A stretch of 53,451 nt of DNA from Desulfosporosinus nitroreducens. GTDB taxonomy: Bacteria > Bacillota > Desulfitobacteriia > Desulfitobacteriales > Desulfitobacteriaceae. Below the pieces are notes generated by a model. It was not told the DNA's origin. It searched no databases and was given only the letters and a program-made list of their open reading frames with translations. The stretch lies in assembly GCF_023897015.1 (NCBI RefSeq), contig NZ_JAMHFY010000032.1, forward strand, positions 1 to 53,451, in the 5' to 3' direction. Shown here piece by piece: positions 1 through 53,451 of the stretch. Position 1 is the first letter of the stretch. Each line of letters begins with the position of its first letter. A program made the translations under genes and the position numbers.

Positions 1-111
1 CTTTCTTTAGTGGTTTTATTATATCAGGTTCATTATCTTTTCAAGAAATCTTGTCGAGTTTTCCTAGACCATTATAGGTCTACAAAGTAATTCTTTTTAG
101 GATGTTCACAA

Positions 112-525
112 TCAGCTTTTTACTAATTTCAAATAACCCCAAGTAGCCAAAGGAAACCAAAGAACAAATGGTATAATTGAGTCTATTATTCCATGTGAAA
201 GTTTTAAAACGCCAAGTTTCGTAATCATTTGGCAAAACATCATGCTATAAAACACGCCAGAAATAGTGTAGAGATAAATATAAGATCGTTTGTTCGGCAA
301 GAAGTAGAAATATATTATAAAGAAGATAGCCCAACTAATCGGTGCCAGAAAATGAATACCTATTAGTCCAAAAGGCTCATAATTAATATACCTAAATGAT
401 TCGGTAATATTTGCTATACTAACAAGTACAACATCAAATATTGCCCCAAAAATAATTCCGTAAATCGATAATCTGCGAATTTCAGCTTTAGGTACTACTG
501 CAACGAGAATTGTAGCAAAAATCAA
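112..525 (-). CDS. small multipass membrane protein, probably frameshifted at its 5' end
   Basis: 137 codons from a TTG at 525. The product is almost entirely hydrophobic, with about four membrane helices separated by short basic turns; I do not recognise a catalytic motif. In size and build it resembles the other small membrane protein at 50308-50811. The TTG has no ribosome site. A better start lies at 559-557: an ATG with GGAGAT five bases upstream, but in another frame. Changing one base in the AAAATTTT run (544-551) would join that ATG to this frame and give the natural beginning MAIKFIPFFYTLIFAT. So this is either a recent frameshift mutation or a sequencing error in a homopolymer. Confidence 0.6.
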   Translation of the reverse strand: MIFATILVAVVPKAEIRRLSIYGIIFGAIFDVVLVSIANITESFRYINYEPFGLIGIHFLAPISWAIFFIIYFYFLPNKRSYIYLYTISGVFYSMMFCQMITKLGVLKLSHGIIDSIIPFVLWFPLATWGYLKLVKS

Positions 526-662
526 CGTGTAAAAGAAAGGAATAAAATTTTATTGCCATCTTGTATCTCCTAACAATTTAATAATTATAGTATTCCTTCT
601 AATCACTATTATATTTATGCTTGAAAGGCCTCATTCCAACTCTCCAGGAAATAAGCGGATAC

Positions 663-911
663 TTATAATTCAATTGGAAACAATAGTTCCGAAGGTGTAT
701 TCACAATGATATCGTGTAAATCGTTCCTAACTTTTGGCATGGCTGCGATCCCCATCGCGATCGCAATGTACACAGCCACAGAGGATAATGACATCCCATT
801 TCAATAAGTTACATAAGGAAGACAAATAGCCACATCCGATTTAAGAAGACCAGCGCCCACTGCTGTAAGAGGGTCGCCTTGGAACCCAAGTTCCGGCCAA
901 AGTGATCGACC
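663..911 (-). pseudogene. decayed gene remnant with an in-frame TGA
   Basis: Reading the minus strand from 911, one frame is open up to a TAA at 665-663 except for a single TGA at 803-801. The reading is protein-like on both sides (GDPLTAVGAGLLKSDVAICL before the stop, SLSSVAVYIAIAMGIAAMP after it), and the TGA sits where a Trp would fit. There is no start codon or ribosome site at the left edge, so the 5' part is lost. The family is not recognised. It could also be a 43-codon gene starting at the ATG at 794, but that ATG lacks a ribosome site. Confidence 0.4.
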
Positions 912-974
912 CTAATAAGAGTTACTTAAAGCAGTGTTGAGAAGGCAAAAAAGAGAAGGAACCGGCGTGATTAT

Positions 975-3431
975 ATGACTGCAAAACTCAATGAATACAA
1001 CCAAAAAAGGAATTTTGCCAGAACCTTGGAACCGGAAGGGATAACAGAAGTGGCCCAAGAGGGTCTGAGGTATGTCGTCCAGCACCATCTGGCTCGCAGA
1101 GATCACTACGATTTCCGCCTGGAATGGGAGGGAGCTCTATTGAGCTGGGCGGTGCCCAAGGGCCCTTCCTATGATACCCGTGACAAGAGGCTCGCCGTAC
1201 GGGTGGAGGAGCATCCTTTGGAATACAGAAACTTTGAGGGGACGATTCCCCAAGGGGAATATGGCGGCGGTGTGGTCATGCTCTGGGATGAAGGGTGCTG
1301 GGAACCCTATGGGGATGTAACTGAAGGACTCAGTGCCGGTATGCTGAAGTTTGTTCTGAAAGGACGCAGGCTTAAGGGAAAGTGGGCTCTGGTGCGTTTG
1401 AAAGGGAAAGCGGGCGAGAAGCAGGAGAACTGGCTGTTGCTTAAAGAAAAAGATGAGTATGCCAAAACTGCCGAGGGGATTTCTGAATTTACCACCAGCA
1501 TCAGAACCGGGCGCACCATGACGGAAATTGAAGAAGGGGAAGAAGAAAGGATCACGAGGAACCCCTTCAGCAGTACCGGCGTGCAGTTGGCCCAATTAGT
1601 CCATACGGATCCTAAGGGTGAGGATTGGCTTTATGAGTTGAAATACGACGGCTACAGGATACTGGCCTATATTGAAGGCAACAGTGTCCGGCTGATCACC
1701 AGGAACGGCCATGATTATTCAAAGCGGTTCCTGGATGTCGCCTCTTCTCTCGCTGAATGGGCGGTTGGCCGGGCGATGATTCTGGACGGCGAAATGGCCA
1801 TCACGGACGCAGCGGGCAAGACGGACTTTCAGGCACTGCAGAACTATCTGAAAAATCCCCAGGCCAATAACCTGACCTATATCGTCTTTGATCTCCTGGC
1901 CTTGGATGGAGCGGACCTCAGGGGACACCGCCTGATTGACAGGAAGGAAACCCTGGCAGCGTTGCTGAAAGATGCCCCCGAAAACCTCCACTACAGCCGG
2001 CATGTGAGAGGAAACGGCAAGGAAAGTTTCCGCGCGGCCTGTGAGGCAGGCATGGAAGGGATCGTCGGCAAAAAAGCCGATTCCGTCTACAGCGGAGCAA
2101 GAAACGGTGACTGGATCAAACTAAAATGCGATAAAAGGCAGGAATTTGTCATCGGTGGATATACTCTTTCCGATAGAAAAACGAGGGGGGTAAGTTCCTT
2201 GCTCTTGGGCGTCTATGCAGGCGGGGAATTAGTCTATGCCGGACGTGCCGGCACCGGCCTGAGGGAAGCCGACATGAAAGAGCTGGAGGGAAAATTTGCG
2301 GGCCTACAGAGAAGGGAGCCCCCTTTCCAACTCGGGCCCAAGCCCAGGTCGAAGGAAAAGATCACTTGGCTTGAACCTGAGCTGGTGGCGGAAATTAAAT
2401 TTGCCGAATGGACCGCAGATCATCTCTTAAGGCAGGCAAGCTTCAAAGGCCTGCGGAGGGATAAGAATCCCAGAGATATTAAAAAGGAAAAAGCGGATGA
2501 GGATAGAGCGGATGAGAAAATAAAGTCCCCATCAGCCGTTAAAGAAACGGAGAGCGTTGTGGAAGTAAACACCAACGGTATCATCATTGAAGGAATCAAG
2601 ATCAGCAACCCGGACAAAGTGATCTTTGCCGACTCGGAAATCACCAAAGTGGATGTGATCCGGTATTACGCCCAGGTGGCAGAGCGCATGCTGCCCTATG
2701 TGAGCCACAGGGTTCTCAGCATTGTCCGCTGTCCCAAAGGCATAGCCCAGACTTGCTTTTATAAGAAGCATCCCGGTCCGGGCAGCAAAGGAATCGTCAC
2801 CATCTCTATTTCCACCGGCGGCGGAGAACAGGAAGACTACTTCTATATTGAGAACCCAGCCGGGCTGATCGCTGAAGCACAAATGGGCACCCTGGAATTT
2901 CATATCTGGGGAAGCCGTGTCGACGAGCTGGAAAAGCCTGATATGATGGTATTTGATCTGGATCCTGACGAAGGAATGGACCTGAGCAGGGTGCGCCAAG
3001 GTGTGCTGGATGTGAAAAATATTCTTGCCGATCTTTCCCTGAACTCGTACCTCAAGACCAGCGGCGGCAAAGGGTACCATGTGGTCGTCCCTTTAAAACC
3101 TGCCGTAGCCTGGGATGGGTTTCACGATTTTGCCAGGCGCGTCGCCGAAGTGATGGAGCAGAAGTGGCCTGACCGCTACACAAGCAATGTGAGAAAGGCT
3201 AAGCGTACCAACAAGATCTTCATCGACTGGATTCGCAACGGCAGAGGTGCTACCAGCATTGCCCCCTATTCCCTGAGAGCGAGGAACGGGGCCGGGGTTT
3301 CCATGCCCATCGCCTGGGCTGAACTGGACACGGTGGCTCCTGACGGTGTCAATATGGCGGAGGCGCTCCGGAGGATCGGAGGCAATGATCCTTGGAACGA
3401 TTTTTTCCGGAATAATCAGCAGCTTAAATGA
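975..3431 (+). CDS. ligD: three-domain non-homologous end-joining DNA ligase LigD
   Basis: ATP-dependent ligase that seals double-strand breaks together with Ku. Domains run phosphoesterase, ligase, polymerase. The 3'-phosphoesterase is at about residues 30-165, with the HYDFRLE signature (H44, D46, R48) and the EYRNFEGTIPQGEYGGG block. The nucleotidyltransferase ligase is at about 205-500, with Lys223 in ELKYDGYR as the adenylation site. A charged linker covers about 500-535. The primase-type polymerase (about 540-810) shows the metal-binding DLDPDEG near 660 and the SGGKGYHVVVP block. The length (818 aa) is normal for the three-domain form. The upstream frame is closed at 929 and has no other start. 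The ribosome site AGAAGGA lies 14 bases away, which is long. No ku gene is present in this window. The gene looks richer in G+C than most genes further right. Confidence 0.95.
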   Translation: MTAKLNEYNQKRNFARTLEPEGITEVAQEGLRYVVQHHLARRDHYDFRLEWEGALLSWAVPKGPSYDTRDKRLAVRVEEHPLEYRNFEGTIPQGEYGGGVVMLWDEGCWEPYGDVTEGLSAGMLKFVLKGRRLKGKWALVRLKGKAGEKQENWLLLKEKDEYAKTAEGISEFTTSIRTGRTMTEIEEGEEERITRNPFSSTGVQLAQLVHTDPKGEDWLYELKYDGYRILAYIEGNSVRLITRNGHDYSKRFLDVASSLAEWAVGRAMILDGEMAITDAAGKTDFQALQNYLKNPQANNLTYIVFDLLALDGADLRGHRLIDRKETLAALLKDAPENLHYSRHVRGNGKESFRAACEAGMEGIVGKKADSVYSGARNGDWIKLKCDKRQEFVIGGYTLSDRKTRGVSSLLLGVYAGGELVYAGRAGTGLREADMKELEGKFAGLQRREPPFQLGPKPRSKEKITWLEPELVAEIKFAEWTADHLLRQASFKGLRRDKNPRDIKKEKADEDRADEKIKSPSAVKETESVVEVNTNGIIIEGIKISNPDKVIFADSEITKVDVIRYYAQVAERMLPYVSHRVLSIVRCPKGIAQTCFYKKHPGPGSKGIVTISISTGGGEQEDYFYIENPAGLIAEAQMGTLEFHIWGSRVDELEKPDMMVFDLDPDEGMDLSRVRQGVLDVKNILADLSLNSYLKTSGGKGYHVVVPLKPAVAWDGFHDFARRVAEVMEQKWPDRYTSNVRKAKRTNKIFIDWIRNGRGATSIAPYSLRARNGAGVSMPIAWAELDTVAPDGVNMAEALRRIGGNDPWNDFFRNNQQLK

Positions 3432-3467
3432 ATTGCTGTTGAGTGCATGTGAATTAGGCAAAAAAAT

Positions 3468-3500
3468 AAAGAGGCTTGATTAGGACAATCAAGCCTCTTT
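3468..3500. terminator. bidirectional terminator between ligD and the TetR gene
   Basis: Perfect 14-bp stem (3468-3481 with 3487-3500) and a 5-base loop. It has A-rich sequence on the left and TTT on the right, so it can serve both convergent genes. Confidence 0.85.
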
Positions 3501-3529
3501 GCATATAAAGCAGCCATAATGGCGGACGT

Positions 3530-4126
3530 CTATTGCTCCCTATGTCTGATGAGCCCGTTCAGAAACAGCAGGTTGATTTCCTCTGCCAGTTTGGGGTTCT
3601 GCTCAAGGGTTGGGCGGATTTTTCTGTTATGGAGGAAATAGTGGTAGAAGATGTCGATATAGATTTCTATCGCAGTGTCGGAAATATCCGCTGAAAAATA
3701 GCCGATTTTCTTTCCCTCTTTGATGAGACAGGAAATCAGGCGTTTGTTTTCTATATTGAAATCATCGAGATACTGTCGGAGAACAGGATCGCTTTCCACG
3801 GCTTCAAAAAAGAAATCCATGTTGTACCGGTTTTCATAGATAATTCTGTTTTCCAGGTATTCCCTCATCTTGTCAATGAAACTACACTCTTTTTCAACCA
3901 GTGCTTTTGTCTCATTCAGGCTTTCATCTAAAATGTTTTTAACGATGATTCGGCGCAGATTGTCTTTGCTCTCAAAAAAGTTATAAATGGATACCTTGGA
4001 GACGTGGGCTTTTTCGGCGATTTCGGTTACGGTTACTTTCTCAAAGCCGTATTTACCGAACAGCTCTAAAGCCGTTTGCAGGATTATGGCTTTTTTATCG
4101 TTTCTTCTCTTTTCAAATCCGTCCAT
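3530..4126 (-). CDS. TetR-family transcriptional regulator
   Basis: 198-aa repressor-type regulator. The N-terminal helix-turn-helix covers about residues 10-55 (ALELFGKYGFEKVTVTEIAE, then VSKVSIYNFFESKDNL). The C-terminal ligand domain has no recognisable signature. I chose the ATG at 4126 because GGGGAGG lies seven bases upstream; a TTG one codon earlier is too close to that site. The gene diverges from the ABC transporter remnant at 4269, and the space between holds a 46-bp perfect palindrome that is very likely its operator. By context it should repress itself and the ABC genes until an efflux substrate binds. Confidence 0.9.
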   Translation of the reverse strand: MDGFEKRRNDKKAIILQTALELFGKYGFEKVTVTEIAEKAHVSKVSIYNFFESKDNLRRIIVKNILDESLNETKALVEKECSFIDKMREYLENRIIYENRYNMDFFFEAVESDPVLRQYLDDFNIENKRLISCLIKEGKKIGYFSADISDTAIEIYIDIFYHYFLHNRKIRPTLEQNPKLAEEINLLFLNGLIRHREQ

Positions 4127-4174
4127 CAAATCACCTCCCCGAAATATGAACTATATAAACCTTAAACGTAAATA

Positions 4175-4220
4175 ATATTACCATACCCTCGTTGACGCGT
4201 CAACGAGGGTATGGTAATAT
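4175..4220. promoter_or_regulatory. 46-bp perfect palindrome containing two mirrored sigma-A-like promoters
   Basis: Arms 4175-4197 and 4198-4220 are exact reverse complements with no spacer. On the plus strand TTGACG (4192-4197) is followed by 17 bases and TAATAT (4215-4220). By symmetry the minus strand has the same promoter, with its -35 box at 4203-4198 and -10 box at 4180-4175. One promoter would drive the ABC genes and the other the TetR gene. A weaker outer inverted repeat (ATGAACTATATAAACC near 4146-4161 and GGTTATAAAGTTCAT at 4234-4248) flanks it. The likely function is a TetR operator overlapping both promoters. Confidence 0.75.
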
Positions 4221-4268
4221 ATAAACCAAAAACGGTTATAAAGTTCATAATTTGAGAGGAGCAGAGAT

Positions 4269-4969
4269 ATGGCGGACGTTATTTTTGATAATGTGAGCAA
4301 GGATTACCAAATAGGAGAAATCACTATCCAGGCTGCAAAGAAGGTGTCGTTTCAGGTCCGGAACGGTGAGCTTGGCATTATTCTCGGACCCTCCGGCGCA
4401 GGCAAGACCACGGTGCTCAACCTTTTGGGCGGCATGGAGAACGCCACGTCCGGGAAAATTCTTTTTGACGGCAAGGATATTACGGTCATGAACGATTTGG
4501 AATTGACCGACTACCGGCGATACAAAATTGGCTTTGTTTTTCAATTTTATAATCTGATCCCGAATCTGACTGCGGCGGAAAACGTGGAGCTGGCCAAGCA
4601 GGTTTGCAGATCACCGCTGGAGCCGGAAGAGGCCCTGGGTATTGTTGGCTTAAAGGACAGGATTCACAATTTCCCGGCGCAGCTTTCCGGCGGAGAACAG
4701 CAGCGCGTCGCCATTGCGAGGGCTATCTGCAAAAAACCGGACCTGTTGCTCTGTGACGAGCCCACCGGTGCCTTGGATACCGAAACGGGCAAAACCGTTC
4801 TCAGGGTTTTGTCTGACATCAGCCGCAAGTGGGAAAAACGGTGATTATCATCACCCATAATTCTCTGGTCGCACCCATTGCCGACCGGCTGATTGAAATG
4901 AAAAACGGCAGGGTAGTCCAAGAGAGCGTGCAGGATTCTCCCGCCGATCTGGAGGGAATCAAATGGTAA
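4269..4969 (+). pseudogene. ABC transporter ATP-binding subunit, interrupted by a one-base frameshift
   Basis: MacB/LolD-type ATPase that would energise the FtsX-like permease downstream. Walker A GPSGAGKTT at residues 40-48, Q-loop VFQFYNLIP, signature LSGGEQQ and Walker [10 protein letters not shown] are all intact. The frame breaks in the A5 run near 4834-4838 and stops at TGA 4842-4844, giving 191 residues. In the -1 frame the protein continues with the expected VIIITHNS switch region, through to TAA at 4967-4969. A one-base deletion, a sequencing error or -1 slippage on AAA would each explain this. The start ATG follows GAGAGGAG. The restored frame overlaps the permease start at 4963, so the pair was translationally coupled. 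Confidence 0.85.
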
Positions 4970-6798
4970 CGATGCTGCAAAAAAAGATTTTACGGGATAT
5001 TAAGGAAAACCGCTGGGCGTTTTTGGCCATTGTGTGTATTTGTTCCCTGGGGATTGCCCTGTTCAGCGGCATCAACTTGTATGTGAGTACGGTTAAAAAC
5101 GAAGTGGCCGATTATTACGAACAGGCAAATCTTGCTGATTACTGGATTTACAAGGTGGAGGTTTCCGATTCCGATTTGAATAACATACGGTCATTGACCG
5201 ATATTCAAGAAGCGCAGCGTCGGAAAGTAACGGACATTTCACTGCCAGGAGCATCAGGTGCGGTTCTGCATATCCATGCTGTTGATGAAGCGGCCATAAT
5301 CAATGTGCCGGAGCTTCTCGAAGGAAATCTGCTTGACGGAAGCGAAACAAACGCTCTTTTGCTGGACAGCCGCTTTGCCGAAGCACACGACCTGTCCGTA
5401 GGTGACATTATTACCACCGGGGAAAGTGAAAGGCAGAAAGAGTGGCTGATCAAAGGGATTATCCGGGATGTGGAATACGTTTACTACGCCCCGGAAGGGT
5501 TAACAGTCCCGGAATACCACAAATACGGATTTGCCTACACAAACGCTTCCGCTCTGCCGGATGTGGCTTTCAATGAAATCGTCTTGACTGTTCATGAAGC
5601 ATCAAATCTTTCACAGGAAGAAATTTCGAACAAAGTACGCAAAACGCTTGAGGGAGCCAATATCCTTAGCCGCCATCATCAGACCAGCTACCGGAAGGTT
5701 GCGGACGCTATGACCGGTGTAAAACAAATCGGGCTATTGTTTTCCATCGCCTTTTTCCTGACAGCGGCCCTAGTGACCTGGATTACTGTATCCCGTATGA
5801 TGGAGAATCAACGCCAGCATTTGGGAACACTTCGTTCGCTGGGCTACTCCAAAAAGGAAATCACAGGACGGTACGCGCTTTTCGGGGGGTTGATCACCAT
5901 TCCAAGTATGATTTTAGGATGGGTCATTGCCAGGTACCTGATTGCGGAATTCCTGTATGGTATTGGGATTACCTATTACACAATAGACGCGACTGGTGTC
6001 ACGCCCTTTACGCTGCATTTCTTTTTGTCGGTGCTCTGCGTGGCGGCGGTTACCTGCGGCGCCGCGATGCTCTCCTGCCGTAAATTACTAAAATTGACAC
6101 CTGCTTCACTTATGCGGCCAAAGCCGCCGGCACATGGTCACCGGATTCTGCTGGAACGAATCACGCCATTTTGGAGACGCTTAAGCTTCAGCGGAAAAAT
6201 TGTGACAAGAAATCTGTTCCGTAACAAGGCACGGATGCTCATGGGGCTAGTCGGTATTATCGGTTCCACTTCCCTGATTCTGTGCGGCTTCGGGCTGATG
6301 AATTCTATTAACGCGATGCTCGACAAGGCGTTTGATGAAACAGTGCAGTATAATGTGGAGATTAAACTCCGAACCCCCTCGACCGGCGAACAGCTTTCCG
6401 ATATTTATGATACGCTAAACAGTGCGCGGAATATCGACGCCACTATGGCGTTCAGTGTTTATCTTTATGGTGAAGACGGTAATGTGCAAAGCCCCTATCT
6501 TGTCGTGATGGACGAAGGACAAAAAAGCTTGGGCTTCAAGGACACAAAGGGCAACTCGGTCCATTTCCCAGAGGATGGGGCCTTTATCACTCCAAGGATG
6601 GCGGCCGCTCTTGGTGTGGATGTCGGCGATACGCTCACAGCACAGCTCCTTGATGGATCAATTATTTCACTTGAGGTTGCCAATATAGTGGATTTTCCTC
6701 TCGGAAATGAGGTCTATATGGGCAAAACCGCATTTTTCAAAGGTATCAGATCTCCCGTTCCTGGTAAGAACGCTGCTGATAAACGGGCAGGGGCTTGA
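4963..6798 (+). pseudogene. FtsX-like ABC permease, 3' end lost
   Basis: Starts at an ATG with GGAGG seven bases upstream and overlaps the end of the ATPase reading. It has an N-terminal membrane helix (about residues 18-38), a long extracytoplasmic MacB-type loop, and a first FtsX core with three helices (about 255-370). A second N-terminal-like helix (about 425-445) and a second loop follow. The final FtsX core that such permeases carry is missing. The frame ends in an unnatural tail (PVPGKNAADKRAGA). One frame over, 35 further residues can be read before the sequence changes to an unrelated hydrolase fragment at about 6799. The gene is therefore truncated by a rearrangement and probably dead, although its promoter and TetR gene look intact. 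Confidence 0.8.
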
Positions 6799-6944
6799 CC
6801 TGAACAAGCTGAAAAGGTGCATAGCCTTATCAAAGAAAATGAGATGACAACAAAAAATCTGGCCACGATATTCATTTTGAGCATCCGGAAAAATTTATTC
6901 AGGTAATGGCAGAATCTTTGAACAGAATAAGTCGTATTCCTTAA
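6799..6944 (+). pseudogene. 3' fragment of an alpha/beta hydrolase gene
   Basis: Two adjoining frames read like the C-terminal end of an alpha/beta hydrolase: PEQAEKVHSLIKENEMTTKN, then after a one-base shift GHDIHFEHPEKFIQVMAESL to a TAA at 6942-6944. The GHDIHFEHPE stretch matches the usual catalytic-His region of that superfamily. No 5' part exists, because the fragment begins where the ABC permease breaks off. A further short reading (GISYGDTVKGKLQE, ending at TAA 7050-7052) may be a third fragment. Confidence 0.5.
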
Positions 6945-7051
6945 AGCAGATATTGCGGAATCCGTCTCAAGGTGAAAACACTAGGGATATCTTATGGTGA
7001 TACTGTAAAAGGTAAACTTCAGGAGTGTGATAAAATGACAAAAGACGTATA

Positions 7052-7079
7052 AAAGCGCTGCCATGGATGGCAGCGCTTT
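7052..7079. terminator. hairpin terminator between the decayed and the intact ABC loci
   Basis: Perfect 12-bp stem (7052-7063 with 7068-7079), loop TGGA, flanked by AAA and TTT. It can serve both the plus-strand remnants and the minus-strand permease at 7114. Confidence 0.75.
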
Positions 7080-7113
7080 ATCCATGAGATAGCATAACAA
7101 TGCGGTTGAATAC

Positions 7114-9612
7114 TCATGACTCAGTTTCTCGCAATCGTTCTACAATACTCTGCTTATCTGTTGTGTGATAAGCAATCAAAGGAACGAAAATTCCCAGGAC
7201 AAACAGCAATGGCAAAACAATCAGCAACGGCCAGAAAACAAAGTGATAACTGGTAAACCAGATTTGCCCGCACAGCGGGCGCACAATCAGCAGCGAGCAA
7301 GCGATACTCAAGACAACAGAACTCGTTGCCGTCAAAGTTGCATAATATCTGCCTTCAAAACACAACATTTTCACAAGCTGTTTACGCGTCATGCCAATGC
7401 TTTGCAGCATAGCAAATTCTTTGCGACGGGTCAGGATACTGGTCAAAATAGCGTTGATAAAGTTCAGCACCCCAATGAGTCCGATGATCAGCGCTAAGGC
7501 ACCGCCAATCAAAACGGCCGTGTTCTGTATGCCCTTCAAGCCCGCCAGCGCAGTAAACTTAGACTTGTAATTCATGGTCGGCTCAACGCTGTCTGTATAC
7601 TGTTTCAAAAAGGTTTCCATACCGGCCTCTTGATCATCGCTAATGTTAAAAGCGTAGCTCATAACATAGGTTTTGCCGGTTAGTTCTTTGTACACCTCAC
7701 TCGGCAAAAAGAAGATGGAACCCAGCCAGCTGCCGTCTGTATTGGTGTTGGGGTTCTCAATCACATGGCCAAGCACGGTCATCTCCCGCACCTTATCGCC
7801 GCAGGTCAGCCTAAGCACATCCCCAACCTTGTGGTTGGCACTGTTCATTTCCACGTTGCCGTGATCATCTGTCGCTACTCCCTCCAGGATATAGTTGCCT
7901 GTGGCGAGCTTGTCGGCGTCAAGTTCACCATCCACAAGGCGCAGACGGCTAAAGGGAAATTTGTCAAGGCCGTATAGGGCTGTTGAGAATGAACCATCCG
8001 GTTGTCGGTTCATGGTCTGCGCGGAGGTTTCGCTTTGATAGCTGCCCCAGGAGCCATACAAACGTCCTCCTGTCTCAAAGTCTTTTTGACCACTTACGGC
8101 AGCGATGAACCTCTCGCTCAAGGCACTTTCCTCACCGTCGTATTGGTTATTGAACAGATCGGCATGGCCAATCAAGAAGTCTGAATCGCAGAAGTTTTCA
8201 AGAGCTTTGTTGACGTCCACACTCTGAGATAGGGTGAATACTGTGTTGGTAAGCACAATGCTCAGGCCTAAGCTCAGGATCACCAGAAGGGTGCGTTTTT
8301 TATTGCGACCGAGGTTTGCCAGAGCCATACGTTTTGGTTTGGCGCCATTTTTGGACTTCTTCAGTTTTTTTCTATTACCCTGAACGTTATCGGTGTAACC
8401 CACCGCTTCGACAGGAGATACCTTTGCCGCCATCTTTCCCGGCTTATAGGTGCTAATCAATACGGTAAGCAAGGCAAAAACAGCAGCACCTGCAAAAATG
8501 AGTGGATTGGGCGATACGGACACGGCACTGCCTGCGTAGGTGGATTGTGCCATCAAGGTCGGCACCAGTGCCTTGCCCACAAAGAAACCGCCTAGCAAAC
8601 CAAGAGGAATGCCGATCAACGAGAGCATAAGTGCCTGACGGCGGATGATGGTGCGCAGCTGTCGGCCGGTGGTGCCGACAGTTTTCAGAAGACCGTAGAA
8701 ACGAATATCCCGCAAAACGGAGATTTGAAAGATATTGTAGATAATTAAATAACCAGTGAATACAAACAGCAGGAGGGCGCTGGCCAGCCCTATGATCGTT
8801 CCGGCATCGAGCGCGACGCCTGTGGACATATAAGCCCAGTTGACGCCTGTCGCCATGTAATTGGGTGAACCCTCTTCAATAGAGAATCCGCTTTCGGTCA
8901 AAACCCTTTCCAAATCCCTCTCGATGTTCAGACTGTTTTCAAATTTGATATACCCATTGACAGCACCTGTGAGTGAAGAGTCTTGATAATAAGTGTTTTG
9001 CAGTTCATCTAGATGGGCGTCCACATAAGCGCGAGAGGAAAAAATCTGCCCAATATTGAAGCCCGGGTCGCTTTCCCACCAGCCCGCCAACACGAAATCA
9101 CGCTTTACCTGCTTACCGTGGACGCTAAGCTCCAAGCTGAGCGGTGCGCCTACTTCCAGTGGAACCCCCATCAGCTCCAGCGTCTTGGTATCGGCAAGTA
9201 CCTCATTTTCGGCCTGTGGCTTGTGTCCACCTGTCGGTTCGGCAAAACCGAATTTCAGGCCCGTGTCATCATAATACCAAAACTCCGTACGCCGCTTGAT
9301 GAGGTTTTCATTATCAACGCTGTCGCCAAGTATCCGGCAGTAGGCCATTTCCTTGATAAGTGGATGCTTGCTCACACCCTCATACTCTTGATCGGTAACA
9401 TATTTGATGACGGCATGGCCATCTCCGCCGGACATAGCCATGCTGGCCCGTTGCATACTTTCCACAGCGCCAAATCCCATCGTAAAAATGCTGGTGAACA
9501 AGAGCGCAGTCAGCGCGATAGCAATCACAGCAAAGATGTTGCGTATTTTGTTGGCCCGAAAGCTCTTGTCGGCCAGATTGCGGATCGCTTTTTTGTTTCT
9601 GACTTTGATCAT
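7114..9612 (-). CDS. FtsX/MacB-like ABC transporter permease
   Basis: 832 aa. An N-terminal helix at about residues 24-46 is followed by a large extracytoplasmic domain and a first FtsX core (helices about 270-300, 325-350 and 370-390). A charged linker leads to a second helix (about 440-460), a second extracytoplasmic domain, and a C-terminal FtsX core with three helices to about 820. Its start ATG overlaps the stop of the ATPase gene (ATGA at 9609-9612), so the two are coupled. Together with the two-component genes upstream it probably exports or senses a peptide, antibiotic or lipid; the substrate cannot be read from the sequence. Confidence 0.92.
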   Translation of the reverse strand: MIKVRNKKAIRNLADKSFRANKIRNIFAVIAIALTALLFTSIFTMGFGAVESMQRASMAMSGGDGHAVIKYVTDQEYEGVSKHPLIKEMAYCRILGDSVDNENLIKRRTEFWYYDDTGLKFGFAEPTGGHKPQAENEVLADTKTLELMGVPLEVGAPLSLELSVHGKQVKRDFVLAGWWESDPGFNIGQIFSSRAYVDAHLDELQNTYYQDSSLTGAVNGYIKFENSLNIERDLERVLTESGFSIEEGSPNYMATGVNWAYMSTGVALDAGTIIGLASALLLFVFTGYLIIYNIFQISVLRDIRFYGLLKTVGTTGRQLRTIIRRQALMLSLIGIPLGLLGGFFVGKALVPTLMAQSTYAGSAVSVSPNPLIFAGAAVFALLTVLISTYKPGKMAAKVSPVEAVGYTDNVQGNRKKLKKSKNGAKPKRMALANLGRNKKRTLLVILSLGLSIVLTNTVFTLSQSVDVNKALENFCDSDFLIGHADLFNNQYDGEESALSERFIAAVSGQKDFETGGRLYGSWGSYQSETSAQTMNRQPDGSFSTALYGLDKFPFSRLRLVDGELDADKLATGNYILEGVATDDHGNVEMNSANHKVGDVLRLTCGDKVREMTVLGHVIENPNTNTDGSWLGSIFFLPSEVYKELTGKTYVMSYAFNISDDQEAGMETFLKQYTDSVEPTMNYKSKFTALAGLKGIQNTAVLIGGALALIIGLIGVLNFINAILTSILTRRKEFAMLQSIGMTRKQLVKMLCFEGRYYATLTATSSVVLSIACSLLIVRPLCGQIWFTSYHFVFWPLLIVLPLLFVLGIFVPLIAYHTTDKQSIVERLRETES

Positions 9613-10286
9613 GTGTGCTCACCGCCTGCTATTTTTCCGTCCTCAATACGGATGATGCGGTCTGCAAGCTGAGCAATTTCTTCGTCATGGGTGATCATCA
9701 CAATGGTCTGCTTGAATTTCTCAACCGTCACTTTAAGCAGGCCCAGGACATCCTGGCTGGTCCTGCTGTCTAAGTTGCCGGTTGGCTCATCGGCGAGGAC
9801 AATTGCCGGCTTGGAAGCCAGCGCTCTGGCAATGGCAACCCGCTGCTGCTGACCGCCGGAAAGGTTGTTCGGCAGGTTCTGCAGCTTGTTTTCCAGTCCC
9901 AGCGTTTCGATGATCTGCGTTACATAGCTTTCATCCGGCTCGTTGCCGTCGAGCTGGGTGGGCAGGACGATGTTTTCATAGACATTCAGCACCGGTACTA
10001 GGTTATAGTTTTGAAATACAAAACCGATTTTGCGACGTCGAAAAATGGTCAACTCTTCATCTTTCAGCAAAAATATTTCTTTGTTATCTACAATCACTCT
10101 TCCGCTGGTAGGACGGTCAAGACCGCCTAGCATATGGAGCAGGGTGGATTTCCCGCTGCCGGAGGTACCAACGATGGCTGCGAATTCTCCGGTTTCTACA
10201 GACAGGTTCACGCCAGCCAGCGCATGGACAGCCGTTTCACCGCTGCCGTATTGCTTTTTCAAGTCTATTGTTTCTAAGATGGTCAT
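9609..10286 (-). CDS. ABC transporter ATP-binding protein (MacB/LolD type)
   Basis: 225 aa, cytoplasmic. Walker A GTSGSGKST (residues 40-48), Q-loop VFQNYNLVP, signature LSGGQQQR, Walker B IVLADEPTG and switch ITHDEE are all intact. GGGGAGGAAA lies upstream of the ATG at a good distance. It forms an operon with the permease at 7114-9612 through a four-base overlap. About 110 bp separate it from the histidine kinase gene, and that gap holds an inverted repeat (10312-10339) likely to be its operator. Confidence 0.93.
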   Translation of the reverse strand: MTILETIDLKKQYGSGETAVHALAGVNLSVETGEFAAIVGTSGSGKSTLLHMLGGLDRPTSGRVIVDNKEIFLLKDEELTIFRRRKIGFVFQNYNLVPVLNVYENIVLPTQLDGNEPDESYVTQIIETLGLENKLQNLPNNLSGGQQQRVAIARALASKPAIVLADEPTGNLDSRTSQDVLGLLKVTVEKFKQTIVMITHDEEIAQLADRIIRIEDGKIAGGEHT

Positions 10287-10311
10287 TTTGGTTTCCTCCC
10301 CAAAAAAAAGT

Positions 10312-10339
10312 TCTGTATCACAGTTTTCTATGATACAGA
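10312..10339 (-). promoter_or_regulatory. inverted repeat upstream of the ABC operon, candidate response-regulator operator
   Basis: TCTGTATCA (10312-10320) and TGATACAGA (10331-10339) are perfect 9-bp arms ten bases apart, just upstream of the ATPase ribosome site. The position suits control by the adjacent OmpR-type regulator. It could also be a terminator for the histidine kinase gene, but no clear T-run follows. Confidence 0.5.
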
Positions 10340-10396
10340 CACTCTAGCAAATCAATCTTTCCACATTCTTTCTCAAATCTAACAGTTTTGAAAGAT

Positions 10397-11332
10397 TCAT
10401 CGTTTTTCTGTTGGAAGAAAAATCGAGAAAGTAGCGCCTTGCCCCAATTTTGAGGACACTTTGAGATAGCCTCCGCCGGACGAAATGATCTCTCGTGCTA
10501 AAAACAGGCCAATTCCTACTCCCTCTTGACAGCTAACTGCAGCAGAGCGATAAAAACGCGAGAAGATTTTGCTGTGTTCCTCCTCGGCAACCCCAATACC
10601 TTGATCGGTAATGTCGATCCGGTTAAACAGCTCATAGGGCGTAGCTTTAATTTTGATGGTGCTTTGGGCAGGGGAATATTTAACCGCATTATCGATGACA
10701 TTATATACTGCCTCGGTTGTCCATTTGAAATCAAAATAGGCGGTGCAGTCGGTTGAATCCACGACAACAGTGATTTCTTTGGCCGCAGATTTTGGCTTAA
10801 TTTGCGCTATAGCAGCGTCCAGCAGCTTTTGTACTGCTTCCTTTTTAAGATTGATGGTGATGATCCCGGTTTCCAACCGAGAAGTTTTCACCAGGGCTCC
10901 TATTAGGAAATTCAGCTTTTCAGCTTGCGTAGATAAGGCTTTTACACATACGGCACAATCCTCCGGCAATTCATGTTCCTTCAGCAGCTGTGAGTAAAGC
11001 AAAATGTTGGCAATAGGTGTTTTGGTCTGGTGGGATATGTCTGAAATCAGACCTTTTATTTTATTCCTTTCCTTGATCAGGTTTTTAGAGGACACTGCAC
11101 AGGAGGACAAAAACCGTGCCATTTTGGCTTCCAGGGCAGATAGAGTAGATTCGTCAAAAATGCTTTCGGAAAAATCACCGTCTATAGCGCAGATTAGCAT
11201 AGTATTTAGCTTTGCCATGATCTGCCGCATTCTTCTGCGATAAAGGAGAACAGCTATAGCGGCAGCGACAACCCCAGTAATAGCAGCTGTAACATAAATC
11301 AAATTCGACTTGTCCATCACTTTAACGCCCAT
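10397..11332 (-). CDS. sensor histidine kinase
   Basis: 311 aa from the ATG at 11332. One membrane helix lies near residues 10-31 and there is almost no extracytoplasmic part, so the input probably comes from within the membrane, for example from the ABC transporter. The H-box is SDISHQTKTPIAN (His101), the N-box is IDNAVKYSP, and the G boxes are DQGIGV and GVGIGLF. The gene overlaps the response regulator. A second in-frame ATG at 11317 shares bases with the regulator stop codon (TGATG) and may be the true coupled start, giving 306 aa. Confidence 0.92.
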   Translation of the reverse strand: MGVKVMDKSNLIYVTAAITGVVAAAIAVLLYRRRMRQIMAKLNTMLICAIDGDFSESIFDESTLSALEAKMARFLSSCAVSSKNLIKERNKIKGLISDISHQTKTPIANILLYSQLLKEHELPEDCAVCVKALSTQAEKLNFLIGALVKTSRLETGIITINLKKEAVQKLLDAAIAQIKPKSAAKEITVVVDSTDCTAYFDFKWTTEAVYNVIDNAVKYSPAQSTIKIKATPYELFNRIDITDQGIGVAEEEHSKIFSRFYRSAAVSCQEGVGIGLFLAREIISSGGGYLKVSSKLGQGATFSIFLPTEKR

Positions 11333-11994
11333 GTGTAGCCGGTACCGTAAATTGTTTTGATATATTTAGGCGAGGATGGGGTGTCTTCCAACTTGTCGCG
11401 CAAGCGTTTTATCGTAACTGAGAGAGCGTTTTCGTCCACATATTCGGCACCGTCCGTCCAAATCACATCAACCAATTGAGCCCTTGCCAGGGTATAGCCT
11501 CTGTTTTCGATTAAAATGCGGAGCAGCTTTTGTTCGGTTTTGCTTAGTTCAAGGGGCGCACCATTTTTGGAAAACTCCATCCTGCCAAAGGAAAACAGAA
11601 AACCGTCAATCTGCATGGTATCGGATGAAGCAGGGTTGCTTTTTCTTAAGCAAGCATTTACCCTTGCCCGTAAGATCATCAAGCTAAAGGGCTTGGTAAT
11701 ATAATCGTCTGCTCCTAATTCCAGACCTGACACCACATCCGTTTCCATATCGTTGGCGGTCAGAATGATCACGGGTACAGCGGATGATTGGCGAAGCTTT
11801 TTCAGAAAATCGAGCCCGTTACCGTCGGGCAGATTGATATCAAGAACAATCAAATCAAAAGGAAGGTTCTCCAGGTTCTGCTCTGCGGAACGCAAATCCT
11901 GTGCTTGAATAAACGCAAATTCACTGTCTTTGAGGGCAAGCGATATGCCGTTACTTAATGATAGATCATCTTCAATAATCAATATATTTTTGAT
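11317..11994 (-). CDS. OmpR-family response regulator, possible ATC start
   Basis: Receiver domain (about residues 1-115) with acidic pocket EDD near the start, phospho-acceptor Asp52 in IVLDINLPDG and Lys in ITKPF. The C-terminal winged helix ends at residue 225. The start is odd. The best ribosome site (AGGAGG) lies eight bases before an ATC, and the sequence after it (KNILIIEDD) is exactly where such proteins begin. No ATG is available. A GTG at 12012 overlaps the ribosome site itself and would add six residues (231 aa). So either ATC is used as a rare start, or the GTG is. It forms an operon with the histidine kinase and probably controls the ABC pair. Confidence 0.88.
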   Translation of the reverse strand: MKNILIIEDDLSLSNGISLALKDSEFAFIQAQDLRSAEQNLENLPFDLIVLDINLPDGNGLDFLKKLRQSSAVPVIILTANDMETDVVSGLELGADDYITKPFSLMILRARVNACLRKSNPASSDTMQIDGFLFSFGRMEFSKNGAPLELSKTEQKLLRILIENRGYTLARAQLVDVIWTDGAEYVDENALSVTIKRLRDKLEDTPSSPKYIKTIYGTGYTWALK

Positions 11995-12126
11995 TGCGCC
12001 CACCTCCTGCACAAGATTATTAAAGTTTGGAATCGTTCAGCTTTTACCGTGCACTTTGATTTTAATAACTTCTTCAGTATATCATAAAGAAAGGAATGGA
12101 TGATGTTCTGCTAGCCATCTGCGTAA

Positions 12127-12399
12127 GGCGACCACAGTTCCCTTATTTTTAGAGCCACTAATTTATTGACCGATAAGGGAGCAGACAGCATATCGGATGT
12201 TATAGAACAAAATGGAGTAAAACTGCAAATTGATAATGGAGCATTGGTGGATCGATTTTTTGCTGGACTAATGCCAGTGCTTAGCTTTGTCATCTACTTT
12301 GATGAGTGGAAAGAACATTATCATATGTCGGATGAAGAATTTAAAGACGCATTTATAAAAAGCTATAAAACTACCTATGGGAATCATTATCGATTATAA
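12127..12399 (+). pseudogene. fragment of an unrecognised protein
   Basis: An open frame runs from just after a TAA at 12124 to a TAA at 12397. It reads as the C-terminal part of a soluble protein (FDEWKEHYHMSDEEFKDAFI near the end). The only start codon is a TTG at 12166 with no ribosome site, so a 5' truncation is likely. I do not recognise the family. It lies among other debris between the two-component genes and the FnIII gene. Confidence 0.35.
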
Positions 12400-12498
12400 A
12401 AGAGGTAAATTCTTTGCACTACTACTGACTGTCCGGTTAGTTAGTAATAAAGTACCTTGCTCTTAAAATAAACGAATTATATAAAGGAGGCTCTTATT

Positions 12499-12582
12499 AT
12501 GAATGTAATTGAGATTAAAAATCTTACCAAAAAGTATGGTACTGAGTGCTATGCGAAATTTGGATACATATATAAGGATTAG
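12499..12582 (+). pseudogene. 5' stub of an ABC transporter ATPase gene
   Basis: AAAGGAGG precedes an ATG that begins MNVIEIKNLTKKYG, the typical first strand of an ABC ATPase. After 14 residues the sequence changes to GTECYAKFGYIYKD and stops. A shifted frame continues briefly (KPETNTILKDRRYLRKTDFG) to a TAA near 12659. The translation start is preserved but the gene body is gone. This is probably a deletion scar joining two gene ends. Confidence 0.5.
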
Positions 12583-12769
12583 GAAAGCCCGAAACAAACA
12601 CCATACTAAAGGATCGACGTTATTTGAGAAAAACGGACTTTGGAATGAATATTTTTAAATAACTGGCTTTTAAGGTTATTAATATGCCTTTTTCCAATAC
12701 ACCCACCTAAACTGAATAATTAATACGTATTAGTTAATAAACCCATAATTTTGAAGAGGAGGTAAAATA

Positions 12770-14134
12770 ATGTCCAAACTCAGAAAAATAACGTTAGTCG
12801 GTGTTTTAGCTGTAGGATGTTTAGTTGCTGGGGGTATACTGTCAAATGTTCCAGTAGCAAATGCTGCTTCCATGCAAGCTAATCAAAAGCCTGGTCAGCG
12901 ACTTGGACAACAAGATCAAAAGCCTGGTCAGCGACTTGGACAACAAGATCAAAAGCCTGGTCAGCGACTTGGACAACAGGATCAAAAGCCTGGTCGGCGA
13001 CTTGGACAACAGGTGCAACAACATGAACTATCCGTACCGGATGATTTTACTGCAACAGTTAAAGGTACCAGCGAAATATACCTAGCCTGGGATTCTGTTA
13101 GTGATGCAACATCCTATAATATTTACAGAGCAACTTCTTCTTTAGGAACTTACACCAAAGTTGATGCCGTTACAACCACAAATTATACCGATGATGATTT
13201 GTCCGGTGAAACAACCTACTATTATAAAGTAAAGGCTGTTAATAGTTCTGGAACAAGCGATTACTCATCTGTAGTTCATGCAACAACTTCTGATGAGGCT
13301 GATGAACTGTCCGTACCGGATGATCTTACTGCGACAGCTGAAAGTTCCAGCGAAATATACCTAGCCTGGGATTCTGTTAGTGATGCAACATCCTATAATA
13401 TTTACAGAGCAACTTCTTCTTTGGGAACTTACACCAAAGTTGATGCCGTTACAACCACAAGTTATACTGATGATGATTTGTCCGATAATACAACCTACTA
13501 TTATAAAGTAAAGGCTGTTAATAGTTCTGGAACAAGCGATTACTCATCTGTAGTTCATGCAACAACTTCTGATGAGGCTAATGAACTGTCCGTACCGGAT
13601 GATCTTACTGCGACAGCTGAAAGTTCCAGCGAAATATACCTAGACTGGGATTCTGTTAGTGATGCAACATCCTATAATATTTACAGAGCAACTTCTTCTT
13701 TGGGAACTTACACCAAAGTTGATGCCGTTACAACCACAAGTTATACCGATGATGATTTGTCCGATAATACAACCTACTATTATAAAGTAAAGGCTGTTAA
13801 TAGTTCTGGAACAAGCGATTACTCATCTGTAGTTCATGCAACAACTTCTGATGAGGCTAATGAACTGTCCGTACCGGATGATCTTACTGCGACAGCTGAA
13901 AGTTCCAGCGAAATATACCTAGACTGGGATTCTGTTAGTAATGCAACATCCTATTATATTTATAGATCAACCTCTTATTCTGGATCTTTTACAAAAATTA
14001 CTACCGTTACAACCACAAGTTATACCGATGATGGTTTGTCCGATGATACAACCTATTATTATAAAGTAAAGGCTGTAAACAGTTCTGGAATAAGCGCATA
14101 TTCATCCTTAGTTCATGCAACTACTGAAGACTAG
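12770..14134 (+). CDS. secreted protein with QKPGQRLGQQD repeats and four fibronectin type III domains
   Basis: 454 aa. GGAGGT lies six bases before the ATG. Residues 1-33 form a signal peptide (KLRK, a hydrophobic core, then VANAA). Next come four copies of an 11-residue Gln/Gly/Arg unit (about residues 39-82), the last two slightly changed. Four fibronectin III domains of 93 residues follow, each with the VPDDLTATAESSSEIYLAWD strand and a YYYKVKAVN strand. The domains are almost identical; only the fourth has diverged. There is no sortase or CWB2 anchor, so it is probably released or held by the basic repeat region. The function is likely adhesion or extracellular matrix, inferred from the fold only. 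Confidence 0.9.
   Translation: MSKLRKITLVGVLAVGCLVAGGILSNVPVANAASMQANQKPGQRLGQQDQKPGQRLGQQDQKPGQRLGQQDQKPGRRLGQQVQQHELSVPDDFTATVKGTSEIYLAWDSVSDATSYNIYRATSSLGTYTKVDAVTTTNYTDDDLSGETTYYYKVKAVNSSGTSDYSSVVHATTSDEADELSVPDDLTATAESSSEIYLAWDSVSDATSYNIYRATSSLGTYTKVDAVTTTSYTDDDLSDNTTYYYKVKAVNSSGTSDYSSVVHATTSDEANELSVPDDLTATAESSSEIYLDWDSVSDATSYNIYRATSSLGTYTKVDAVTTTSYTDDDLSDNTTYYYKVKAVNSSGTSDYSSVVHATTSDEANELSVPDDLTATAESSSEIYLDWDSVSNATSYYIYRSTSYSGSFTKITTVTTTSYTDDGLSDDTTYYYKVKAVNSSGISAYSSLVHATTED
12884..13015 (+). repeat. four tandem 33-bp repeats
   Basis: Units begin at 12884, 12917, 12950 and 12983 and encode QKPGQRLGQQD-type peptides. Units 1 and 2 are identical; units 3 and 4 differ by a few bases. Confidence 0.95.
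13025..14134 (+). repeat. four tandem 279-bp repeats encoding the FnIII domains
   Basis: The GAACT(A/G)TCCGTACCGGAT start motif recurs at 13025, 13304, 13583 and 13862, exactly 279 bp apart. Units 2 and 3 differ at very few positions, and unit 4 is the most diverged in its second half. This points to recent duplication or gene conversion. Confidence 0.95.
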
Positions 14135-14163
14135 TAACGATATATACTATAAATGAATACGGA

Positions 14164-14208
14164 AACCTTCAAAACTAAAATTTATTGAGTTTTGGAGGTT
14201 CTTTTTTT
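14164..14208 (+). terminator. terminator of the FnIII gene
   Basis: 13-bp stem (14164-14176 with 14188-14200, one G-T pair) followed by CTTTTTTTC. Confidence 0.85.
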
Positions 14209-14371
14209 CATAGAAACAAAACAAAGAAGATGAATTTGCCTGAAATAATGATCTAAGATTTTGTTTAACCTCGATGAAAGAATCCATTCAATTTCAAAAT
14301 AAATAGAGACTTCACACGGAAGGTGAATATTAAGTATACTGTATATTAGCTCCTTGAGAACTTCAATACAA

Positions 14372-14399
14372 TTGGTAAATAACCCAAATTCCTTAATAT
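14372..14399 (+). promoter_or_regulatory. promoter ahead of the leader region of the GTPase-NYN gene
   Basis: TTGGTA (14372-14377), a 16-base spacer, and TAATAT (14394-14399). It would start RNA near 14406, about 43 bases before the leader peptide. The -35 box is imperfect. Confidence 0.45.
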
Positions 14400-14448
14400 T
14401 ATTCTAATAAAGGCGGGAAAGCTACACGTAAAGACAGGGGGTGTCATA

Positions 14449-14472
14449 ATGATGTCTGAGGACATTCAGTGA
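14449..14472 (+). CDS. seven-codon leader peptide MMSEDIQ
   Basis: AGGGGGTG precedes ATGATG. The reading is MMSEDIQ and then TGA, whose bases lie in the left arm of the first attenuator hairpin (14468-14477). The ribosome site, the tiny size and the placement before a terminator suggest a regulatory leader rather than a product. A second ATG directly follows the first, so the peptide could be six residues. Confidence 0.4.
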   Translation: MMSEDIQ

Positions 14473-14553
14473 AAAGGCGGCTCCTTTTCACTTTCGAAAA
14501 CAAGTGAGAGAGTAAAATTTGCTGTTTGCAAATTATACTCTCTCACTTGTTTT
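14468..14553 (+). promoter_or_regulatory. two-hairpin attenuator upstream of the GTPase-NYN gene
   Basis: Hairpin 1 has a perfect 10-bp stem (14468-14477 with 14483-14492). Hairpin 2 has a perfect 18-bp stem (14497-14514 with 14536-14553) ending in a T-run, so it is a terminator. The TCACTT in the right arm of hairpin 1 can also pair with AAGTGA in the left arm of hairpin 2, so the two are potentially exclusive. A ribosome stalled on the leader peptide would cover hairpin 1 and could shift the balance. Confidence 0.5.
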
Positions 14554-14676
14554 TAGGGACACCAAAAAGAGGCTCTTGTCGTCTTTCCAACAGCCACTGG
14601 TTTTTTATGATTGGCACATAGATTCATATGTCTGTGGCTTGATGAAGGGTTTTGGGCTTTGTTTCTCACGATAAAA

Positions 14677-14705
14677 TTGTCAAATGACAAACTTACTAGT
14701 ATCAT
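14677..14705 (+). promoter_or_regulatory. second promoter candidate directly before the GTPase-NYN gene
   Basis: TTGTCA (14677-14682), 17 bases, TATCAT (14700-14705). The -35 box is part of a short inverted repeat (TTGTCA-AA-TGACAA). It would bypass the attenuator. Confidence 0.45.
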
Positions 14706-14785
14706 GATAATGGAAGAAGTGACATTCAGGCCTAAAGGGGCTGTGATTTTGAGAAACTGACAAACAGAAGGATTTGAAATAGATT

Positions 14786-17428
14786 ATGGGCAAATTAGTC
14801 ATTGGAATAATAGCACATGTGGATGCAGGCAAGACGACATTATCTGAGAGTCTGCTTTATCTAAGCGGAAAAATAGGCAGATTGGGCAGGGTGGACAATA
14901 AGGATGCTTATTTAGATACCTATGATCTAGAAAGAGCAAGAGGAATCACCATTTTCTCCAAGCAGGCGATGTTCGAAATAGGTGAGACTCAGATTACCTT
15001 ACTAGATACCCCGGGACACGTAGATTTCTCGGCTGAAATGGAAAGAACACTTCAGGTGCTGGATTATGCCATTTTAGTGATAAGCGGTGCGGATGGGGTG
15101 CAGGGGCATACCAAAACACTATGGCGGCTCCTTCACACGTATAGGATACCGGTTTTTCTATTCATCAATAAGATGGATCAGATTGGGGCGGATAAGGACA
15201 AGTTAATGAAAGAATTGAAAAATCAGTTGGATGATGGGTGTATAGAATTTGGTCAAGTTCAGACGGACGATTTCTACGAGCAACTGGCTATGTGTGAAGA
15301 AATAATGATGGAAACCTTTCTGGCAACGGGACATATTGAAACTTCGCAGATTAAAAGAGCGGTCACTGGGCGCAAAGTTTTTCCGTGCTTTTTTGGTTCC
15401 GCTTTAAAATTAGAGGGCGTTGAGCAATTTATGCAGGGTATTGTGAAGTATGTCATGATACCTTCTTATCCCGATCAATTCGGGGCTAAAATATTCAAAG
15501 TAGCAAGAGACGAGCAGGGGAACCGCCTTACGTATATGAAGCTTACAGGCGGAAGACTCAAGGTGAAAGATGTCTTAACGAATAGCATCTGGAAAGAGAA
15601 AGTTAATCAAATTCGTATCTATTCCGGACAGAAATTCGAGGCGGTGAATGAGATAGAGGCAGGCTCTGTATGCTCAGTAACAGGACTCAGCCAAGCCAGG
15701 CCCGGAGAAGGCTTAGGGATAGAGGAAGCTTCAGATACTCCAGTATTGGAACCCGTGCTGTCCTATCAGATTATTCTGCCGCAAGGGTGTGACCCAAGAG
15801 TGATGCTTCCTAAGCTACGTCAGATTGAAGAAGAAGAGCCGGAACTTCATATTGTCTGGGATGAACAGCTGCAGGAAATACAGGCGCAGATTATGGGAGA
15901 GGTACAGATTGAGATTCTGCAGAGCCTTATACAAAGTCGTTTTGGTGTTGATGTCGCTTTCGATGCAGGACGGATTGTCTATAAGGAGACGATTGCTAAT
16001 GTCGTCGAAGGGGTGGGGCACTTTGAGCCCTTGCGGCATTATGCGGAGGTCCACCTGACACTCACGCCGGGTGAGCCGGGAAGCGGTCTGCAGTTTGGGG
16101 CGGAATGTAGTGAGGATAGCTTAAGTAAAAGCTGGCAAAGACTTATTTTATCCCATCTGGAAGAAAAGGCCCATAAAGGAGTTCTAACTGGGTCAGCGAT
16201 TACAGACATGAAAATCACTTTAGTCTCAGGTCGAGCACACAATAAGCATACCGATGGCGGTGACTTCAGAGAGGCTACCTATCGTGCAGTGCGCCAGGGG
16301 TTAAAGGAGGCTAAGTCCATATTGCTGGAGCCTTATTTTGCATTTCAGCTGGAACTGCCTGGGAAAATGGTGGGAAGAGCTATGACTGACATTGAGAAAA
16401 TGCATGGCTCATGCGAAATATCACAAACAAATGGCGAGATGGCGGTTCTTGTGGGGAGCGCTCCCGTTGTTACCATGAGGAATTATCAGAAAGAGGTAAT
16501 GGCCTACACCAAAGGACTCGGCAGGTTGTTTTGCAGCTTAAAAGGGTACGAGCCATGCCATAATGCAGAAGAGGTCATAGAAAATACCGGCTATGATTCG
16601 GAAAGAGACCTGGCAAATCCGACAGGGTCGGTATTCTGTGCCCATGGTTCGGGCTTTTTGGTGGAATGGGATGCCGTCAAGGATTATATGCATGTTGAAA
16701 GCTATCTTCAGCAAAAAGACTCGTCGATAGAAACAGCCCCAAACCAGGCCTCATACACTGAAGAGCGGTGGATCAGTTTAGAGGAGATTGACCAAATTAT
16801 CAATAACACTTTCTATGCGAACCAAGGTAAGAAGTCTGCCTGGAAAGCACGCAAAACAGCCCGGGACAGTTATTATGAACCGGTTACCTATGTCAGAGAG
16901 AAGGAAAACAAAGAAGAGTATCTCCTTGTGGACGGTTATAATATTATCCACGCATGGCCTGAACTGAAAGAGCTTGCAGACGATAATATGGATGGTGCCA
17001 GAATGAAATTGATTGATACTCTAAGTAATTATCAGGGGATTCGAAAATGCCAGATTATCGTTGTGTTTGATGCTTACCGTGTTCAGGGGCATTTTGAGGA
17101 AGCAATGGACTATCATAATATCCATTTGGTATATACCAGGGAGGCACAAACGGCGGACCAGTATATCGAAAAGTTCGCCTATGATAATCAGAAGAAATAT
17201 AATATTACAGTTGCAACCTCAGACGGTTTACAGCAACTTATTATCAGGGGGGCAGGAGGTGCCTTATTATCCGCCAGAGAACTGAAGGTTGAGATCGAAG
17301 GGGCTAATGAAAGACTAAAGCAGGAATATCAAGAGGTAAAGGGAATAGATCGTAATTACCTGGTAGATGCATTGTCTCCAGCCGCGAAACAGCAGATGAA
17401 AGAAATAGTTAACAAAAATGATCAGTAA
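14786..17428 (+). CDS. TetM-like ribosomal GTPase fused to a YacP/Rae1-like NYN endonuclease domain
   Basis: 880 aa; TetM-type proteins are about 640. Residues 1-640 follow the ribosomal-protection/EF-G plan: G1 AHVDAGKT (10-17), G2 GITIF, G3 DTPGHVDF, G4 NKMD, then EF-G domains II-V including HTDGGDFREATYRAVRQGL. After a linker, residues about 708-850 form a NYN/PIN-like domain beginning EYLLVDGYNIIHAWPEL, with Asp716, a second Asp in VVFDAYRV, TADQYIE and TSDGLQQ. That matches YacP, known in Bacillus as Rae1, a ribosome A-site mRNA endonuclease. The inferred role is a GTPase that enters the ribosomal A site and delivers a nuclease there, for antibiotic protection or mRNA surveillance. The nearest ribosome site (AGAAGGA) is 13 bases from the ATG. 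Tetracycline resistance is not shown. Confidence 0.9.
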   Translation: MGKLVIGIIAHVDAGKTTLSESLLYLSGKIGRLGRVDNKDAYLDTYDLERARGITIFSKQAMFEIGETQITLLDTPGHVDFSAEMERTLQVLDYAILVISGADGVQGHTKTLWRLLHTYRIPVFLFINKMDQIGADKDKLMKELKNQLDDGCIEFGQVQTDDFYEQLAMCEEIMMETFLATGHIETSQIKRAVTGRKVFPCFFGSALKLEGVEQFMQGIVKYVMIPSYPDQFGAKIFKVARDEQGNRLTYMKLTGGRLKVKDVLTNSIWKEKVNQIRIYSGQKFEAVNEIEAGSVCSVTGLSQARPGEGLGIEEASDTPVLEPVLSYQIILPQGCDPRVMLPKLRQIEEEEPELHIVWDEQLQEIQAQIMGEVQIEILQSLIQSRFGVDVAFDAGRIVYKETIANVVEGVGHFEPLRHYAEVHLTLTPGEPGSGLQFGAECSEDSLSKSWQRLILSHLEEKAHKGVLTGSAITDMKITLVSGRAHNKHTDGGDFREATYRAVRQGLKEAKSILLEPYFAFQLELPGKMVGRAMTDIEKMHGSCEISQTNGEMAVLVGSAPVVTMRNYQKEVMAYTKGLGRLFCSLKGYEPCHNAEEVIENTGYDSERDLANPTGSVFCAHGSGFLVEWDAVKDYMHVESYLQQKDSSIETAPNQASYTEERWISLEEIDQIINNTFYANQGKKSAWKARKTARDSYYEPVTYVREKENKEEYLLVDGYNIIHAWPELKELADDNMDGARMKLIDTLSNYQGIRKCQIIVVFDAYRVQGHFEEAMDYHNIHLVYTREAQTADQYIEKFAYDNQKKYNITVATSDGLQQLIIRGAGGALLSARELKVEIEGANERLKQEYQEVKGIDRNYLVDALSPAAKQQMKEIVNKNDQ

Positions 17429-17489
17429 AAATTAATCCTCGAATTCACAGAGAGGGATTAAGATTTCCAGCAGGTTGAGGAGGAAATAT

Positions 17490-18122
17490 ATGTTTCAGTC
17501 ACGTCAGCGTTTTATATTCTACGTCTCAGGTATTATTATCATGACCTTCGGGATAGCATTAACAATTCGTTCGTTAATGGGAACCTCCCCATTTGACGCA
17601 CTCCTGGTAGGATTATTTCAGACATTTGGATTAACGATTGGAAGTTGGGAAATTGTTGTAGGTCTAGCTCTGGTATTATTTAATGCAGCTGCTCAGCGCC
17701 GAAAGCCTGAATATTTCGCCTTACTTACTTCTTTGATTACTGGTATGGGAATAGACCTTTGGCTTTTTGTATTGGGCGATTTAATTAGTCCTATAACACT
17801 GTTCGGTCAAGCTTCTTGTTTAATACTTGGAGTAGGGTTTGTGGGTTTAGGAGTTGCTGTTAATTTACAAGCCGACTTTGCACCAAATCCCATGGATCGG
17901 TCAATGCTAGTCATAAATGAATTAACGGGTCTTAATGTCGCAATTTCACGGGCACTAGTAAGCCTTGTCCTTGTAATACTTGCTTTCATATTTAGAGGCC
18001 CTATTGGTATTGGCACATTATTTTCTGCCCTTTTCACCGGGGTATTTATAAAATTTTTTATGCACTACACAGCGCGTATAAACAAGGATATGAACACCTA
18101 TCTTAAGAGCATAACTCCCTAA
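17490..18122 (+). CDS. YczE/YitT-like membrane protein
   Basis: 210 aa with about five to six membrane helices. The first contains GIALTIRSLMGTSPFDAL, the hallmark of the YczE/YyaS family, and PNPMDRSML lies in a central loop. Start: GAGGAGG lies seven bases before the ATG at 17490; a TTG at 17475 is upstream of that site and unlikely. It sits about 60 bp after the GTPase-NYN gene on the same strand, with a weak hairpin between, so it may be co-transcribed. The function of the family is not established; a transport or membrane-chaperone role is plausible. Confidence 0.85.
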   Translation: MFQSRQRFIFYVSGIIIMTFGIALTIRSLMGTSPFDALLVGLFQTFGLTIGSWEIVVGLALVLFNAAAQRRKPEYFALLTSLITGMGIDLWLFVLGDLISPITLFGQASCLILGVGFVGLGVAVNLQADFAPNPMDRSMLVINELTGLNVAISRALVSLVLVILAFIFRGPIGIGTLFSALFTGVFIKFFMHYTARINKDMNTYLKSITP

Positions 18123-18209
18123 AAAACCACAACCCGGTGTTTGATGCCTGACACCAACTTATCTTAAGGTTTAGAGAGAACTAGCTTGACATATACCGCA
18201 GTACGACAT

Positions 18210-18244
18210 AACAAAGACCGATCAAATGATGATCGGTCTTTGTT
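18210..18244 (+). terminator. terminator after the YczE-like gene
   Basis: Perfect 15-bp stem (18210-18224 with 18230-18244) and loop AATGA, ending in CTTTGTT. It may work on both strands. The stretch 18245-18445 to its right shows nothing I can interpret. Confidence 0.8.
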
Positions 18245-18445
18245 AGTCAGTATTTTAATGATCATTTGAGGGCCGCTGAAATGATTTGTAGGTCAGTCTT
18301 CAGTTCAACCGTGTTATCTGAAGTTCTATACGTAATTGAACTTGATGATATAAGCCATGTTGTACTAGAAAACTAAGTTTGACGCAGGAAGTTAAGGATT
18401 TTATTGACCTAGAAACGTGTCGCACAGCATGTCCGACGAGTAGTA

Positions 18446-19858
18446 TTAGTCGCGCAAGTATTTTAGAGTGCTAAATACATTTTCAGAAACGACACTTGTA
18501 CTACCTAAGACGACGACTTTCTTGGGCGAAAGGGTGTTGAGGTAGACTGAGCTTAATTTCTCAGGGATCTCGTTTGGTTTAACTAAAACGATAGGGGATA
18601 GGATCGAACCAGCAAAAATTGAACCAGCTAGAGCATCTGGGAAATTTGTTCCAGTTGCCACGAAAAGATTAGGACTCAGGTCACTAAAGAGAGCATCGGC
18701 GATCATAGCTGAGGTTTCATACTGGTCAAAGCCTCCAAAACGTTGGAAGTTTGCATCTGGGAAAAGATCTTGGAGTTGTCTCTCAACCTGAGCACTAACC
18801 GCACCCACTCCCCCAACTATCGTAATATTCGTTGGTTCAAGATCTGTGAGATAGGCTAGAGGCTCAGAGGGGATGTTGTTTTTCTGAACGAGAACCATTG
18901 GGATACCAAGCGCAGAAGCATAAGGGGATATCGATAGAGAATCTGGGAAATTTTCTCCGGTAGCGATGATGACTTCCCCGCCTCCAGAAGGCTTGACTTG
19001 TTTAGCAATCTTGGCAGCAGTTCCATAACTAGTTACACCAGCAAGACGCTGAACAGTATAGTGATAATATGGCTCGTCTTTTAGCTCAGCTTCAAGAGCT
19101 GAAGATACGACTGCTGTTCCGCCAAGAATATAGATTTTACCCTCTGGGATTAGAACTCGTTTTATCTCGTCAATCGTTTTCTGATTATCGCCATAAGGGT
19201 CAACCAGCAAAAGAGGCGTATTTTCTAACACACCAAGACTTGCTCCGGCTAAAGCATCAGGGAAGTTATAGCCGGTAGCAAGAAGTACGGCATTTGTACT
19301 AAAATCGGCAGGGAACATTTTTTGAGAAATAGCGATAGAGGTATCAAATCGGTCATAACCAGCAAGTCTGGTACTGGTTGGAAGAAGGGTGTCCACTACC
19401 GGACTAGGGGTAGTTGTGAGCTTAGTTCCTGTATCATTTCCTAAAACCCCTTGTATATTATTACCCCAGGTTAAAATTGTGCCATCAGTCGTTAAGGCAA
19501 TATAATTACTTGGTCCGGCAGCAATTCCTTGAACATTAGTTAAGCCGGAAACTTGTACCGGGTTCATCAATATATCATAACCGAGAGGAGAGTGATTTGA
19601 TGGCTTGGTCCAATCGATACCCCAAACCCATACAGTTCCGTCTTGGCGTGTAGCCATCGTATGACCACTTCCTGCGGTAATGACTTTGACGTTATTAAGG
19701 CCTGAGACTTTAACAGGTATAGCTCGATTATTCGTTGTTCCGTCGCCTAATTGGCCATGAGAGTTATTTCCCCAGGCCCATACGGTGCCATCAGCTTTCA
19801 GGGCGGTTGAATAACTAAATCCTGCAGATACTGCGACGATTTCTGAGAGACCTTGAAC
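18446..19858 (-). pseudogene. RCC1-repeat and CWB2 cell-wall-binding protein, 5' end missing
   Basis: From about 19858 the minus strand reads RCC1-type repeats ([20 protein letters not shown], then [11 protein letters not shown]-like and [14 protein letters not shown]). Three CWB2 modules follow, each with a RLAG/RFGG start, [11 protein letters not shown] or [11 protein letters not shown], and a VGG/LGS.VVS end. CWB2 modules bind anionic wall polymers in Clostridia; RCC1 blades are usually protein-binding. No signal peptide is present. The first in-frame ATG (19657) lies inside an RCC1 repeat. Upstream of 19858 the frame runs into a Phe-rich stretch and a TAG near 19933 with no usable start codon, so the N-terminus has been lost. 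Confidence 0.75.
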
Positions 19859-19992
19859 CTTTTTGAAAAAAAGAAGGAAACTAAAGAAAAATGGAGAATT
19901 TTCGAGAGAGTTTAACTTCTACTGGTGAATAGAGGAGGGATGAAAATAAAATCAGTCGATTATTGAACGTAGGTTAAAAAGGGGTTTGAAAA

Positions 19993-20634
19993 ATGAGTAA
20001 AGAAACTAAGAATCTAAGTTGCGTAGACTGCGGGCTTATTAACTGCTATAGGAGAGAAAAAAGCTTTCCGCAATTCTGCCTTACAACGAATACTGATAAT
20101 GAAATGATCGAAGAAGCGAAAAGCCTTTATCTAAACGATGAGTTCGTTTCTAAGTTGTCCCATGCGGCAGCAGAGATTGAGGGGACATACTTTGGTAAGA
20201 TAACTCGTGTAGAAGAGATCGTTCTCTTTGCTAAAAGAATTGGAGCAAAGAAAATTGGGATCGCAACCTGTGTTGGTTTAATGAGTGAAGCTAAAACGTT
20301 TGCAAAAATACTTAATTCAAAAGGGCTGGAAAGTTATTGTGTGATCTGTAAGGTAAGCTCAATTGACAAAACAGAAATCGGTATAGACGAAAAGTTTAAA
20401 ATTAAAAAAGGCGGTCATGAATCCATATGTAATCCTGTTTTGCAAGCAAAATTACTTAATAAAGAAAAGACAGACTTAAATGTTATAGTCGGGCTATGTG
20501 TTGGTCATGACTCAATATTTATTAAGTACTCAGAGGCACCTGTGACAACCCTTATTACTAAGGATCGTGTACTTGCCCATAATCCCTGCAGGGGCATTAT
20601 ATACAAGCGGATTTTACTATACGAGATTGCTTGA
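19993..20634 (+). CDS. DUF1847 family cysteine-rich protein
   Basis: 213 aa, cytoplasmic. The N-terminus carries CVDCGLINCYRRE and a further Cys near residue 29, a likely metal or iron-sulfur site. Conserved blocks GIATCVGLMSEA, KGGHESICNPVLQA, GLCVGHDSIF and HNPCRGI identify DUF1847, a family common in anaerobes with unknown function. AAAGGGG lies about eight bases before the ATG. The gene stands alone, with a small hairpin (ACCCCCTTAATTTAGGGGGT, near 20660-20680) behind it. Confidence 0.88.
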   Translation: MSKETKNLSCVDCGLINCYRREKSFPQFCLTTNTDNEMIEEAKSLYLNDEFVSKLSHAAAEIEGTYFGKITRVEEIVLFAKRIGAKKIGIATCVGLMSEAKTFAKILNSKGLESYCVICKVSSIDKTEIGIDEKFKIKKGGHESICNPVLQAKLLNKEKTDLNVIVGLCVGHDSIFIKYSEAPVTTLITKDRVLAHNPCRGIIYKRILLYEIA

Positions 20635-20920
20635 AGAAAACGATACTGAATAAAGAACATACCCCCTTAATTTAGGGGGTACACTATTGCGCAAAATCAT
20701 TATTCTCTCCTATCAGTAGGATCTTACTGCCAAGACCCACTGGAGACTGTGATTGTGCTATATCGGGGTTGAGTGATAGCTCTTAGTAAGAGCGTGAGCG
20801 GGATTAAGAAAGTGATTGTCTTTTCTTTTGTGTATCTTTTTAGAGGGATCACATGCATAGCTTCTTTAATGAATGCCTATAATGTAAGTAAAGATAAAGG
20901 TGACTAAAGAGGAGTTCAAT

Positions 20921-21331
20921 ATGAAAGAAAATAGTTTTATCCAAAAGGTTAAAGATAGTTACTTTGAAGAGTCAACGATTGAACTCGAAGAATTGAAGAA
21001 GATGCTGAAAGAAGTTATGCCTGTGGAAGGCTATGTAGATTCTGAAATGTTCGAAGAGGATGGAGTCATGACCTTCGTTTTTAAGGACTACTACAATGAA
21101 GATAAGTGGGATGCAGCAGACTTACTTTGTAAGTTAAAAATCAATTCTGAAGGAATCATTCAAGTTGTTGAACACGATATTCCCCCGCTCTTTAACGATA
21201 TAAACAAAAAAATAGCGCTATTGCTCTCAGGTCTTGTTGGGAAGAAGTTGGATTATAAAGTTAAGGATGGCAATATCGACCCCCTTGAGACGGTGGTTGA
21301 TTATTTGTATGACGAAACGAAAAGTTTATAA
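20921..21331 (+). CDS. small acidic protein of unknown function
   Basis: 136 aa from the ATG at 20921, chosen because AGAGGAG lies six bases upstream; a GTG at 20900 precedes that site. The protein is rich in Glu, Asp and Lys, soluble, and has no Cys cluster or membrane segment. It contains a predicted helical N-terminus (ESTIELEELKKMLKEVMP) and a central beta-rich part (GVMTFVFKDYYNEDKWDAAD). I do not recognise it. It has its own upstream space and no coupled neighbour. Confidence 0.7.
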   Translation: MKENSFIQKVKDSYFEESTIELEELKKMLKEVMPVEGYVDSEMFEEDGVMTFVFKDYYNEDKWDAADLLCKLKINSEGIIQVVEHDIPPLFNDINKKIALLLSGLVGKKLDYKVKDGNIDPLETVVDYLYDETKSL

Positions 21332-22056
21332 TAGGTTAAATTCTCGTGTACTCTGTTGATAGATGCAGACTTAAGCGCGAATGGTGTTTTTGTCTTTGGA
21401 GCAGGGGACTTTATAAAGTACTGATAGAATGTATGAAGGAAAGTGACGAGGATATGGCTAAGATTTGCTGCTACGGCTTATTTGAGCAATAAGATTAACA
21501 TATGCTCGATAATTGAACTTTGTATAAATTTAGGCTATGGGAAGTGGTGTTTTAAAGGCACCGCTTCCTTTTATGCTTATCAATAAGGATATTTTGCTGT
21601 TTACTAAAAAAACTTTAATCATAGGAAAGAAGCACAGGATAGACTGAATATTGTGGCTGTGGTTCATGGCATTCTTAAAAACAATGCTCTGCTCAAGTTA
21701 ACTCTTAGGTTTCTTTTTAACTATTATAATGAATATTACGGCTTACATGTTAACATGTTTACCACTGTTTGAAAGGCCCTTTGAGCATCTTTTTAAATTA
21801 CAAGTTGAAAATTAGTTTAAAGTTTCTAAATGTTTTATTTATAGACAAAAGACTTTTTTTATGTACTTTAACGTGACAGATGGTATTCAGATATTAAAAT
21901 AAAAGAGATGAGTTATACTCAAAGCATTTCGTAAGAAAGGAGCTCTATACTAAATTTCCTCAAAAAGTGTATCTATAAGAAAAAGTTATTACCCATGTCA
22001 GAGATTAGTTTAACAAATGATTCATTGTTTTTTTGTTCAAATCATATGGGGTACAT
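21332..22056 (+). other. long non-coding stretch with small open frames and one terminator
   Basis: No convincing gene. A short open stretch near 21358-21411 reads DADLSANGVFVFGAGDFIKY. A 19-codon frame at 21433-21492 (MKESDEDMAKICCYGLFEQ) follows without a good ribosome site. They may be remnants. A hairpin at 21540-21568 (10-bp stem with one G-T pair, then CTTTTAT) looks like a terminator. AAGAAAGGAGCTC near 21935-21950 is a ribosome-site-like sequence with no gene behind it. Confidence 0.4.
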
Positions 22057-22096
22057 AAGTGTAAAAGTTCACAAAAACAAGTGAATATTTTCACCT
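22057..22096 (+). promoter_or_regulatory. two tandem Rex-like operators before the hydrogenase operon
   Basis: AAGTGTAAAAGTTCACAA (22057-22074) and AAGTGAATATTTTCACCT (22079-22096) both fit the dyad GTGAA-N4-TTCAC, the first with one mismatch. Their centres are 22 bp apart, two helical turns. The dyad matches the Rex consensus of Firmicutes (TTGTGAA-N4-TTCACAA); CRP/FNR-type regulators bind related dyads. Rex senses NADH/NAD and commonly controls hydrogenases. Confidence 0.55.
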
Positions 22097-22166
22097 GTTA
22101 GACAATTCTAAAAATATTCAAATAATGTTTGCAAAGAGAGTTCAATAAAAAAAGGTGGTAAAACAC

Positions 22167-23747
22167 ATGGCAAGCAAAGTAGGACGAGTAAAAAGTTTGT
22201 CCAGACGTTCTTTCCTTAAGTTTGTTGGAGGAGCAAGTTTAGTCGGTGTTACGTTAAACTTGACTGGTTGTGGCAAACCGATTACACCCGATAAAGCAAT
22301 TGGTGGAAACGGCTGGATGCCGACCCAATACAATGCACCAGGCAACTGGCCAACCAGCGTTCGCGGTCGCGTTCCAATTGATCCAGAGAACCCGGCTATT
22401 GTCAGAGATGACCAAAAGTGTATTCTTTGTGGCCAATGTATTGAAGTATGTGAGAAAATTCAATCGGTTTTTGGAAATTATGAACTACCCATTAAAAAGG
22501 AATTCGTTTGTGTAAATTGTGGCCAATGTATTCAATGGTGCCCATCCGGAGCAATTTCGGAACGGGATGATGTTAATAAAGTATTCAAAGCTCTCGCAGA
22601 TCCAAACGTCACAGTTGTAGTGCAGACTGCGCCTGCAACTCGTATTGGTCTGGGCGAAGAATTTGGTATGCCTGTAGGAACTAATGTTCAGGGCAAACAA
22701 GTTGCCGCCTTGAGAAAATTAGGGTTTGACGTAGTTTTTGATACTAACTTTACAGCTGACCTGACCATTATGGAAGAAGGCACAGAGCTTGTTAAGCGTG
22801 TCACTGGCGAATTGCATCACCCTATTCCGCAGATGACATCATGCTGCCCGGGCTGGGTTAAGTTTGTGGAATATTTTTATCCTGAGCTTATTCCTAATTT
22901 ATCATCAGCCAAGTCTCCTCAGCAGATGGAAGGGGCTTTAATTAAAACCTATTTCGCAGAAAAGAAAGAAGTAGATCCTAAAAAGATCTTTTCAGTTGCC
23001 ATCATGCCTTGTACAGCCAAGAAATTTGAATGTCAACGCCCGGAAATGAATTCAGCCAGTAAAGAGTTAAATGACAGTAAAGTTTCCCCTGATGTAGATG
23101 TAGTTCTTACAACAAGGGAACTTGCCAGAATGATCAAGCGATCCGGTATCGATTTCGCCTCTCTTCCAGAAGAGGAGTATGATAAGTTGATGGGTACCGG
23201 AACAGGTGCAGGAGTAATTTTCGGCACGACCGGTGGCGTTATGGAAGCTGCAGTACGTTCTGCCTATTATCTGATAACTGGGCAACAGCCACCCGCGGCG
23301 CTTTGGAATTTAACCCCGGTAAGAGGAATGCAGGGTGTTAAAGAAGCAGCAGTTAATATTCCAGGTGTTGGAGATGTAAAAGTTGCTGTAATTTCCGGTC
23401 TGGCTAATGCCAGAAAGGTAATGGATCAGATGAAAGCAGGTCATGCTCCCTGGGCTTTCATGGAAATAATGGCTTGTCCCGGAGGCTGCGAATATGGCGG
23501 CGGCCAGCCCCGTGCTTCATCACCTCCTTCAGACGAAGATCGCAATCGACGTGCTGCATCTTTATACAATATTGATGCGAAGGCAAAACTGCGCAATAGT
23601 CACGATAATCCCGAGATCAAACAAATCTATGCCGATTTCTTAACCGCTCCGATGAGCGAAAAAGCAGAAGAACTTCTGCATACACATTATGTTTCCAGAG
23701 CTGATGATTTTATTCCTAAAAAGTCCGAAGAAAACAAATTATATTAA
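22167..23747 (+). CDS. Tat-exported [FeFe] hydrogenase catalytic subunit
   Basis: 526 aa from the ATG at 22167 (AAGGTGG eight bases upstream; a GTG four codons earlier lies in the ribosome site). It has a twin-arginine signal SRRSFLKF (R13, R14), a hydrophobic core, then LTGC (Cys35), a lipobox-like end. So it is exported folded and may be lipid-anchored outside the membrane. Two [4Fe-4S] ferredoxin motifs follow (CILCGQCIEVC, CVNCGQCIQWC). The H-cluster motifs are complete: TSCCPGW (Cys226/227), MPCTAKKFE (Cys282), MACPGGCEYGGG (Cys437/441). The C-terminus includes the small-subunit-like domain. It oxidises or makes H2 and passes electrons to the two proteins encoded next. No maturation genes (hydEFG) are in the window. 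Confidence 0.95.
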   Translation: MASKVGRVKSLSRRSFLKFVGGASLVGVTLNLTGCGKPITPDKAIGGNGWMPTQYNAPGNWPTSVRGRVPIDPENPAIVRDDQKCILCGQCIEVCEKIQSVFGNYELPIKKEFVCVNCGQCIQWCPSGAISERDDVNKVFKALADPNVTVVVQTAPATRIGLGEEFGMPVGTNVQGKQVAALRKLGFDVVFDTNFTADLTIMEEGTELVKRVTGELHHPIPQMTSCCPGWVKFVEYFYPELIPNLSSAKSPQQMEGALIKTYFAEKKEVDPKKIFSVAIMPCTAKKFECQRPEMNSASKELNDSKVSPDVDVVLTTRELARMIKRSGIDFASLPEEEYDKLMGTGTGAGVIFGTTGGVMEAAVRSAYYLITGQQPPAALWNLTPVRGMQGVKEAAVNIPGVGDVKVAVISGLANARKVMDQMKAGHAPWAFMEIMACPGGCEYGGGQPRASSPPSDEDRNRRAASLYNIDAKAKLRNSHDNPEIKQIYADFLTAPMSEKAEELLHTHYVSRADDFIPKKSEENKLY

Positions 23748-23765
23748 GTTTAGGAGGTGGAAAAA

Positions 23766-24542
23766 ATGGCAAAGGGAGTACTCGTAGATATACCGAAATG
23801 TATAGGCTGTGAAAGCTGTTCGGTCGCCTGTAAATTGTGGAATGAGCTTGAATGGGATGAGCAGGAGAAGAACAAGACTGCTATCGACAGAGCAAAGGAA
23901 CCAAACAATGGCTTATGGCCTGAAGAATGGACATCAATAAATCGTTATGACCTGGAAAAGGACGGCGAATCCGTCGCACGATATGTCAAAGCCCAATGTA
24001 TGCACTGTGAAGATCCTGCCTGTGTATCATCATGTTTCTCCAAGGCATTCCAGAAGCTTCCCGAAGGACCGGTTATCTATGATCAGAGTCTGTGTGTAGG
24101 TTGCCGCTACTGCATGATGGCATGTCCATTTGATGTACTGAGATACGAATGGAAGAAAGCCATTCCTGGAGTAAGGAAATGCCAGATGTGCGCCACAAGA
24201 GTTGCTAATAACCAGGAAACTGCATGTACATCAGTGTGCCCGACAGGAGCAATTATCTTTGGGGACAGAGACCAATTGCTGGCCGAAGCAAAAAAGAGAA
24301 TCAAAGAAAACGGTTATGTAGATAGAGTATTTGGAGAGAAAGAAGCAGGAGGAACTTCCTGGCTATATATCTCGGATACGCCATTTGAGCAGATGAGATT
24401 CAGAACGGATGTAACAACCAAGCCGTTGCCTTCTTATACAGAAGGATATATGAAAGCTACACCATTTGTGGGAGTCGGCTGGGCGGCAATATTAGCCGGA
24501 TTATATGTATTTAACAATAAAGGCAAGGAACCTCTAGATTAA
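23766..24542 (+). CDS. four-cluster ferredoxin subunit (HybA/PsrB-like) of the hydrogenase
   Basis: 258 aa from the ATG at 23766 (AGGAGG upstream). Four [4Fe-4S] motifs: CIGCESCSVACK, CMHCEDPACVSSC, CVGCRYCMMAC, and CQMC...CTSVC, the layout of HybA/PsrB/NrfC electron-transfer subunits. A single C-terminal membrane helix (VGVGWAAILAGLYVF) would tie it to the membrane. There is no Tat signal of its own, so it probably rides out with the catalytic subunit. It starts 18 bp after the hydrogenase stop and carries electrons from that subunit to the NrfD protein. Confidence 0.93.
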   Translation: MAKGVLVDIPKCIGCESCSVACKLWNELEWDEQEKNKTAIDRAKEPNNGLWPEEWTSINRYDLEKDGESVARYVKAQCMHCEDPACVSSCFSKAFQKLPEGPVIYDQSLCVGCRYCMMACPFDVLRYEWKKAIPGVRKCQMCATRVANNQETACTSVCPTGAIIFGDRDQLLAEAKKRIKENGYVDRVFGEKEAGGTSWLYISDTPFEQMRFRTDVTTKPLPSYTEGYMKATPFVGVGWAAILAGLYVFNNKGKEPLD

Positions 24543-24571
24543 TACAGCAAAAACAGAATGGAGGGAAATGT

Positions 24572-25795
24572 ATGGAACTCGTCACTACCGTCGTAAGTCG
24601 AGCAGGCGCTAAAATGTCCAGCGTGAGATGGAAGTTTAGAATGACCCCCATGAGATGGGTTTTTACGGGCATAGCGGCTGCAGCTATAGCAGTAATCCTG
24701 GTGCGTTTTGTCTTAGGCCTGGGTGCGACAACCAACCTAAACGACCAGTGGCCATGGGGACTCTGGATTTCTTTTGACGTATTGTTGGGGGTAGCCCTGG
24801 CAGGAGGCGGATATGGAACAGCCCTTATAGTATACGTACTTCGCCGTGATAAGTTTTATCCCATCGCAAGAAGTGCAATGTTGACATCATTATTAGGTTA
24901 TATTGTTGTTGTACTCGGTTTATTGATTGAAGTAGGACAATGGTTCAACTTCTGGAGACCTTATGTATCATGGGGACATGCCAGTGTATTGTTTGAAGTT
25001 TTTTGGTGTATTTCCTGTTATACAGTGATTCAGATCTTGGAATTCTGCGAAGTGGGAACCGAGAAAGTATTTAAAGGGGCCCACAAATACCTGAAGAAAG
25101 CAATGCCTGTAATGCTGATAATCGGTATTACTCTGCCAACCTTGCACCAATCATCACTGGGCCAACTGTTTTATCTAATGGTAGGTAAAGTGAACCCACT
25201 TTGGTGGACAGCATTTCTGCCGGTGTTCTTCCTGTTATCCTCATTCTTCGTCGGGGCAGGTATGATTGTTATCGAAAGCACTCTAGCCGGGAAGGCACTC
25301 AATCATAAAGTAGAAATCCCTGTTTTAAGAGGGTTGGTCAAAATATCTGCTGGAGCTATGATCTTGTATCTGATGTTAAAGATCACGGATATGGTGGTAA
25401 GAGGGACCTTTGCTAATGCTTTTGCCTTTGATTTGCCCAGTATCATGTTCCTGAGTGAACTGTTTTTTGGGGTAATAATCCCGATAATCATAGCATTCAG
25501 TTCCTTGTCCAGCACCCGTAAAGGCCTGATCTGGTTTGGAATACTTACCGTCAGCGGAGTTATTATGAACAGGTTTGATGTACTTTTCACAGGAATGGGA
25601 AAATATCTGAACCAATACGGCGGATCTTATGTCCCTGCCGTGTCAGAGTTTATTGTCAGCTTAGGACTAGTGTCAATAGCTTGTTTAGCATACCTATTCT
25701 TAGCCGAAAACTTCAATATCATGGGCAATCATGAGTCAGAACATGCCGATGATATAACGATTAAAGATGGTAAATACGCTTCCACCGCAAAATAA
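24572..25795 (+). CDS. NrfD/PsrC-like membrane subunit of the hydrogenase
   Basis: 407 aa with about ten membrane helices. It contains an NrfD-like WPWGLWISFDVLLGVALAGG block and TLHQSSLGQLFYL, both typical of the family. NrfD proteins connect extracytoplasmic electron carriers to menaquinone. It starts 29 bp after the ferredoxin subunit with GGAGGG before the ATG, and a strong terminator ends the operon. The three genes form a membrane-bound H2-to-quinone (or reverse) module facing outward. Confidence 0.93.
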   Translation: MELVTTVVSRAGAKMSSVRWKFRMTPMRWVFTGIAAAAIAVILVRFVLGLGATTNLNDQWPWGLWISFDVLLGVALAGGGYGTALIVYVLRRDKFYPIARSAMLTSLLGYIVVVLGLLIEVGQWFNFWRPYVSWGHASVLFEVFWCISCYTVIQILEFCEVGTEKVFKGAHKYLKKAMPVMLIIGITLPTLHQSSLGQLFYLMVGKVNPLWWTAFLPVFFLLSSFFVGAGMIVIESTLAGKALNHKVEIPVLRGLVKISAGAMILYLMLKITDMVVRGTFANAFAFDLPSIMFLSELFFGVIIPIIIAFSSLSSTRKGLIWFGILTVSGVIMNRFDVLFTGMGKYLNQYGGSYVPAVSEFIVSLGLVSIACLAYLFLAENFNIMGNHESEHADDITIKDGKYASTAK

Positions 25796-25810
25796 GCATT
25801 TAGCTTAAGT

Positions 25811-25856
25811 TATCCACTTAATCCCTCTGATTAATTTTAGAGGGATTAAGTGGATA
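25811..25856 (+). terminator. terminator of the hydrogenase operon
   Basis: Perfect 18-bp stem (25811-25828 with 25839-25856), ten-base loop. No long T-run follows, but the stem is strong and directly after the operon. The 25857-26060 gap shows a direct repeat CTTGAAAGAG (twice, near 25950-25970) and no gene. Confidence 0.75.
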
Positions 25857-26060
25857 TATGAAAATTAATGACTTGCCCAAATTTATACGATATAAGATAT
25901 ACTAGATAGAATGGTTACTAAACGTACGAGGTTAGATAAGCTTCTGCTTGAAAGAGCCCTTGAAAGAGTCAACTCAACTTATGCCAGGTCAAAATAAATG
26001 TCTGTGCTATAGTTTTAGTTATAGATAAAATTGAATAACCGTTCAGAAGAGGTGTCTTTA

Positions 26061-27104
26061 ATGATATATAATGGTCAGATTGTTTATAATCAAAATAATT
26101 GTCTCAATGAAAAAAAGGCCTCTGATAATCTTTGTCGGTTATGTATCGACTCCTGTCCCCATCAAGCCATTTCCATATATCGTGAACTTGATGCTAAGAG
26201 CTGCACAGAGTGTGGGATTTGCACGGCAGTATGTCCCAGCGATGGATTTGTGTATCGCGACACGGATACGCTCTATGAGTATCTCAAAAATTCAGAGAAG
26301 ATTGTTTTAAACTGCCCACAAGCAATTCCGGCAGGTCATGAAATCCCTTGTCTGGGAATTATTGACCGGGATTTATGGGTGACCCTAATGTTATATGCCC
26401 GGGAGAAGGAATTAACTATATTCACCGGAGTGTGTGCAGATTGTCCGGATAAAAAAGCATGCGGGATAAGTGTGCAGATTTTTATAGAATTACACAACGC
26501 ATGGGAAGATCATCCGCCGGTATTGATAAAGGTTGCAGCTGACGATGGAGACAGTGAATCGACGGTGTCAGTTCAAGCCCAGAACGAGAGTAGGGGCTGG
26601 CGGGACATCGGACGTGAGAAATTTGAAGAAATCCGAGGGGGGAATACTTCCCTTGAGCCATATCTTATTCCAAAGACTCGGCAGTTCTTAGAGGAAACCT
26701 GGAAGTCCTTAAAATCCGAAATTGAGGTACTCCCTATACCCGCATTAAAGGTGAGCGAACGATGTACAAATTGTGGTGAATGTCCAGAGATTTGCCCGCA
26801 GGGAGCTTTAACAAAAACGGACACCAAGGAACAGCTGACCTTGATTTATGAACCACTGAAATGCGTCCACTGTCAAAGATGTGTCAGTATATGCCGTTCA
26901 AAAGCTATAAGTATGGAAGTTAAATCCTTATCCTATCGTTTGCTAACTGGCAAAGTTCTTTTGTATCAAGGAAAGCGACGGTTTTGCGCTTCATGTAACA
27001 AGCAAGTGTTTGACGACTTAGAGCCACCCTTGTGTATGGCTTGTGCGACAAAAAATCCGTATGGAAGTTTTATGATTACACAACATTCTAGAAGCCAGGT
27101 GTAG
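26061..27104 (+). CDS. iron-sulfur protein with two bis-[4Fe-4S] ferredoxin modules
   Basis: 347 aa from the ATG at 26061 (AGAGGTG six bases upstream). The N-terminal ferredoxin pair has CRLCIDSCPHQAI and CTECGICTAVCPSDG. The middle domain (about 60-220) contains CADCPDKKAC. The second ferredoxin pair has CTNCGECPEICPQGA and CVHCQRCVSICRSKA. A C-terminal zinc-ribbon-like CASC...CMAC closes it. There are no membrane segments or Tat signal, so it acts in the cytoplasm. It is probably an electron hub, but the partner is unknown. The ArsR gene 47 bp downstream on the same strand may regulate it. Confidence 0.85.
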   Translation: MIYNGQIVYNQNNCLNEKKASDNLCRLCIDSCPHQAISIYRELDAKSCTECGICTAVCPSDGFVYRDTDTLYEYLKNSEKIVLNCPQAIPAGHEIPCLGIIDRDLWVTLMLYAREKELTIFTGVCADCPDKKACGISVQIFIELHNAWEDHPPVLIKVAADDGDSESTVSVQAQNESRGWRDIGREKFEEIRGGNTSLEPYLIPKTRQFLEETWKSLKSEIEVLPIPALKVSERCTNCGECPEICPQGALTKTDTKEQLTLIYEPLKCVHCQRCVSICRSKAISMEVKSLSYRLLTGKVLLYQGKRRFCASCNKQVFDDLEPPLCMACATKNPYGSFMITQHSRSQV

Positions 27105-27151
27105 AGAATCGACAGTTATCTAATGCGCTAAAAAATTATAGGGGCTAAACG

Positions 27152-27466
27152 ATGGATATTAAAAAAACGGCAAAGATATTTAAGGCCCTATCCAATTCCA
27201 ATAGGTTAGAATTGTATCTAAAAATTGCCGAGGCCTATGAAACCGGTTTTGAAACGGGAGGAGAATGTTGTGTCGCGGATATTATGGGTTGTTTGAATAT
27301 TGGTGCTCCAACTATATCACATCATATAAAAGAGTTGGCTAATGCAGATTTGATTACCACTGAAAAAAGGGGAAAGTTCTTAATCTGTAGAATAAATGAA
27401 CAACTGGTAGCTGAAGTTGGCAAGATGTTAGTCCTAAATCGGCTGGATAAAAATCCAATCCGTTAA
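27152..27466 (+). CDS. ArsR-family transcriptional regulator
   Basis: 104 aa winged-helix protein. KALSNSNRLELYLKIAE is the usual first helix pair, and NIGAPTISHHIKELANADLI the recognition helix. ECCVADIMGC lies where metal-binding ArsR members carry CVCDL, so the Cys pair (and a third Cys) could sense metal, sulfide or redox. AGGGG lies before the ATG. It follows the iron-sulfur protein gene and may be in the same transcript. A short AATATAATATAATATAA repeat follows the stop. Confidence 0.9.
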   Translation: MDIKKTAKIFKALSNSNRLELYLKIAEAYETGFETGGECCVADIMGCLNIGAPTISHHIKELANADLITTEKRGKFLICRINEQLVAEVGKMLVLNRLDKNPIR

Positions 27467-27580
27467 TATAATATAATATAATTTTTAAATCAATGAGTTG
27501 GTGTTTTTGCTAAAACGATTCGACAGATATAGAAGTATAGAACTAAAATGAGTTGGGAAGTAAATTTATAGGAGGAATAC

Positions 27581-28150
27581 ATGGCCTGGAGCAAAATGAG
27601 GCAACTTCTCGAGGGCTTTCTTTGCCCTGCATTATATGGAAGAGTTGAATACTGTGCAACCGGCTACCGTTATTTACCTGATAAAGCTGGCTTTTGTTAT
27701 ATTACGGTAAATAAAAAGAACGTGTTCAATATGAGTGATGTTACTACATTGATTAGATGGTATCATACGGAGCAGGAAATAAAGAATGAGCCGGATCTTA
27801 GAATCCCTCTCAACAATGAAGAAATTGAAGCAGTCAGAAAAGATACCAACGGGACAGTCCCTGAGGATCGCCTAGTTGTAATTGCGAGAAATAGAAAAAT
27901 ATCGGAATATGCAAAGACGCTGTTGTCCGCACAGTCGGCATTAAGTAAATCAAATTTTTACGTTTTAGCAAATAAGTTTTTAGCTACTTCTATAGTGGAA
28001 AGTATAGAGAGCGATGATATATTATTGAATATATTGGCTTTGGTGGATAGAAGGGTCGGGAAAAAGCGACTTTTAAGTATGACTGAGAATATGAAGTTAA
28101 AGCACCCGATTGTACAGTATTTTTATGAGCTACGGCTTAGTGCTTTGTAA
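27581..28150 (+). CDS. conserved protein of unknown function (SF0329-like)
   Basis: 189 aa, AGGAGG before the ATG. The beginning (MAWSKMRQLLEGFLCPALYGRVEY, split around a Trp and a Cys-Pro) with RYLPDKAGFCYITVNKK recalls proteins annotated as SF0329 family, but I am not certain. The C-terminal third (VVESIESDDILLNILALVDRR-like) is helical and resembles the non-catalytic ends of that group. It is soluble, without known catalytic motifs. It stands alone. Confidence 0.65.
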   Translation: MAWSKMRQLLEGFLCPALYGRVEYCATGYRYLPDKAGFCYITVNKKNVFNMSDVTTLIRWYHTEQEIKNEPDLRIPLNNEEIEAVRKDTNGTVPEDRLVVIARNRKISEYAKTLLSAQSALSKSNFYVLANKFLATSIVESIESDDILLNILALVDRRVGKKRLLSMTENMKLKHPIVQYFYELRLSAL

Positions 28151-28459
28151 GATAGGATTAAATTTGACCAGACACCTTTCCATCGGAATGCTGGTGGTGT
28201 TGGGGAGCGTCCTGAACAGCATACAAAACCGTACTGGAGTTTATTTAACCATTAGGAAATGAAGTTTAAATGTAGCTATACAGTTTTTTGGTTGCTTTGC
28301 TACCTCGAGGGTTGGAAGAGATGGCCTTTTTCTTCGATGTTTTGCTTTGATTAGGAAGGTAGAAGGAGGAAGAATGGGAAAATAACTATAATTGATTGGT
28401 TTATGTGGAATTAAAAATTAGTTAGTGAAAATTAATATTACATGCAAGGAGGTAAAGCC
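28151..28459 (+). other. intergenic stretch with a possible membrane-protein remnant
   Basis: At about 28182-28256 one frame reads MLVVLGSVLNSIQNRTGVYL then TIRK and a stop, with no ribosome site. It may be the end of a lost membrane protein. Otherwise I see nothing until the ribosome site at 28445. Confidence 0.3.
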
Positions 28460-28894
28460 TTGGATAACTTACGCGCCCCCGAACTTTTTATTGATAAGGA
28501 TGGACTATGGTACGCCGATGGCGTACTTATGATCAATAAAGAAATTATTAAGTTATTTGCTGCCAATCTAAAAAAAGATGGTCATGATAAATATCAGATA
28601 GACTGGCAGAATCAATTGTACCCTGTGAGGGTGGAGGATGTTCCTTTTTTCGTTCAATCAGTAACCGAGCAGGTTGGTCAGCTTACGATACAGCTTAATG
28701 ATGGCCGAAAATTCCCCCTGCCTCCTGGCAATATTGTAGTGAAAAACAATATCCCCTACATCTCTCTGTTCTGGCAGCGTGATACGAAACTATCTCGTCC
28801 TTCCTATTCTGAGTTATGTAAAAATCTGATCGAGCGGAATGGTCATTATTTTATCAAACACGGCGATAATGAATGGCTCGTTGAAGACGTATAA
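28460..28894 (+). CDS. DUF1285-like conserved protein, TTG start
   Basis: 144 aa. AAGGAGGT is six bases before a TTG at 28460, so TTG is the likely start; an ATG at 28442 lies inside or before the ribosome site. The order FIDKDGLWYADGVLMINKEI, then LFAANLKKDGHDKYQI and VRVEDVPFFVQSV, recalls DUF1285. That family has one long domain of unknown function. It is soluble. A terminator hairpin follows at 28952. Confidence 0.7.
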   Translation: MDNLRAPELFIDKDGLWYADGVLMINKEIIKLFAANLKKDGHDKYQIDWQNQLYPVRVEDVPFFVQSVTEQVGQLTIQLNDGRKFPLPPGNIVVKNNIPYISLFWQRDTKLSRPSYSELCKNLIERNGHYFIKHGDNEWLVEDV

Positions 28895-28951
28895 TCTTAT
28901 CGGACATAGTCGCAACCTCTTTCTTGGCGGATTTTGTGTTGTAACTCTATC

Positions 28952-28987
28952 GGACCAAGCGGTTGCTGCTAGGTCCTTATTTTTTTA
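28952..28987 (+). terminator. terminator after the DUF1285-like gene
   Basis: GGACC (28952-28956) pairs with GGTCC (28972-28976) around an inner AAGC/GCTG helix, followed by TTATTTTTTTA. Just upstream, TATCGGAC occurs twice. Confidence 0.7.
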
Positions 28988-29163
28988 GGACTAATTATAT
29001 TTGCGTAATTATAATACCTTATCAAACATTTAAAGTTGAACTGCGATGAATTCTGGAAAAACACCAAAAGGTGGAGAAAAGAACTTAACCTTAGTGTTTA
29101 TAAAAATTATGGTACTTGGGTTATATTATGGATATAAAATGGAAAGGATTTGATTGATTAAAC

Positions 29164-30309
29164 ATGGTCACACATGCGGTGCTGCATGTTACGGCACAGC
29201 TTGGACCAACGGAGGTGCAAAACAATATGTCTACGGCTTGTGCTCTTGCTATTGCTATTCAGGCTGGAGTACCGATCTTAACCTGGGGCCCCCCAGGTGT
29301 AGGAAAAACTGCAACTATTACGATGCTTGCCGATGTACTGGCACTCCCGCTCGAAGTTGTTCTGGCATCCATTCGAGAACCTTCGGATTTTTCCGGTCTT
29401 CCGGTAATTAGGGAGGAAGGTGTCCGCATGGTGCCTCCCGCATGGGCTCATCGCTTGGCACAGGCCGGAAAAGGTCTACTTTTTCTTGATGAAATCTCCA
29501 CAGCTCCGCCTGCGGTTCAATCTGCCTTATTAAGAGTTGTTTTGGAAAGGGTAGTAGGGGATTTAGCTTTACCTGCCAATGTATCTGTTGTTGCATCGGC
29601 AAACCCTCCGGAACAGGCCGTTGGTGGATGGGATCTTTCCGCTCCTCTGGCGAACAGATTCTGCCACCTTTTTTGGTCCATGGACACTCAGGGTTGGATA
29701 GACGGTATGATTGGGGGATGGTCTATCTCTGACTTGCCGCATCTTCCTTCGTCCTGGGAGAATACTATATCGGAAAAAGAGGTGCTTGTGGCCTCCTTTA
29801 TCCGGTATAGGCCAAATTTATTGCTACAGGTGCCCAAAGATGAAGGTCAAGCCGGAAAGGCTTGGCCGTCTCCTAGATCTTGGTCCACGACAGCTAGATT
29901 ATTGGCAGCTGCGGAAACGGTGCGGGCAGAAGAGGACGTTATTGCTTCTCTCATAGCTGGATGTGTTGGCGAAGGAGCCTGTTTGGAATTTTTAGCCTGG
30001 CGCAGAGATTTAGATCTGCCGGATCCGGAAGTAATATTGGCCAATCCGACCTACCTTCGGCTTCCGGATCGCGGAGACCAGGCCTTTGCAATACTGACGG
30101 CTGTTATCTCTGCCGCTGTTGGCAGGCTAACAGAAGAACGCTGGTTTGCTGCCTGGTGCGTACTTGCCCTGGCATCGGAACACGGAATGAAAGATATTGC
30201 AGCGGTTGCCGCCAAAAAATTAGCCGCAGCCAGGAAACAGGAATTACCTATACCACTGAAAGAATTACAGGAATTTGCGCCGTTGCTGCAAAAAGGGGGA
30301 CTAATGTGA
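29164..30309 (+). CDS. MoxR-like AAA ATPase
   Basis: 381 aa. Walker A GPPGVGKTA, the sensor-like VVLASIREPSDFSGLP region, Walker B GLLFLDEIS, sensor 1 VVASANPPE, and an arginine-finger-type SAPLANRFCH are intact. MoxR ATPases act as chaperones that assemble or activate proteins carrying VWA domains, and such a partner is encoded two genes downstream. The first ATG has only a weak ribosome site. A second ATG at 29227, behind GGAGGTG, may be the real start and would still keep the whole ATPase core. Its stop overlaps the next gene by GTGA. Confidence 0.92.
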   Translation: MVTHAVLHVTAQLGPTEVQNNMSTACALAIAIQAGVPILTWGPPGVGKTATITMLADVLALPLEVVLASIREPSDFSGLPVIREEGVRMVPPAWAHRLAQAGKGLLFLDEISTAPPAVQSALLRVVLERVVGDLALPANVSVVASANPPEQAVGGWDLSAPLANRFCHLFWSMDTQGWIDGMIGGWSISDLPHLPSSWENTISEKEVLVASFIRYRPNLLLQVPKDEGQAGKAWPSPRSWSTTARLLAAAETVRAEEDVIASLIAGCVGEGACLEFLAWRRDLDLPDPEVILANPTYLRLPDRGDQAFAILTAVISAAVGRLTEERWFAAWCVLALASEHGMKDIAAVAAKKLAAARKQELPIPLKELQEFAPLLQKGGLM

Positions 30310-30959
30310 ATCCTCCTTATGAGTACCGCAACATACCTTGGAAGGAAAATGCTTTCGAGCAATCCGGCCGGGTTTTAGTGGGCATGGAAGGGATAAGGGA
30401 ATCTAGACTGGACGTATTTAATTATGAAGGTTCAAAACTATCTGCTTACCATATTTATGCTGTTCTAAAAGTGGCAATGACTGAGTACTGGGTCGAAAGA
30501 ATGGAAAAGTTGCATCAAAACCGGAAAAGCAATTGGAAGGCGGAAATGCTAGTGAGCCCTGAAGGGAAGAAAGAGTACCGTCTTTATACAACTGGACAGA
30601 ATGATCCTGTCTGTTCGTCGGTAATTGCCATTTCCAACAACCAAATCCATAACTTTTCCATTCTGTCGGAAGATGCGGCCCCTCTCTTGAAGAAAATCTT
30701 TGAGGATTATCCTCCGGTCTTTCTGCCACGCTACCGAAATTACCGGCAAAATTCATGTTTTCCAACTCTTTATTATTTAGATGCTCAAACTATGAAATTT
30801 TTAAGGCTTCCGGAGCCAATAAAAGAGCAGAGAGAGCGAACTCAAAGAATTATGGTCGATAAAGATATTTTTTCATCCGGTACCTTTCAAGCAGGTGAAA
30901 CGTCTGGAATCATTGAAACAATTGAAGCATTAAAATGTTTGGAGGTGTTACAGGCGTGA
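30306..30959 (+). CDS. unrecognised protein between a MoxR ATPase and a VWA protein
   Basis: 217 aa from a GTG at 30306 behind AAGGGGG; the GTG shares bases with the TGA of the ATPase gene. No membrane segment and no motif I know. It is rich in aromatic and basic residues in the middle (AYHIYAVLKVAMTEYWVERM) and has a Glu-rich C-terminus (ETSGIIETIEALKCLEVLQA). Its stop again overlaps the next start (GTGA at 30956-30959), so three proteins are made in tight coupling. It is probably a substrate, adaptor or inhibitor for the pair. A clear homology search could decide this. Confidence 0.75.
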   Translation: MNPPYEYRNIPWKENAFEQSGRVLVGMEGIRESRLDVFNYEGSKLSAYHIYAVLKVAMTEYWVERMEKLHQNRKSNWKAEMLVSPEGKKEYRLYTTGQNDPVCSSVIAISNNQIHNFSILSEDAAPLLKKIFEDYPPVFLPRYRNYRQNSCFPTLYYLDAQTMKFLRLPEPIKEQRERTQRIMVDKDIFSSGTFQAGETSGIIETIEALKCLEVLQA

Positions 30960-32308
30960 TTCTCCCCCTGGAGCTGCAGTCAGCCCGCATTCGCCTGGCT
31001 AAAGAACGTCCCTATTTGGCTTCCGCTGCCTGGGCTCTCCAGCCGGTACCAAAGCCAGGCTTGGAAACAATGGCAGTCGATATGTATTGGAGACTCTATT
31101 ACGATCCAGCCGTATTATCCCGTTGGTCGGTGGAAGTTATGGAAGGCGCTTTATACCATGAAATTTGTCATCTTCTCCGCAATCACTCTGAAAGGATGAG
31201 GAACTTTAATCCGCGCTTAAGCAACATTGCTGCAGACGCGGAAATTAATGACGACCTTATCCGTGAAGGTGTTAAATTTCCGAACCAACCGGTGACTCCC
31301 GAATTCATCGGACAACCGGAAAACCTCCTGGCAGAGGAATACTATGCGTCCTTGGAGAAACAGGAATGGCCGCCTTCTGCCGATCAAACGAAGAATCACG
31401 TACATTCAGATTCACCCGTCGAAAAAGAAACAGGCGAAGCAGCTCATGCCAGTGGTCGGAACTTTTCAAAGGTTATAGAGGGAGAGTACGGCGGTTCCGA
31501 TTTACCGGAACCGCCTAGGCCCGGTTCTGGTCGGTGCGGCTCTTGTGCAACCGGTCAAATGGCGCCTTGGGAGGATAAACCGCCTACCAAAGGTTCCTCA
31601 TCCGGTCTCAGTCGAACGGAAGGAGAGTTAATGCGCAGGGATGTTGCCAAGCAAATCAGAGAACATGTCAGAGATCAGGGCTGTGTACCTGGTCATTGGG
31701 CCCGATGGGCAGAAGAAAAACTTCATCCAAAAGTAGACTGGCGAAAACAACTTGCTGCTGCTGTCCGATTTGCTGTAGCGGATACAACTGGGGCAACAGA
31801 TTATTCCTACCGTCGTCCCTCGCGTCGCCAGGGGCAGGTTGGAAATGGAGATGTTATTTTTCCGTCCATGCGCTGTCCTGTCCCTTCAGTGGCCGTTGTA
31901 GCGGACACCAGTGGAAGTATATCTGAGAAAATGCTTGCCCAGACCCTAGCCGAATTATCCAGTATCTTAAAGTCCTTGGGACAAAAGGAAGGAATCCACG
32001 TTTTGGCCGTGGATCAGACTGTTGAGTTTTGCCGTCGGGTGTTTCGTCCGGAACAGATCCAACTCGCGGGAGGCGGAGGAACAGACATGGGGATTGGCTT
32101 GGAAACTGCTGCAAGATTAAAGCCTTTACCTCAATTGGGAATCGTTATTACCGACGGACATACATCATGGCCCGATCGTCCACCACGAGGGATGAAAGTC
32201 ATTGTAGTTTTGTTCGGGGACGTAACGGCCCCTGATTGGGCCAAGGTAATCCAAATTAGTGCACAGAGCGAGGGAGCTATAATAAAAGCTGTTCGGCTGA
32301 TTGAATGA
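30956..32308 (+). CDS. DUF2201-type protein: putative metallopeptidase domain plus VWA-like domain
   Basis: 450 aa from the GTG at 30956 (GGAGGTG eight bases upstream); an ATG seven codons earlier precedes that site. The N-terminal half has HEICHLLRNHSERM, a zinc HExxH-type motif in which the second position is Glu and the His pair is kept. A Pro/Gly/Ser-rich linker (about 140-230) includes CGSCATG. The C-terminal half has the VWA-like core VVADTSGSISEKM (metal site D-T-S-G-S) and GGGGTDMGIG. This is the partner family of MoxR ATPases. The target and purpose of the pair are unknown here. Confidence 0.88.
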   Translation: MILPLELQSARIRLAKERPYLASAAWALQPVPKPGLETMAVDMYWRLYYDPAVLSRWSVEVMEGALYHEICHLLRNHSERMRNFNPRLSNIAADAEINDDLIREGVKFPNQPVTPEFIGQPENLLAEEYYASLEKQEWPPSADQTKNHVHSDSPVEKETGEAAHASGRNFSKVIEGEYGGSDLPEPPRPGSGRCGSCATGQMAPWEDKPPTKGSSSGLSRTEGELMRRDVAKQIREHVRDQGCVPGHWARWAEEKLHPKVDWRKQLAAAVRFAVADTTGATDYSYRRPSRRQGQVGNGDVIFPSMRCPVPSVAVVADTSGSISEKMLAQTLAELSSILKSLGQKEGIHVLAVDQTVEFCRRVFRPEQIQLAGGGGTDMGIGLETAARLKPLPQLGIVITDGHTSWPDRPPRGMKVIVVLFGDVTAPDWAKVIQISAQSEGAIIKAVRLIE

Positions 32309-32525
32309 AAAAGTGAAATACTCATTGTTTTCACAGTGGCGCTGTCATGTCAACCATAGGGATTACCCCAAACTGGTGACGGGTGTTGAAATATCAGGGT
32401 ATTATTCGTACAAAAACTTATAAACAATAGGTTTGTGGTCTGCTACAGAAAGGAAAATGGTATTCCCTGATATTTAACATCTAGGGGATGGTTTTAGGCA
32501 TTTAGTCAGAGGGGTTTCCTCTAAT
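32309..32525. other. intergenic stretch with a long imperfect inverted repeat
   Basis: GTTGAAATATCAGGG (about 32386-32400) and CCCTGATATTTAAC (about 32466-32479) form arms of about 14 bp with one mismatch, around 65 bases apart. No coding frame is present. It may be a structured RNA or the remnant of a small mobile repeat. Confidence 0.35.
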
Positions 32526-32576
32526 AAATAACTAAACCTAGGTATATCGAAGGATAAGACCTAGGTTTAGTTATTT
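32526..32576 (+). terminator. strong hairpin terminator before galU
   Basis: Perfect 18-bp stem (32526-32543 with 32559-32576), 15-base loop, ending ATTTTATA. It closes the MoxR operon or the structured stretch before it. Confidence 0.75.
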
Positions 32577-32745
32577 TATACTATTGACATATTAGCAGTG
32601 TAATAACGTAATTGAATATGTAAATGATCAGCTTAGGAAAACTACTAGCCTCTTCTTGCGGCATCAATAATTATTAATATTGGAATATTATCGAATTCAC
32701 TCATATATGATGACATAATAATATAAACAATTAGTGAGGAAAGAT

Positions 32746-33633
32746 ATGAGAAAAATTCGTAAAGCAGTTATTCCGGCAGCAGGACTTGGCACACGTTTTT
32801 TACCGGCAACAAAGGCTCAACCTAAGGAAATGTTACCGATAGTGGATAAACCTACAATCCAGTTTATTGTTGAAGAAGCCGTTCAATCGGGGATTCAAGA
32901 CATTATAATCGTGACAGGTCGTAGCAAACGCGCTATAGAAGACCATTTTGACCGTTCGGTTGAACTGGAGATGTTCTTAAAGAACACCAATAAAGAAGCC
33001 CTTTTGGATGTGGTACAAGATATTTCGAGTATGGCGAACATTTTCTATGTTCGTCAAAAGGAAGCTCTGGGATTAGGTCATGCTATCTATTGCACAAGCA
33101 AGTTTATTGGAGATGAGCCTTTCGCAGTATTGCTGGGGGATGATATCATTCATGCCAAGGTACCTTGTTTGAAGCAAATGATTAATATTTACGAACGTTA
33201 TGGGGCTAGCATTGTCGGGGTCAAGGAGGTCCCTTTAGAAAAGGTTTCTAGATATGGAATCGTAGATGGAGAGAATATTGGTGAACGTATATATAGTGCT
33301 CGAGATTTGATTGAAAAGCCTAGTCCAGAAGATGCCCCTGCGACACGTCTAGCAATTATGGGGCGCTATATTTTAAATCCGGAGATTTTCGGAATTTTAG
33401 AGAGCCTTCAGCCTGGTCAGGGCGGAGAAATACAACTGACTGACGGTTTGCGCGAACTTAGCAAATTACAGAAGATTATCGCCTATGATTTTGAAGGACG
33501 TAGATATGATGTAGGAGACAAATTGGGTTTCATTCAAACTACAATTGAATACGGCTTAAGACATGATGATTTGTCTGATGATTTAATGAACTATCTACGT
33601 GAACTCATGCAGGTAATTCCACTCCGATCGTAG
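32746..33633 (+). CDS. galU: UTP-glucose-1-phosphate uridylyltransferase
   Basis: 295 aa from the ATG at 32746 (GAGG six bases upstream; a GTG at 32734 is less likely). KAVIPAAGLGTRFLPATKA is the nucleotide-binding loop, followed by PKEMLPIVDKPTIQ and LGLGHAI. The product is UDP-glucose, the substrate of the Ugd encoded at 35200. It corresponds to Bacillus YtdA/GtaB, and together with the genes to the right it matches the spore-coat sugar cluster. It stands on the plus strand with its own terminator. Confidence 0.95.
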   Translation: MRKIRKAVIPAAGLGTRFLPATKAQPKEMLPIVDKPTIQFIVEEAVQSGIQDIIIVTGRSKRAIEDHFDRSVELEMFLKNTNKEALLDVVQDISSMANIFYVRQKEALGLGHAIYCTSKFIGDEPFAVLLGDDIIHAKVPCLKQMINIYERYGASIVGVKEVPLEKVSRYGIVDGENIGERIYSARDLIEKPSPEDAPATRLAIMGRYILNPEIFGILESLQPGQGGEIQLTDGLRELSKLQKIIAYDFEGRRYDVGDKLGFIQTTIEYGLRHDDLSDDLMNYLRELMQVIPLRS

Positions 33634-33684
33634 CCCTGTCAATAGAGAACCTGATGTTGAACCAGTGCCTTCAGAACATTACTA

Positions 33685-33714
33685 GAGGATGTCTCAACTA
33701 ATTGAGTCATCCTC
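33685..33714. terminator. terminator between galU and the Asp-rich gene
   Basis: 13-bp stem with one mismatch (33685-33697 with 33702-33714), loop CTAA. It serves convergent genes. No T-run beyond CGTG on the plus strand, so it is moderate. Confidence 0.6.
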
Positions 33715-33789
33715 GTGCTGTTTTCGGCTTTTCACACTTGCAACTCCTGTGAAATACGCGTCTCCTGTGACGACCGAGGTCCAATTAGT

Positions 33790-34152
<363 letters not shown>

Positions 34153-34213
34153 AATCTCTTACCTTTCTTCAATAAATTTTCGGCCAAGATATATCTTTAC
34201 CGTATAGAATGTG

Positions 34214-35203
34214 TTAGATATAAGATTCTTTGTGTATTATATGACCGCTTTTATAAAGTGGTACTGAATTGTAGCGAATGTCGTTGATCTGTTCTTCTAA
34301 TCCCGATTTCAAAGAGCTTACTGGATTATAGTTTAATAATGTTTGCGCCTTCGATATATCTGCCCAAGTATCCTTCGGATCGCCATGAAGCTGCTCCATA
34401 AATTTCAGATTGGCCCTTTCGTTGAGTAAATCTTCAAGTATCGCTATGACTTCTAAGATGGAAGCTCGTTCCTTACCACCAATATTGATGGTTTCCCCGA
34501 TCACTCCATCTGCATGAAGAGCCGCAACAGTTCCTTCAACACAATCCCTGATAAAGGTAAAATCACGGGTTTGCTTTCCATCTCCATAAATACTAAGAGG
34601 TTTGCGCTGCAAAATAGCATTGATAAATCGATGAAAAGCCATATCTGATCGTTGTCTTGGACCAAACAGAGTAAAATATCTTAAAATAACAATGGGGATC
34701 CCGTAACTTAGCTGATATACCTTACATAAATATTCAGCGGTTAATTTACTCACGCCATAAGGAGAAAGTGGAGTTGGAATAGAATCTTCTGCTACTTTCC
34801 CTACTTTCTCCCCATAAACTGAAGACGTTGAAATATAGATGAACTTTTTAAGCGGGCAATTTCGTACCGCCTCTAATAAAATTTGAGTGGCTGAGATATT
34901 ATGGTCTACATAAGATTGAAAATCAGTTCCCCAACTTGTGCGAACACCAGGCATTGCCGCTAAATGGTAGACTACTTCAACTCCGTCGAGAATTGACTCT
35001 AAGTTAGCTTTGCGAAGGTCAACTTGATGAAATAGAAAACGAGGATGGGCAAGCAGCCGCGTTAGATTCCTCTCTTTTGTTTGCTTAAGAGAAGGATTAA
35101 TAAATCCGTCAATCCCAATGACCTCAGTCTCGTCGAATTGGAGTAATCGTTCACAAAGCTGTGAGCCGATAAAACCAGCGGCTCCAGTCACTAATACTTT
35201 CAT
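34214..35203 (-). CDS. NAD-dependent sugar-nucleotide epimerase (YtcB-like)
   Basis: 329 aa extended short-chain dehydrogenase. TGAAGFIGSQL at the start binds NAD. The catalytic triad is in STSSVYG (Ser126-128) and YGVSK (Tyr149, Lys153). RYFTLFGPRQRSDMAF is the substrate loop. It is likely a UDP-glucuronate or UDP-glucose 4-epimerase. Its ATG overlaps the stop of the Ugd gene (ATGA, 35200-35203), so Ugd product probably passes to it, making UDP-galacturonate. It corresponds to Bacillus YtcB in the coat-sugar cluster. Confidence 0.92.
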   Translation of the reverse strand: MKVLVTGAAGFIGSQLCERLLQFDETEVIGIDGFINPSLKQTKERNLTRLLAHPRFLFHQVDLRKANLESILDGVEVVYHLAAMPGVRTSWGTDFQSYVDHNISATQILLEAVRNCPLKKFIYISTSSVYGEKVGKVAEDSIPTPLSPYGVSKLTAEYLCKVYQLSYGIPIVILRYFTLFGPRQRSDMAFHRFINAILQRKPLSIYGDGKQTRDFTFIRDCVEGTVAALHADGVIGETINIGGKERASILEVIAILEDLLNERANLKFMEQLHGDPKDTWADISKAQTLLNYNPVSSLKSGLEEQINDIRYNSVPLYKSGHIIHKESYI

Positions 35204-36480
35204 TGTTTTCCAACCCCCAAGTAAACTAATCCTTGTTTCCTGACAAGTTTTTCATCGATACAGTTTCGAGCATCAAGAACAATAGATCCCTTCATTCTCG
35301 ATTTTACTTCTGACCAATCACTTTCTAGAAATTGTGGCCATTCAGTCGCAATAATTAAAGCATCTGAATTCGTAACCGATTCATATTTATCGGTATGGGA
35401 ATGAACACCTGGTAATTCAAGTTGTACCATAGGATCGTGTGTGTGAACTCGACAGCCCTTTTCAAGAAGCTTGTTGATTAGAGTAATTGCTGGAGATGAA
35501 CGTAAATCGTCCGTACCAGGTTTAAAGGTCACCCCCCAAACTGTAATCTGTTTTTCCGTTAAATCCGGAACTTCTGTAGTCAGTTTATTCAAGTACAGCT
35601 TAATTTGGGTGTCATTTACTTCCCTGACAGCATCAAGTAGTTTCGTTTCTACGTTTTTCCGTATCGCTGAATGTTTGAGAGAACTAAGATCTTTGGGTAG
35701 ACATGATCCGCCAAACCCTAATCCTGAGTTTAGAAAGTACCGACCTATTCGAGGATCAGTCCCTAGTCCTTTGGCAATATCGGCATAGTCTACTCCGTAA
35801 GCATCACAAATACGAGCCATTTCATTAGCAAACGAGATTTTCGTGGCTAAAAAGGCATTACTAGCGTATTTAATGAGTTCCGCTCCAGTCAAACTGGTAA
35901 ATATATAAGGCGCTTTTCCTCGTTTATAAAGCTTTTTAAGCTCTTTTATTGGACGACTGGTCTTCGTGCCAAAGACTATTTTATTTGGGTGATAAAGATC
36001 CCATAAGGCTAATCCTTCACGCAAAAACTCGGGATTGGAAACTATATCAAATAAGTCTTCGTTGATGCCTTTTTCAACTAAGGTTTGGTAAATCCATTCA
36101 TTGGTTCCCGGAGGCACAGTGCTTTTAGTAATAACAATTTTATAGACATTTGTTGTCGAAGCAATGACTTCAACGATCTGGTTAATAAACGTCAGGTTAC
36201 AGCTTCCATCTTCCTGGGAAGGTGTACCAACGGCAATTAGAATTATTGGATAATCTTTAATACTCTCTTCCACCTGTGACGAAAAAAAGAGTGTATTATT
36301 TTTAATGTTTTTATTGATTAACTCATCCAATCCAGGTTCATATATGGGAACTTTACCTTGACGAAGGCTTTCAATTTTTGATTCTTCCATGTCCACACAT
36401 ATAACTTCATGTCCAAAGTCGGCTAAAGCAGCAGCCGTTGTGAGGCCTACATAACCTGCGCCTACGATGCATATTCTCAT
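35200..36480 (-). CDS. ugd: UDP-glucose 6-dehydrogenase (YtcA/TuaD-like)
   Basis: 426 aa from the ATG at 36480 (GGTGGAG six bases upstream; the GTG at 36492 is inside that site). GAGYVGLTTAAALADFGHEV binds NAD. EFLREGLALWDLYHP and KYASNAFLATKISFANE are family blocks. The catalytic Cys lies in GFGGSCLPKD; the usual Phe after Cys is Leu here. It oxidises UDP-glucose to UDP-glucuronate. It is translationally coupled to the epimerase and diverges from the kinase-glycosyltransferase gene. Confidence 0.95.
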   Translation of the reverse strand: MRICIVGAGYVGLTTAAALADFGHEVICVDMEESKIESLRQGKVPIYEPGLDELINKNIKNNTLFFSSQVEESIKDYPIILIAVGTPSQEDGSCNLTFINQIVEVIASTTNVYKIVITKSTVPPGTNEWIYQTLVEKGINEDLFDIVSNPEFLREGLALWDLYHPNKIVFGTKTSRPIKELKKLYKRGKAPYIFTSLTGAELIKYASNAFLATKISFANEMARICDAYGVDYADIAKGLGTDPRIGRYFLNSGLGFGGSCLPKDLSSLKHSAIRKNVETKLLDAVREVNDTQIKLYLNKLTTEVPDLTEKQITVWGVTFKPGTDDLRSSPAITLINKLLEKGCRVHTHDPMVQLELPGVHSHTDKYESVTNSDALIIATEWPQFLESDWSEVKSRMKGSIVLDARNCIDEKLVRKQGLVYLGVGKQ

Positions 36481-36667
36481 TAATCGCTCCACCTATGCTA
36501 ATAAAATGTCCGCAAGATAGTTTATTAGAAGATGAGAATAAGGGTGCAAATGTACAAATTATGAGAGTAAATTTAGAATTATAGACAAATTGAATTTTTT
36601 CATGATTCCACTCACCGTCAAGGTTGAATAGATTATATATGTACCTTGATAAAGTGGAGGGAAAGAT

Positions 36668-39505
36668 GTGAATGAATATCAGATTCACCCGTGGGATACT
36701 GAAGATCACCCTGAAATAATCGATTTAGATATGTGGGTACCACCAGAAATTGATGAATTAGCAACCGAAGTAATCGCTTGCTACGACATGAAGGTCAACG
36801 TTAAAACGTTAATTACCGCTAAGTCAGACAAAGGTGGGGCCATTTGGAAAATTGAAACCGATAAAGGACCTCGCAGCTTAAAAGTCTTACACCGTAAGCC
36901 CGCTAGAAGTCTTTTTAGCGTGGGGGCGCAGGACTATATAGTAAAACAAGGAGGGCGAGTACCGGAATTAAAACAAACCCAAAACGGGCTTCTCTATGTC
37001 GAAAAAGGCGGAAAGTTATGGATTGTTACGGATTGGATTGAACCCCTCACTCCAGCGAATAATGACCTTGAAGGTGCTCAAGCCTTATGCTATGGTTTGG
37101 GAGAGTTTCATAAGCGTTCTAAGGGATATGCTCCCCCACCAGGTTCCAAAAGAGCGTCTAGATTGTATCGTTGGCCCGATTATTATCGAAAAGTTATCAG
37201 TAAATTCAATTGGTTTAGAAGTGTCGCTCAAGCTTATCATGATCTTCCAAGCAGCCAATTACTTCTTTCCACTATCGACGTTTTTGAACGAGAAGCTCAT
37301 GCCGTAGTCAGCGTTCTTGAGCAATCATCGTATGCACAGATGGTTGCCATGGGAGAAGAGCACTGGGGACTTGTTCACCAAGACTTCGGATGGTCTAATG
37401 GTCAACTTGGAGCTGGTGGACTTTGGGTGATCGATCTAGACGGAGTATCTTACGATTTACCAATTCGCGATCTACGAAAGCTAATATCAAGCACAATGTT
37501 CGACTTGGGCAAATGGGACGTTACGTGGATTCAGGGAATGATAAACGCCTATCACTCAGCGAATCCTCTTGACCTAGAAACGTATGAGATTCTATTAAAT
37601 GATCTAGCCTTTCCCAATGAGTTCTACAAACACATAAAAGAGATGTTATACGATCCTCAAAATTTCCTGAATCTAAATGTTGAAGCGATTCTTCAGCGTC
37701 TGACTCTCGTAGAACAAACAAAGGGCCAGGCCTTAGCTACACTGAAGCTCGATAAGGATAAGTTTAAGACAGGTAACTATGCATCGATACCAGTTTCTGA
37801 ACCTGAGATTCTTCAAATGATGCAAATGAAAGCGACTAAGGAAAAAACGACTTTACCAAGTCTAATCGAAGAAAATTCTCTCTTAAATTCAACGATGGTG
37901 CAAGATGGCTCTTCTCTTAAAAAGAAAACTCATAAAAAAAATAAACTTATAAGTATTGAAAGAGGTAAGAGCTCCGGTGGGAAGGATAGTATCAATAACA
38001 ATAGGGACCATCAATTAAAGATCCTTATGATTTGTACTGAAAAGTTACCAGTCCCACCAGTACGAGGCGGTGCAATTCAAACCTATATTCAGGGAATATC
38101 GGGGAAATTAGGCCAGAAACATGATTTAACGATCTTGGGAACAACCGATTCCTCGCTCCCCCTTGATGAAACTAGAGATAATATTAAGTATGTAAGAATC
38201 GACGGTCAGCAAATCTTCGAAATTTATGCCGAGAAGGTTCTTAATTTCCTTCGTGATGAATCCTTTGACCTTATTCATGTCTTCAATCGACCGAGGCTTA
38301 TTCCGTTAATTCGTGAAGTCGCCCCTCATTCTCGACTAATCTTAAGTATGCATAACGACATGTTTAATTCTAATAAGATTTTACATGCCGATGCGCTTTC
38401 GGCTATTGCTGAAGTAGAATGTATTGTCACAGTCAGTGATTATGTCGGAAATACGATCTCAAATCTTTATCCTCAAGCAGCAGAAAAGGTTCAGACGATC
38501 TATTCAGGAGTAAACCTAGAGGACTTTGTTCCTTGGGAGACGTCAAATACTGCCGCTCAGATTCGCCAGAAACTCAGGAAAGAAAATAATCTTGAAGACA
38601 AAACAGTTATTTTATTTGTTGGGCGGTTAACTCCTAAAAAAGGAACAGATCTTTTAATTCAAGCACTAAAAGAGGCTCATTCTTCTAATCCGAAGATTGC
38701 CTTGGTCATCGTAGGCGGAACATGGTATAGCGTGGATAGAGTCACTGATTACGTTGCTTATATACGTGCCCTTGCAGAGAGAGCACCATTTCCGGTAATT
38801 ACTACGGGTTACGTTTCAGCTGATAATATTCATCAGTGGTTTTGGGCGGGAGATATTTTTGTATGCCCTTCCGAGTGGCAAGAACCATTAGCTCGTGTCC
38901 ACTACGAAGCCATGGCAGCCGGCTTACCCTTTATCACAACAGCAAGAGGTGGGAATCCAGAGGTTGTCATTGATGAAAATGGGTTAGTTGTTCAGAAACC
39001 CGAGGACCCTGTTGAATTTGCTGAGAAAATTACAATACTCTTATCTGATCCCAAGCTTAGACAAAGAATGGGGCAGACCGGTAGACGTTTGGCAGAAGAA
39101 CGGTTTGGTTGGGAACGAGTTGCTCAGGAAGTCTTAGAAACATGGAAACTGGGAGCTTCTATTAAAACCAATCTGAAGAACGATCGTACCGAACTCATGA
39201 CGAGTGAGAGTTTAGAGAAAGCCAAATTGAAGGATAAAGGCAAGGTTAAAAGTAAGGTTAAAATGAAAAAAATAGTAGAAATAAAAGTTAATGATACCGA
39301 TAGTATTAAGCGCCAAGAAGAGGTCTGTGTTGATTTGGAAAATCTTTCATCAGCAGTGAAAGTCAGTTCCAACGTTGTGAAGATTACCCGAGACATTATT
39401 TTTCCTATGAGTTATGATCATGATTTAGTGTATATTAATACACCCTCAAAAGTATCAAACTTTTCATCAGTCGTGAAAGTGACCAGTGCAATGATACGAC
39501 GTTAG
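36668..39505 (+). CDS. fusion of a CotS-family kinase with a GT4 glycosyltransferase (CotS-CotSA-like)
   Basis: 945 aa from a GTG behind GGAGGG. Residues about 20-345 are a CotS/HSK2-type kinase with IVTDWIEP, a catalytic loop LVHQDFGWSNGQL (near 235) and metal motif VIDLDGV (near 257). After a Lys/Ser-rich linker, residues about 450-825 form a GT4 glycosyltransferase: PPVRGGAIQTYI, VGRLTPKKGTDLL, and the C-terminal PSEWQEPLARVHYEAMAAGLP block. A basic Lys-rich tail (about 840-945) follows. In Bacillus the separate spore-coat proteins CotS/CotI (kinase) and CotSA (transferase) work together, and CotI phosphorylates CotSA. Here they are one chain. Confidence 0.9.
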   Translation: MNEYQIHPWDTEDHPEIIDLDMWVPPEIDELATEVIACYDMKVNVKTLITAKSDKGGAIWKIETDKGPRSLKVLHRKPARSLFSVGAQDYIVKQGGRVPELKQTQNGLLYVEKGGKLWIVTDWIEPLTPANNDLEGAQALCYGLGEFHKRSKGYAPPPGSKRASRLYRWPDYYRKVISKFNWFRSVAQAYHDLPSSQLLLSTIDVFEREAHAVVSVLEQSSYAQMVAMGEEHWGLVHQDFGWSNGQLGAGGLWVIDLDGVSYDLPIRDLRKLISSTMFDLGKWDVTWIQGMINAYHSANPLDLETYEILLNDLAFPNEFYKHIKEMLYDPQNFLNLNVEAILQRLTLVEQTKGQALATLKLDKDKFKTGNYASIPVSEPEILQMMQMKATKEKTTLPSLIEENSLLNSTMVQDGSSLKKKTHKKNKLISIERGKSSGGKDSINNNRDHQLKILMICTEKLPVPPVRGGAIQTYIQGISGKLGQKHDLTILGTTDSSLPLDETRDNIKYVRIDGQQIFEIYAEKVLNFLRDESFDLIHVFNRPRLIPLIREVAPHSRLILSMHNDMFNSNKILHADALSAIAEVECIVTVSDYVGNTISNLYPQAAEKVQTIYSGVNLEDFVPWETSNTAAQIRQKLRKENNLEDKTVILFVGRLTPKKGTDLLIQALKEAHSSNPKIALVIVGGTWYSVDRVTDYVAYIRALAERAPFPVITTGYVSADNIHQWFWAGDIFVCPSEWQEPLARVHYEAMAAGLPFITTARGGNPEVVIDENGLVVQKPEDPVEFAEKITILLSDPKLRQRMGQTGRRLAEERFGWERVAQEVLETWKLGASIKTNLKNDRTELMTSESLEKAKLKDKGKVKSKVKMKKIVEIKVNDTDSIKRQEEVCVDLENLSSAVKVSSNVVKITRDIIFPMSYDHDLVYINTPSKVSNFSSVVKVTSAMIRR

Positions 39506-39517
39506 GTGCGAAAATCG

Positions 39518-39556
39518 CCACCCCTTGTAGATTTTTATTTATTCTAGAAGGGGTGG
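39518..39556 (+). terminator. terminator of the kinase-glycosyltransferase gene
   Basis: 14-bp stem with one mismatch (39518-39531 with 39543-39556) and an 11-base T-rich loop. No T-run follows. Confidence 0.6.
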
Positions 39557-39639
39557 GCTTCAGTGTTATGTTGAAAAATAGTACAAAATCCGATGAGGTG
39601 CTTATTATTCGGAATGATTAATAAAACTAAATGTCGCTT

Positions 39640-39745
39640 CAAGAGCGGCTCTTTCAATACTAACGTAGTTTCAAACAGGTCCCCGGATCATTCGAAGATG
39701 GGCAAGTTAAGGTCGCCTGTTTAAAGTTAGGCGGCCTTTTTAATT
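39640..39745 (+). ncRNA. candidate regulatory RNA with terminator and alternative stem
   Basis: AGGTCGCCT (39710-39718) pairs with AGGCGGCCT (39729-39737, one G-T pair), then TTTTTAATTT: an intrinsic terminator. AAACAGG (39673-39679) can instead pair with CCTGTTT (39716-39722), which overlaps the left terminator arm. This is the architecture of an attenuator or riboswitch. No gene begins for 520 bases downstream, so it could instead be a small RNA. It is not matched to a known class. Confidence 0.3.
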
Positions 39746-40271
39746 TGTCCGTTTGTACGATCGGTAGAAGAAAGAAATTTTACCCTAAATATTTTGCAAC
39801 TGCATTTGCTGTATCGTACTTGTCATTTCCACTTAGCGACACTTCGTTTGTGCGACCTCCCCGGGGACGAAAATTAATGCTTTAATACGTCCACTGAAAC
39901 ATAAAATATACTTTTAAATTCCCCCAAAACCCTGACCCCCTGACAGTTAAGAATTTTCCTATTGAACAACATTGTGGTACCGCAGGCAGAAATCAGCCAG
40001 CAGAAATAGAATGATTCAGGCATTAAAGGATGCACTTTGTTTTTGATCTGTAGTTTGAGAAGGTAGTTCTTGTAGTTCAAGCGTTCACGAACTCTTGCTG
40101 GCGCATTAACTCCTTGGGGGCTTAACTTGGGGCAACTGTACGAATAGCTTATCATTGCTCGGTTAGGGTAAATCTAACAGCATAGTCAGAAAAACTAATA
40201 ATAATCAGTTGGGTGGGGATAATTAGAAGAATACACTATACAAAAAACGAATAGAGAGGGTGGCAAAGAAC
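39746..40271. other. non-coding stretch before the symporter gene
   Basis: A 93-codon minus-strand frame (39874-40155) exists, but it has no ribosome site and no family signature, and its composition is not gene-like. I see no promoter I would stand behind. The symporter ribosome site is at 40255-40264. Confidence 0.4.
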
Positions 40272-41810
40272 ATGGAAAGTCGTGAGCAATGGGGAACGAG
40301 GGCTGGTTTTATTTTAGCAGCCGTTGGTTCCGCTGTTGGACTAGGAAATATTTGGCGTTTTCCGTATGTGGCATATGATAATGGCGGAGGCGCATTTTTC
40401 CTTCCGTATTTATTTGCACTTTTAACCGCTGGTATTCCTCTTCTTATTATGGAATTTACAATGGGCCATAAATATCGTGGTTCTGCACCCTTATCTTACG
40501 CACGCATGAATAAGAAAACAGAGTGGATTGGTTGGTGGCAAGTATCCATAGCCTTCGTAATTTCTACGTACTATTCAGTTATTATCGCATGGGCGATGGC
40601 TTATACGTATTTTGCAGTGGGGTTGCAATGGGGAGAAGATACAGGTGGATTTTTAATGGGGGAATACTTACAGCGCGTTGATATTGTTAATAAGGACGCC
40701 GTCGGTTCTGTTGGATCAATTGTTCCGGGAGTTTTTATCCCGTTAATAATTGTATGGATAATTGCTTTAGGAGTATTGTTTAAAGGTGTTAAAAAAGGAA
40801 TTGAAAGAGCAAACCGTATTTTTATTCCAACTTTACTTGTCATGTTTTTAATGATTGTAATTCGTGCACTTACGTTAGAAGGCGCTACTCTTGGTCTAGA
40901 AGCGTTGTTCAAACCGAATTGGAGTAAAATTGCCTCTCCAGGGGTTTGGGTTGCGGCTTATGGGCAAATTTTCTTCAGCTTATCGATTGCATTTGCAATT
41001 ATGATAACCTATTCTAGTTATTTACCTAGAAAATCTGATATTAACAACAATGCATTCATTACAGCTTTTAGTAATTCAGGTGTTGAGCTTTTGGCAGGTT
41101 TTGGGGTCTTTTCTGCGTTAGGATTTATGGCTACACAAGCAAATGTTCCTATTGAAGAGGTTGCAACAGCAGGTATTGGCTTAGCGTTTGTTGTATTTCC
41201 AGAGATATTAAACTCTTTTCCGGGTTTGAATGGACTTTTTGGTGTTTTATTCTTTGGCTCGTTAGTTTTTGCAGGGCTATCGTCATTGATTTCGATTGTA
41301 GAGACGTTCATTGCTGGGGTACAAGATAAATTCAAATTGTCACGTACAAAGGCGGTTATAATAGGTGGAGGCCTTTCAGCGCTGATTTCAATTTTATTTG
41401 CAACTCAAGGAGGGTTATTCTTCTTAGATGCAGTTGATTACTTTATTAACACATTTGGGGTTGCCTTAGCTGGACTTGTTTCTGTTGTCACTGTTGCTTG
41501 GGTCGTTAGGAACTTAAAGCCATTCCAAGATCATGCTAACGCAATTTCGGACTTGCGTACAGGTTTATGGTGGAGAATCTGCTTAAGTATAGTGACACCA
41601 GCAGTATTAGGCTATATGTTCGTACTAAATCTTATCGACAACCTAAAAAACAATTACGAAGGTTATCCGACTGCATTTCTTATTTATTCGGGTTGGGGAG
41701 TAGCAATTGCTACGTTCGTTGTTGGCTTTATCTTGGCCTCTCTGAAGTGGGGAGCAAAGGATTTAGAAGTAGCCACATACTCTGAAGATAAAGGAGTGGA
41801 TAAAAAATGA
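40272..41810 (+). CDS. sodium:neurotransmitter-symporter family transporter (MetP-like)
   Basis: 512 aa from the ATG at 40272 (GGGTGG eight bases upstream; a GTG at 40260 lies in that site). It is an NSS-family transporter with about 12 membrane helices. GFILAAVGSAVGLGNIWRFP in helix 1 forms the Na+ and substrate site, GGGAFFLPY follows, and EFTMGH is conserved. It imports an amino acid with sodium. The small MetS-like subunit overlaps its stop, so by analogy with Corynebacterium MetPS the substrate may be methionine or alanine. This is inferred, not seen. Confidence 0.93.
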   Translation: MESREQWGTRAGFILAAVGSAVGLGNIWRFPYVAYDNGGGAFFLPYLFALLTAGIPLLIMEFTMGHKYRGSAPLSYARMNKKTEWIGWWQVSIAFVISTYYSVIIAWAMAYTYFAVGLQWGEDTGGFLMGEYLQRVDIVNKDAVGSVGSIVPGVFIPLIIVWIIALGVLFKGVKKGIERANRIFIPTLLVMFLMIVIRALTLEGATLGLEALFKPNWSKIASPGVWVAAYGQIFFSLSIAFAIMITYSSYLPRKSDINNNAFITAFSNSGVELLAGFGVFSALGFMATQANVPIEEVATAGIGLAFVVFPEILNSFPGLNGLFGVLFFGSLVFAGLSSLISIVETFIAGVQDKFKLSRTKAVIIGGGLSALISILFATQGGLFFLDAVDYFINTFGVALAGLVSVVTVAWVVRNLKPFQDHANAISDLRTGLWWRICLSIVTPAVLGYMFVLNLIDNLKNNYEGYPTAFLIYSGWGVAIATFVVGFILASLKWGAKDLEVATYSEDKGVDKK

Positions 41811-41911
41811 GCAGCAGTGCAATTGTAATGATGTTTGTCGGTATAATTGTCATTTGGGGTGGACTTGTAGCAAGCATTTGGAATGCTGTTAAAGTCTCTA
41901 AACAAAAATAG
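41807..41911 (+). CDS. MetS-like small subunit of the symporter
   Basis: 34 aa: MSSSAIVMMFVGIIVIWGGL, then VASIWNAVKVSKQK. One membrane helix with a short basic C-terminus, matching the MetS small-subunit family. The ATG shares bases with the symporter stop (ATGA at 41807-41810), and AAAGGAG lies ten bases upstream. Too short to appear in usual ORF calls. It is required for transport activity in the Corynebacterium system. Confidence 0.85.
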   Translation: MSSSAIVMMFVGIIVIWGGLVASIWNAVKVSKQK

Positions 41912-41928
41912 TTATCATGATAGTAAAG

Positions 41929-41951
41929 AGGCTGACTTCATTAGTCAGCCT
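41929..41951 (+). terminator. terminator of the symporter operon
   Basis: AGGCTGAC/GTCAGCCT stem, 7-base loop, then TTAAATTTTTG. Confidence 0.8.
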
Positions 41952-42129
41952 TTAAATTTTTGAAAAAACTATATACTATGCAGTGTTCATGGATGAAAAC
42001 GCTGCTTAAATCGATGCAGAGTTGTGTTCGTCCAGAGAAGGCTGAAAATATTTGTGATTGAAAGATACTGACATGCTCAAACTCTAAACTTAGGAATAAG
42101 ATTTATAAATATTCATAACAGGGGGTGCT

Positions 42130-43056
42130 ATGGTGTTAAGTCAGGATTTTGTTCGTTCTTCGATTGAACTTAATCTATTTTTCTTAAGAATAATGAAGGA
42201 GCATCTAATATTTATTGAAGCAGACCTCTCACAAAGGGATATTCATCTAAGCCATATAATAGTTGCTCTTCGCAGTGAGGCTACAAACCTGCTTAAGACT
42301 ACTATTGCCTTAGCAAATGGTCATGTTAGTCCGCAAGCTGTCAGTTCGGGTGAATTTATTACCAATTATACTTTTAATGCTGAAAAGGCAACCGAGTTTT
42401 TCACGGGAATTACAATTGATAAGGATGTATCTAATGCCGAATTGACTATTGGCAGTGCAGTCGCCTCTAAAATAAATTCGGCATTAGTAGATCAGGTTGC
42501 TGCCTTAAATAACAATGCGATTGCAGTAACCCAGGCTATTTCTAATTTTAAAGCAAGCGTTCTACAAGACGTGTTAGCTTGTCGAACTTATACGCACAGT
42601 TATCCTCTATTACTCGATCATATAAACAGAGAGGCCCAATTTTATCTAAGAGCACTTAAGAAGATTCAAAAAAGAGTAGACTTCAATTTAGTAGGAGAGG
42701 CAGTCGAGCAAGAAGCCTTTTGGAATCGAATAATGGGCGAACATGCCAAATTTGTGCGTGGATTTCTTGATCCTACTGAAGAACTGTTATTTGATAAGGC
42801 ACACCGCTTCGGAAAAGAATTTGAAAGGCTCACGATTGAGGCTATTTCCCTCAATGAAAACATCAGCAGATTCCCCGAAGTAACAATAAAAAGCATGAAG
42901 ACCACAAATGCTATTAGAAACTTCAAACAATCCGGCGTTGAAGGAATACTAGGCTGTAAAATAAAAATCGTTGCCCTCCCACTAATTGCTGATCATATAC
43001 TGAGAGAAGCGAACCATTATTTGAGGATGCTTAAGGAATTTGATTCAAGAAGATAG
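42130..43056 (+). CDS. DUF2935 family protein (two hemerythrin-like helical bundles)
   Basis: 308 aa. Two related helical halves: residues about 8-150 begin with ELNLFFLRIMKEHLIFIEA, and residues about 165-305 contain EAFWNRIMGEHAKFVRGFL with DHILREANHYLRML. The spaced His/Glu residues resemble di-metal ferritin-like sites, and the family is DUF2935. AGGGGG precedes the ATG closely; a GTG one codon later is an alternative. The function is unknown. Confidence 0.88.
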   Translation: MVLSQDFVRSSIELNLFFLRIMKEHLIFIEADLSQRDIHLSHIIVALRSEATNLLKTTIALANGHVSPQAVSSGEFITNYTFNAEKATEFFTGITIDKDVSNAELTIGSAVASKINSALVDQVAALNNNAIAVTQAISNFKASVLQDVLACRTYTHSYPLLLDHINREAQFYLRALKKIQKRVDFNLVGEAVEQEAFWNRIMGEHAKFVRGFLDPTEELLFDKAHRFGKEFERLTIEAISLNENISRFPEVTIKSMKTTNAIRNFKQSGVEGILGCKIKIVALPLIADHILREANHYLRMLKEFDSRR

Positions 43057-43242
43057 CGAACATGGACCTAGAAAAGGAAACTTTACTTGGTCCTAATATG
43101 TGCACCACGTATGTCGATTAAGAATAAACTCAAGAGTCCAATTTAAAGGTCTAACCCCCCTGAAGATATTAAGACCAGCAATAATTACGATGCTCCTGGG
43201 GATTTTATGGCGCAGTTCTAAAACTATTTAATCAATTCCGGG

Positions 43243-43262
43243 ACACCCACTTCTTCAAGTGG
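43243..43262 (+). repeat. left-end hairpin of the IS200/IS605 element
   Basis: Perfect stem ACACCCACTT/AAGTGGGTGT with loop CTTC. It is the likely TnpA recognition hairpin. Confidence 0.7.
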
Positions 43263-43510
43263 GTGTTCCTTATTCTACTTCGGTGACGATAGTCTCCAGT
43301 GGAGAGTATCGCCGAGCGCCTTTCCCAATAGGAACACTTGGCGCGAAGGAGGTAGACTTCCCACAGAAGTCTCGATGTTCAGCTTTAGCTGAACGAGTTC
43401 ACTATTCTTCTTACCACTTGTTGCCGTAAAGCCCCTAGTTTCAACTATGGGATATAAGGCAATTCTAGGTTCTAATTGTATTATATAGGTATGTGCAGTA
43501 TAATATAAAT

Positions 43511-43918
43511 ATGGATATAAACTACAAATCTAACAACAACATTGTCTATTCATGCAAGTACCATGTGGTGTGGTGTCCAAAGTATCGTAGGAAGGTTTTG
43601 GTTGGTCAAATTGAAGTTCGCTTAAAGGAGTTGATAAGGGAGATATGCGAAGAACTTCAATCCGAACTAATAGAACTGGAGATCATGCCCGACCATGTCC
43701 ACCTTTTGATAGAAGTAGATCCTCAATTTGGTGTTCATAAGGTCATTAAAACGATCAAAGGAAAAACGTCGAGAATACTTAGAAAGGAGTTTAAAGAGTT
43801 AACCACTAAATTGCCAACGTTATGGACTAATTCGTATTTTATCTCTACAGTTGGAGGTGCGCCGTTAGCCATTGTTAAGCAGTATATTGAAAGTCAAAAG
43901 GTTTCAGAGAGGAGGTAA
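43511..43918 (+). CDS. tnpA: IS200-type Y1 transposase TnpA
   Basis: 135 aa from the ATG at 43511; a GTG six codons earlier is possible and neither has a good ribosome site, as is usual in this family. HUH motif in [11 protein letters not shown] (His-x-His), catalytic Tyr in [10 protein letters not shown] near the C-terminus, and [14 protein letters not shown] at the start. It nicks and joins single strands at the element ends. It stops just before the ribosome site of tnpB. Confidence 0.95.
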
Positions 43919-43922
43919 TGCC

Positions 43923-45017
43923 TTGCACAAAGCCTTTAAATTTCGGCTATATCCAACCAAAGAACAGATAGTACTCATTAACAAAACGATAGGTTGTACT
44001 CGATACGTCTACAATCACTTCCTTGATGCACGTATTAAACTATTTGAGGCTGAACGAAAAACCCTGAACTTTAATTCTTGCTGTCTTGAACTCACACAAT
44101 TAAAGAAACAAATCGAATGGCTTCAAGAGGTCGATTCCATGGCCCTCCAGCAAACTCTTAAAGACTTGGATAAAGCCTATCAAAAGTTCTTCAGAGAGAA
44201 AAAGGGGTTTCCTAACTTCAAAAGTAAAAAGAATCCTAAACAAAGCTACAGAACTAACGCCAATAAATCTAGTATTGAGGTAAGTGATAGCAAGATTAAG
44301 CTCACCAAACTTGGATGGGTAAGTTTTGCGAAGAGTAGAGAAGTTGACGGAAAGATCATTTCAGCTACGATTCGCAGAAATCCTAGTGGAACCTATTTCA
44401 TCTCAATTCTTTGCGAAGTAGAGATTCAACCTTTGCCAAGAGTCGATCAAGCCGTAGGGATTGACTTAGGAATTAAGGAGTTTGCCATCACGTCTGACGG
44501 TGAACATTATAGGAATCCTAAACACTATCGCAAACACGAACGTAAGCTGAAACGGCTCCAACGAAAGCTATCTAAAAAACAAAAAGGGAGTCACAACCGA
44601 GACAAAGCGAGAATAAAAGTTGCTAAGGCCCATGAAACTATTCGCAATTGCCGTCAGGATTTTTTGCATAAGCTAACAACTAAACTGATTCGTGAAAATC
44701 AAACGATCTGTTTGGAAGATTTGCAGGTAAAGAACATGATTCAAAATCATAATCTAGCAAAGTCGATAGCGGATGTTTCTTGGTCTGAATTCCGGTCAAT
44801 GCTGGATTATAAAGCGAGATGGTATGGACGGAAATTATCGATCATCGGCAAAACATTCCCATCCAGTCAGCAATGTTTTGCATGTGGTTATCGCAATAAG
44901 GATGTAAAAAACTTGAACCTGCGAGAATGGATATGCCCAATTTGCGGCATGTATCATGATAGAGATGAAAACGCCGCCAAAAATATCCTTAGAGAAGGAT
45001 TAAGGCTGGCAGGATAA
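43923..45017 (+). CDS. tnpB: IS605-type RNA-guided nuclease TnpB
   Basis: 364 aa from a TTG at 43923, behind GAGGAGGT seven bases upstream; frame-consistent starts further left lie inside tnp[12 protein letters not shown] is the N-terminal signature. RuvC residues are Asp181 in GIDLGIKEF, Glu265 in [10 protein letters not shown], and Asp in [12 protein letters not shown] (about 346-350). A zinc ribbon CFACG/CPICG lies before the third. All catalytic residues are present. TnpB proteins cut DNA guided by an RNA from the element's right end. Confidence 0.95.
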
Positions 45018-45117
45018 ATTTCTTTGCCGTGGGACACGCGGTTTAAGCTTGGGGAGTACACGGCATAAGTCGGTATGATGAACCTAGAATCCCCTGGATT
45101 CATCCAAGGGGAGTGTC
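44860..45117 (+). ncRNA. probable omega-RNA (reRNA) of the IS605 element
   Basis: In this family the guide RNA scaffold overlaps the 3' end of tnpB and runs to the right end. Here GCCGTG (45026) and CACGGC (45059) can pair, and the right-end hairpin (45091-45111) sits at the border. The guide would be read from the flanking DNA starting near 45118. Limits are approximate and expression is not shown. Confidence 0.45.
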
Positions 45118-45220
45118 AACACAAGGAAATACACCAGGAATAATAACACCAAAGTCGAAGGTAATAGCAGAAAAGACGGATGTCCCTACTAATGAAAATA
45201 CAGATCCTAGTCATAATTAA
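45117..45220 (+). pseudogene. C-terminal fragment of a gene cut by the IS element
   Basis: After the element the frame VSTQGNTPGIITPKSKVIAE then KTDVPTNENTDPSHN runs to a TAA at 45218-45220, and a terminator (45236-45265) follows. It looks like the Pro/Asn-rich tail of a protein whose body is not here. The sequence left of the element (43150-43235) shows no matching start, so the origin is unclear. Confidence 0.35.
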
Positions 45221-45235
45221 TTCTTCAAGATTTCA

Positions 45236-45265
45236 CAGGGCAGCTTTGGCTGTCCTGATTTTTTT
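45236..45265 (+). terminator. terminator right of the IS element
   Basis: CAGGGCAGC pairs with GGCTGTCCTG (one G-T pair), then ATTTTTTTA. Confidence 0.75.
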
Positions 45266-45601
45266 ACCACTTAAATAGGCCTTTCGCTAGGTATTTTAGG
45301 TTTACGAAGCGATTTGGAGACCATACAAAGAGATGTTTACCTTGAGAGTGTTTCGGAGAACATCCTTTGCCTAAATTAGCCACCTTTTGGAAACGCCGAA
45401 AACGGGCAAGAATCTTTGGAGAATTCAGGACCTTGATGCATAAGTAGAATCGATTATGAGCATATAGTAATTATATAGACAAATGGCATTAAAAATGGTA
45501 AAATATATTTGTATTATTCAGAAAATTCAAAAGGCAATATAGCCTTGTTAATTCATGAAAAAAAGGTGTTAAAAGAAGTTGGAAAAAGGGGAGGGTGCAA
45601 T

Positions 45602-45805
45602 ATGATTGAATCCAAAAAACCAGGCTCATTCCTCCGCCATGAAAGCCAATTTGAAGTCGGAGATCGCGTGGAGACGTTTAATCACTGCGTTGGAACAGTT
45701 GTACGAGTTGATCGCGATAAAATTGGAGTCTTTATTGTAGTGCGGTTAGATATCCTACCTCGTGAATTTGCATACGAGCCCTGTGATCTGAAAAAAATCC
45801 AATAA
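45602..45805 (+). CDS. small KOW/SH3-like protein
   Basis: 67 aa from the ATG at 45602 (GGAGGG six bases upstream); an upstream in-frame ATG at 45509 has no ribosome site. FEVGDRVETFNHCVGTVVRV is a KOW-like beta strand pair, followed by IGVFIVVRLDILPREF. Proteins of this size and shape are often nucleic-acid or ribosome associated, but I cannot name it. Confidence 0.7.
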   Translation: MIESKKPGSFLRHESQFEVGDRVETFNHCVGTVVRVDRDKIGVFIVVRLDILPREFAYEPCDLKKIQ

Positions 45806-45892
45806 ATTTCTTCTTAATTAATGACGATGTACTGAATAGGCCACTAGGCAGCTATGCCGAATTGTTTCGGGATGTATCGAAATTGGAAAAAA

Positions 45893-45919
45893 CAGCCTCT
45901 TCTCAAATAGAAGGGGCTG
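45893..45919 (-). terminator. terminator of the Tlp gene
   Basis: 10-bp stem with one G-T pair (45893-45902 with 45910-45919). On the minus strand it is followed by TTTTTTCC. Confidence 0.75.
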
Positions 45920-45954
45920 CCTGCATGGTATTGAACGCAAATAGAACTTAGTTC

Positions 45955-46170
45955 TTAATCACGAGCTTCATCCTTCTTTTCTGCTATAAAATAGTCAATA
46001 CTCTCCTTGCGGCGGTCATTTTTTGCTTCAATAGCTTGCTTCTCATCAGCTTTAATCTCATCTGCATGTTCATCCAGGTAATCCTCAGCAGCATGTAATT
46101 TAGCTAAAGTGTGGTTGATATGCTCTTGCAGGTGCACCTCATTATCCGCCCGATTATCAGGTTTGGCCAA
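45955..46170 (-). CDS. tlp: small acid-soluble spore protein, Tlp family
   Basis: 71 aa from a TTG with GGAGGG six bases upstream. MAKPDNRADNEVHLQEHINHT then the helical EKQAIEAKNDRRKESIDYFI match Tlp (thioredoxin-like, in fact a DNA-associated SASP-type protein). It accumulates in the forespore. About 60 bp upstream CATAGTATC resembles a sigma-G -10 box (CATACTA), but the -35 match is poor. Confidence 0.88.
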   Translation of the reverse strand: MAKPDNRADNEVHLQEHINHTLAKLHAAEDYLDEHADEIKADEKQAIEAKNDRRKESIDYFIAEKKDEARD

Positions 46171-46558
46171 TATAATCCCTCCTATCTAATTATGACTGCC
46201 TTTTTATGATTACCTAATCCGCAAGATACTATGCGAGTAGACATCCCATTGTGTTGTTACAAAAATTAACAGGACGATTAGAGGGTGTTTGGTTAGGAAA
46301 AAGAATGCCATCTTTCAATTTGTGCTAATAGATCAATATGTTCTTATTGTAAAATGGATGAATCTAAAGCATCTGATGAGTTAGTTGCAAATAAGGCGTT
46401 ATAAAAGGAAAAAAATCAAATATATTCTGGCTATGTCTTGAAGAATGTTATACAATCCACTACTTTAAAAGAAAATACCTAGTTATGTACAGTGTATTTA
46501 TGAGAAATTTTTAGCATTCGATAAGATATGCAAATCATTAAGATTTAAGTAAAATAAA
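46171..46558. other. gap with no convincing gene
   Basis: Short overlapping frames occur near 46290-46400 (for example CSYCKMDESKASDELVANKA ending at about 46401), without ribosome sites. They may be remnants of a small zinc protein. The sigma-G-like box for tlp lies at the left side. Confidence 0.35.
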
Positions 46559-46560
46559 TA

Positions 46561-46599
46561 ATAGCACCCAGGCGTCTTTGAATAGAATGCTGGTGCTAT
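46561..46599 (-). terminator. terminator of the small cysteine protein gene
   Basis: ATAGCACC (46561-46568) pairs with GGTGCTAT (46592-46599); on the minus strand T-rich sequence follows. It abuts the stop codon. Confidence 0.65.
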
Positions 46600-46874
46600 C
46601 AGGATGGCACTGAATTTGAGTGCGATTTTTGCTCTTTCGGATTAAAATCTTCTTTGTGAAGAAAGGCTACAATAGTTTGCATATAATTATTCACCAATGC
46701 TTGGTTTAAAGAGTTTGAACATTCGTTACAAATACTCCAGCAGGACTCCTCAGTAATTGAAATATCATCTAGCTCATTGGTATACGCGTAATTACAACAC
46801 ACCATCTCAGTTTTTTTTTCTTCCCCACAAACATCGCAGTATGAATACGCAAGTATTAAATTCTTGAGCAACAT
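46599..46874 (-). CDS. small cysteine-rich protein, probable zinc-binding
   Basis: 91 aa, GGGGTGGATTATA before the ATG. Cysteines are arranged as CDVC (about 13-16), VCC (about 26-27) and C...CNEC (about 45-51), the pattern of a small zinc knuckle. Soluble, otherwise not recognised. It stands alone. Confidence 0.65.
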   Translation of the reverse strand: MLLKNLILAYSYCDVCGEEKKTEMVCCNYAYTNELDDISITEESCWSICNECSNSLNQALVNNYMQTIVAFLHKEDFNPKEQKSHSNSVPS

Positions 46875-47122
46875 TATAATCCACCCCTCTCAATGAATAA
46901 AAACCTTGTGTTAGTTACAGCATATGACAAAAATTCAGTTTTAGGTATTCAGAAGAAAGAAAAATCAGAATATTTGATTAAATTTTTCGGATGTATTTTG
47001 GTGTATCGTTATTGTTGATGAGATTGTGGGAACAATTGGCGCAACGCTTCGAAACAATATGCTGATGGTATGGTTATATTAGTGAGTAATAAATTAAATA
47101 TAAGCAGTTAGGTGGGGGCGGA

Positions 47123-47890
47123 ATGGCGATAATTAAAATAAATGGAATAAATTTGAATGTAGATATACAAGGCGAAGGATATCCTTTAATTCTTATACAC
47201 GGACTTGGTTGCGATAATACTCAATGGAAAGGGGAAGTTCAACGACTATCAAAATCCTATAAGACAGTTGCTTTAGATTGTCGAGGACATGGCAAATCTG
47301 ATAAACCAGACAGTTACACATTGAATGATCATATCCAGGATGTTTTATCGCTATTAGACAGGTTCGAATTCACGGTGACAAATCTTTATGGAGTTTCTAT
47401 GGGAAGTTATATTGCCCAAGGTGTGGCAATTAAACAACCTCATAGAATAAACAAACTAATTTTAACAGTTCCGAAATCAAATGGTTTGATATCTTCAACA
47501 CGGAGATTTATTCAGGAGCATGCAAAGGAATTAGTGGGACTAAGTAAACAAGAAAAAAGAACATTTTTCCATAAACATATCGCATATAACTCGGATATAT
47601 TTTTAAAGGATCCAGAACTTCTTAAAAGTTCGTTAACGCCTCAACAAACAGCAATAGCAAATAGAGCTTTAGAAGGATTCGATTATCTTAGTGAACTGCA
47701 TAAGATAACGGCAGAAACTCTTGTTATCAGTGGTAAATATGATGAGCTAAATCCTCCTTGTGAAGGAAAGCTATGTGCCTCTCTAATACCAAATGCGACC
47801 TTTATTGAAATGCTATACTCAGGTCACATACCTATGGCAGAGGAACCTGAAAATTATAACAGAATAATTGATAAATTCCTAAGCAAATAG
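47123..47890 (+). CDS. alpha/beta hydrolase
   Basis: 255 aa, GGTGGGGGCGGA before the ATG. Oxyanion region LIHGLGCDNTQW, nucleophile Ser in LYGVSMGSYIA, acid in SGKYDELNPP and His in SGHIPMAEEP: the full catalytic triad. No signal peptide, so cytoplasmic. It fits the MenH/PcaD group of small-molecule hydrolases. No neighbour hints at the substrate. Confidence 0.93.
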   Translation: MAIIKINGINLNVDIQGEGYPLILIHGLGCDNTQWKGEVQRLSKSYKTVALDCRGHGKSDKPDSYTLNDHIQDVLSLLDRFEFTVTNLYGVSMGSYIAQGVAIKQPHRINKLILTVPKSNGLISSTRRFIQEHAKELVGLSKQEKRTFFHKHIAYNSDIFLKDPELLKSSLTPQQTAIANRALEGFDYLSELHKITAETLVISGKYDELNPPCEGKLCASLIPNATFIEMLYSGHIPMAEEPENYNRIIDKFLSK

Positions 47891-47927
47891 GTGAAGCTGA
47901 TCCATAGTTCTAAAGGATAGCTTCACC
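47890..47927 (+). terminator. terminator after the alpha/beta hydrolase gene
   Basis: GGTGAAGCT/AGCTTCACC stem extended by GATCC/GGAT. Weak T-run (TTGATTT). Confidence 0.7.
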
Positions 47928-48060
47928 TTGATTTACATAATAGAATGCTCATCTCTCAGAGTCAAGATAGCTCCTGACTCTTTTGTCTGGGAAGGAAATT
48001 TCGCATAGGACGCTTTAACGAAAATGTTTCGTTTCCGAACTTCAACAGCTGCTATCTGTT

Positions 48061-49104
48061 TTATTCTTCGTCAAACAACGCGAGAAAGCTTTTGCCAGTA
48101 TTGAACCATTCCGTTTCGTTGTCGATGGATTTGCCACTTCGTTTAATGTATCGGCTAAAAGGATCTAACTCACTTTTCCTATTGATAAAACGTTCGATAA
48201 ACGAATATGGATAAATAACAAAGTTGGTATTGTTGACAGTGAGTAATCCATCAAAGTAAAACTCTGTAGATACGTAACCTTGTTTGCTAAGTAACTCGAC
48301 TTTAGCAAAAATACTGTTTTGTGCAACTCCTTTTTCAAATGCCGAGAGATCATAAATAGGATAATAACAATAGTCGTCATCAAGAAGCTTAAATTCCCGA
48401 TAGTCAAGCTTCTTAAAATCTTTAATACCGTTGACAAGGTCAAAATTATAATTCTTTCCTACTGGACTTTCCGATGACTCAACTGTATCTTGAATCGAAA
48501 TATGGACCATAAGGTTTTTAAACGGAATAGGAAAACCAATATAAATTTCCGAATTAACGATTTTTAATTGCGATGACACTGATGCTAAAGTGATTACATT
48601 TGACCCTGCTGTCAAGATGTCTGCATCTAATAGTTCGTTAACAGTTGGCAGTCGCCCAACTTTGCTCGTGCTTGTCAGAAGGCCGAAAATCTTTATTATA
48701 AAGTACAGGACAAATATATCAGCGAGAATGACACAAAAAAGCAAGATGCTCCGCTCGACGGACGAAAACGACTGTTTCAAAAGATAACCCACGATAGTTG
48801 TCCATATAAGTCCACAAAAGGTCAAGGTGATTTGAGCGAAACTTATTATTCTGCGTAAAAACGTATTCTTTTCATTTATTATTTGTTCGTATAAAAGAAA
48901 CGTTCGAAAGACTTCTTGACCAATAGCACCTTTCTCGAGAAATAGATTTTTCTTATATGGCAACGTGAAAATGCTCCATAGGATTTCCCGACTTCGTTGT
49001 ACATTATGTTGACTGTTCATGGATATAAAGATGGAGATAAGTCCGACTAAAGACAGCATACCCGAAGTAATCGCCAGTAACATCCCGATTGTTTCCCCAG
49101 ACAA
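48061..49104 (-). CDS. membrane protein of unknown function
   Basis: 347 aa from a TTG with GGAGG eight bases upstream. Membrane helices at about residues 8-28, 84-106 and 118-140; the rest (about 150-347) is a soluble, Ser/Asp-rich domain that would face the cytoplasm or outside. No catalytic motif is seen. It has no close partner gene. It could be a sensor or effector, but nothing supports a choice. Confidence 0.7.
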   Translation of the reverse strand: MSGETIGMLLAITSGMLSLVGLISIFISMNSQHNVQRSREILWSIFTLPYKKNLFLEKGAIGQEVFRTFLLYEQIINEKNTFLRRIISFAQITLTFCGLIWTTIVGYLLKQSFSSVERSILLFCVILADIFVLYFIIKIFGLLTSTSKVGRLPTVNELLDADILTAGSNVITLASVSSQLKIVNSEIYIGFPIPFKNLMVHISIQDTVESSESPVGKNYNFDLVNGIKDFKKLDYREFKLLDDDYCYYPIYDLSAFEKGVAQNSIFAKVELLSKQGYVSTEFYFDGLLTVNNTNFVIYPYSFIERFINRKSELDPFSRYIKRSGKSIDNETEWFNTGKSFLALFDEE

Positions 49105-49432
49105 ATATCATGCCTCCATTTCTAAGGTAAAGCTGACACTACAGAACAACCGCTAATGGGGTCTGATTGAATAAGTACAAACCTAGTGTCCCAGATATTT
49201 CTCACAATATCCAAGAATTATTAAATCTTAGAATAGTACTACCTTGAGGAATTGATGGTATAAATTGAACGGCATCTTTCTTTGTATGAAGGGTTGGAAG
49301 CCAAACCCCTTTACGAATTAGGGGAATTTCCATTAAAGTGAGGGCAATAATGTGATAGAATATCAATATGAAGAGCTGGTTACGATAGCGTTAACCAGCA
49401 CATAAATACTGTCGAATGACAGGAGGAATTCG
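49105..49432 (+). other. gap with an inverted repeat before the oxidoreductase gene
   Basis: GCTGGTTA (49375-49382) and TAACCAGC (49392-49399) are perfect 8-bp arms, ten bases apart, about 35 bp before the start codon at 49433. This could be an operator for the oxidoreductase. Nothing else is clear. Confidence 0.4.
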
Positions 49433-50092
49433 ATGCTAGGAAAATCGGCACTGTTAGTTGGGGCAAGTGGGTTGGTTGGCGGCGAATTACTCACTTACTT
49501 ATTGAATGGCAAGGAATACTCAAAGGTATTAATCTTTGTACGTAAAACGCTCGGCATAAAACACCCTAAACTAGAGGAGCGATTAATTAAATTTGAAGAT
49601 TTGGCCGGATACAAAGATTACTTTGAGGTCAATGATGTATTTTGTTGTTTGGGAACAACGATTAAGAAAGCTCGGAGTCAGGAAGCGTTCAAAAAGGTTG
49701 ATCTTGAATATCCCCTGGAAATCGCCAGACTAGCAAAGGAAATGAAGGCTGAAAAGTTCCTGGTTATCAGTTCGATGGGGGCAAACCCTAAATCTTCAGT
49801 ATTCTACTCTCGTATAAAAGGCCTGCTCGAACAAGAGCTTAAGGATATATCGATTAAGTCCTTACATATCTTCCGACCGTCATTATTACTTGGCGCTAGA
49901 AGAGAGTTTCGTTTTAGTGAGTCGGCGTCGGCTTTCATAACCAAAGGGATTTCTTTTATCTTCGTAGGTTCGCTAAAGAAATACAAACCTATTAATGCAA
50001 AAACAGTGGCCGCTGGAATGTATAAGGCTGCACAGAGTGAGACGGTGGGTATCCATACATATCTCTCCAATGAGATTGCAGAATTATCCTAG
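49433..50092 (+). CDS. NAD(P)-binding oxidoreductase (HTATIP2/NmrA-like)
   Basis: 219 aa. GASGLVGGELLTYLL binds the dinucleotide, CLGTTIKKARSQEAFKKVDL is typical of the group, and SSMGANPKSSVFYSRIKGLL contains the usual Tyr-x3-Lys pair. Atypical short-chain dehydrogenase; the substrate is unknown. AGGAGG before the ATG. Single gene. Confidence 0.88.
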   Translation: MLGKSALLVGASGLVGGELLTYLLNGKEYSKVLIFVRKTLGIKHPKLEERLIKFEDLAGYKDYFEVNDVFCCLGTTIKKARSQEAFKKVDLEYPLEIARLAKEMKAEKFLVISSMGANPKSSVFYSRIKGLLEQELKDISIKSLHIFRPSLLLGARREFRFSESASAFITKGISFIFVGSLKKYKPINAKTVAAGMYKAAQSETVGIHTYLSNEIAELS

Positions 50093-50195
50093 GAGAGTAT
50101 CAGGATCGTTTGGGTTGCAAAAGAGATTTGCAAGCTTCATATAAAAGCCTCTTAACTGATGGCATTTAGCCCTTAATGGACCAAATAAATCATAA

Positions 50196-50258
50196 AAGCC
50201 GTTACTTAAGTTTGATTTGCTCCCCTCAGGGGGCAGTTCAATTAAAAAGTAGCGGCTT
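50196..50258. terminator. long hairpin between convergent genes
   Basis: AAGCCGTTACTT pairs with AAGTAGCGGCTT (one G-T pair), and an inner TGC-CCC/GGGG-GCA helix sits around TCA. It lies between convergent genes and is likely a shared terminator. Confidence 0.6.
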
Positions 50259-50307
50259 ATTCTATGAGCAAAAGGTATTAAAATTGGATATTGTATTGAC
50301 CGAAGAA

Positions 50308-50811
50308 CTATTGGTTTAGGAATGGGATCTGGAATAACGTCATGAGGACAAAAGTAGCGGCAATTGATATTAGCCATGCCCATAAAGGACTTTTATAGTG
50401 AATGACAAGCAGTATAAACATGAAAGCATTAAAGATCATTGAGTATGTAAATCGCCAACCGTTGAAATAAGAAAAATGGTTTATCTTTAGTGCCCAATAT
50501 TCTATGCCGGAAAAAATAAAGACCCAAATAAGTATATAACCGGTTTTTTTAAGGGTTCCTTTCTGAGGGAAATAGGGTAGAAATAACAGAAGAAAACAAG
50601 GAAACATAAGCAAGGACATCATAATCTCAGCTAACTGACGCGGCAACATGGGTGTGGTAAAAAGCCATAAGGGTTTAGCTAGTGTTAGATGGAGGTAAAG
50701 GAAATTTCCTAATGCCCAAAAGAGAAATGTAGGGTAATATGCCTGCCAATTTTTAAAATTGCCCCATTTTATTGCAATTGCCAAAACTAAAACAGTTAAA
50801 ATAAGATCCAT
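50308..50811 (-). CDS. small multipass membrane protein (CBO0543-like)
   Basis: 167 aa with about five membrane helices. PTFLFWALGNFLYLHLTLAK and YMIFNAFMFILLVIHYKSPLW-type blocks recall the CBO0543 family of unknown function, common in Clostridia and Bacilli. The ATG has only a weak ribosome site. It resembles the protein at 112-525 in build. Confidence 0.8.
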   Translation of the reverse strand: MDLILTVLVLAIAIKWGNFKNWQAYYPTFLFWALGNFLYLHLTLAKPLWLFTTPMLPRQLAEIMMSLLMFPCFLLLFLPYFPQKGTLKKTGYILIWVFIFSGIEYWALKINHFSYFNGWRFTYSMIFNAFMFILLVIHYKSPLWAWLISIAATFVLMTLFQIPFLNQ

Positions 50812-51060
50812 GTTTATCGTTCCAATCTCTTGTTTGTATTCAAACTGTATATAGTATCATTATTAATTTCAAATGTTATGCGCAGACGTTGCTTGAATTA
50901 GCTTGCGTAAAGAATTGGTGTTGCTGAAATACTCTTGATACAATATTTAATGCGTTGGTTGAGAAACAACAACAAATTCTCACGCCAGCGCATTTTTGTT
51001 TGAAAGGTACGGTATAAAATGGTATGAGGGCGAAAAATGTTAAATTAAAGTTTCTGAAAG

Positions 51061-52026
51061 TTACCTTCGAATGTTTTGTAATCTATCCAAGATTATTTCT
51101 GACTCAGTGATAATATTTGTGATTAAGTCTTTGATAGATTTGATGTCATAAATTAAACCTACGCACTGTCCCATAGAAATTGTGCCCCCGTCCAAATCCC
51201 CCTCTATATAGCAACGGCGTCGCACTCCACTGCCAATAACCTTAAGGATCTCTTCCATGGTGGCTCCTCTGGCCTCCATTTCCAAAACTTTTTCTGCTGT
51301 AACATTTTTCATTACTCTAGCTGTGTTTTGAATAGACCGTTCGATTATTACTGTATCTGTTTCTTCAGCTTGTATCATCCATTCTTTAAATTTAGGATGA
51401 GCCAAACAGTCTGTAGTAGCCAGGAAACGGGTACCCATGACAACCCCTTCCGCCCCTAAAGCTAAGGCAGCTATTAACCCACGGGCATCTGCAAACCCTC
51501 CTCCGGAAATTACCGGAATTGATAAGGTGTCTGCTGCTTTTGGCGTCAATACCAATGAAGTAACATCATCCATGCCTGGGTGGCCTCCGCATTCATACCC
51601 TACGATGATCACAGCATCCGCGCCAATGCTTTCCGCTTTTTTTGCAAAACGTATTGAGGGCACCTTATGAATTAATTTAACACCAGCCTTTTTTAGCTCT
51701 GGTACAAAACTTTCCGGACTCCGACCGGTCTCGACGACAAGCACATTCTCCTCGATCACTGCTTCAAAATATTGAATTGCTTTATCCTTCTGACCTACTC
51801 CCGGCAGGATGGTGATATTGACACCGAATGGCTTATCCGTTAATTCACGAGTTCTGCGTATTTCCTCAATCAGTTCTTTTTTGCTGGGAAATGTTGCAGC
51901 AGAAATAATGCCTAATCCTCCCGCATTTGACACCGATGCCACAAATTCGGCTCGTGACAGCCACTGCATCCCACCCTGAATTATCGGATGTTCAATGAGT
52001 AAGAGTTCAGTAATCTTAGTCTTCAT
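51061..52026 (-). CDS. nitronate monooxygenase / FabK-like flavin oxidoreductase
   Basis: 321 aa from the ATG at 52026 (AAAGGAG seven bases upstream); an ATG nine codons earlier lies before that site. TIM-barrel FMN enzyme: HPIIQGGMQWLSRAEFVASV at the start, VGYECGGHPGMDDVTSL as the flavin site, then SGGGFADARGLIAALALGAE and MGTRFLATTDCLAH. The family oxidises nitronates or reduces enoyl-ACP (FabK). The local sequence favours the 2-nitropropane dioxygenase type; FabK usually sits with fab genes, which are absent here. Confidence 0.92.
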   Translation of the reverse strand: MKTKITELLLIEHPIIQGGMQWLSRAEFVASVSNAGGLGIISAATFPSKKELIEEIRRTRELTDKPFGVNITILPGVGQKDKAIQYFEAVIEENVLVVETGRSPESFVPELKKAGVKLIHKVPSIRFAKKAESIGADAVIIVGYECGGHPGMDDVTSLVLTPKAADTLSIPVISGGGFADARGLIAALALGAEGVVMGTRFLATTDCLAHPKFKEWMIQAEETDTVIIERSIQNTARVMKNVTAEKVLEMEARGATMEEILKVIGSGVRRRCYIEGDLDGGTISMGQCVGLIYDIKSIKDLITNIITESEIILDRLQNIRR

Positions 52027-52294
52027 TGTTCTTCTCCTTTCAATTATCGCCATAACCTAAGGCATCTCTCGGACGTTTTCTTCGTTAAGTTCCCCCAAGA
52101 TCATGCATCCATGGACGGAATAGAGTGAATTAATAGTAAATTCTCACATTAATACAATACCATTAATTAGCAATTTTGTAAGTAGTAGTTCAGCTAAAAA
52201 CATTTTTTTAAAAGGATTGTAAGTAAGGCAGGGAAAACTAAACTGCTTTTTATCAATGGGAAATTTGGAAAAAGATCCATATAGAAGATGTTTT

Positions 52295-52316
52295 AACGCT
52301 GACTAGCGTTTTTTTT
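52295..52316 (+). terminator. short hairpin terminator
   Basis: AACGCT-GACT-AGCGTT followed by TTTTTT. No gene upstream on the plus strand is visible, so it may belong to a lost gene. Confidence 0.6.
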
Positions 52317-52510
52317 GTGACCTGAAGATTCAGGAGGAATTTAGCAATGCTTTAAGAATATTTTGTGTAGGTGTCGAATTATGTAAGGATCTCCGAGTAG
52401 TCGCAACTAATGGAGAACAATGAGTGTTGCTTTACATTAATGGGAACTGAAGATGGGGGTAGACTGCAATTTGAGCGATTGTGAATATGGCAGAAATTAT
52501 GGCAAAAGAA

Positions 52511-52537
52511 TTGACCAGGCATTTAATGTCTGGTCAA
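52511..52537 (-). terminator. terminator of the small membrane gene
   Basis: 12-bp stem with one G-T pair around TTA. On the minus strand it runs into TTCTTTT, right after the gene at 52547. Confidence 0.7.
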
Positions 52538-52546
52538 TTTGGCTTT

Positions 52547-52723
52547 TTAAAAGATTACACCTAAGGCGATAAGGATTAAAATTGCGATAAAAATAATCGC
52601 GACACCAATTCCAACGCCGACGCCCGTAGTTACAGGAGGGCACCAACAACCAACAGGCCCGATGTGTGGTGGAGCACCAACAGGAGAAATGTGAGGGAAA
52701 TGACATCTTCTAAATTTGTTCAT
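52547..52723 (-). CDS. 58-residue Cys/Pro/Gly-rich protein with a C-terminal membrane helix
   Basis: Missed by simple length cut-offs. GAGGAGG lies seven bases before the ATG at 52723. The N-terminal half is rich in His, Pro, Gly and Cys (CHFPHISPVGAPPHIGPVGC) and the C-terminal half is a single helix (VGVGIGVAIIFIAILILIAL). This layout recalls small sporulation membrane proteins such as YjcZ, but identity is uncertain. A terminator follows directly. Confidence 0.7.
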   Translation of the reverse strand: MNKFRRCHFPHISPVGAPPHIGPVGCWCPPVTTGVGVGIGVAIIFIAILILIALGVIF

Positions 52724-52816
52724 TAAATAGCCTCCTCAAATATTAGAATATTGCCTTAGTACATTCTATGATTTGCCAACTGTCTGGGTAACATAATCTC
52801 ACAATAAAGTAATAAA

Positions 52817-52960
52817 TTGGATGACGGACGGATAAGCTCTAATTTTCTTTGTCAAAGACATTTCGCTATTCTCATAGGTATTGGAAAACCTGACGATCGA
52901 ATGATTATTATTTTAGATACAGAGAAAATATTTTCCGCGAATTTGCTACTCTTCAAAACG
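52817..52960 (+). pseudogene. C-terminal fragment of a CheW-type chemotaxis protein
   Basis: The frame at 52817-52960 contains GIGKPDDRMIIILDTEKIF, which closely follows the conserved C-terminal strand of CheW domains (GIGKLDDRLIILLDLEKIL type). Nothing 5' of it reads as CheW, and the frame continues into unrelated sequence. It is a remnant of a chemotaxis gene. Confidence 0.5.
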
Positions 52961-53077
52961 CTTTTATTAAGCAAGAAATTAAAAAAAAACGGCGTAACCT
53001 CAATCTTAAATTAAGTATGGTTTTTTCCATGGCACCACGCATTGCGTTATTTAATTTCAGATGATTAAGGAGAATAA

Positions 53078-53259
53078 ATGACTGCAACCGACTAGAGGGT
53101 ACAATCACTCATGATGAATTTATACCTGAATATTATTTGATAAATTATGCTGCAAAAATAAAACTTTGCAGAACGATATTGGATAAAAATAACAGTTTAC
53201 AACATGTGCTAGAAATGTTAATCTAACTGAGCGCCGAAGAAAAGACACAAATTAACTAG
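53078..53259 (+). pseudogene. small gene with frameshift and internal stop
   Basis: AAGGAG lies just before the ATG at 53078. The frame stops at once (MTATD), but one frame over an open reading runs from about 53095 (THDEFIPEYYLINYAAKIKL, then a SLQHVLEMLI end) to a TAA at 53224. In the same frame it continues LSAEEKTQIN to a TAG at 53257. One base change and one stop repair would restore about 60 residues. The family is unknown. Confidence 0.4.
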
Positions 53260-53375
53260 AAAAATGGAACAATACGTTATTGACAACTTAGTTTAAAAAT
53301 GCTAATATTTAAATCCGGCCAGGCTAAAAAACAGGCCGTTGGTCACCTCCGAATTTTGGAGATTGTCTCTTAGAT

Positions 53376-53451
53376 GGCCCGTTGGTCAAGCGGTCTAAGA
53401 CACCGCCCTTTCACGGCGGTTACACGGGTTCGAATCCCGTACGGGTCACCA
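53376..53451 (+). tRNA. tRNA-Glu (anticodon TTC)
   Basis: 76 nt with a seven-pair acceptor stem (GGCCCGT with ACGGGTC, one G-T pair), a short D arm, the anticodon stem CCGCC/GGCGG enclosing CTTTCAC (anticodon TTC), the T arm ACGGG-TTCGAAT-CCCGT, and encoded CCA. It ends exactly at the window edge. Confidence 0.97.

Follow-up and report, generated by a model that had tools for sequence, protein, structure and literature searches.

The window analysed here, a stretch of 53,451 nucleotides from Desulfosporosinus nitroreducens, raised the question of what a spore-coat-type kinase and a glycosyltransferase (GT) do in a single polypeptide chain. The paper describing the structure of spore-coat kinases did not settle their role (PMC2860764). 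We considered whether the fusion was genuine, where it occurred, what surrounded it and which function was the most probable.

A kinase and a GT4 glycosyltransferase in one chain

The fused gene and its parts were as follows.

36668 to 39505, forward strand: fused kinase-GT4 gene encoding 945 residues, about 105 kDa, with a GTG start, supported by domain models and by one frame in relatives
36827 to 37738, forward strand: kinase domain of the bacterial spore kinases (BSK; CotS family), residues 54-357, matched by TIGR02906
37838 to 38005, forward strand: disordered linker, residues 391-446, pLDDT below 50, net charge variable
38012 to 39148, forward strand: GT4 glycosyltransferase domain, residues 449-827, matched by PF00534 and PF13439, with E-x7-E
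39158 to 39502, forward strand: disordered C-terminal tail, residues 831-945, pLDDT below 50
39374 to 39400, forward strand: first copy of the tail motif, VVKITRDII
39470 to 39496, forward strand: second copy of the tail motif, VVKVTSAMI
36626 to 36637, forward strand: conserved upstream block GAATAGATTATA, a possible promoter element, from an alignment of 15 upstream regions
39709 to 39738, forward strand: terminator-like stem after the fusion, a pattern match only, such sites being fewer than in shuffles

The original prediction of a CotS-family kinase and a glycosyltransferase in one chain held, since a single open frame matched both domain models. Residues 54-357 belonged to the spore_CotS family TIGR02906 (286.5 bits, E 2e-85, cut-off 172.7), and residues 471-827 matched GT4 models, PF00534 placing the domain in GT4 with 127.5 bits against a cut-off of 26.4. 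An AlphaFold model built on a 58-row alignment (pTM 0.72) contained two confident domains, with residues 391-446 and 831-945 below pLDDT 50, and Foldseek ranked YtaA of B. subtilis (2Q83) first for this model, followed by GT4 enzymes. A GGAGGG site preceded the GTG start at 36668, and 14 further upstream regions had ATG or GTG at the equivalent position. The closest named locus was that of Desulfosporosinus sp. I2, with 90% identity in the best segment. In a search of the order, 17 of 73 genomes matched at E <= 1e-40 and 15 of them had both domains in one frame; thus, the fusion was real and not an assembly artefact. Among these 15, the frame was cut by the contig end in G039 and by a stop just after the GT in G021. 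One of the other two genomes, G019, could not be judged, as its match lay at a contig edge and began with the GT. The other, G044, carried a fusion remnant (L175, residues 646-943 only) in which the C-terminal half of the GT stood beside an intact-looking Ugd start, and no kinase was found upstream in the DNA read.

The linker had been called Lys-rich and the tail basic. The first description was correct for this protein (12 Lys among 84 residues, net charge +5) and did not apply generally, as the linkers of the aligned rows had net charges between -3 and +10. The tail was usually basic but not universally so: its composition was poorly conserved and its net charge ranged from -17 to +23. One or two copies of a VVKITRDMI-like motif were present in the tail of 12 of the 16 rows that reached the C-terminus of the GT, among them G019 and G044; it was missing in L166-L168, and L172 was cut by a stop. 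The DNA pattern of the motif had two matches in the source genome, both within the fusion.

Sigma-K dependence of the promoter had been proposed as a check. The upstream block GAATAGATTATA was conserved, with changes, across the aligned upstream regions and resembled, one mismatch apart, the -10 consensus of sporulation promoters, yet no canonical sigma-K site was found in the window. Relaxed sigma-E-type matches were scattered among the upstream regions, sigma-K-type matches occurred in L174 only and on the other strand, and a scan for sigma-70-type sites gave 19 against 19.5 in shuffles. The source genome also had a SpoIIIAF match of 60.5 bits, just under the cut-off of 61.3, which agreed with the source being a spore former.

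Distribution and origin of the fusion

Searching for the same fusion had been proposed as a check on the prediction, which homologues on separate genes only, together with a lack of spore expression, would have contradicted; the 15 fused genomes among the 73 of the order settled the first of these points in its favour. Searches restricted to the genus and the family matched 11 of 29 and 15 of 45 genomes, respectively. Since 56 of the 73 genomes lacked a match, the locus was patchy, which reflects loss, transfer or both. In a sample of the phylum, 30 of 398 genomes matched and three were fused (G000, G032, G052), all from this order. Fourteen of the 27 non-fused matches were read as DNA and had separate frames or a GT without a kinase, and 13 were judged from the match rows alone. 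A search of genome contigs gave 93 stretches encoding a relative, of which 80 loci were kept, five fused and 75 non-fused. No fused form was seen outside the order among the matches of the phylum sample and of the genome contigs, so that the earlier attribution to anaerobic spore formers in general was too wide. Frame lengths of 782 in G329 and 756 in G254 had suggested independent fusions outside the order, which on rereading were 390-residue GT frames.

The statement that kinase and transferase are separate genes elsewhere was confirmed. Both genes were recovered in 74 of the 75 non-fused loci (L057 had no kinase in the locus DNA), and in all 74 they were adjacent on one strand with the kinase first and with frames that overlapped or lay close together. 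Measured on open frames, a long extension of at least 50 residues was carried by exactly one partner in 65 of the 74 separate pairs (L028-L102): by the kinase only in 34, by the GT only in 31, by both in two and by neither in seven.

The kinase and GT trees were each built from 71 rows by a quick search with no bootstrap, about one in three of L028-L102 being sampled. In both, the 15 fused rows formed one side of a branch with an SH-aLRT of 100. A single fusion event would be the simplest reading of these topologies. The nearest group to the fused clade in the GT tree was Paenibacillus (support 89), and the kinase tree left the nearest group open.

The names given to the two domains in the original prediction, CotS-type and CotSA-type, were not borne out. 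In the kinase tree, the kinases of the 15 fusions clustered with 34 further rows in one clade (support 100), apart from the kinases of Bacillus-type loci, YtaA/CotI-like as well as CotS-like. The fusion kinase was closer to the YtaA/CotI-like (38-40% identity) than to the CotS-like ones (27-33%), and it scored 238.6 bits against the CotI equivalog NF053880, below the cut-off of 550. We read its group as a third clade of BSKs, separate from CotI and from the CotS-like kinases. The fusion kinase did not group with the CotS-like kinases in a tree that included those of Bacillus-type loci in place of B. subtilis CotS itself. The GT domain was about equally far from two Bacillus-type enzymes, with 40-42% identity to CotSA-like and 42-44% to YtcC-like proteins, and its fused clade lay outside the group holding both. 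These labels (CotS-like, CotSA-like, YtcC-like) were assigned by gene order against PMC2860764, and YtaA was the one B. subtilis protein compared directly.

Both active sites looked intact. Eight checked kinase positions were conserved in 15 of 15 fused rows and in 28 of 28 sampled separate kinases, and both Glu residues of E-x7-E were kept in all 15 fused rows. All four CotS-like kinases had changes at H237, at N244 and at both DxD aspartates, so that activity is more to be expected of the fusion kinase than of the CotS-like type. A profile search of the whole source genome (5.46 Mb) gave one TIGR02906 match over the cut-off, the fusion kinase at 289.8 bits, and a second, weak match at 38.7 bits.

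Sugar genes and a poly-acidic protein beside the fusion

Four genes lay upstream of the fusion.

32734 to 33633, forward strand: GalU (ytdA-like), TIGR01099 with 397.6 bits, cut-off 326.8
33790 to 34152, reverse strand: poly-Asp/Glu protein of 120 residues, with an N-terminal module, an acidic tract and a KVNVINR end
34214 to 35203, reverse strand: epimerase, probably UDP-glucuronate 4-epimerase (ytcB-like), nearest solved relative 6zl6
35200 to 36492, reverse strand: UDP-glucose 6-dehydrogenase Ugd (ytcA-like), divergent from the fusion, TIGR03026 with 459.9 bits, cut-off 189.8

GalU, Ugd and an epimerase were adjacent to the fusion, as had been described. The first solved relative of the epimerase was 6zl6 (389 bits), which we take to be the B. 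cereus UDP-glucuronate 4-epimerase, and the next was MoeE5 (183 bits); this order points to a UDP-glucuronate 4-epimerase as the probable identity. A 2009 table called the ytcB-type gene a UDP-glucose epimerase (PMC2860764), and the B. cereus UDP-glucuronate 4-epimerase has been cited as 6Z73 (PMC12338863).

Ugd was divergent from the fusion in 15 of 15 fused loci, with a contig end cutting it in L177 and L011. The epimerase came after Ugd in this locus and in ten more; in G014 and G019 it was on separate contigs. Where the locus DNA extended far enough on the GalU side, as it did in 13 loci, GalU was found in nine. The full sugar set was not always present: no epimerase was found within 20 kb in G020 (L171) or G052 (L167), and in the latter Ugd was a broken remnant (around 9086-9807) although the fusion was intact. 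The set is not new, as the ytdA/ytcA/ytcB/cotSA/cotS/ytaA cluster has already been described for Bacillus (PMC2860764). The functional link between kinase and transferase that the original prediction had drawn was strengthened, because the separate genes were adjacent, the fusion was conserved and it kept company with UDP-sugar genes.

Other features of the window and of related loci were recorded as well. An IS200/IS605-type element with a Y1 transposase and an overlapping OrfB/TnpB-like gene was located at 43493-45017 (forward strand), and an AAA (MoxR-like) ATPase gene stood beside a DUF2201 metallopeptidase/VWA gene at 29164-32308 (forward strand). A seeming repeat at 18001-20000, suggested by equal base counts in two windows, was a coincidence. 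In L179, L180, L181 and L190, a protein with an FSPPGPMGW motif was encoded downstream of a CotS-like gene, and L180 additionally had a frame of 81 residues that combined a similar module with an acidic tail.

The poly-Asp/Glu protein combined a conserved N-terminal module of some 40 residues with an extended Asp/Glu tract and a terminal KVNVINR sequence. Among relatives its length varied from 57 to 269 residues, the tract varied greatly, and the KVNVINR-type end was absent in frame from the proteins of G021, G032, G048 and G052. A profile of the module (A1) gave strong matches (E < 1e-17) to 15 of the 17 genomes with a match to the fusion and to none of the 56 others (Fisher p 9e-14, uncorrected for relatedness), a test that was partly circular because A1 was built from these same genes. 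The two exceptions were G022, with no match, and G044, with a weak one. The acidic gene adjoined the epimerase in 13 of the 15 genomes; it was directly after Ugd in G020 and near the Ugd remnant in G052. Weak paralogues of the module (E 2e-11 to 4e-4) occurred in G004, G006, G007, G011, G012, G028, G043 and G044, and as second copies in G000 and G010; of all these, four among those read ended in RKINIIN. The second copy of the source genome was at G000:C3:15734-15844 (E 1.5e-9).

An open frame with an acidic tract was also found near separate pairs, in 27 of 34 loci with a kinase tail, both loci with two tails, one of 31 with a GT tail (L052, judged unrelated) and none of seven tailless loci, a pattern that largely tracked the divide between Paenibacillaceae and Bacillaceae. 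No such frame was found in fifteen other loci (54 kb). The A1 profile matched 22 of the 30 acidic frames near separate pairs (E < 0.01 in that small set), and a profile-profile comparison of A1 with the Paenibacillus acidic frames gave a probability of 84% and E 7e-6 over 35 columns. The acidic protein beside the basic-tailed Paenibacillus kinases is therefore likely, but not certainly, a homologue. A 113-residue Paenibacillus model of the module had no PDB match at E <= 0.001, Pfam gave only matches below the cut-off, and we recognised no published account of the protein in the open-licence literature.

We also compared the charge of the enzyme with the acidity of its partner. The net charge of linker and tail taken together covaried with this acidity in 12 fused loci (contrasts r 0.70, 11 of 11 of the same sign, p about 0.001, among eleven traits tested); the tail alone gave p about 0.01, the linker alone p 0.22 and the Lys count alone p 0.06-0.07, and the controls, kinase core and GT core, were not significant. 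This test dropped L172 (tail stop) and L176 (contig start, Ns); all 14 rows together gave a Spearman coefficient of 0.71. The same test in 27 Paenibacillus loci, leaving out L033, L038 and L052, had the opposite sign (Spearman -0.22; contrasts r -0.48, p 0.037). We therefore do not claim that charge covaries as a rule, and the idea of an acidic partner rests on linkage more than on charge. In that idea, the basic-tailed kinase-GT and the poly-Asp/Glu protein would form a coat machine of opposite charges, the latter recruiting or condensing the enzyme (or the uronic-acid glycan and metal ions) on the spore surface; the design would predate the split between Paenibacillus and Desulfitobacteriales-type loci, and the enzymes would have fused later in the latter. 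We offer this as a tentative and rather doubtful suggestion.

Proposed function and comparison with known systems

The explanation that we favour, with modest confidence, is a single-chain coat-glycan enzyme in which the GT4 domain uses a UDP-sugar donor, the kinase acts on a sugar or glycan and the tail docks on the coat. The fusion would be the single-chain form of the BSK kinase-GT4 pair, which is encoded by two adjacent genes in other endospore formers. GalU, Ugd and the epimerase would supply UDP-glucose, UDP-glucuronate and UDP-galacturonate, and the GT4 domain would take one such UDP-sugar to build or attach coat glycan. By likeness to its choline/aminoglycoside-kinase relatives, the kinase would most likely phosphorylate an intermediate of this series, a sugar or a glycan, and not the transferase. 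The disordered tail would probably dock the enzyme on the forming coat, perhaps via the neighbouring poly-Asp protein. The sequences show the fusion, its conservation, the intact active-site residues and the conserved gene company; we infer the coat location, donor sugar, kinase substrate and docking. In favour of this explanation we counted the CotS-family score over the cut-off, the one fused clade of both trees, the intact kinase and GT4 positions, the likeness of the epimerase to 6zl6 and the SpoIIIAF-like match; the missing sigma-K site, the patchy distribution and the incomplete sugar sets of G020 and G052 weigh against it. Spores of the anaerobe Moorella thermoacetica contained a putative orthologue of CotSA, and CotS was reported absent there (PMC8745062); we counted the detection for the coat-glycan explanation and, against it, that a CotSA-like protein can occur without CotS. 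Spores of a cotH mutant were without CotS and CotSA, among other proteins (PMC7821199), and CotSA and YtcC were listed among the glycosyltransferases potentially involved in crust glycans (PMC10502511).

The original prediction had instead stated that the kinase phosphorylates the transferase. According to PMC2860764, no BSK had been assayed by 2009 and what was reported is that CotSA requires CotS for assembly, so that phosphorylation of the transferase was not established; PMC12029333 restates the 2009 proposal, and we recognised no later BSK assay in the open-licence literature. A protein kinase acting on its own transferase domain, linker or tail would be favoured by the fusion itself, which sets the kinase beside the transferase, by the existence of disordered tails containing Ser and Lys, and by CotH, which phosphorylates Ser/Lys-rich coat proteins, CotB and CotG being the model (PMC7821199). 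However, the kinase group to which BSKs belong usually acts on small molecules (PMC2860764), the tails are poorly conserved in composition, and most separate pairs have a long tail on one partner only (65 of 74) or on neither (seven), which makes this alternative improbable.

We gave about as little credence to a kinase domain that serves as a non-catalytic scaffold tethering the transferase to the coat. The dependence of CotSA assembly on CotS would suit such a role, as would the prediction that several BSKs, possibly CotS itself in some species, are pseudokinases (PMC2860764), but the eight kinase positions were intact in all fused rows and sampled separate kinases, whereas the four CotS-like ones were altered at H237, N244 and both DxD aspartates. 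A vegetative product of the locus, either a capsule or a wall polymer of the teichuronic-acid type, seemed equally unlikely in place of a coat glycan. The Ugd resembled TuaD, with 436.7 bits under a cut-off of 700, and a spore promoter was not established; against this, the kinase scored over the cut-off of a spore-coat family and the gene set matched the Bacillus cotS/ytaA coat cluster.

The coat-glycan enzyme thus remained our preferred reading. We recognised no published account of a kinase-GT fusion in the open-licence literature, and a BSK-GT fusion of single origin with a linked poly-acidic protein was not found described in the literature searched. With intact catalytic residues and as the sole CotS-family protein over the cut-off, the fusion would be a compact object for assays, both activities being in one chain. 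Moreover, two features suggest that the system has another component, namely the one long tail that most pairs carry and the poly-acidic protein linked to the locus.

Several known systems can be compared with this locus. CotH belongs to a kinase family different from BSK. Together with CotB and CotG it resembles the present case in combining a coat kinase with Lys/Ser-rich coat proteins (PMC7821199), whereas it has no GT fusion. The CotS-CotSA pair of B. subtilis is similar in that kinase and GT are linked by gene order and CotSA needs CotS (PMC2860764); it differs in that the CotS-like kinases, so labelled from gene order, have changed catalytic residues and belong to another clade. B. subtilis YtaA/CotI (2Q83) shares the kinase fold, the checked active-site residues and about 39% identity with the fusion kinase, but it is encoded by a separate gene, belongs to another BSK clade and defines an equivalog family (NF053880) whose cut-off the fusion does not reach. 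The separate pairs of Paenibacillus and Bacillaceae (L028-L102) were in the same clade as the fusion in both trees and had the same order of kinase before GT; in contrast to the fusion, they consist of two genes, usually with the long tail on one partner.
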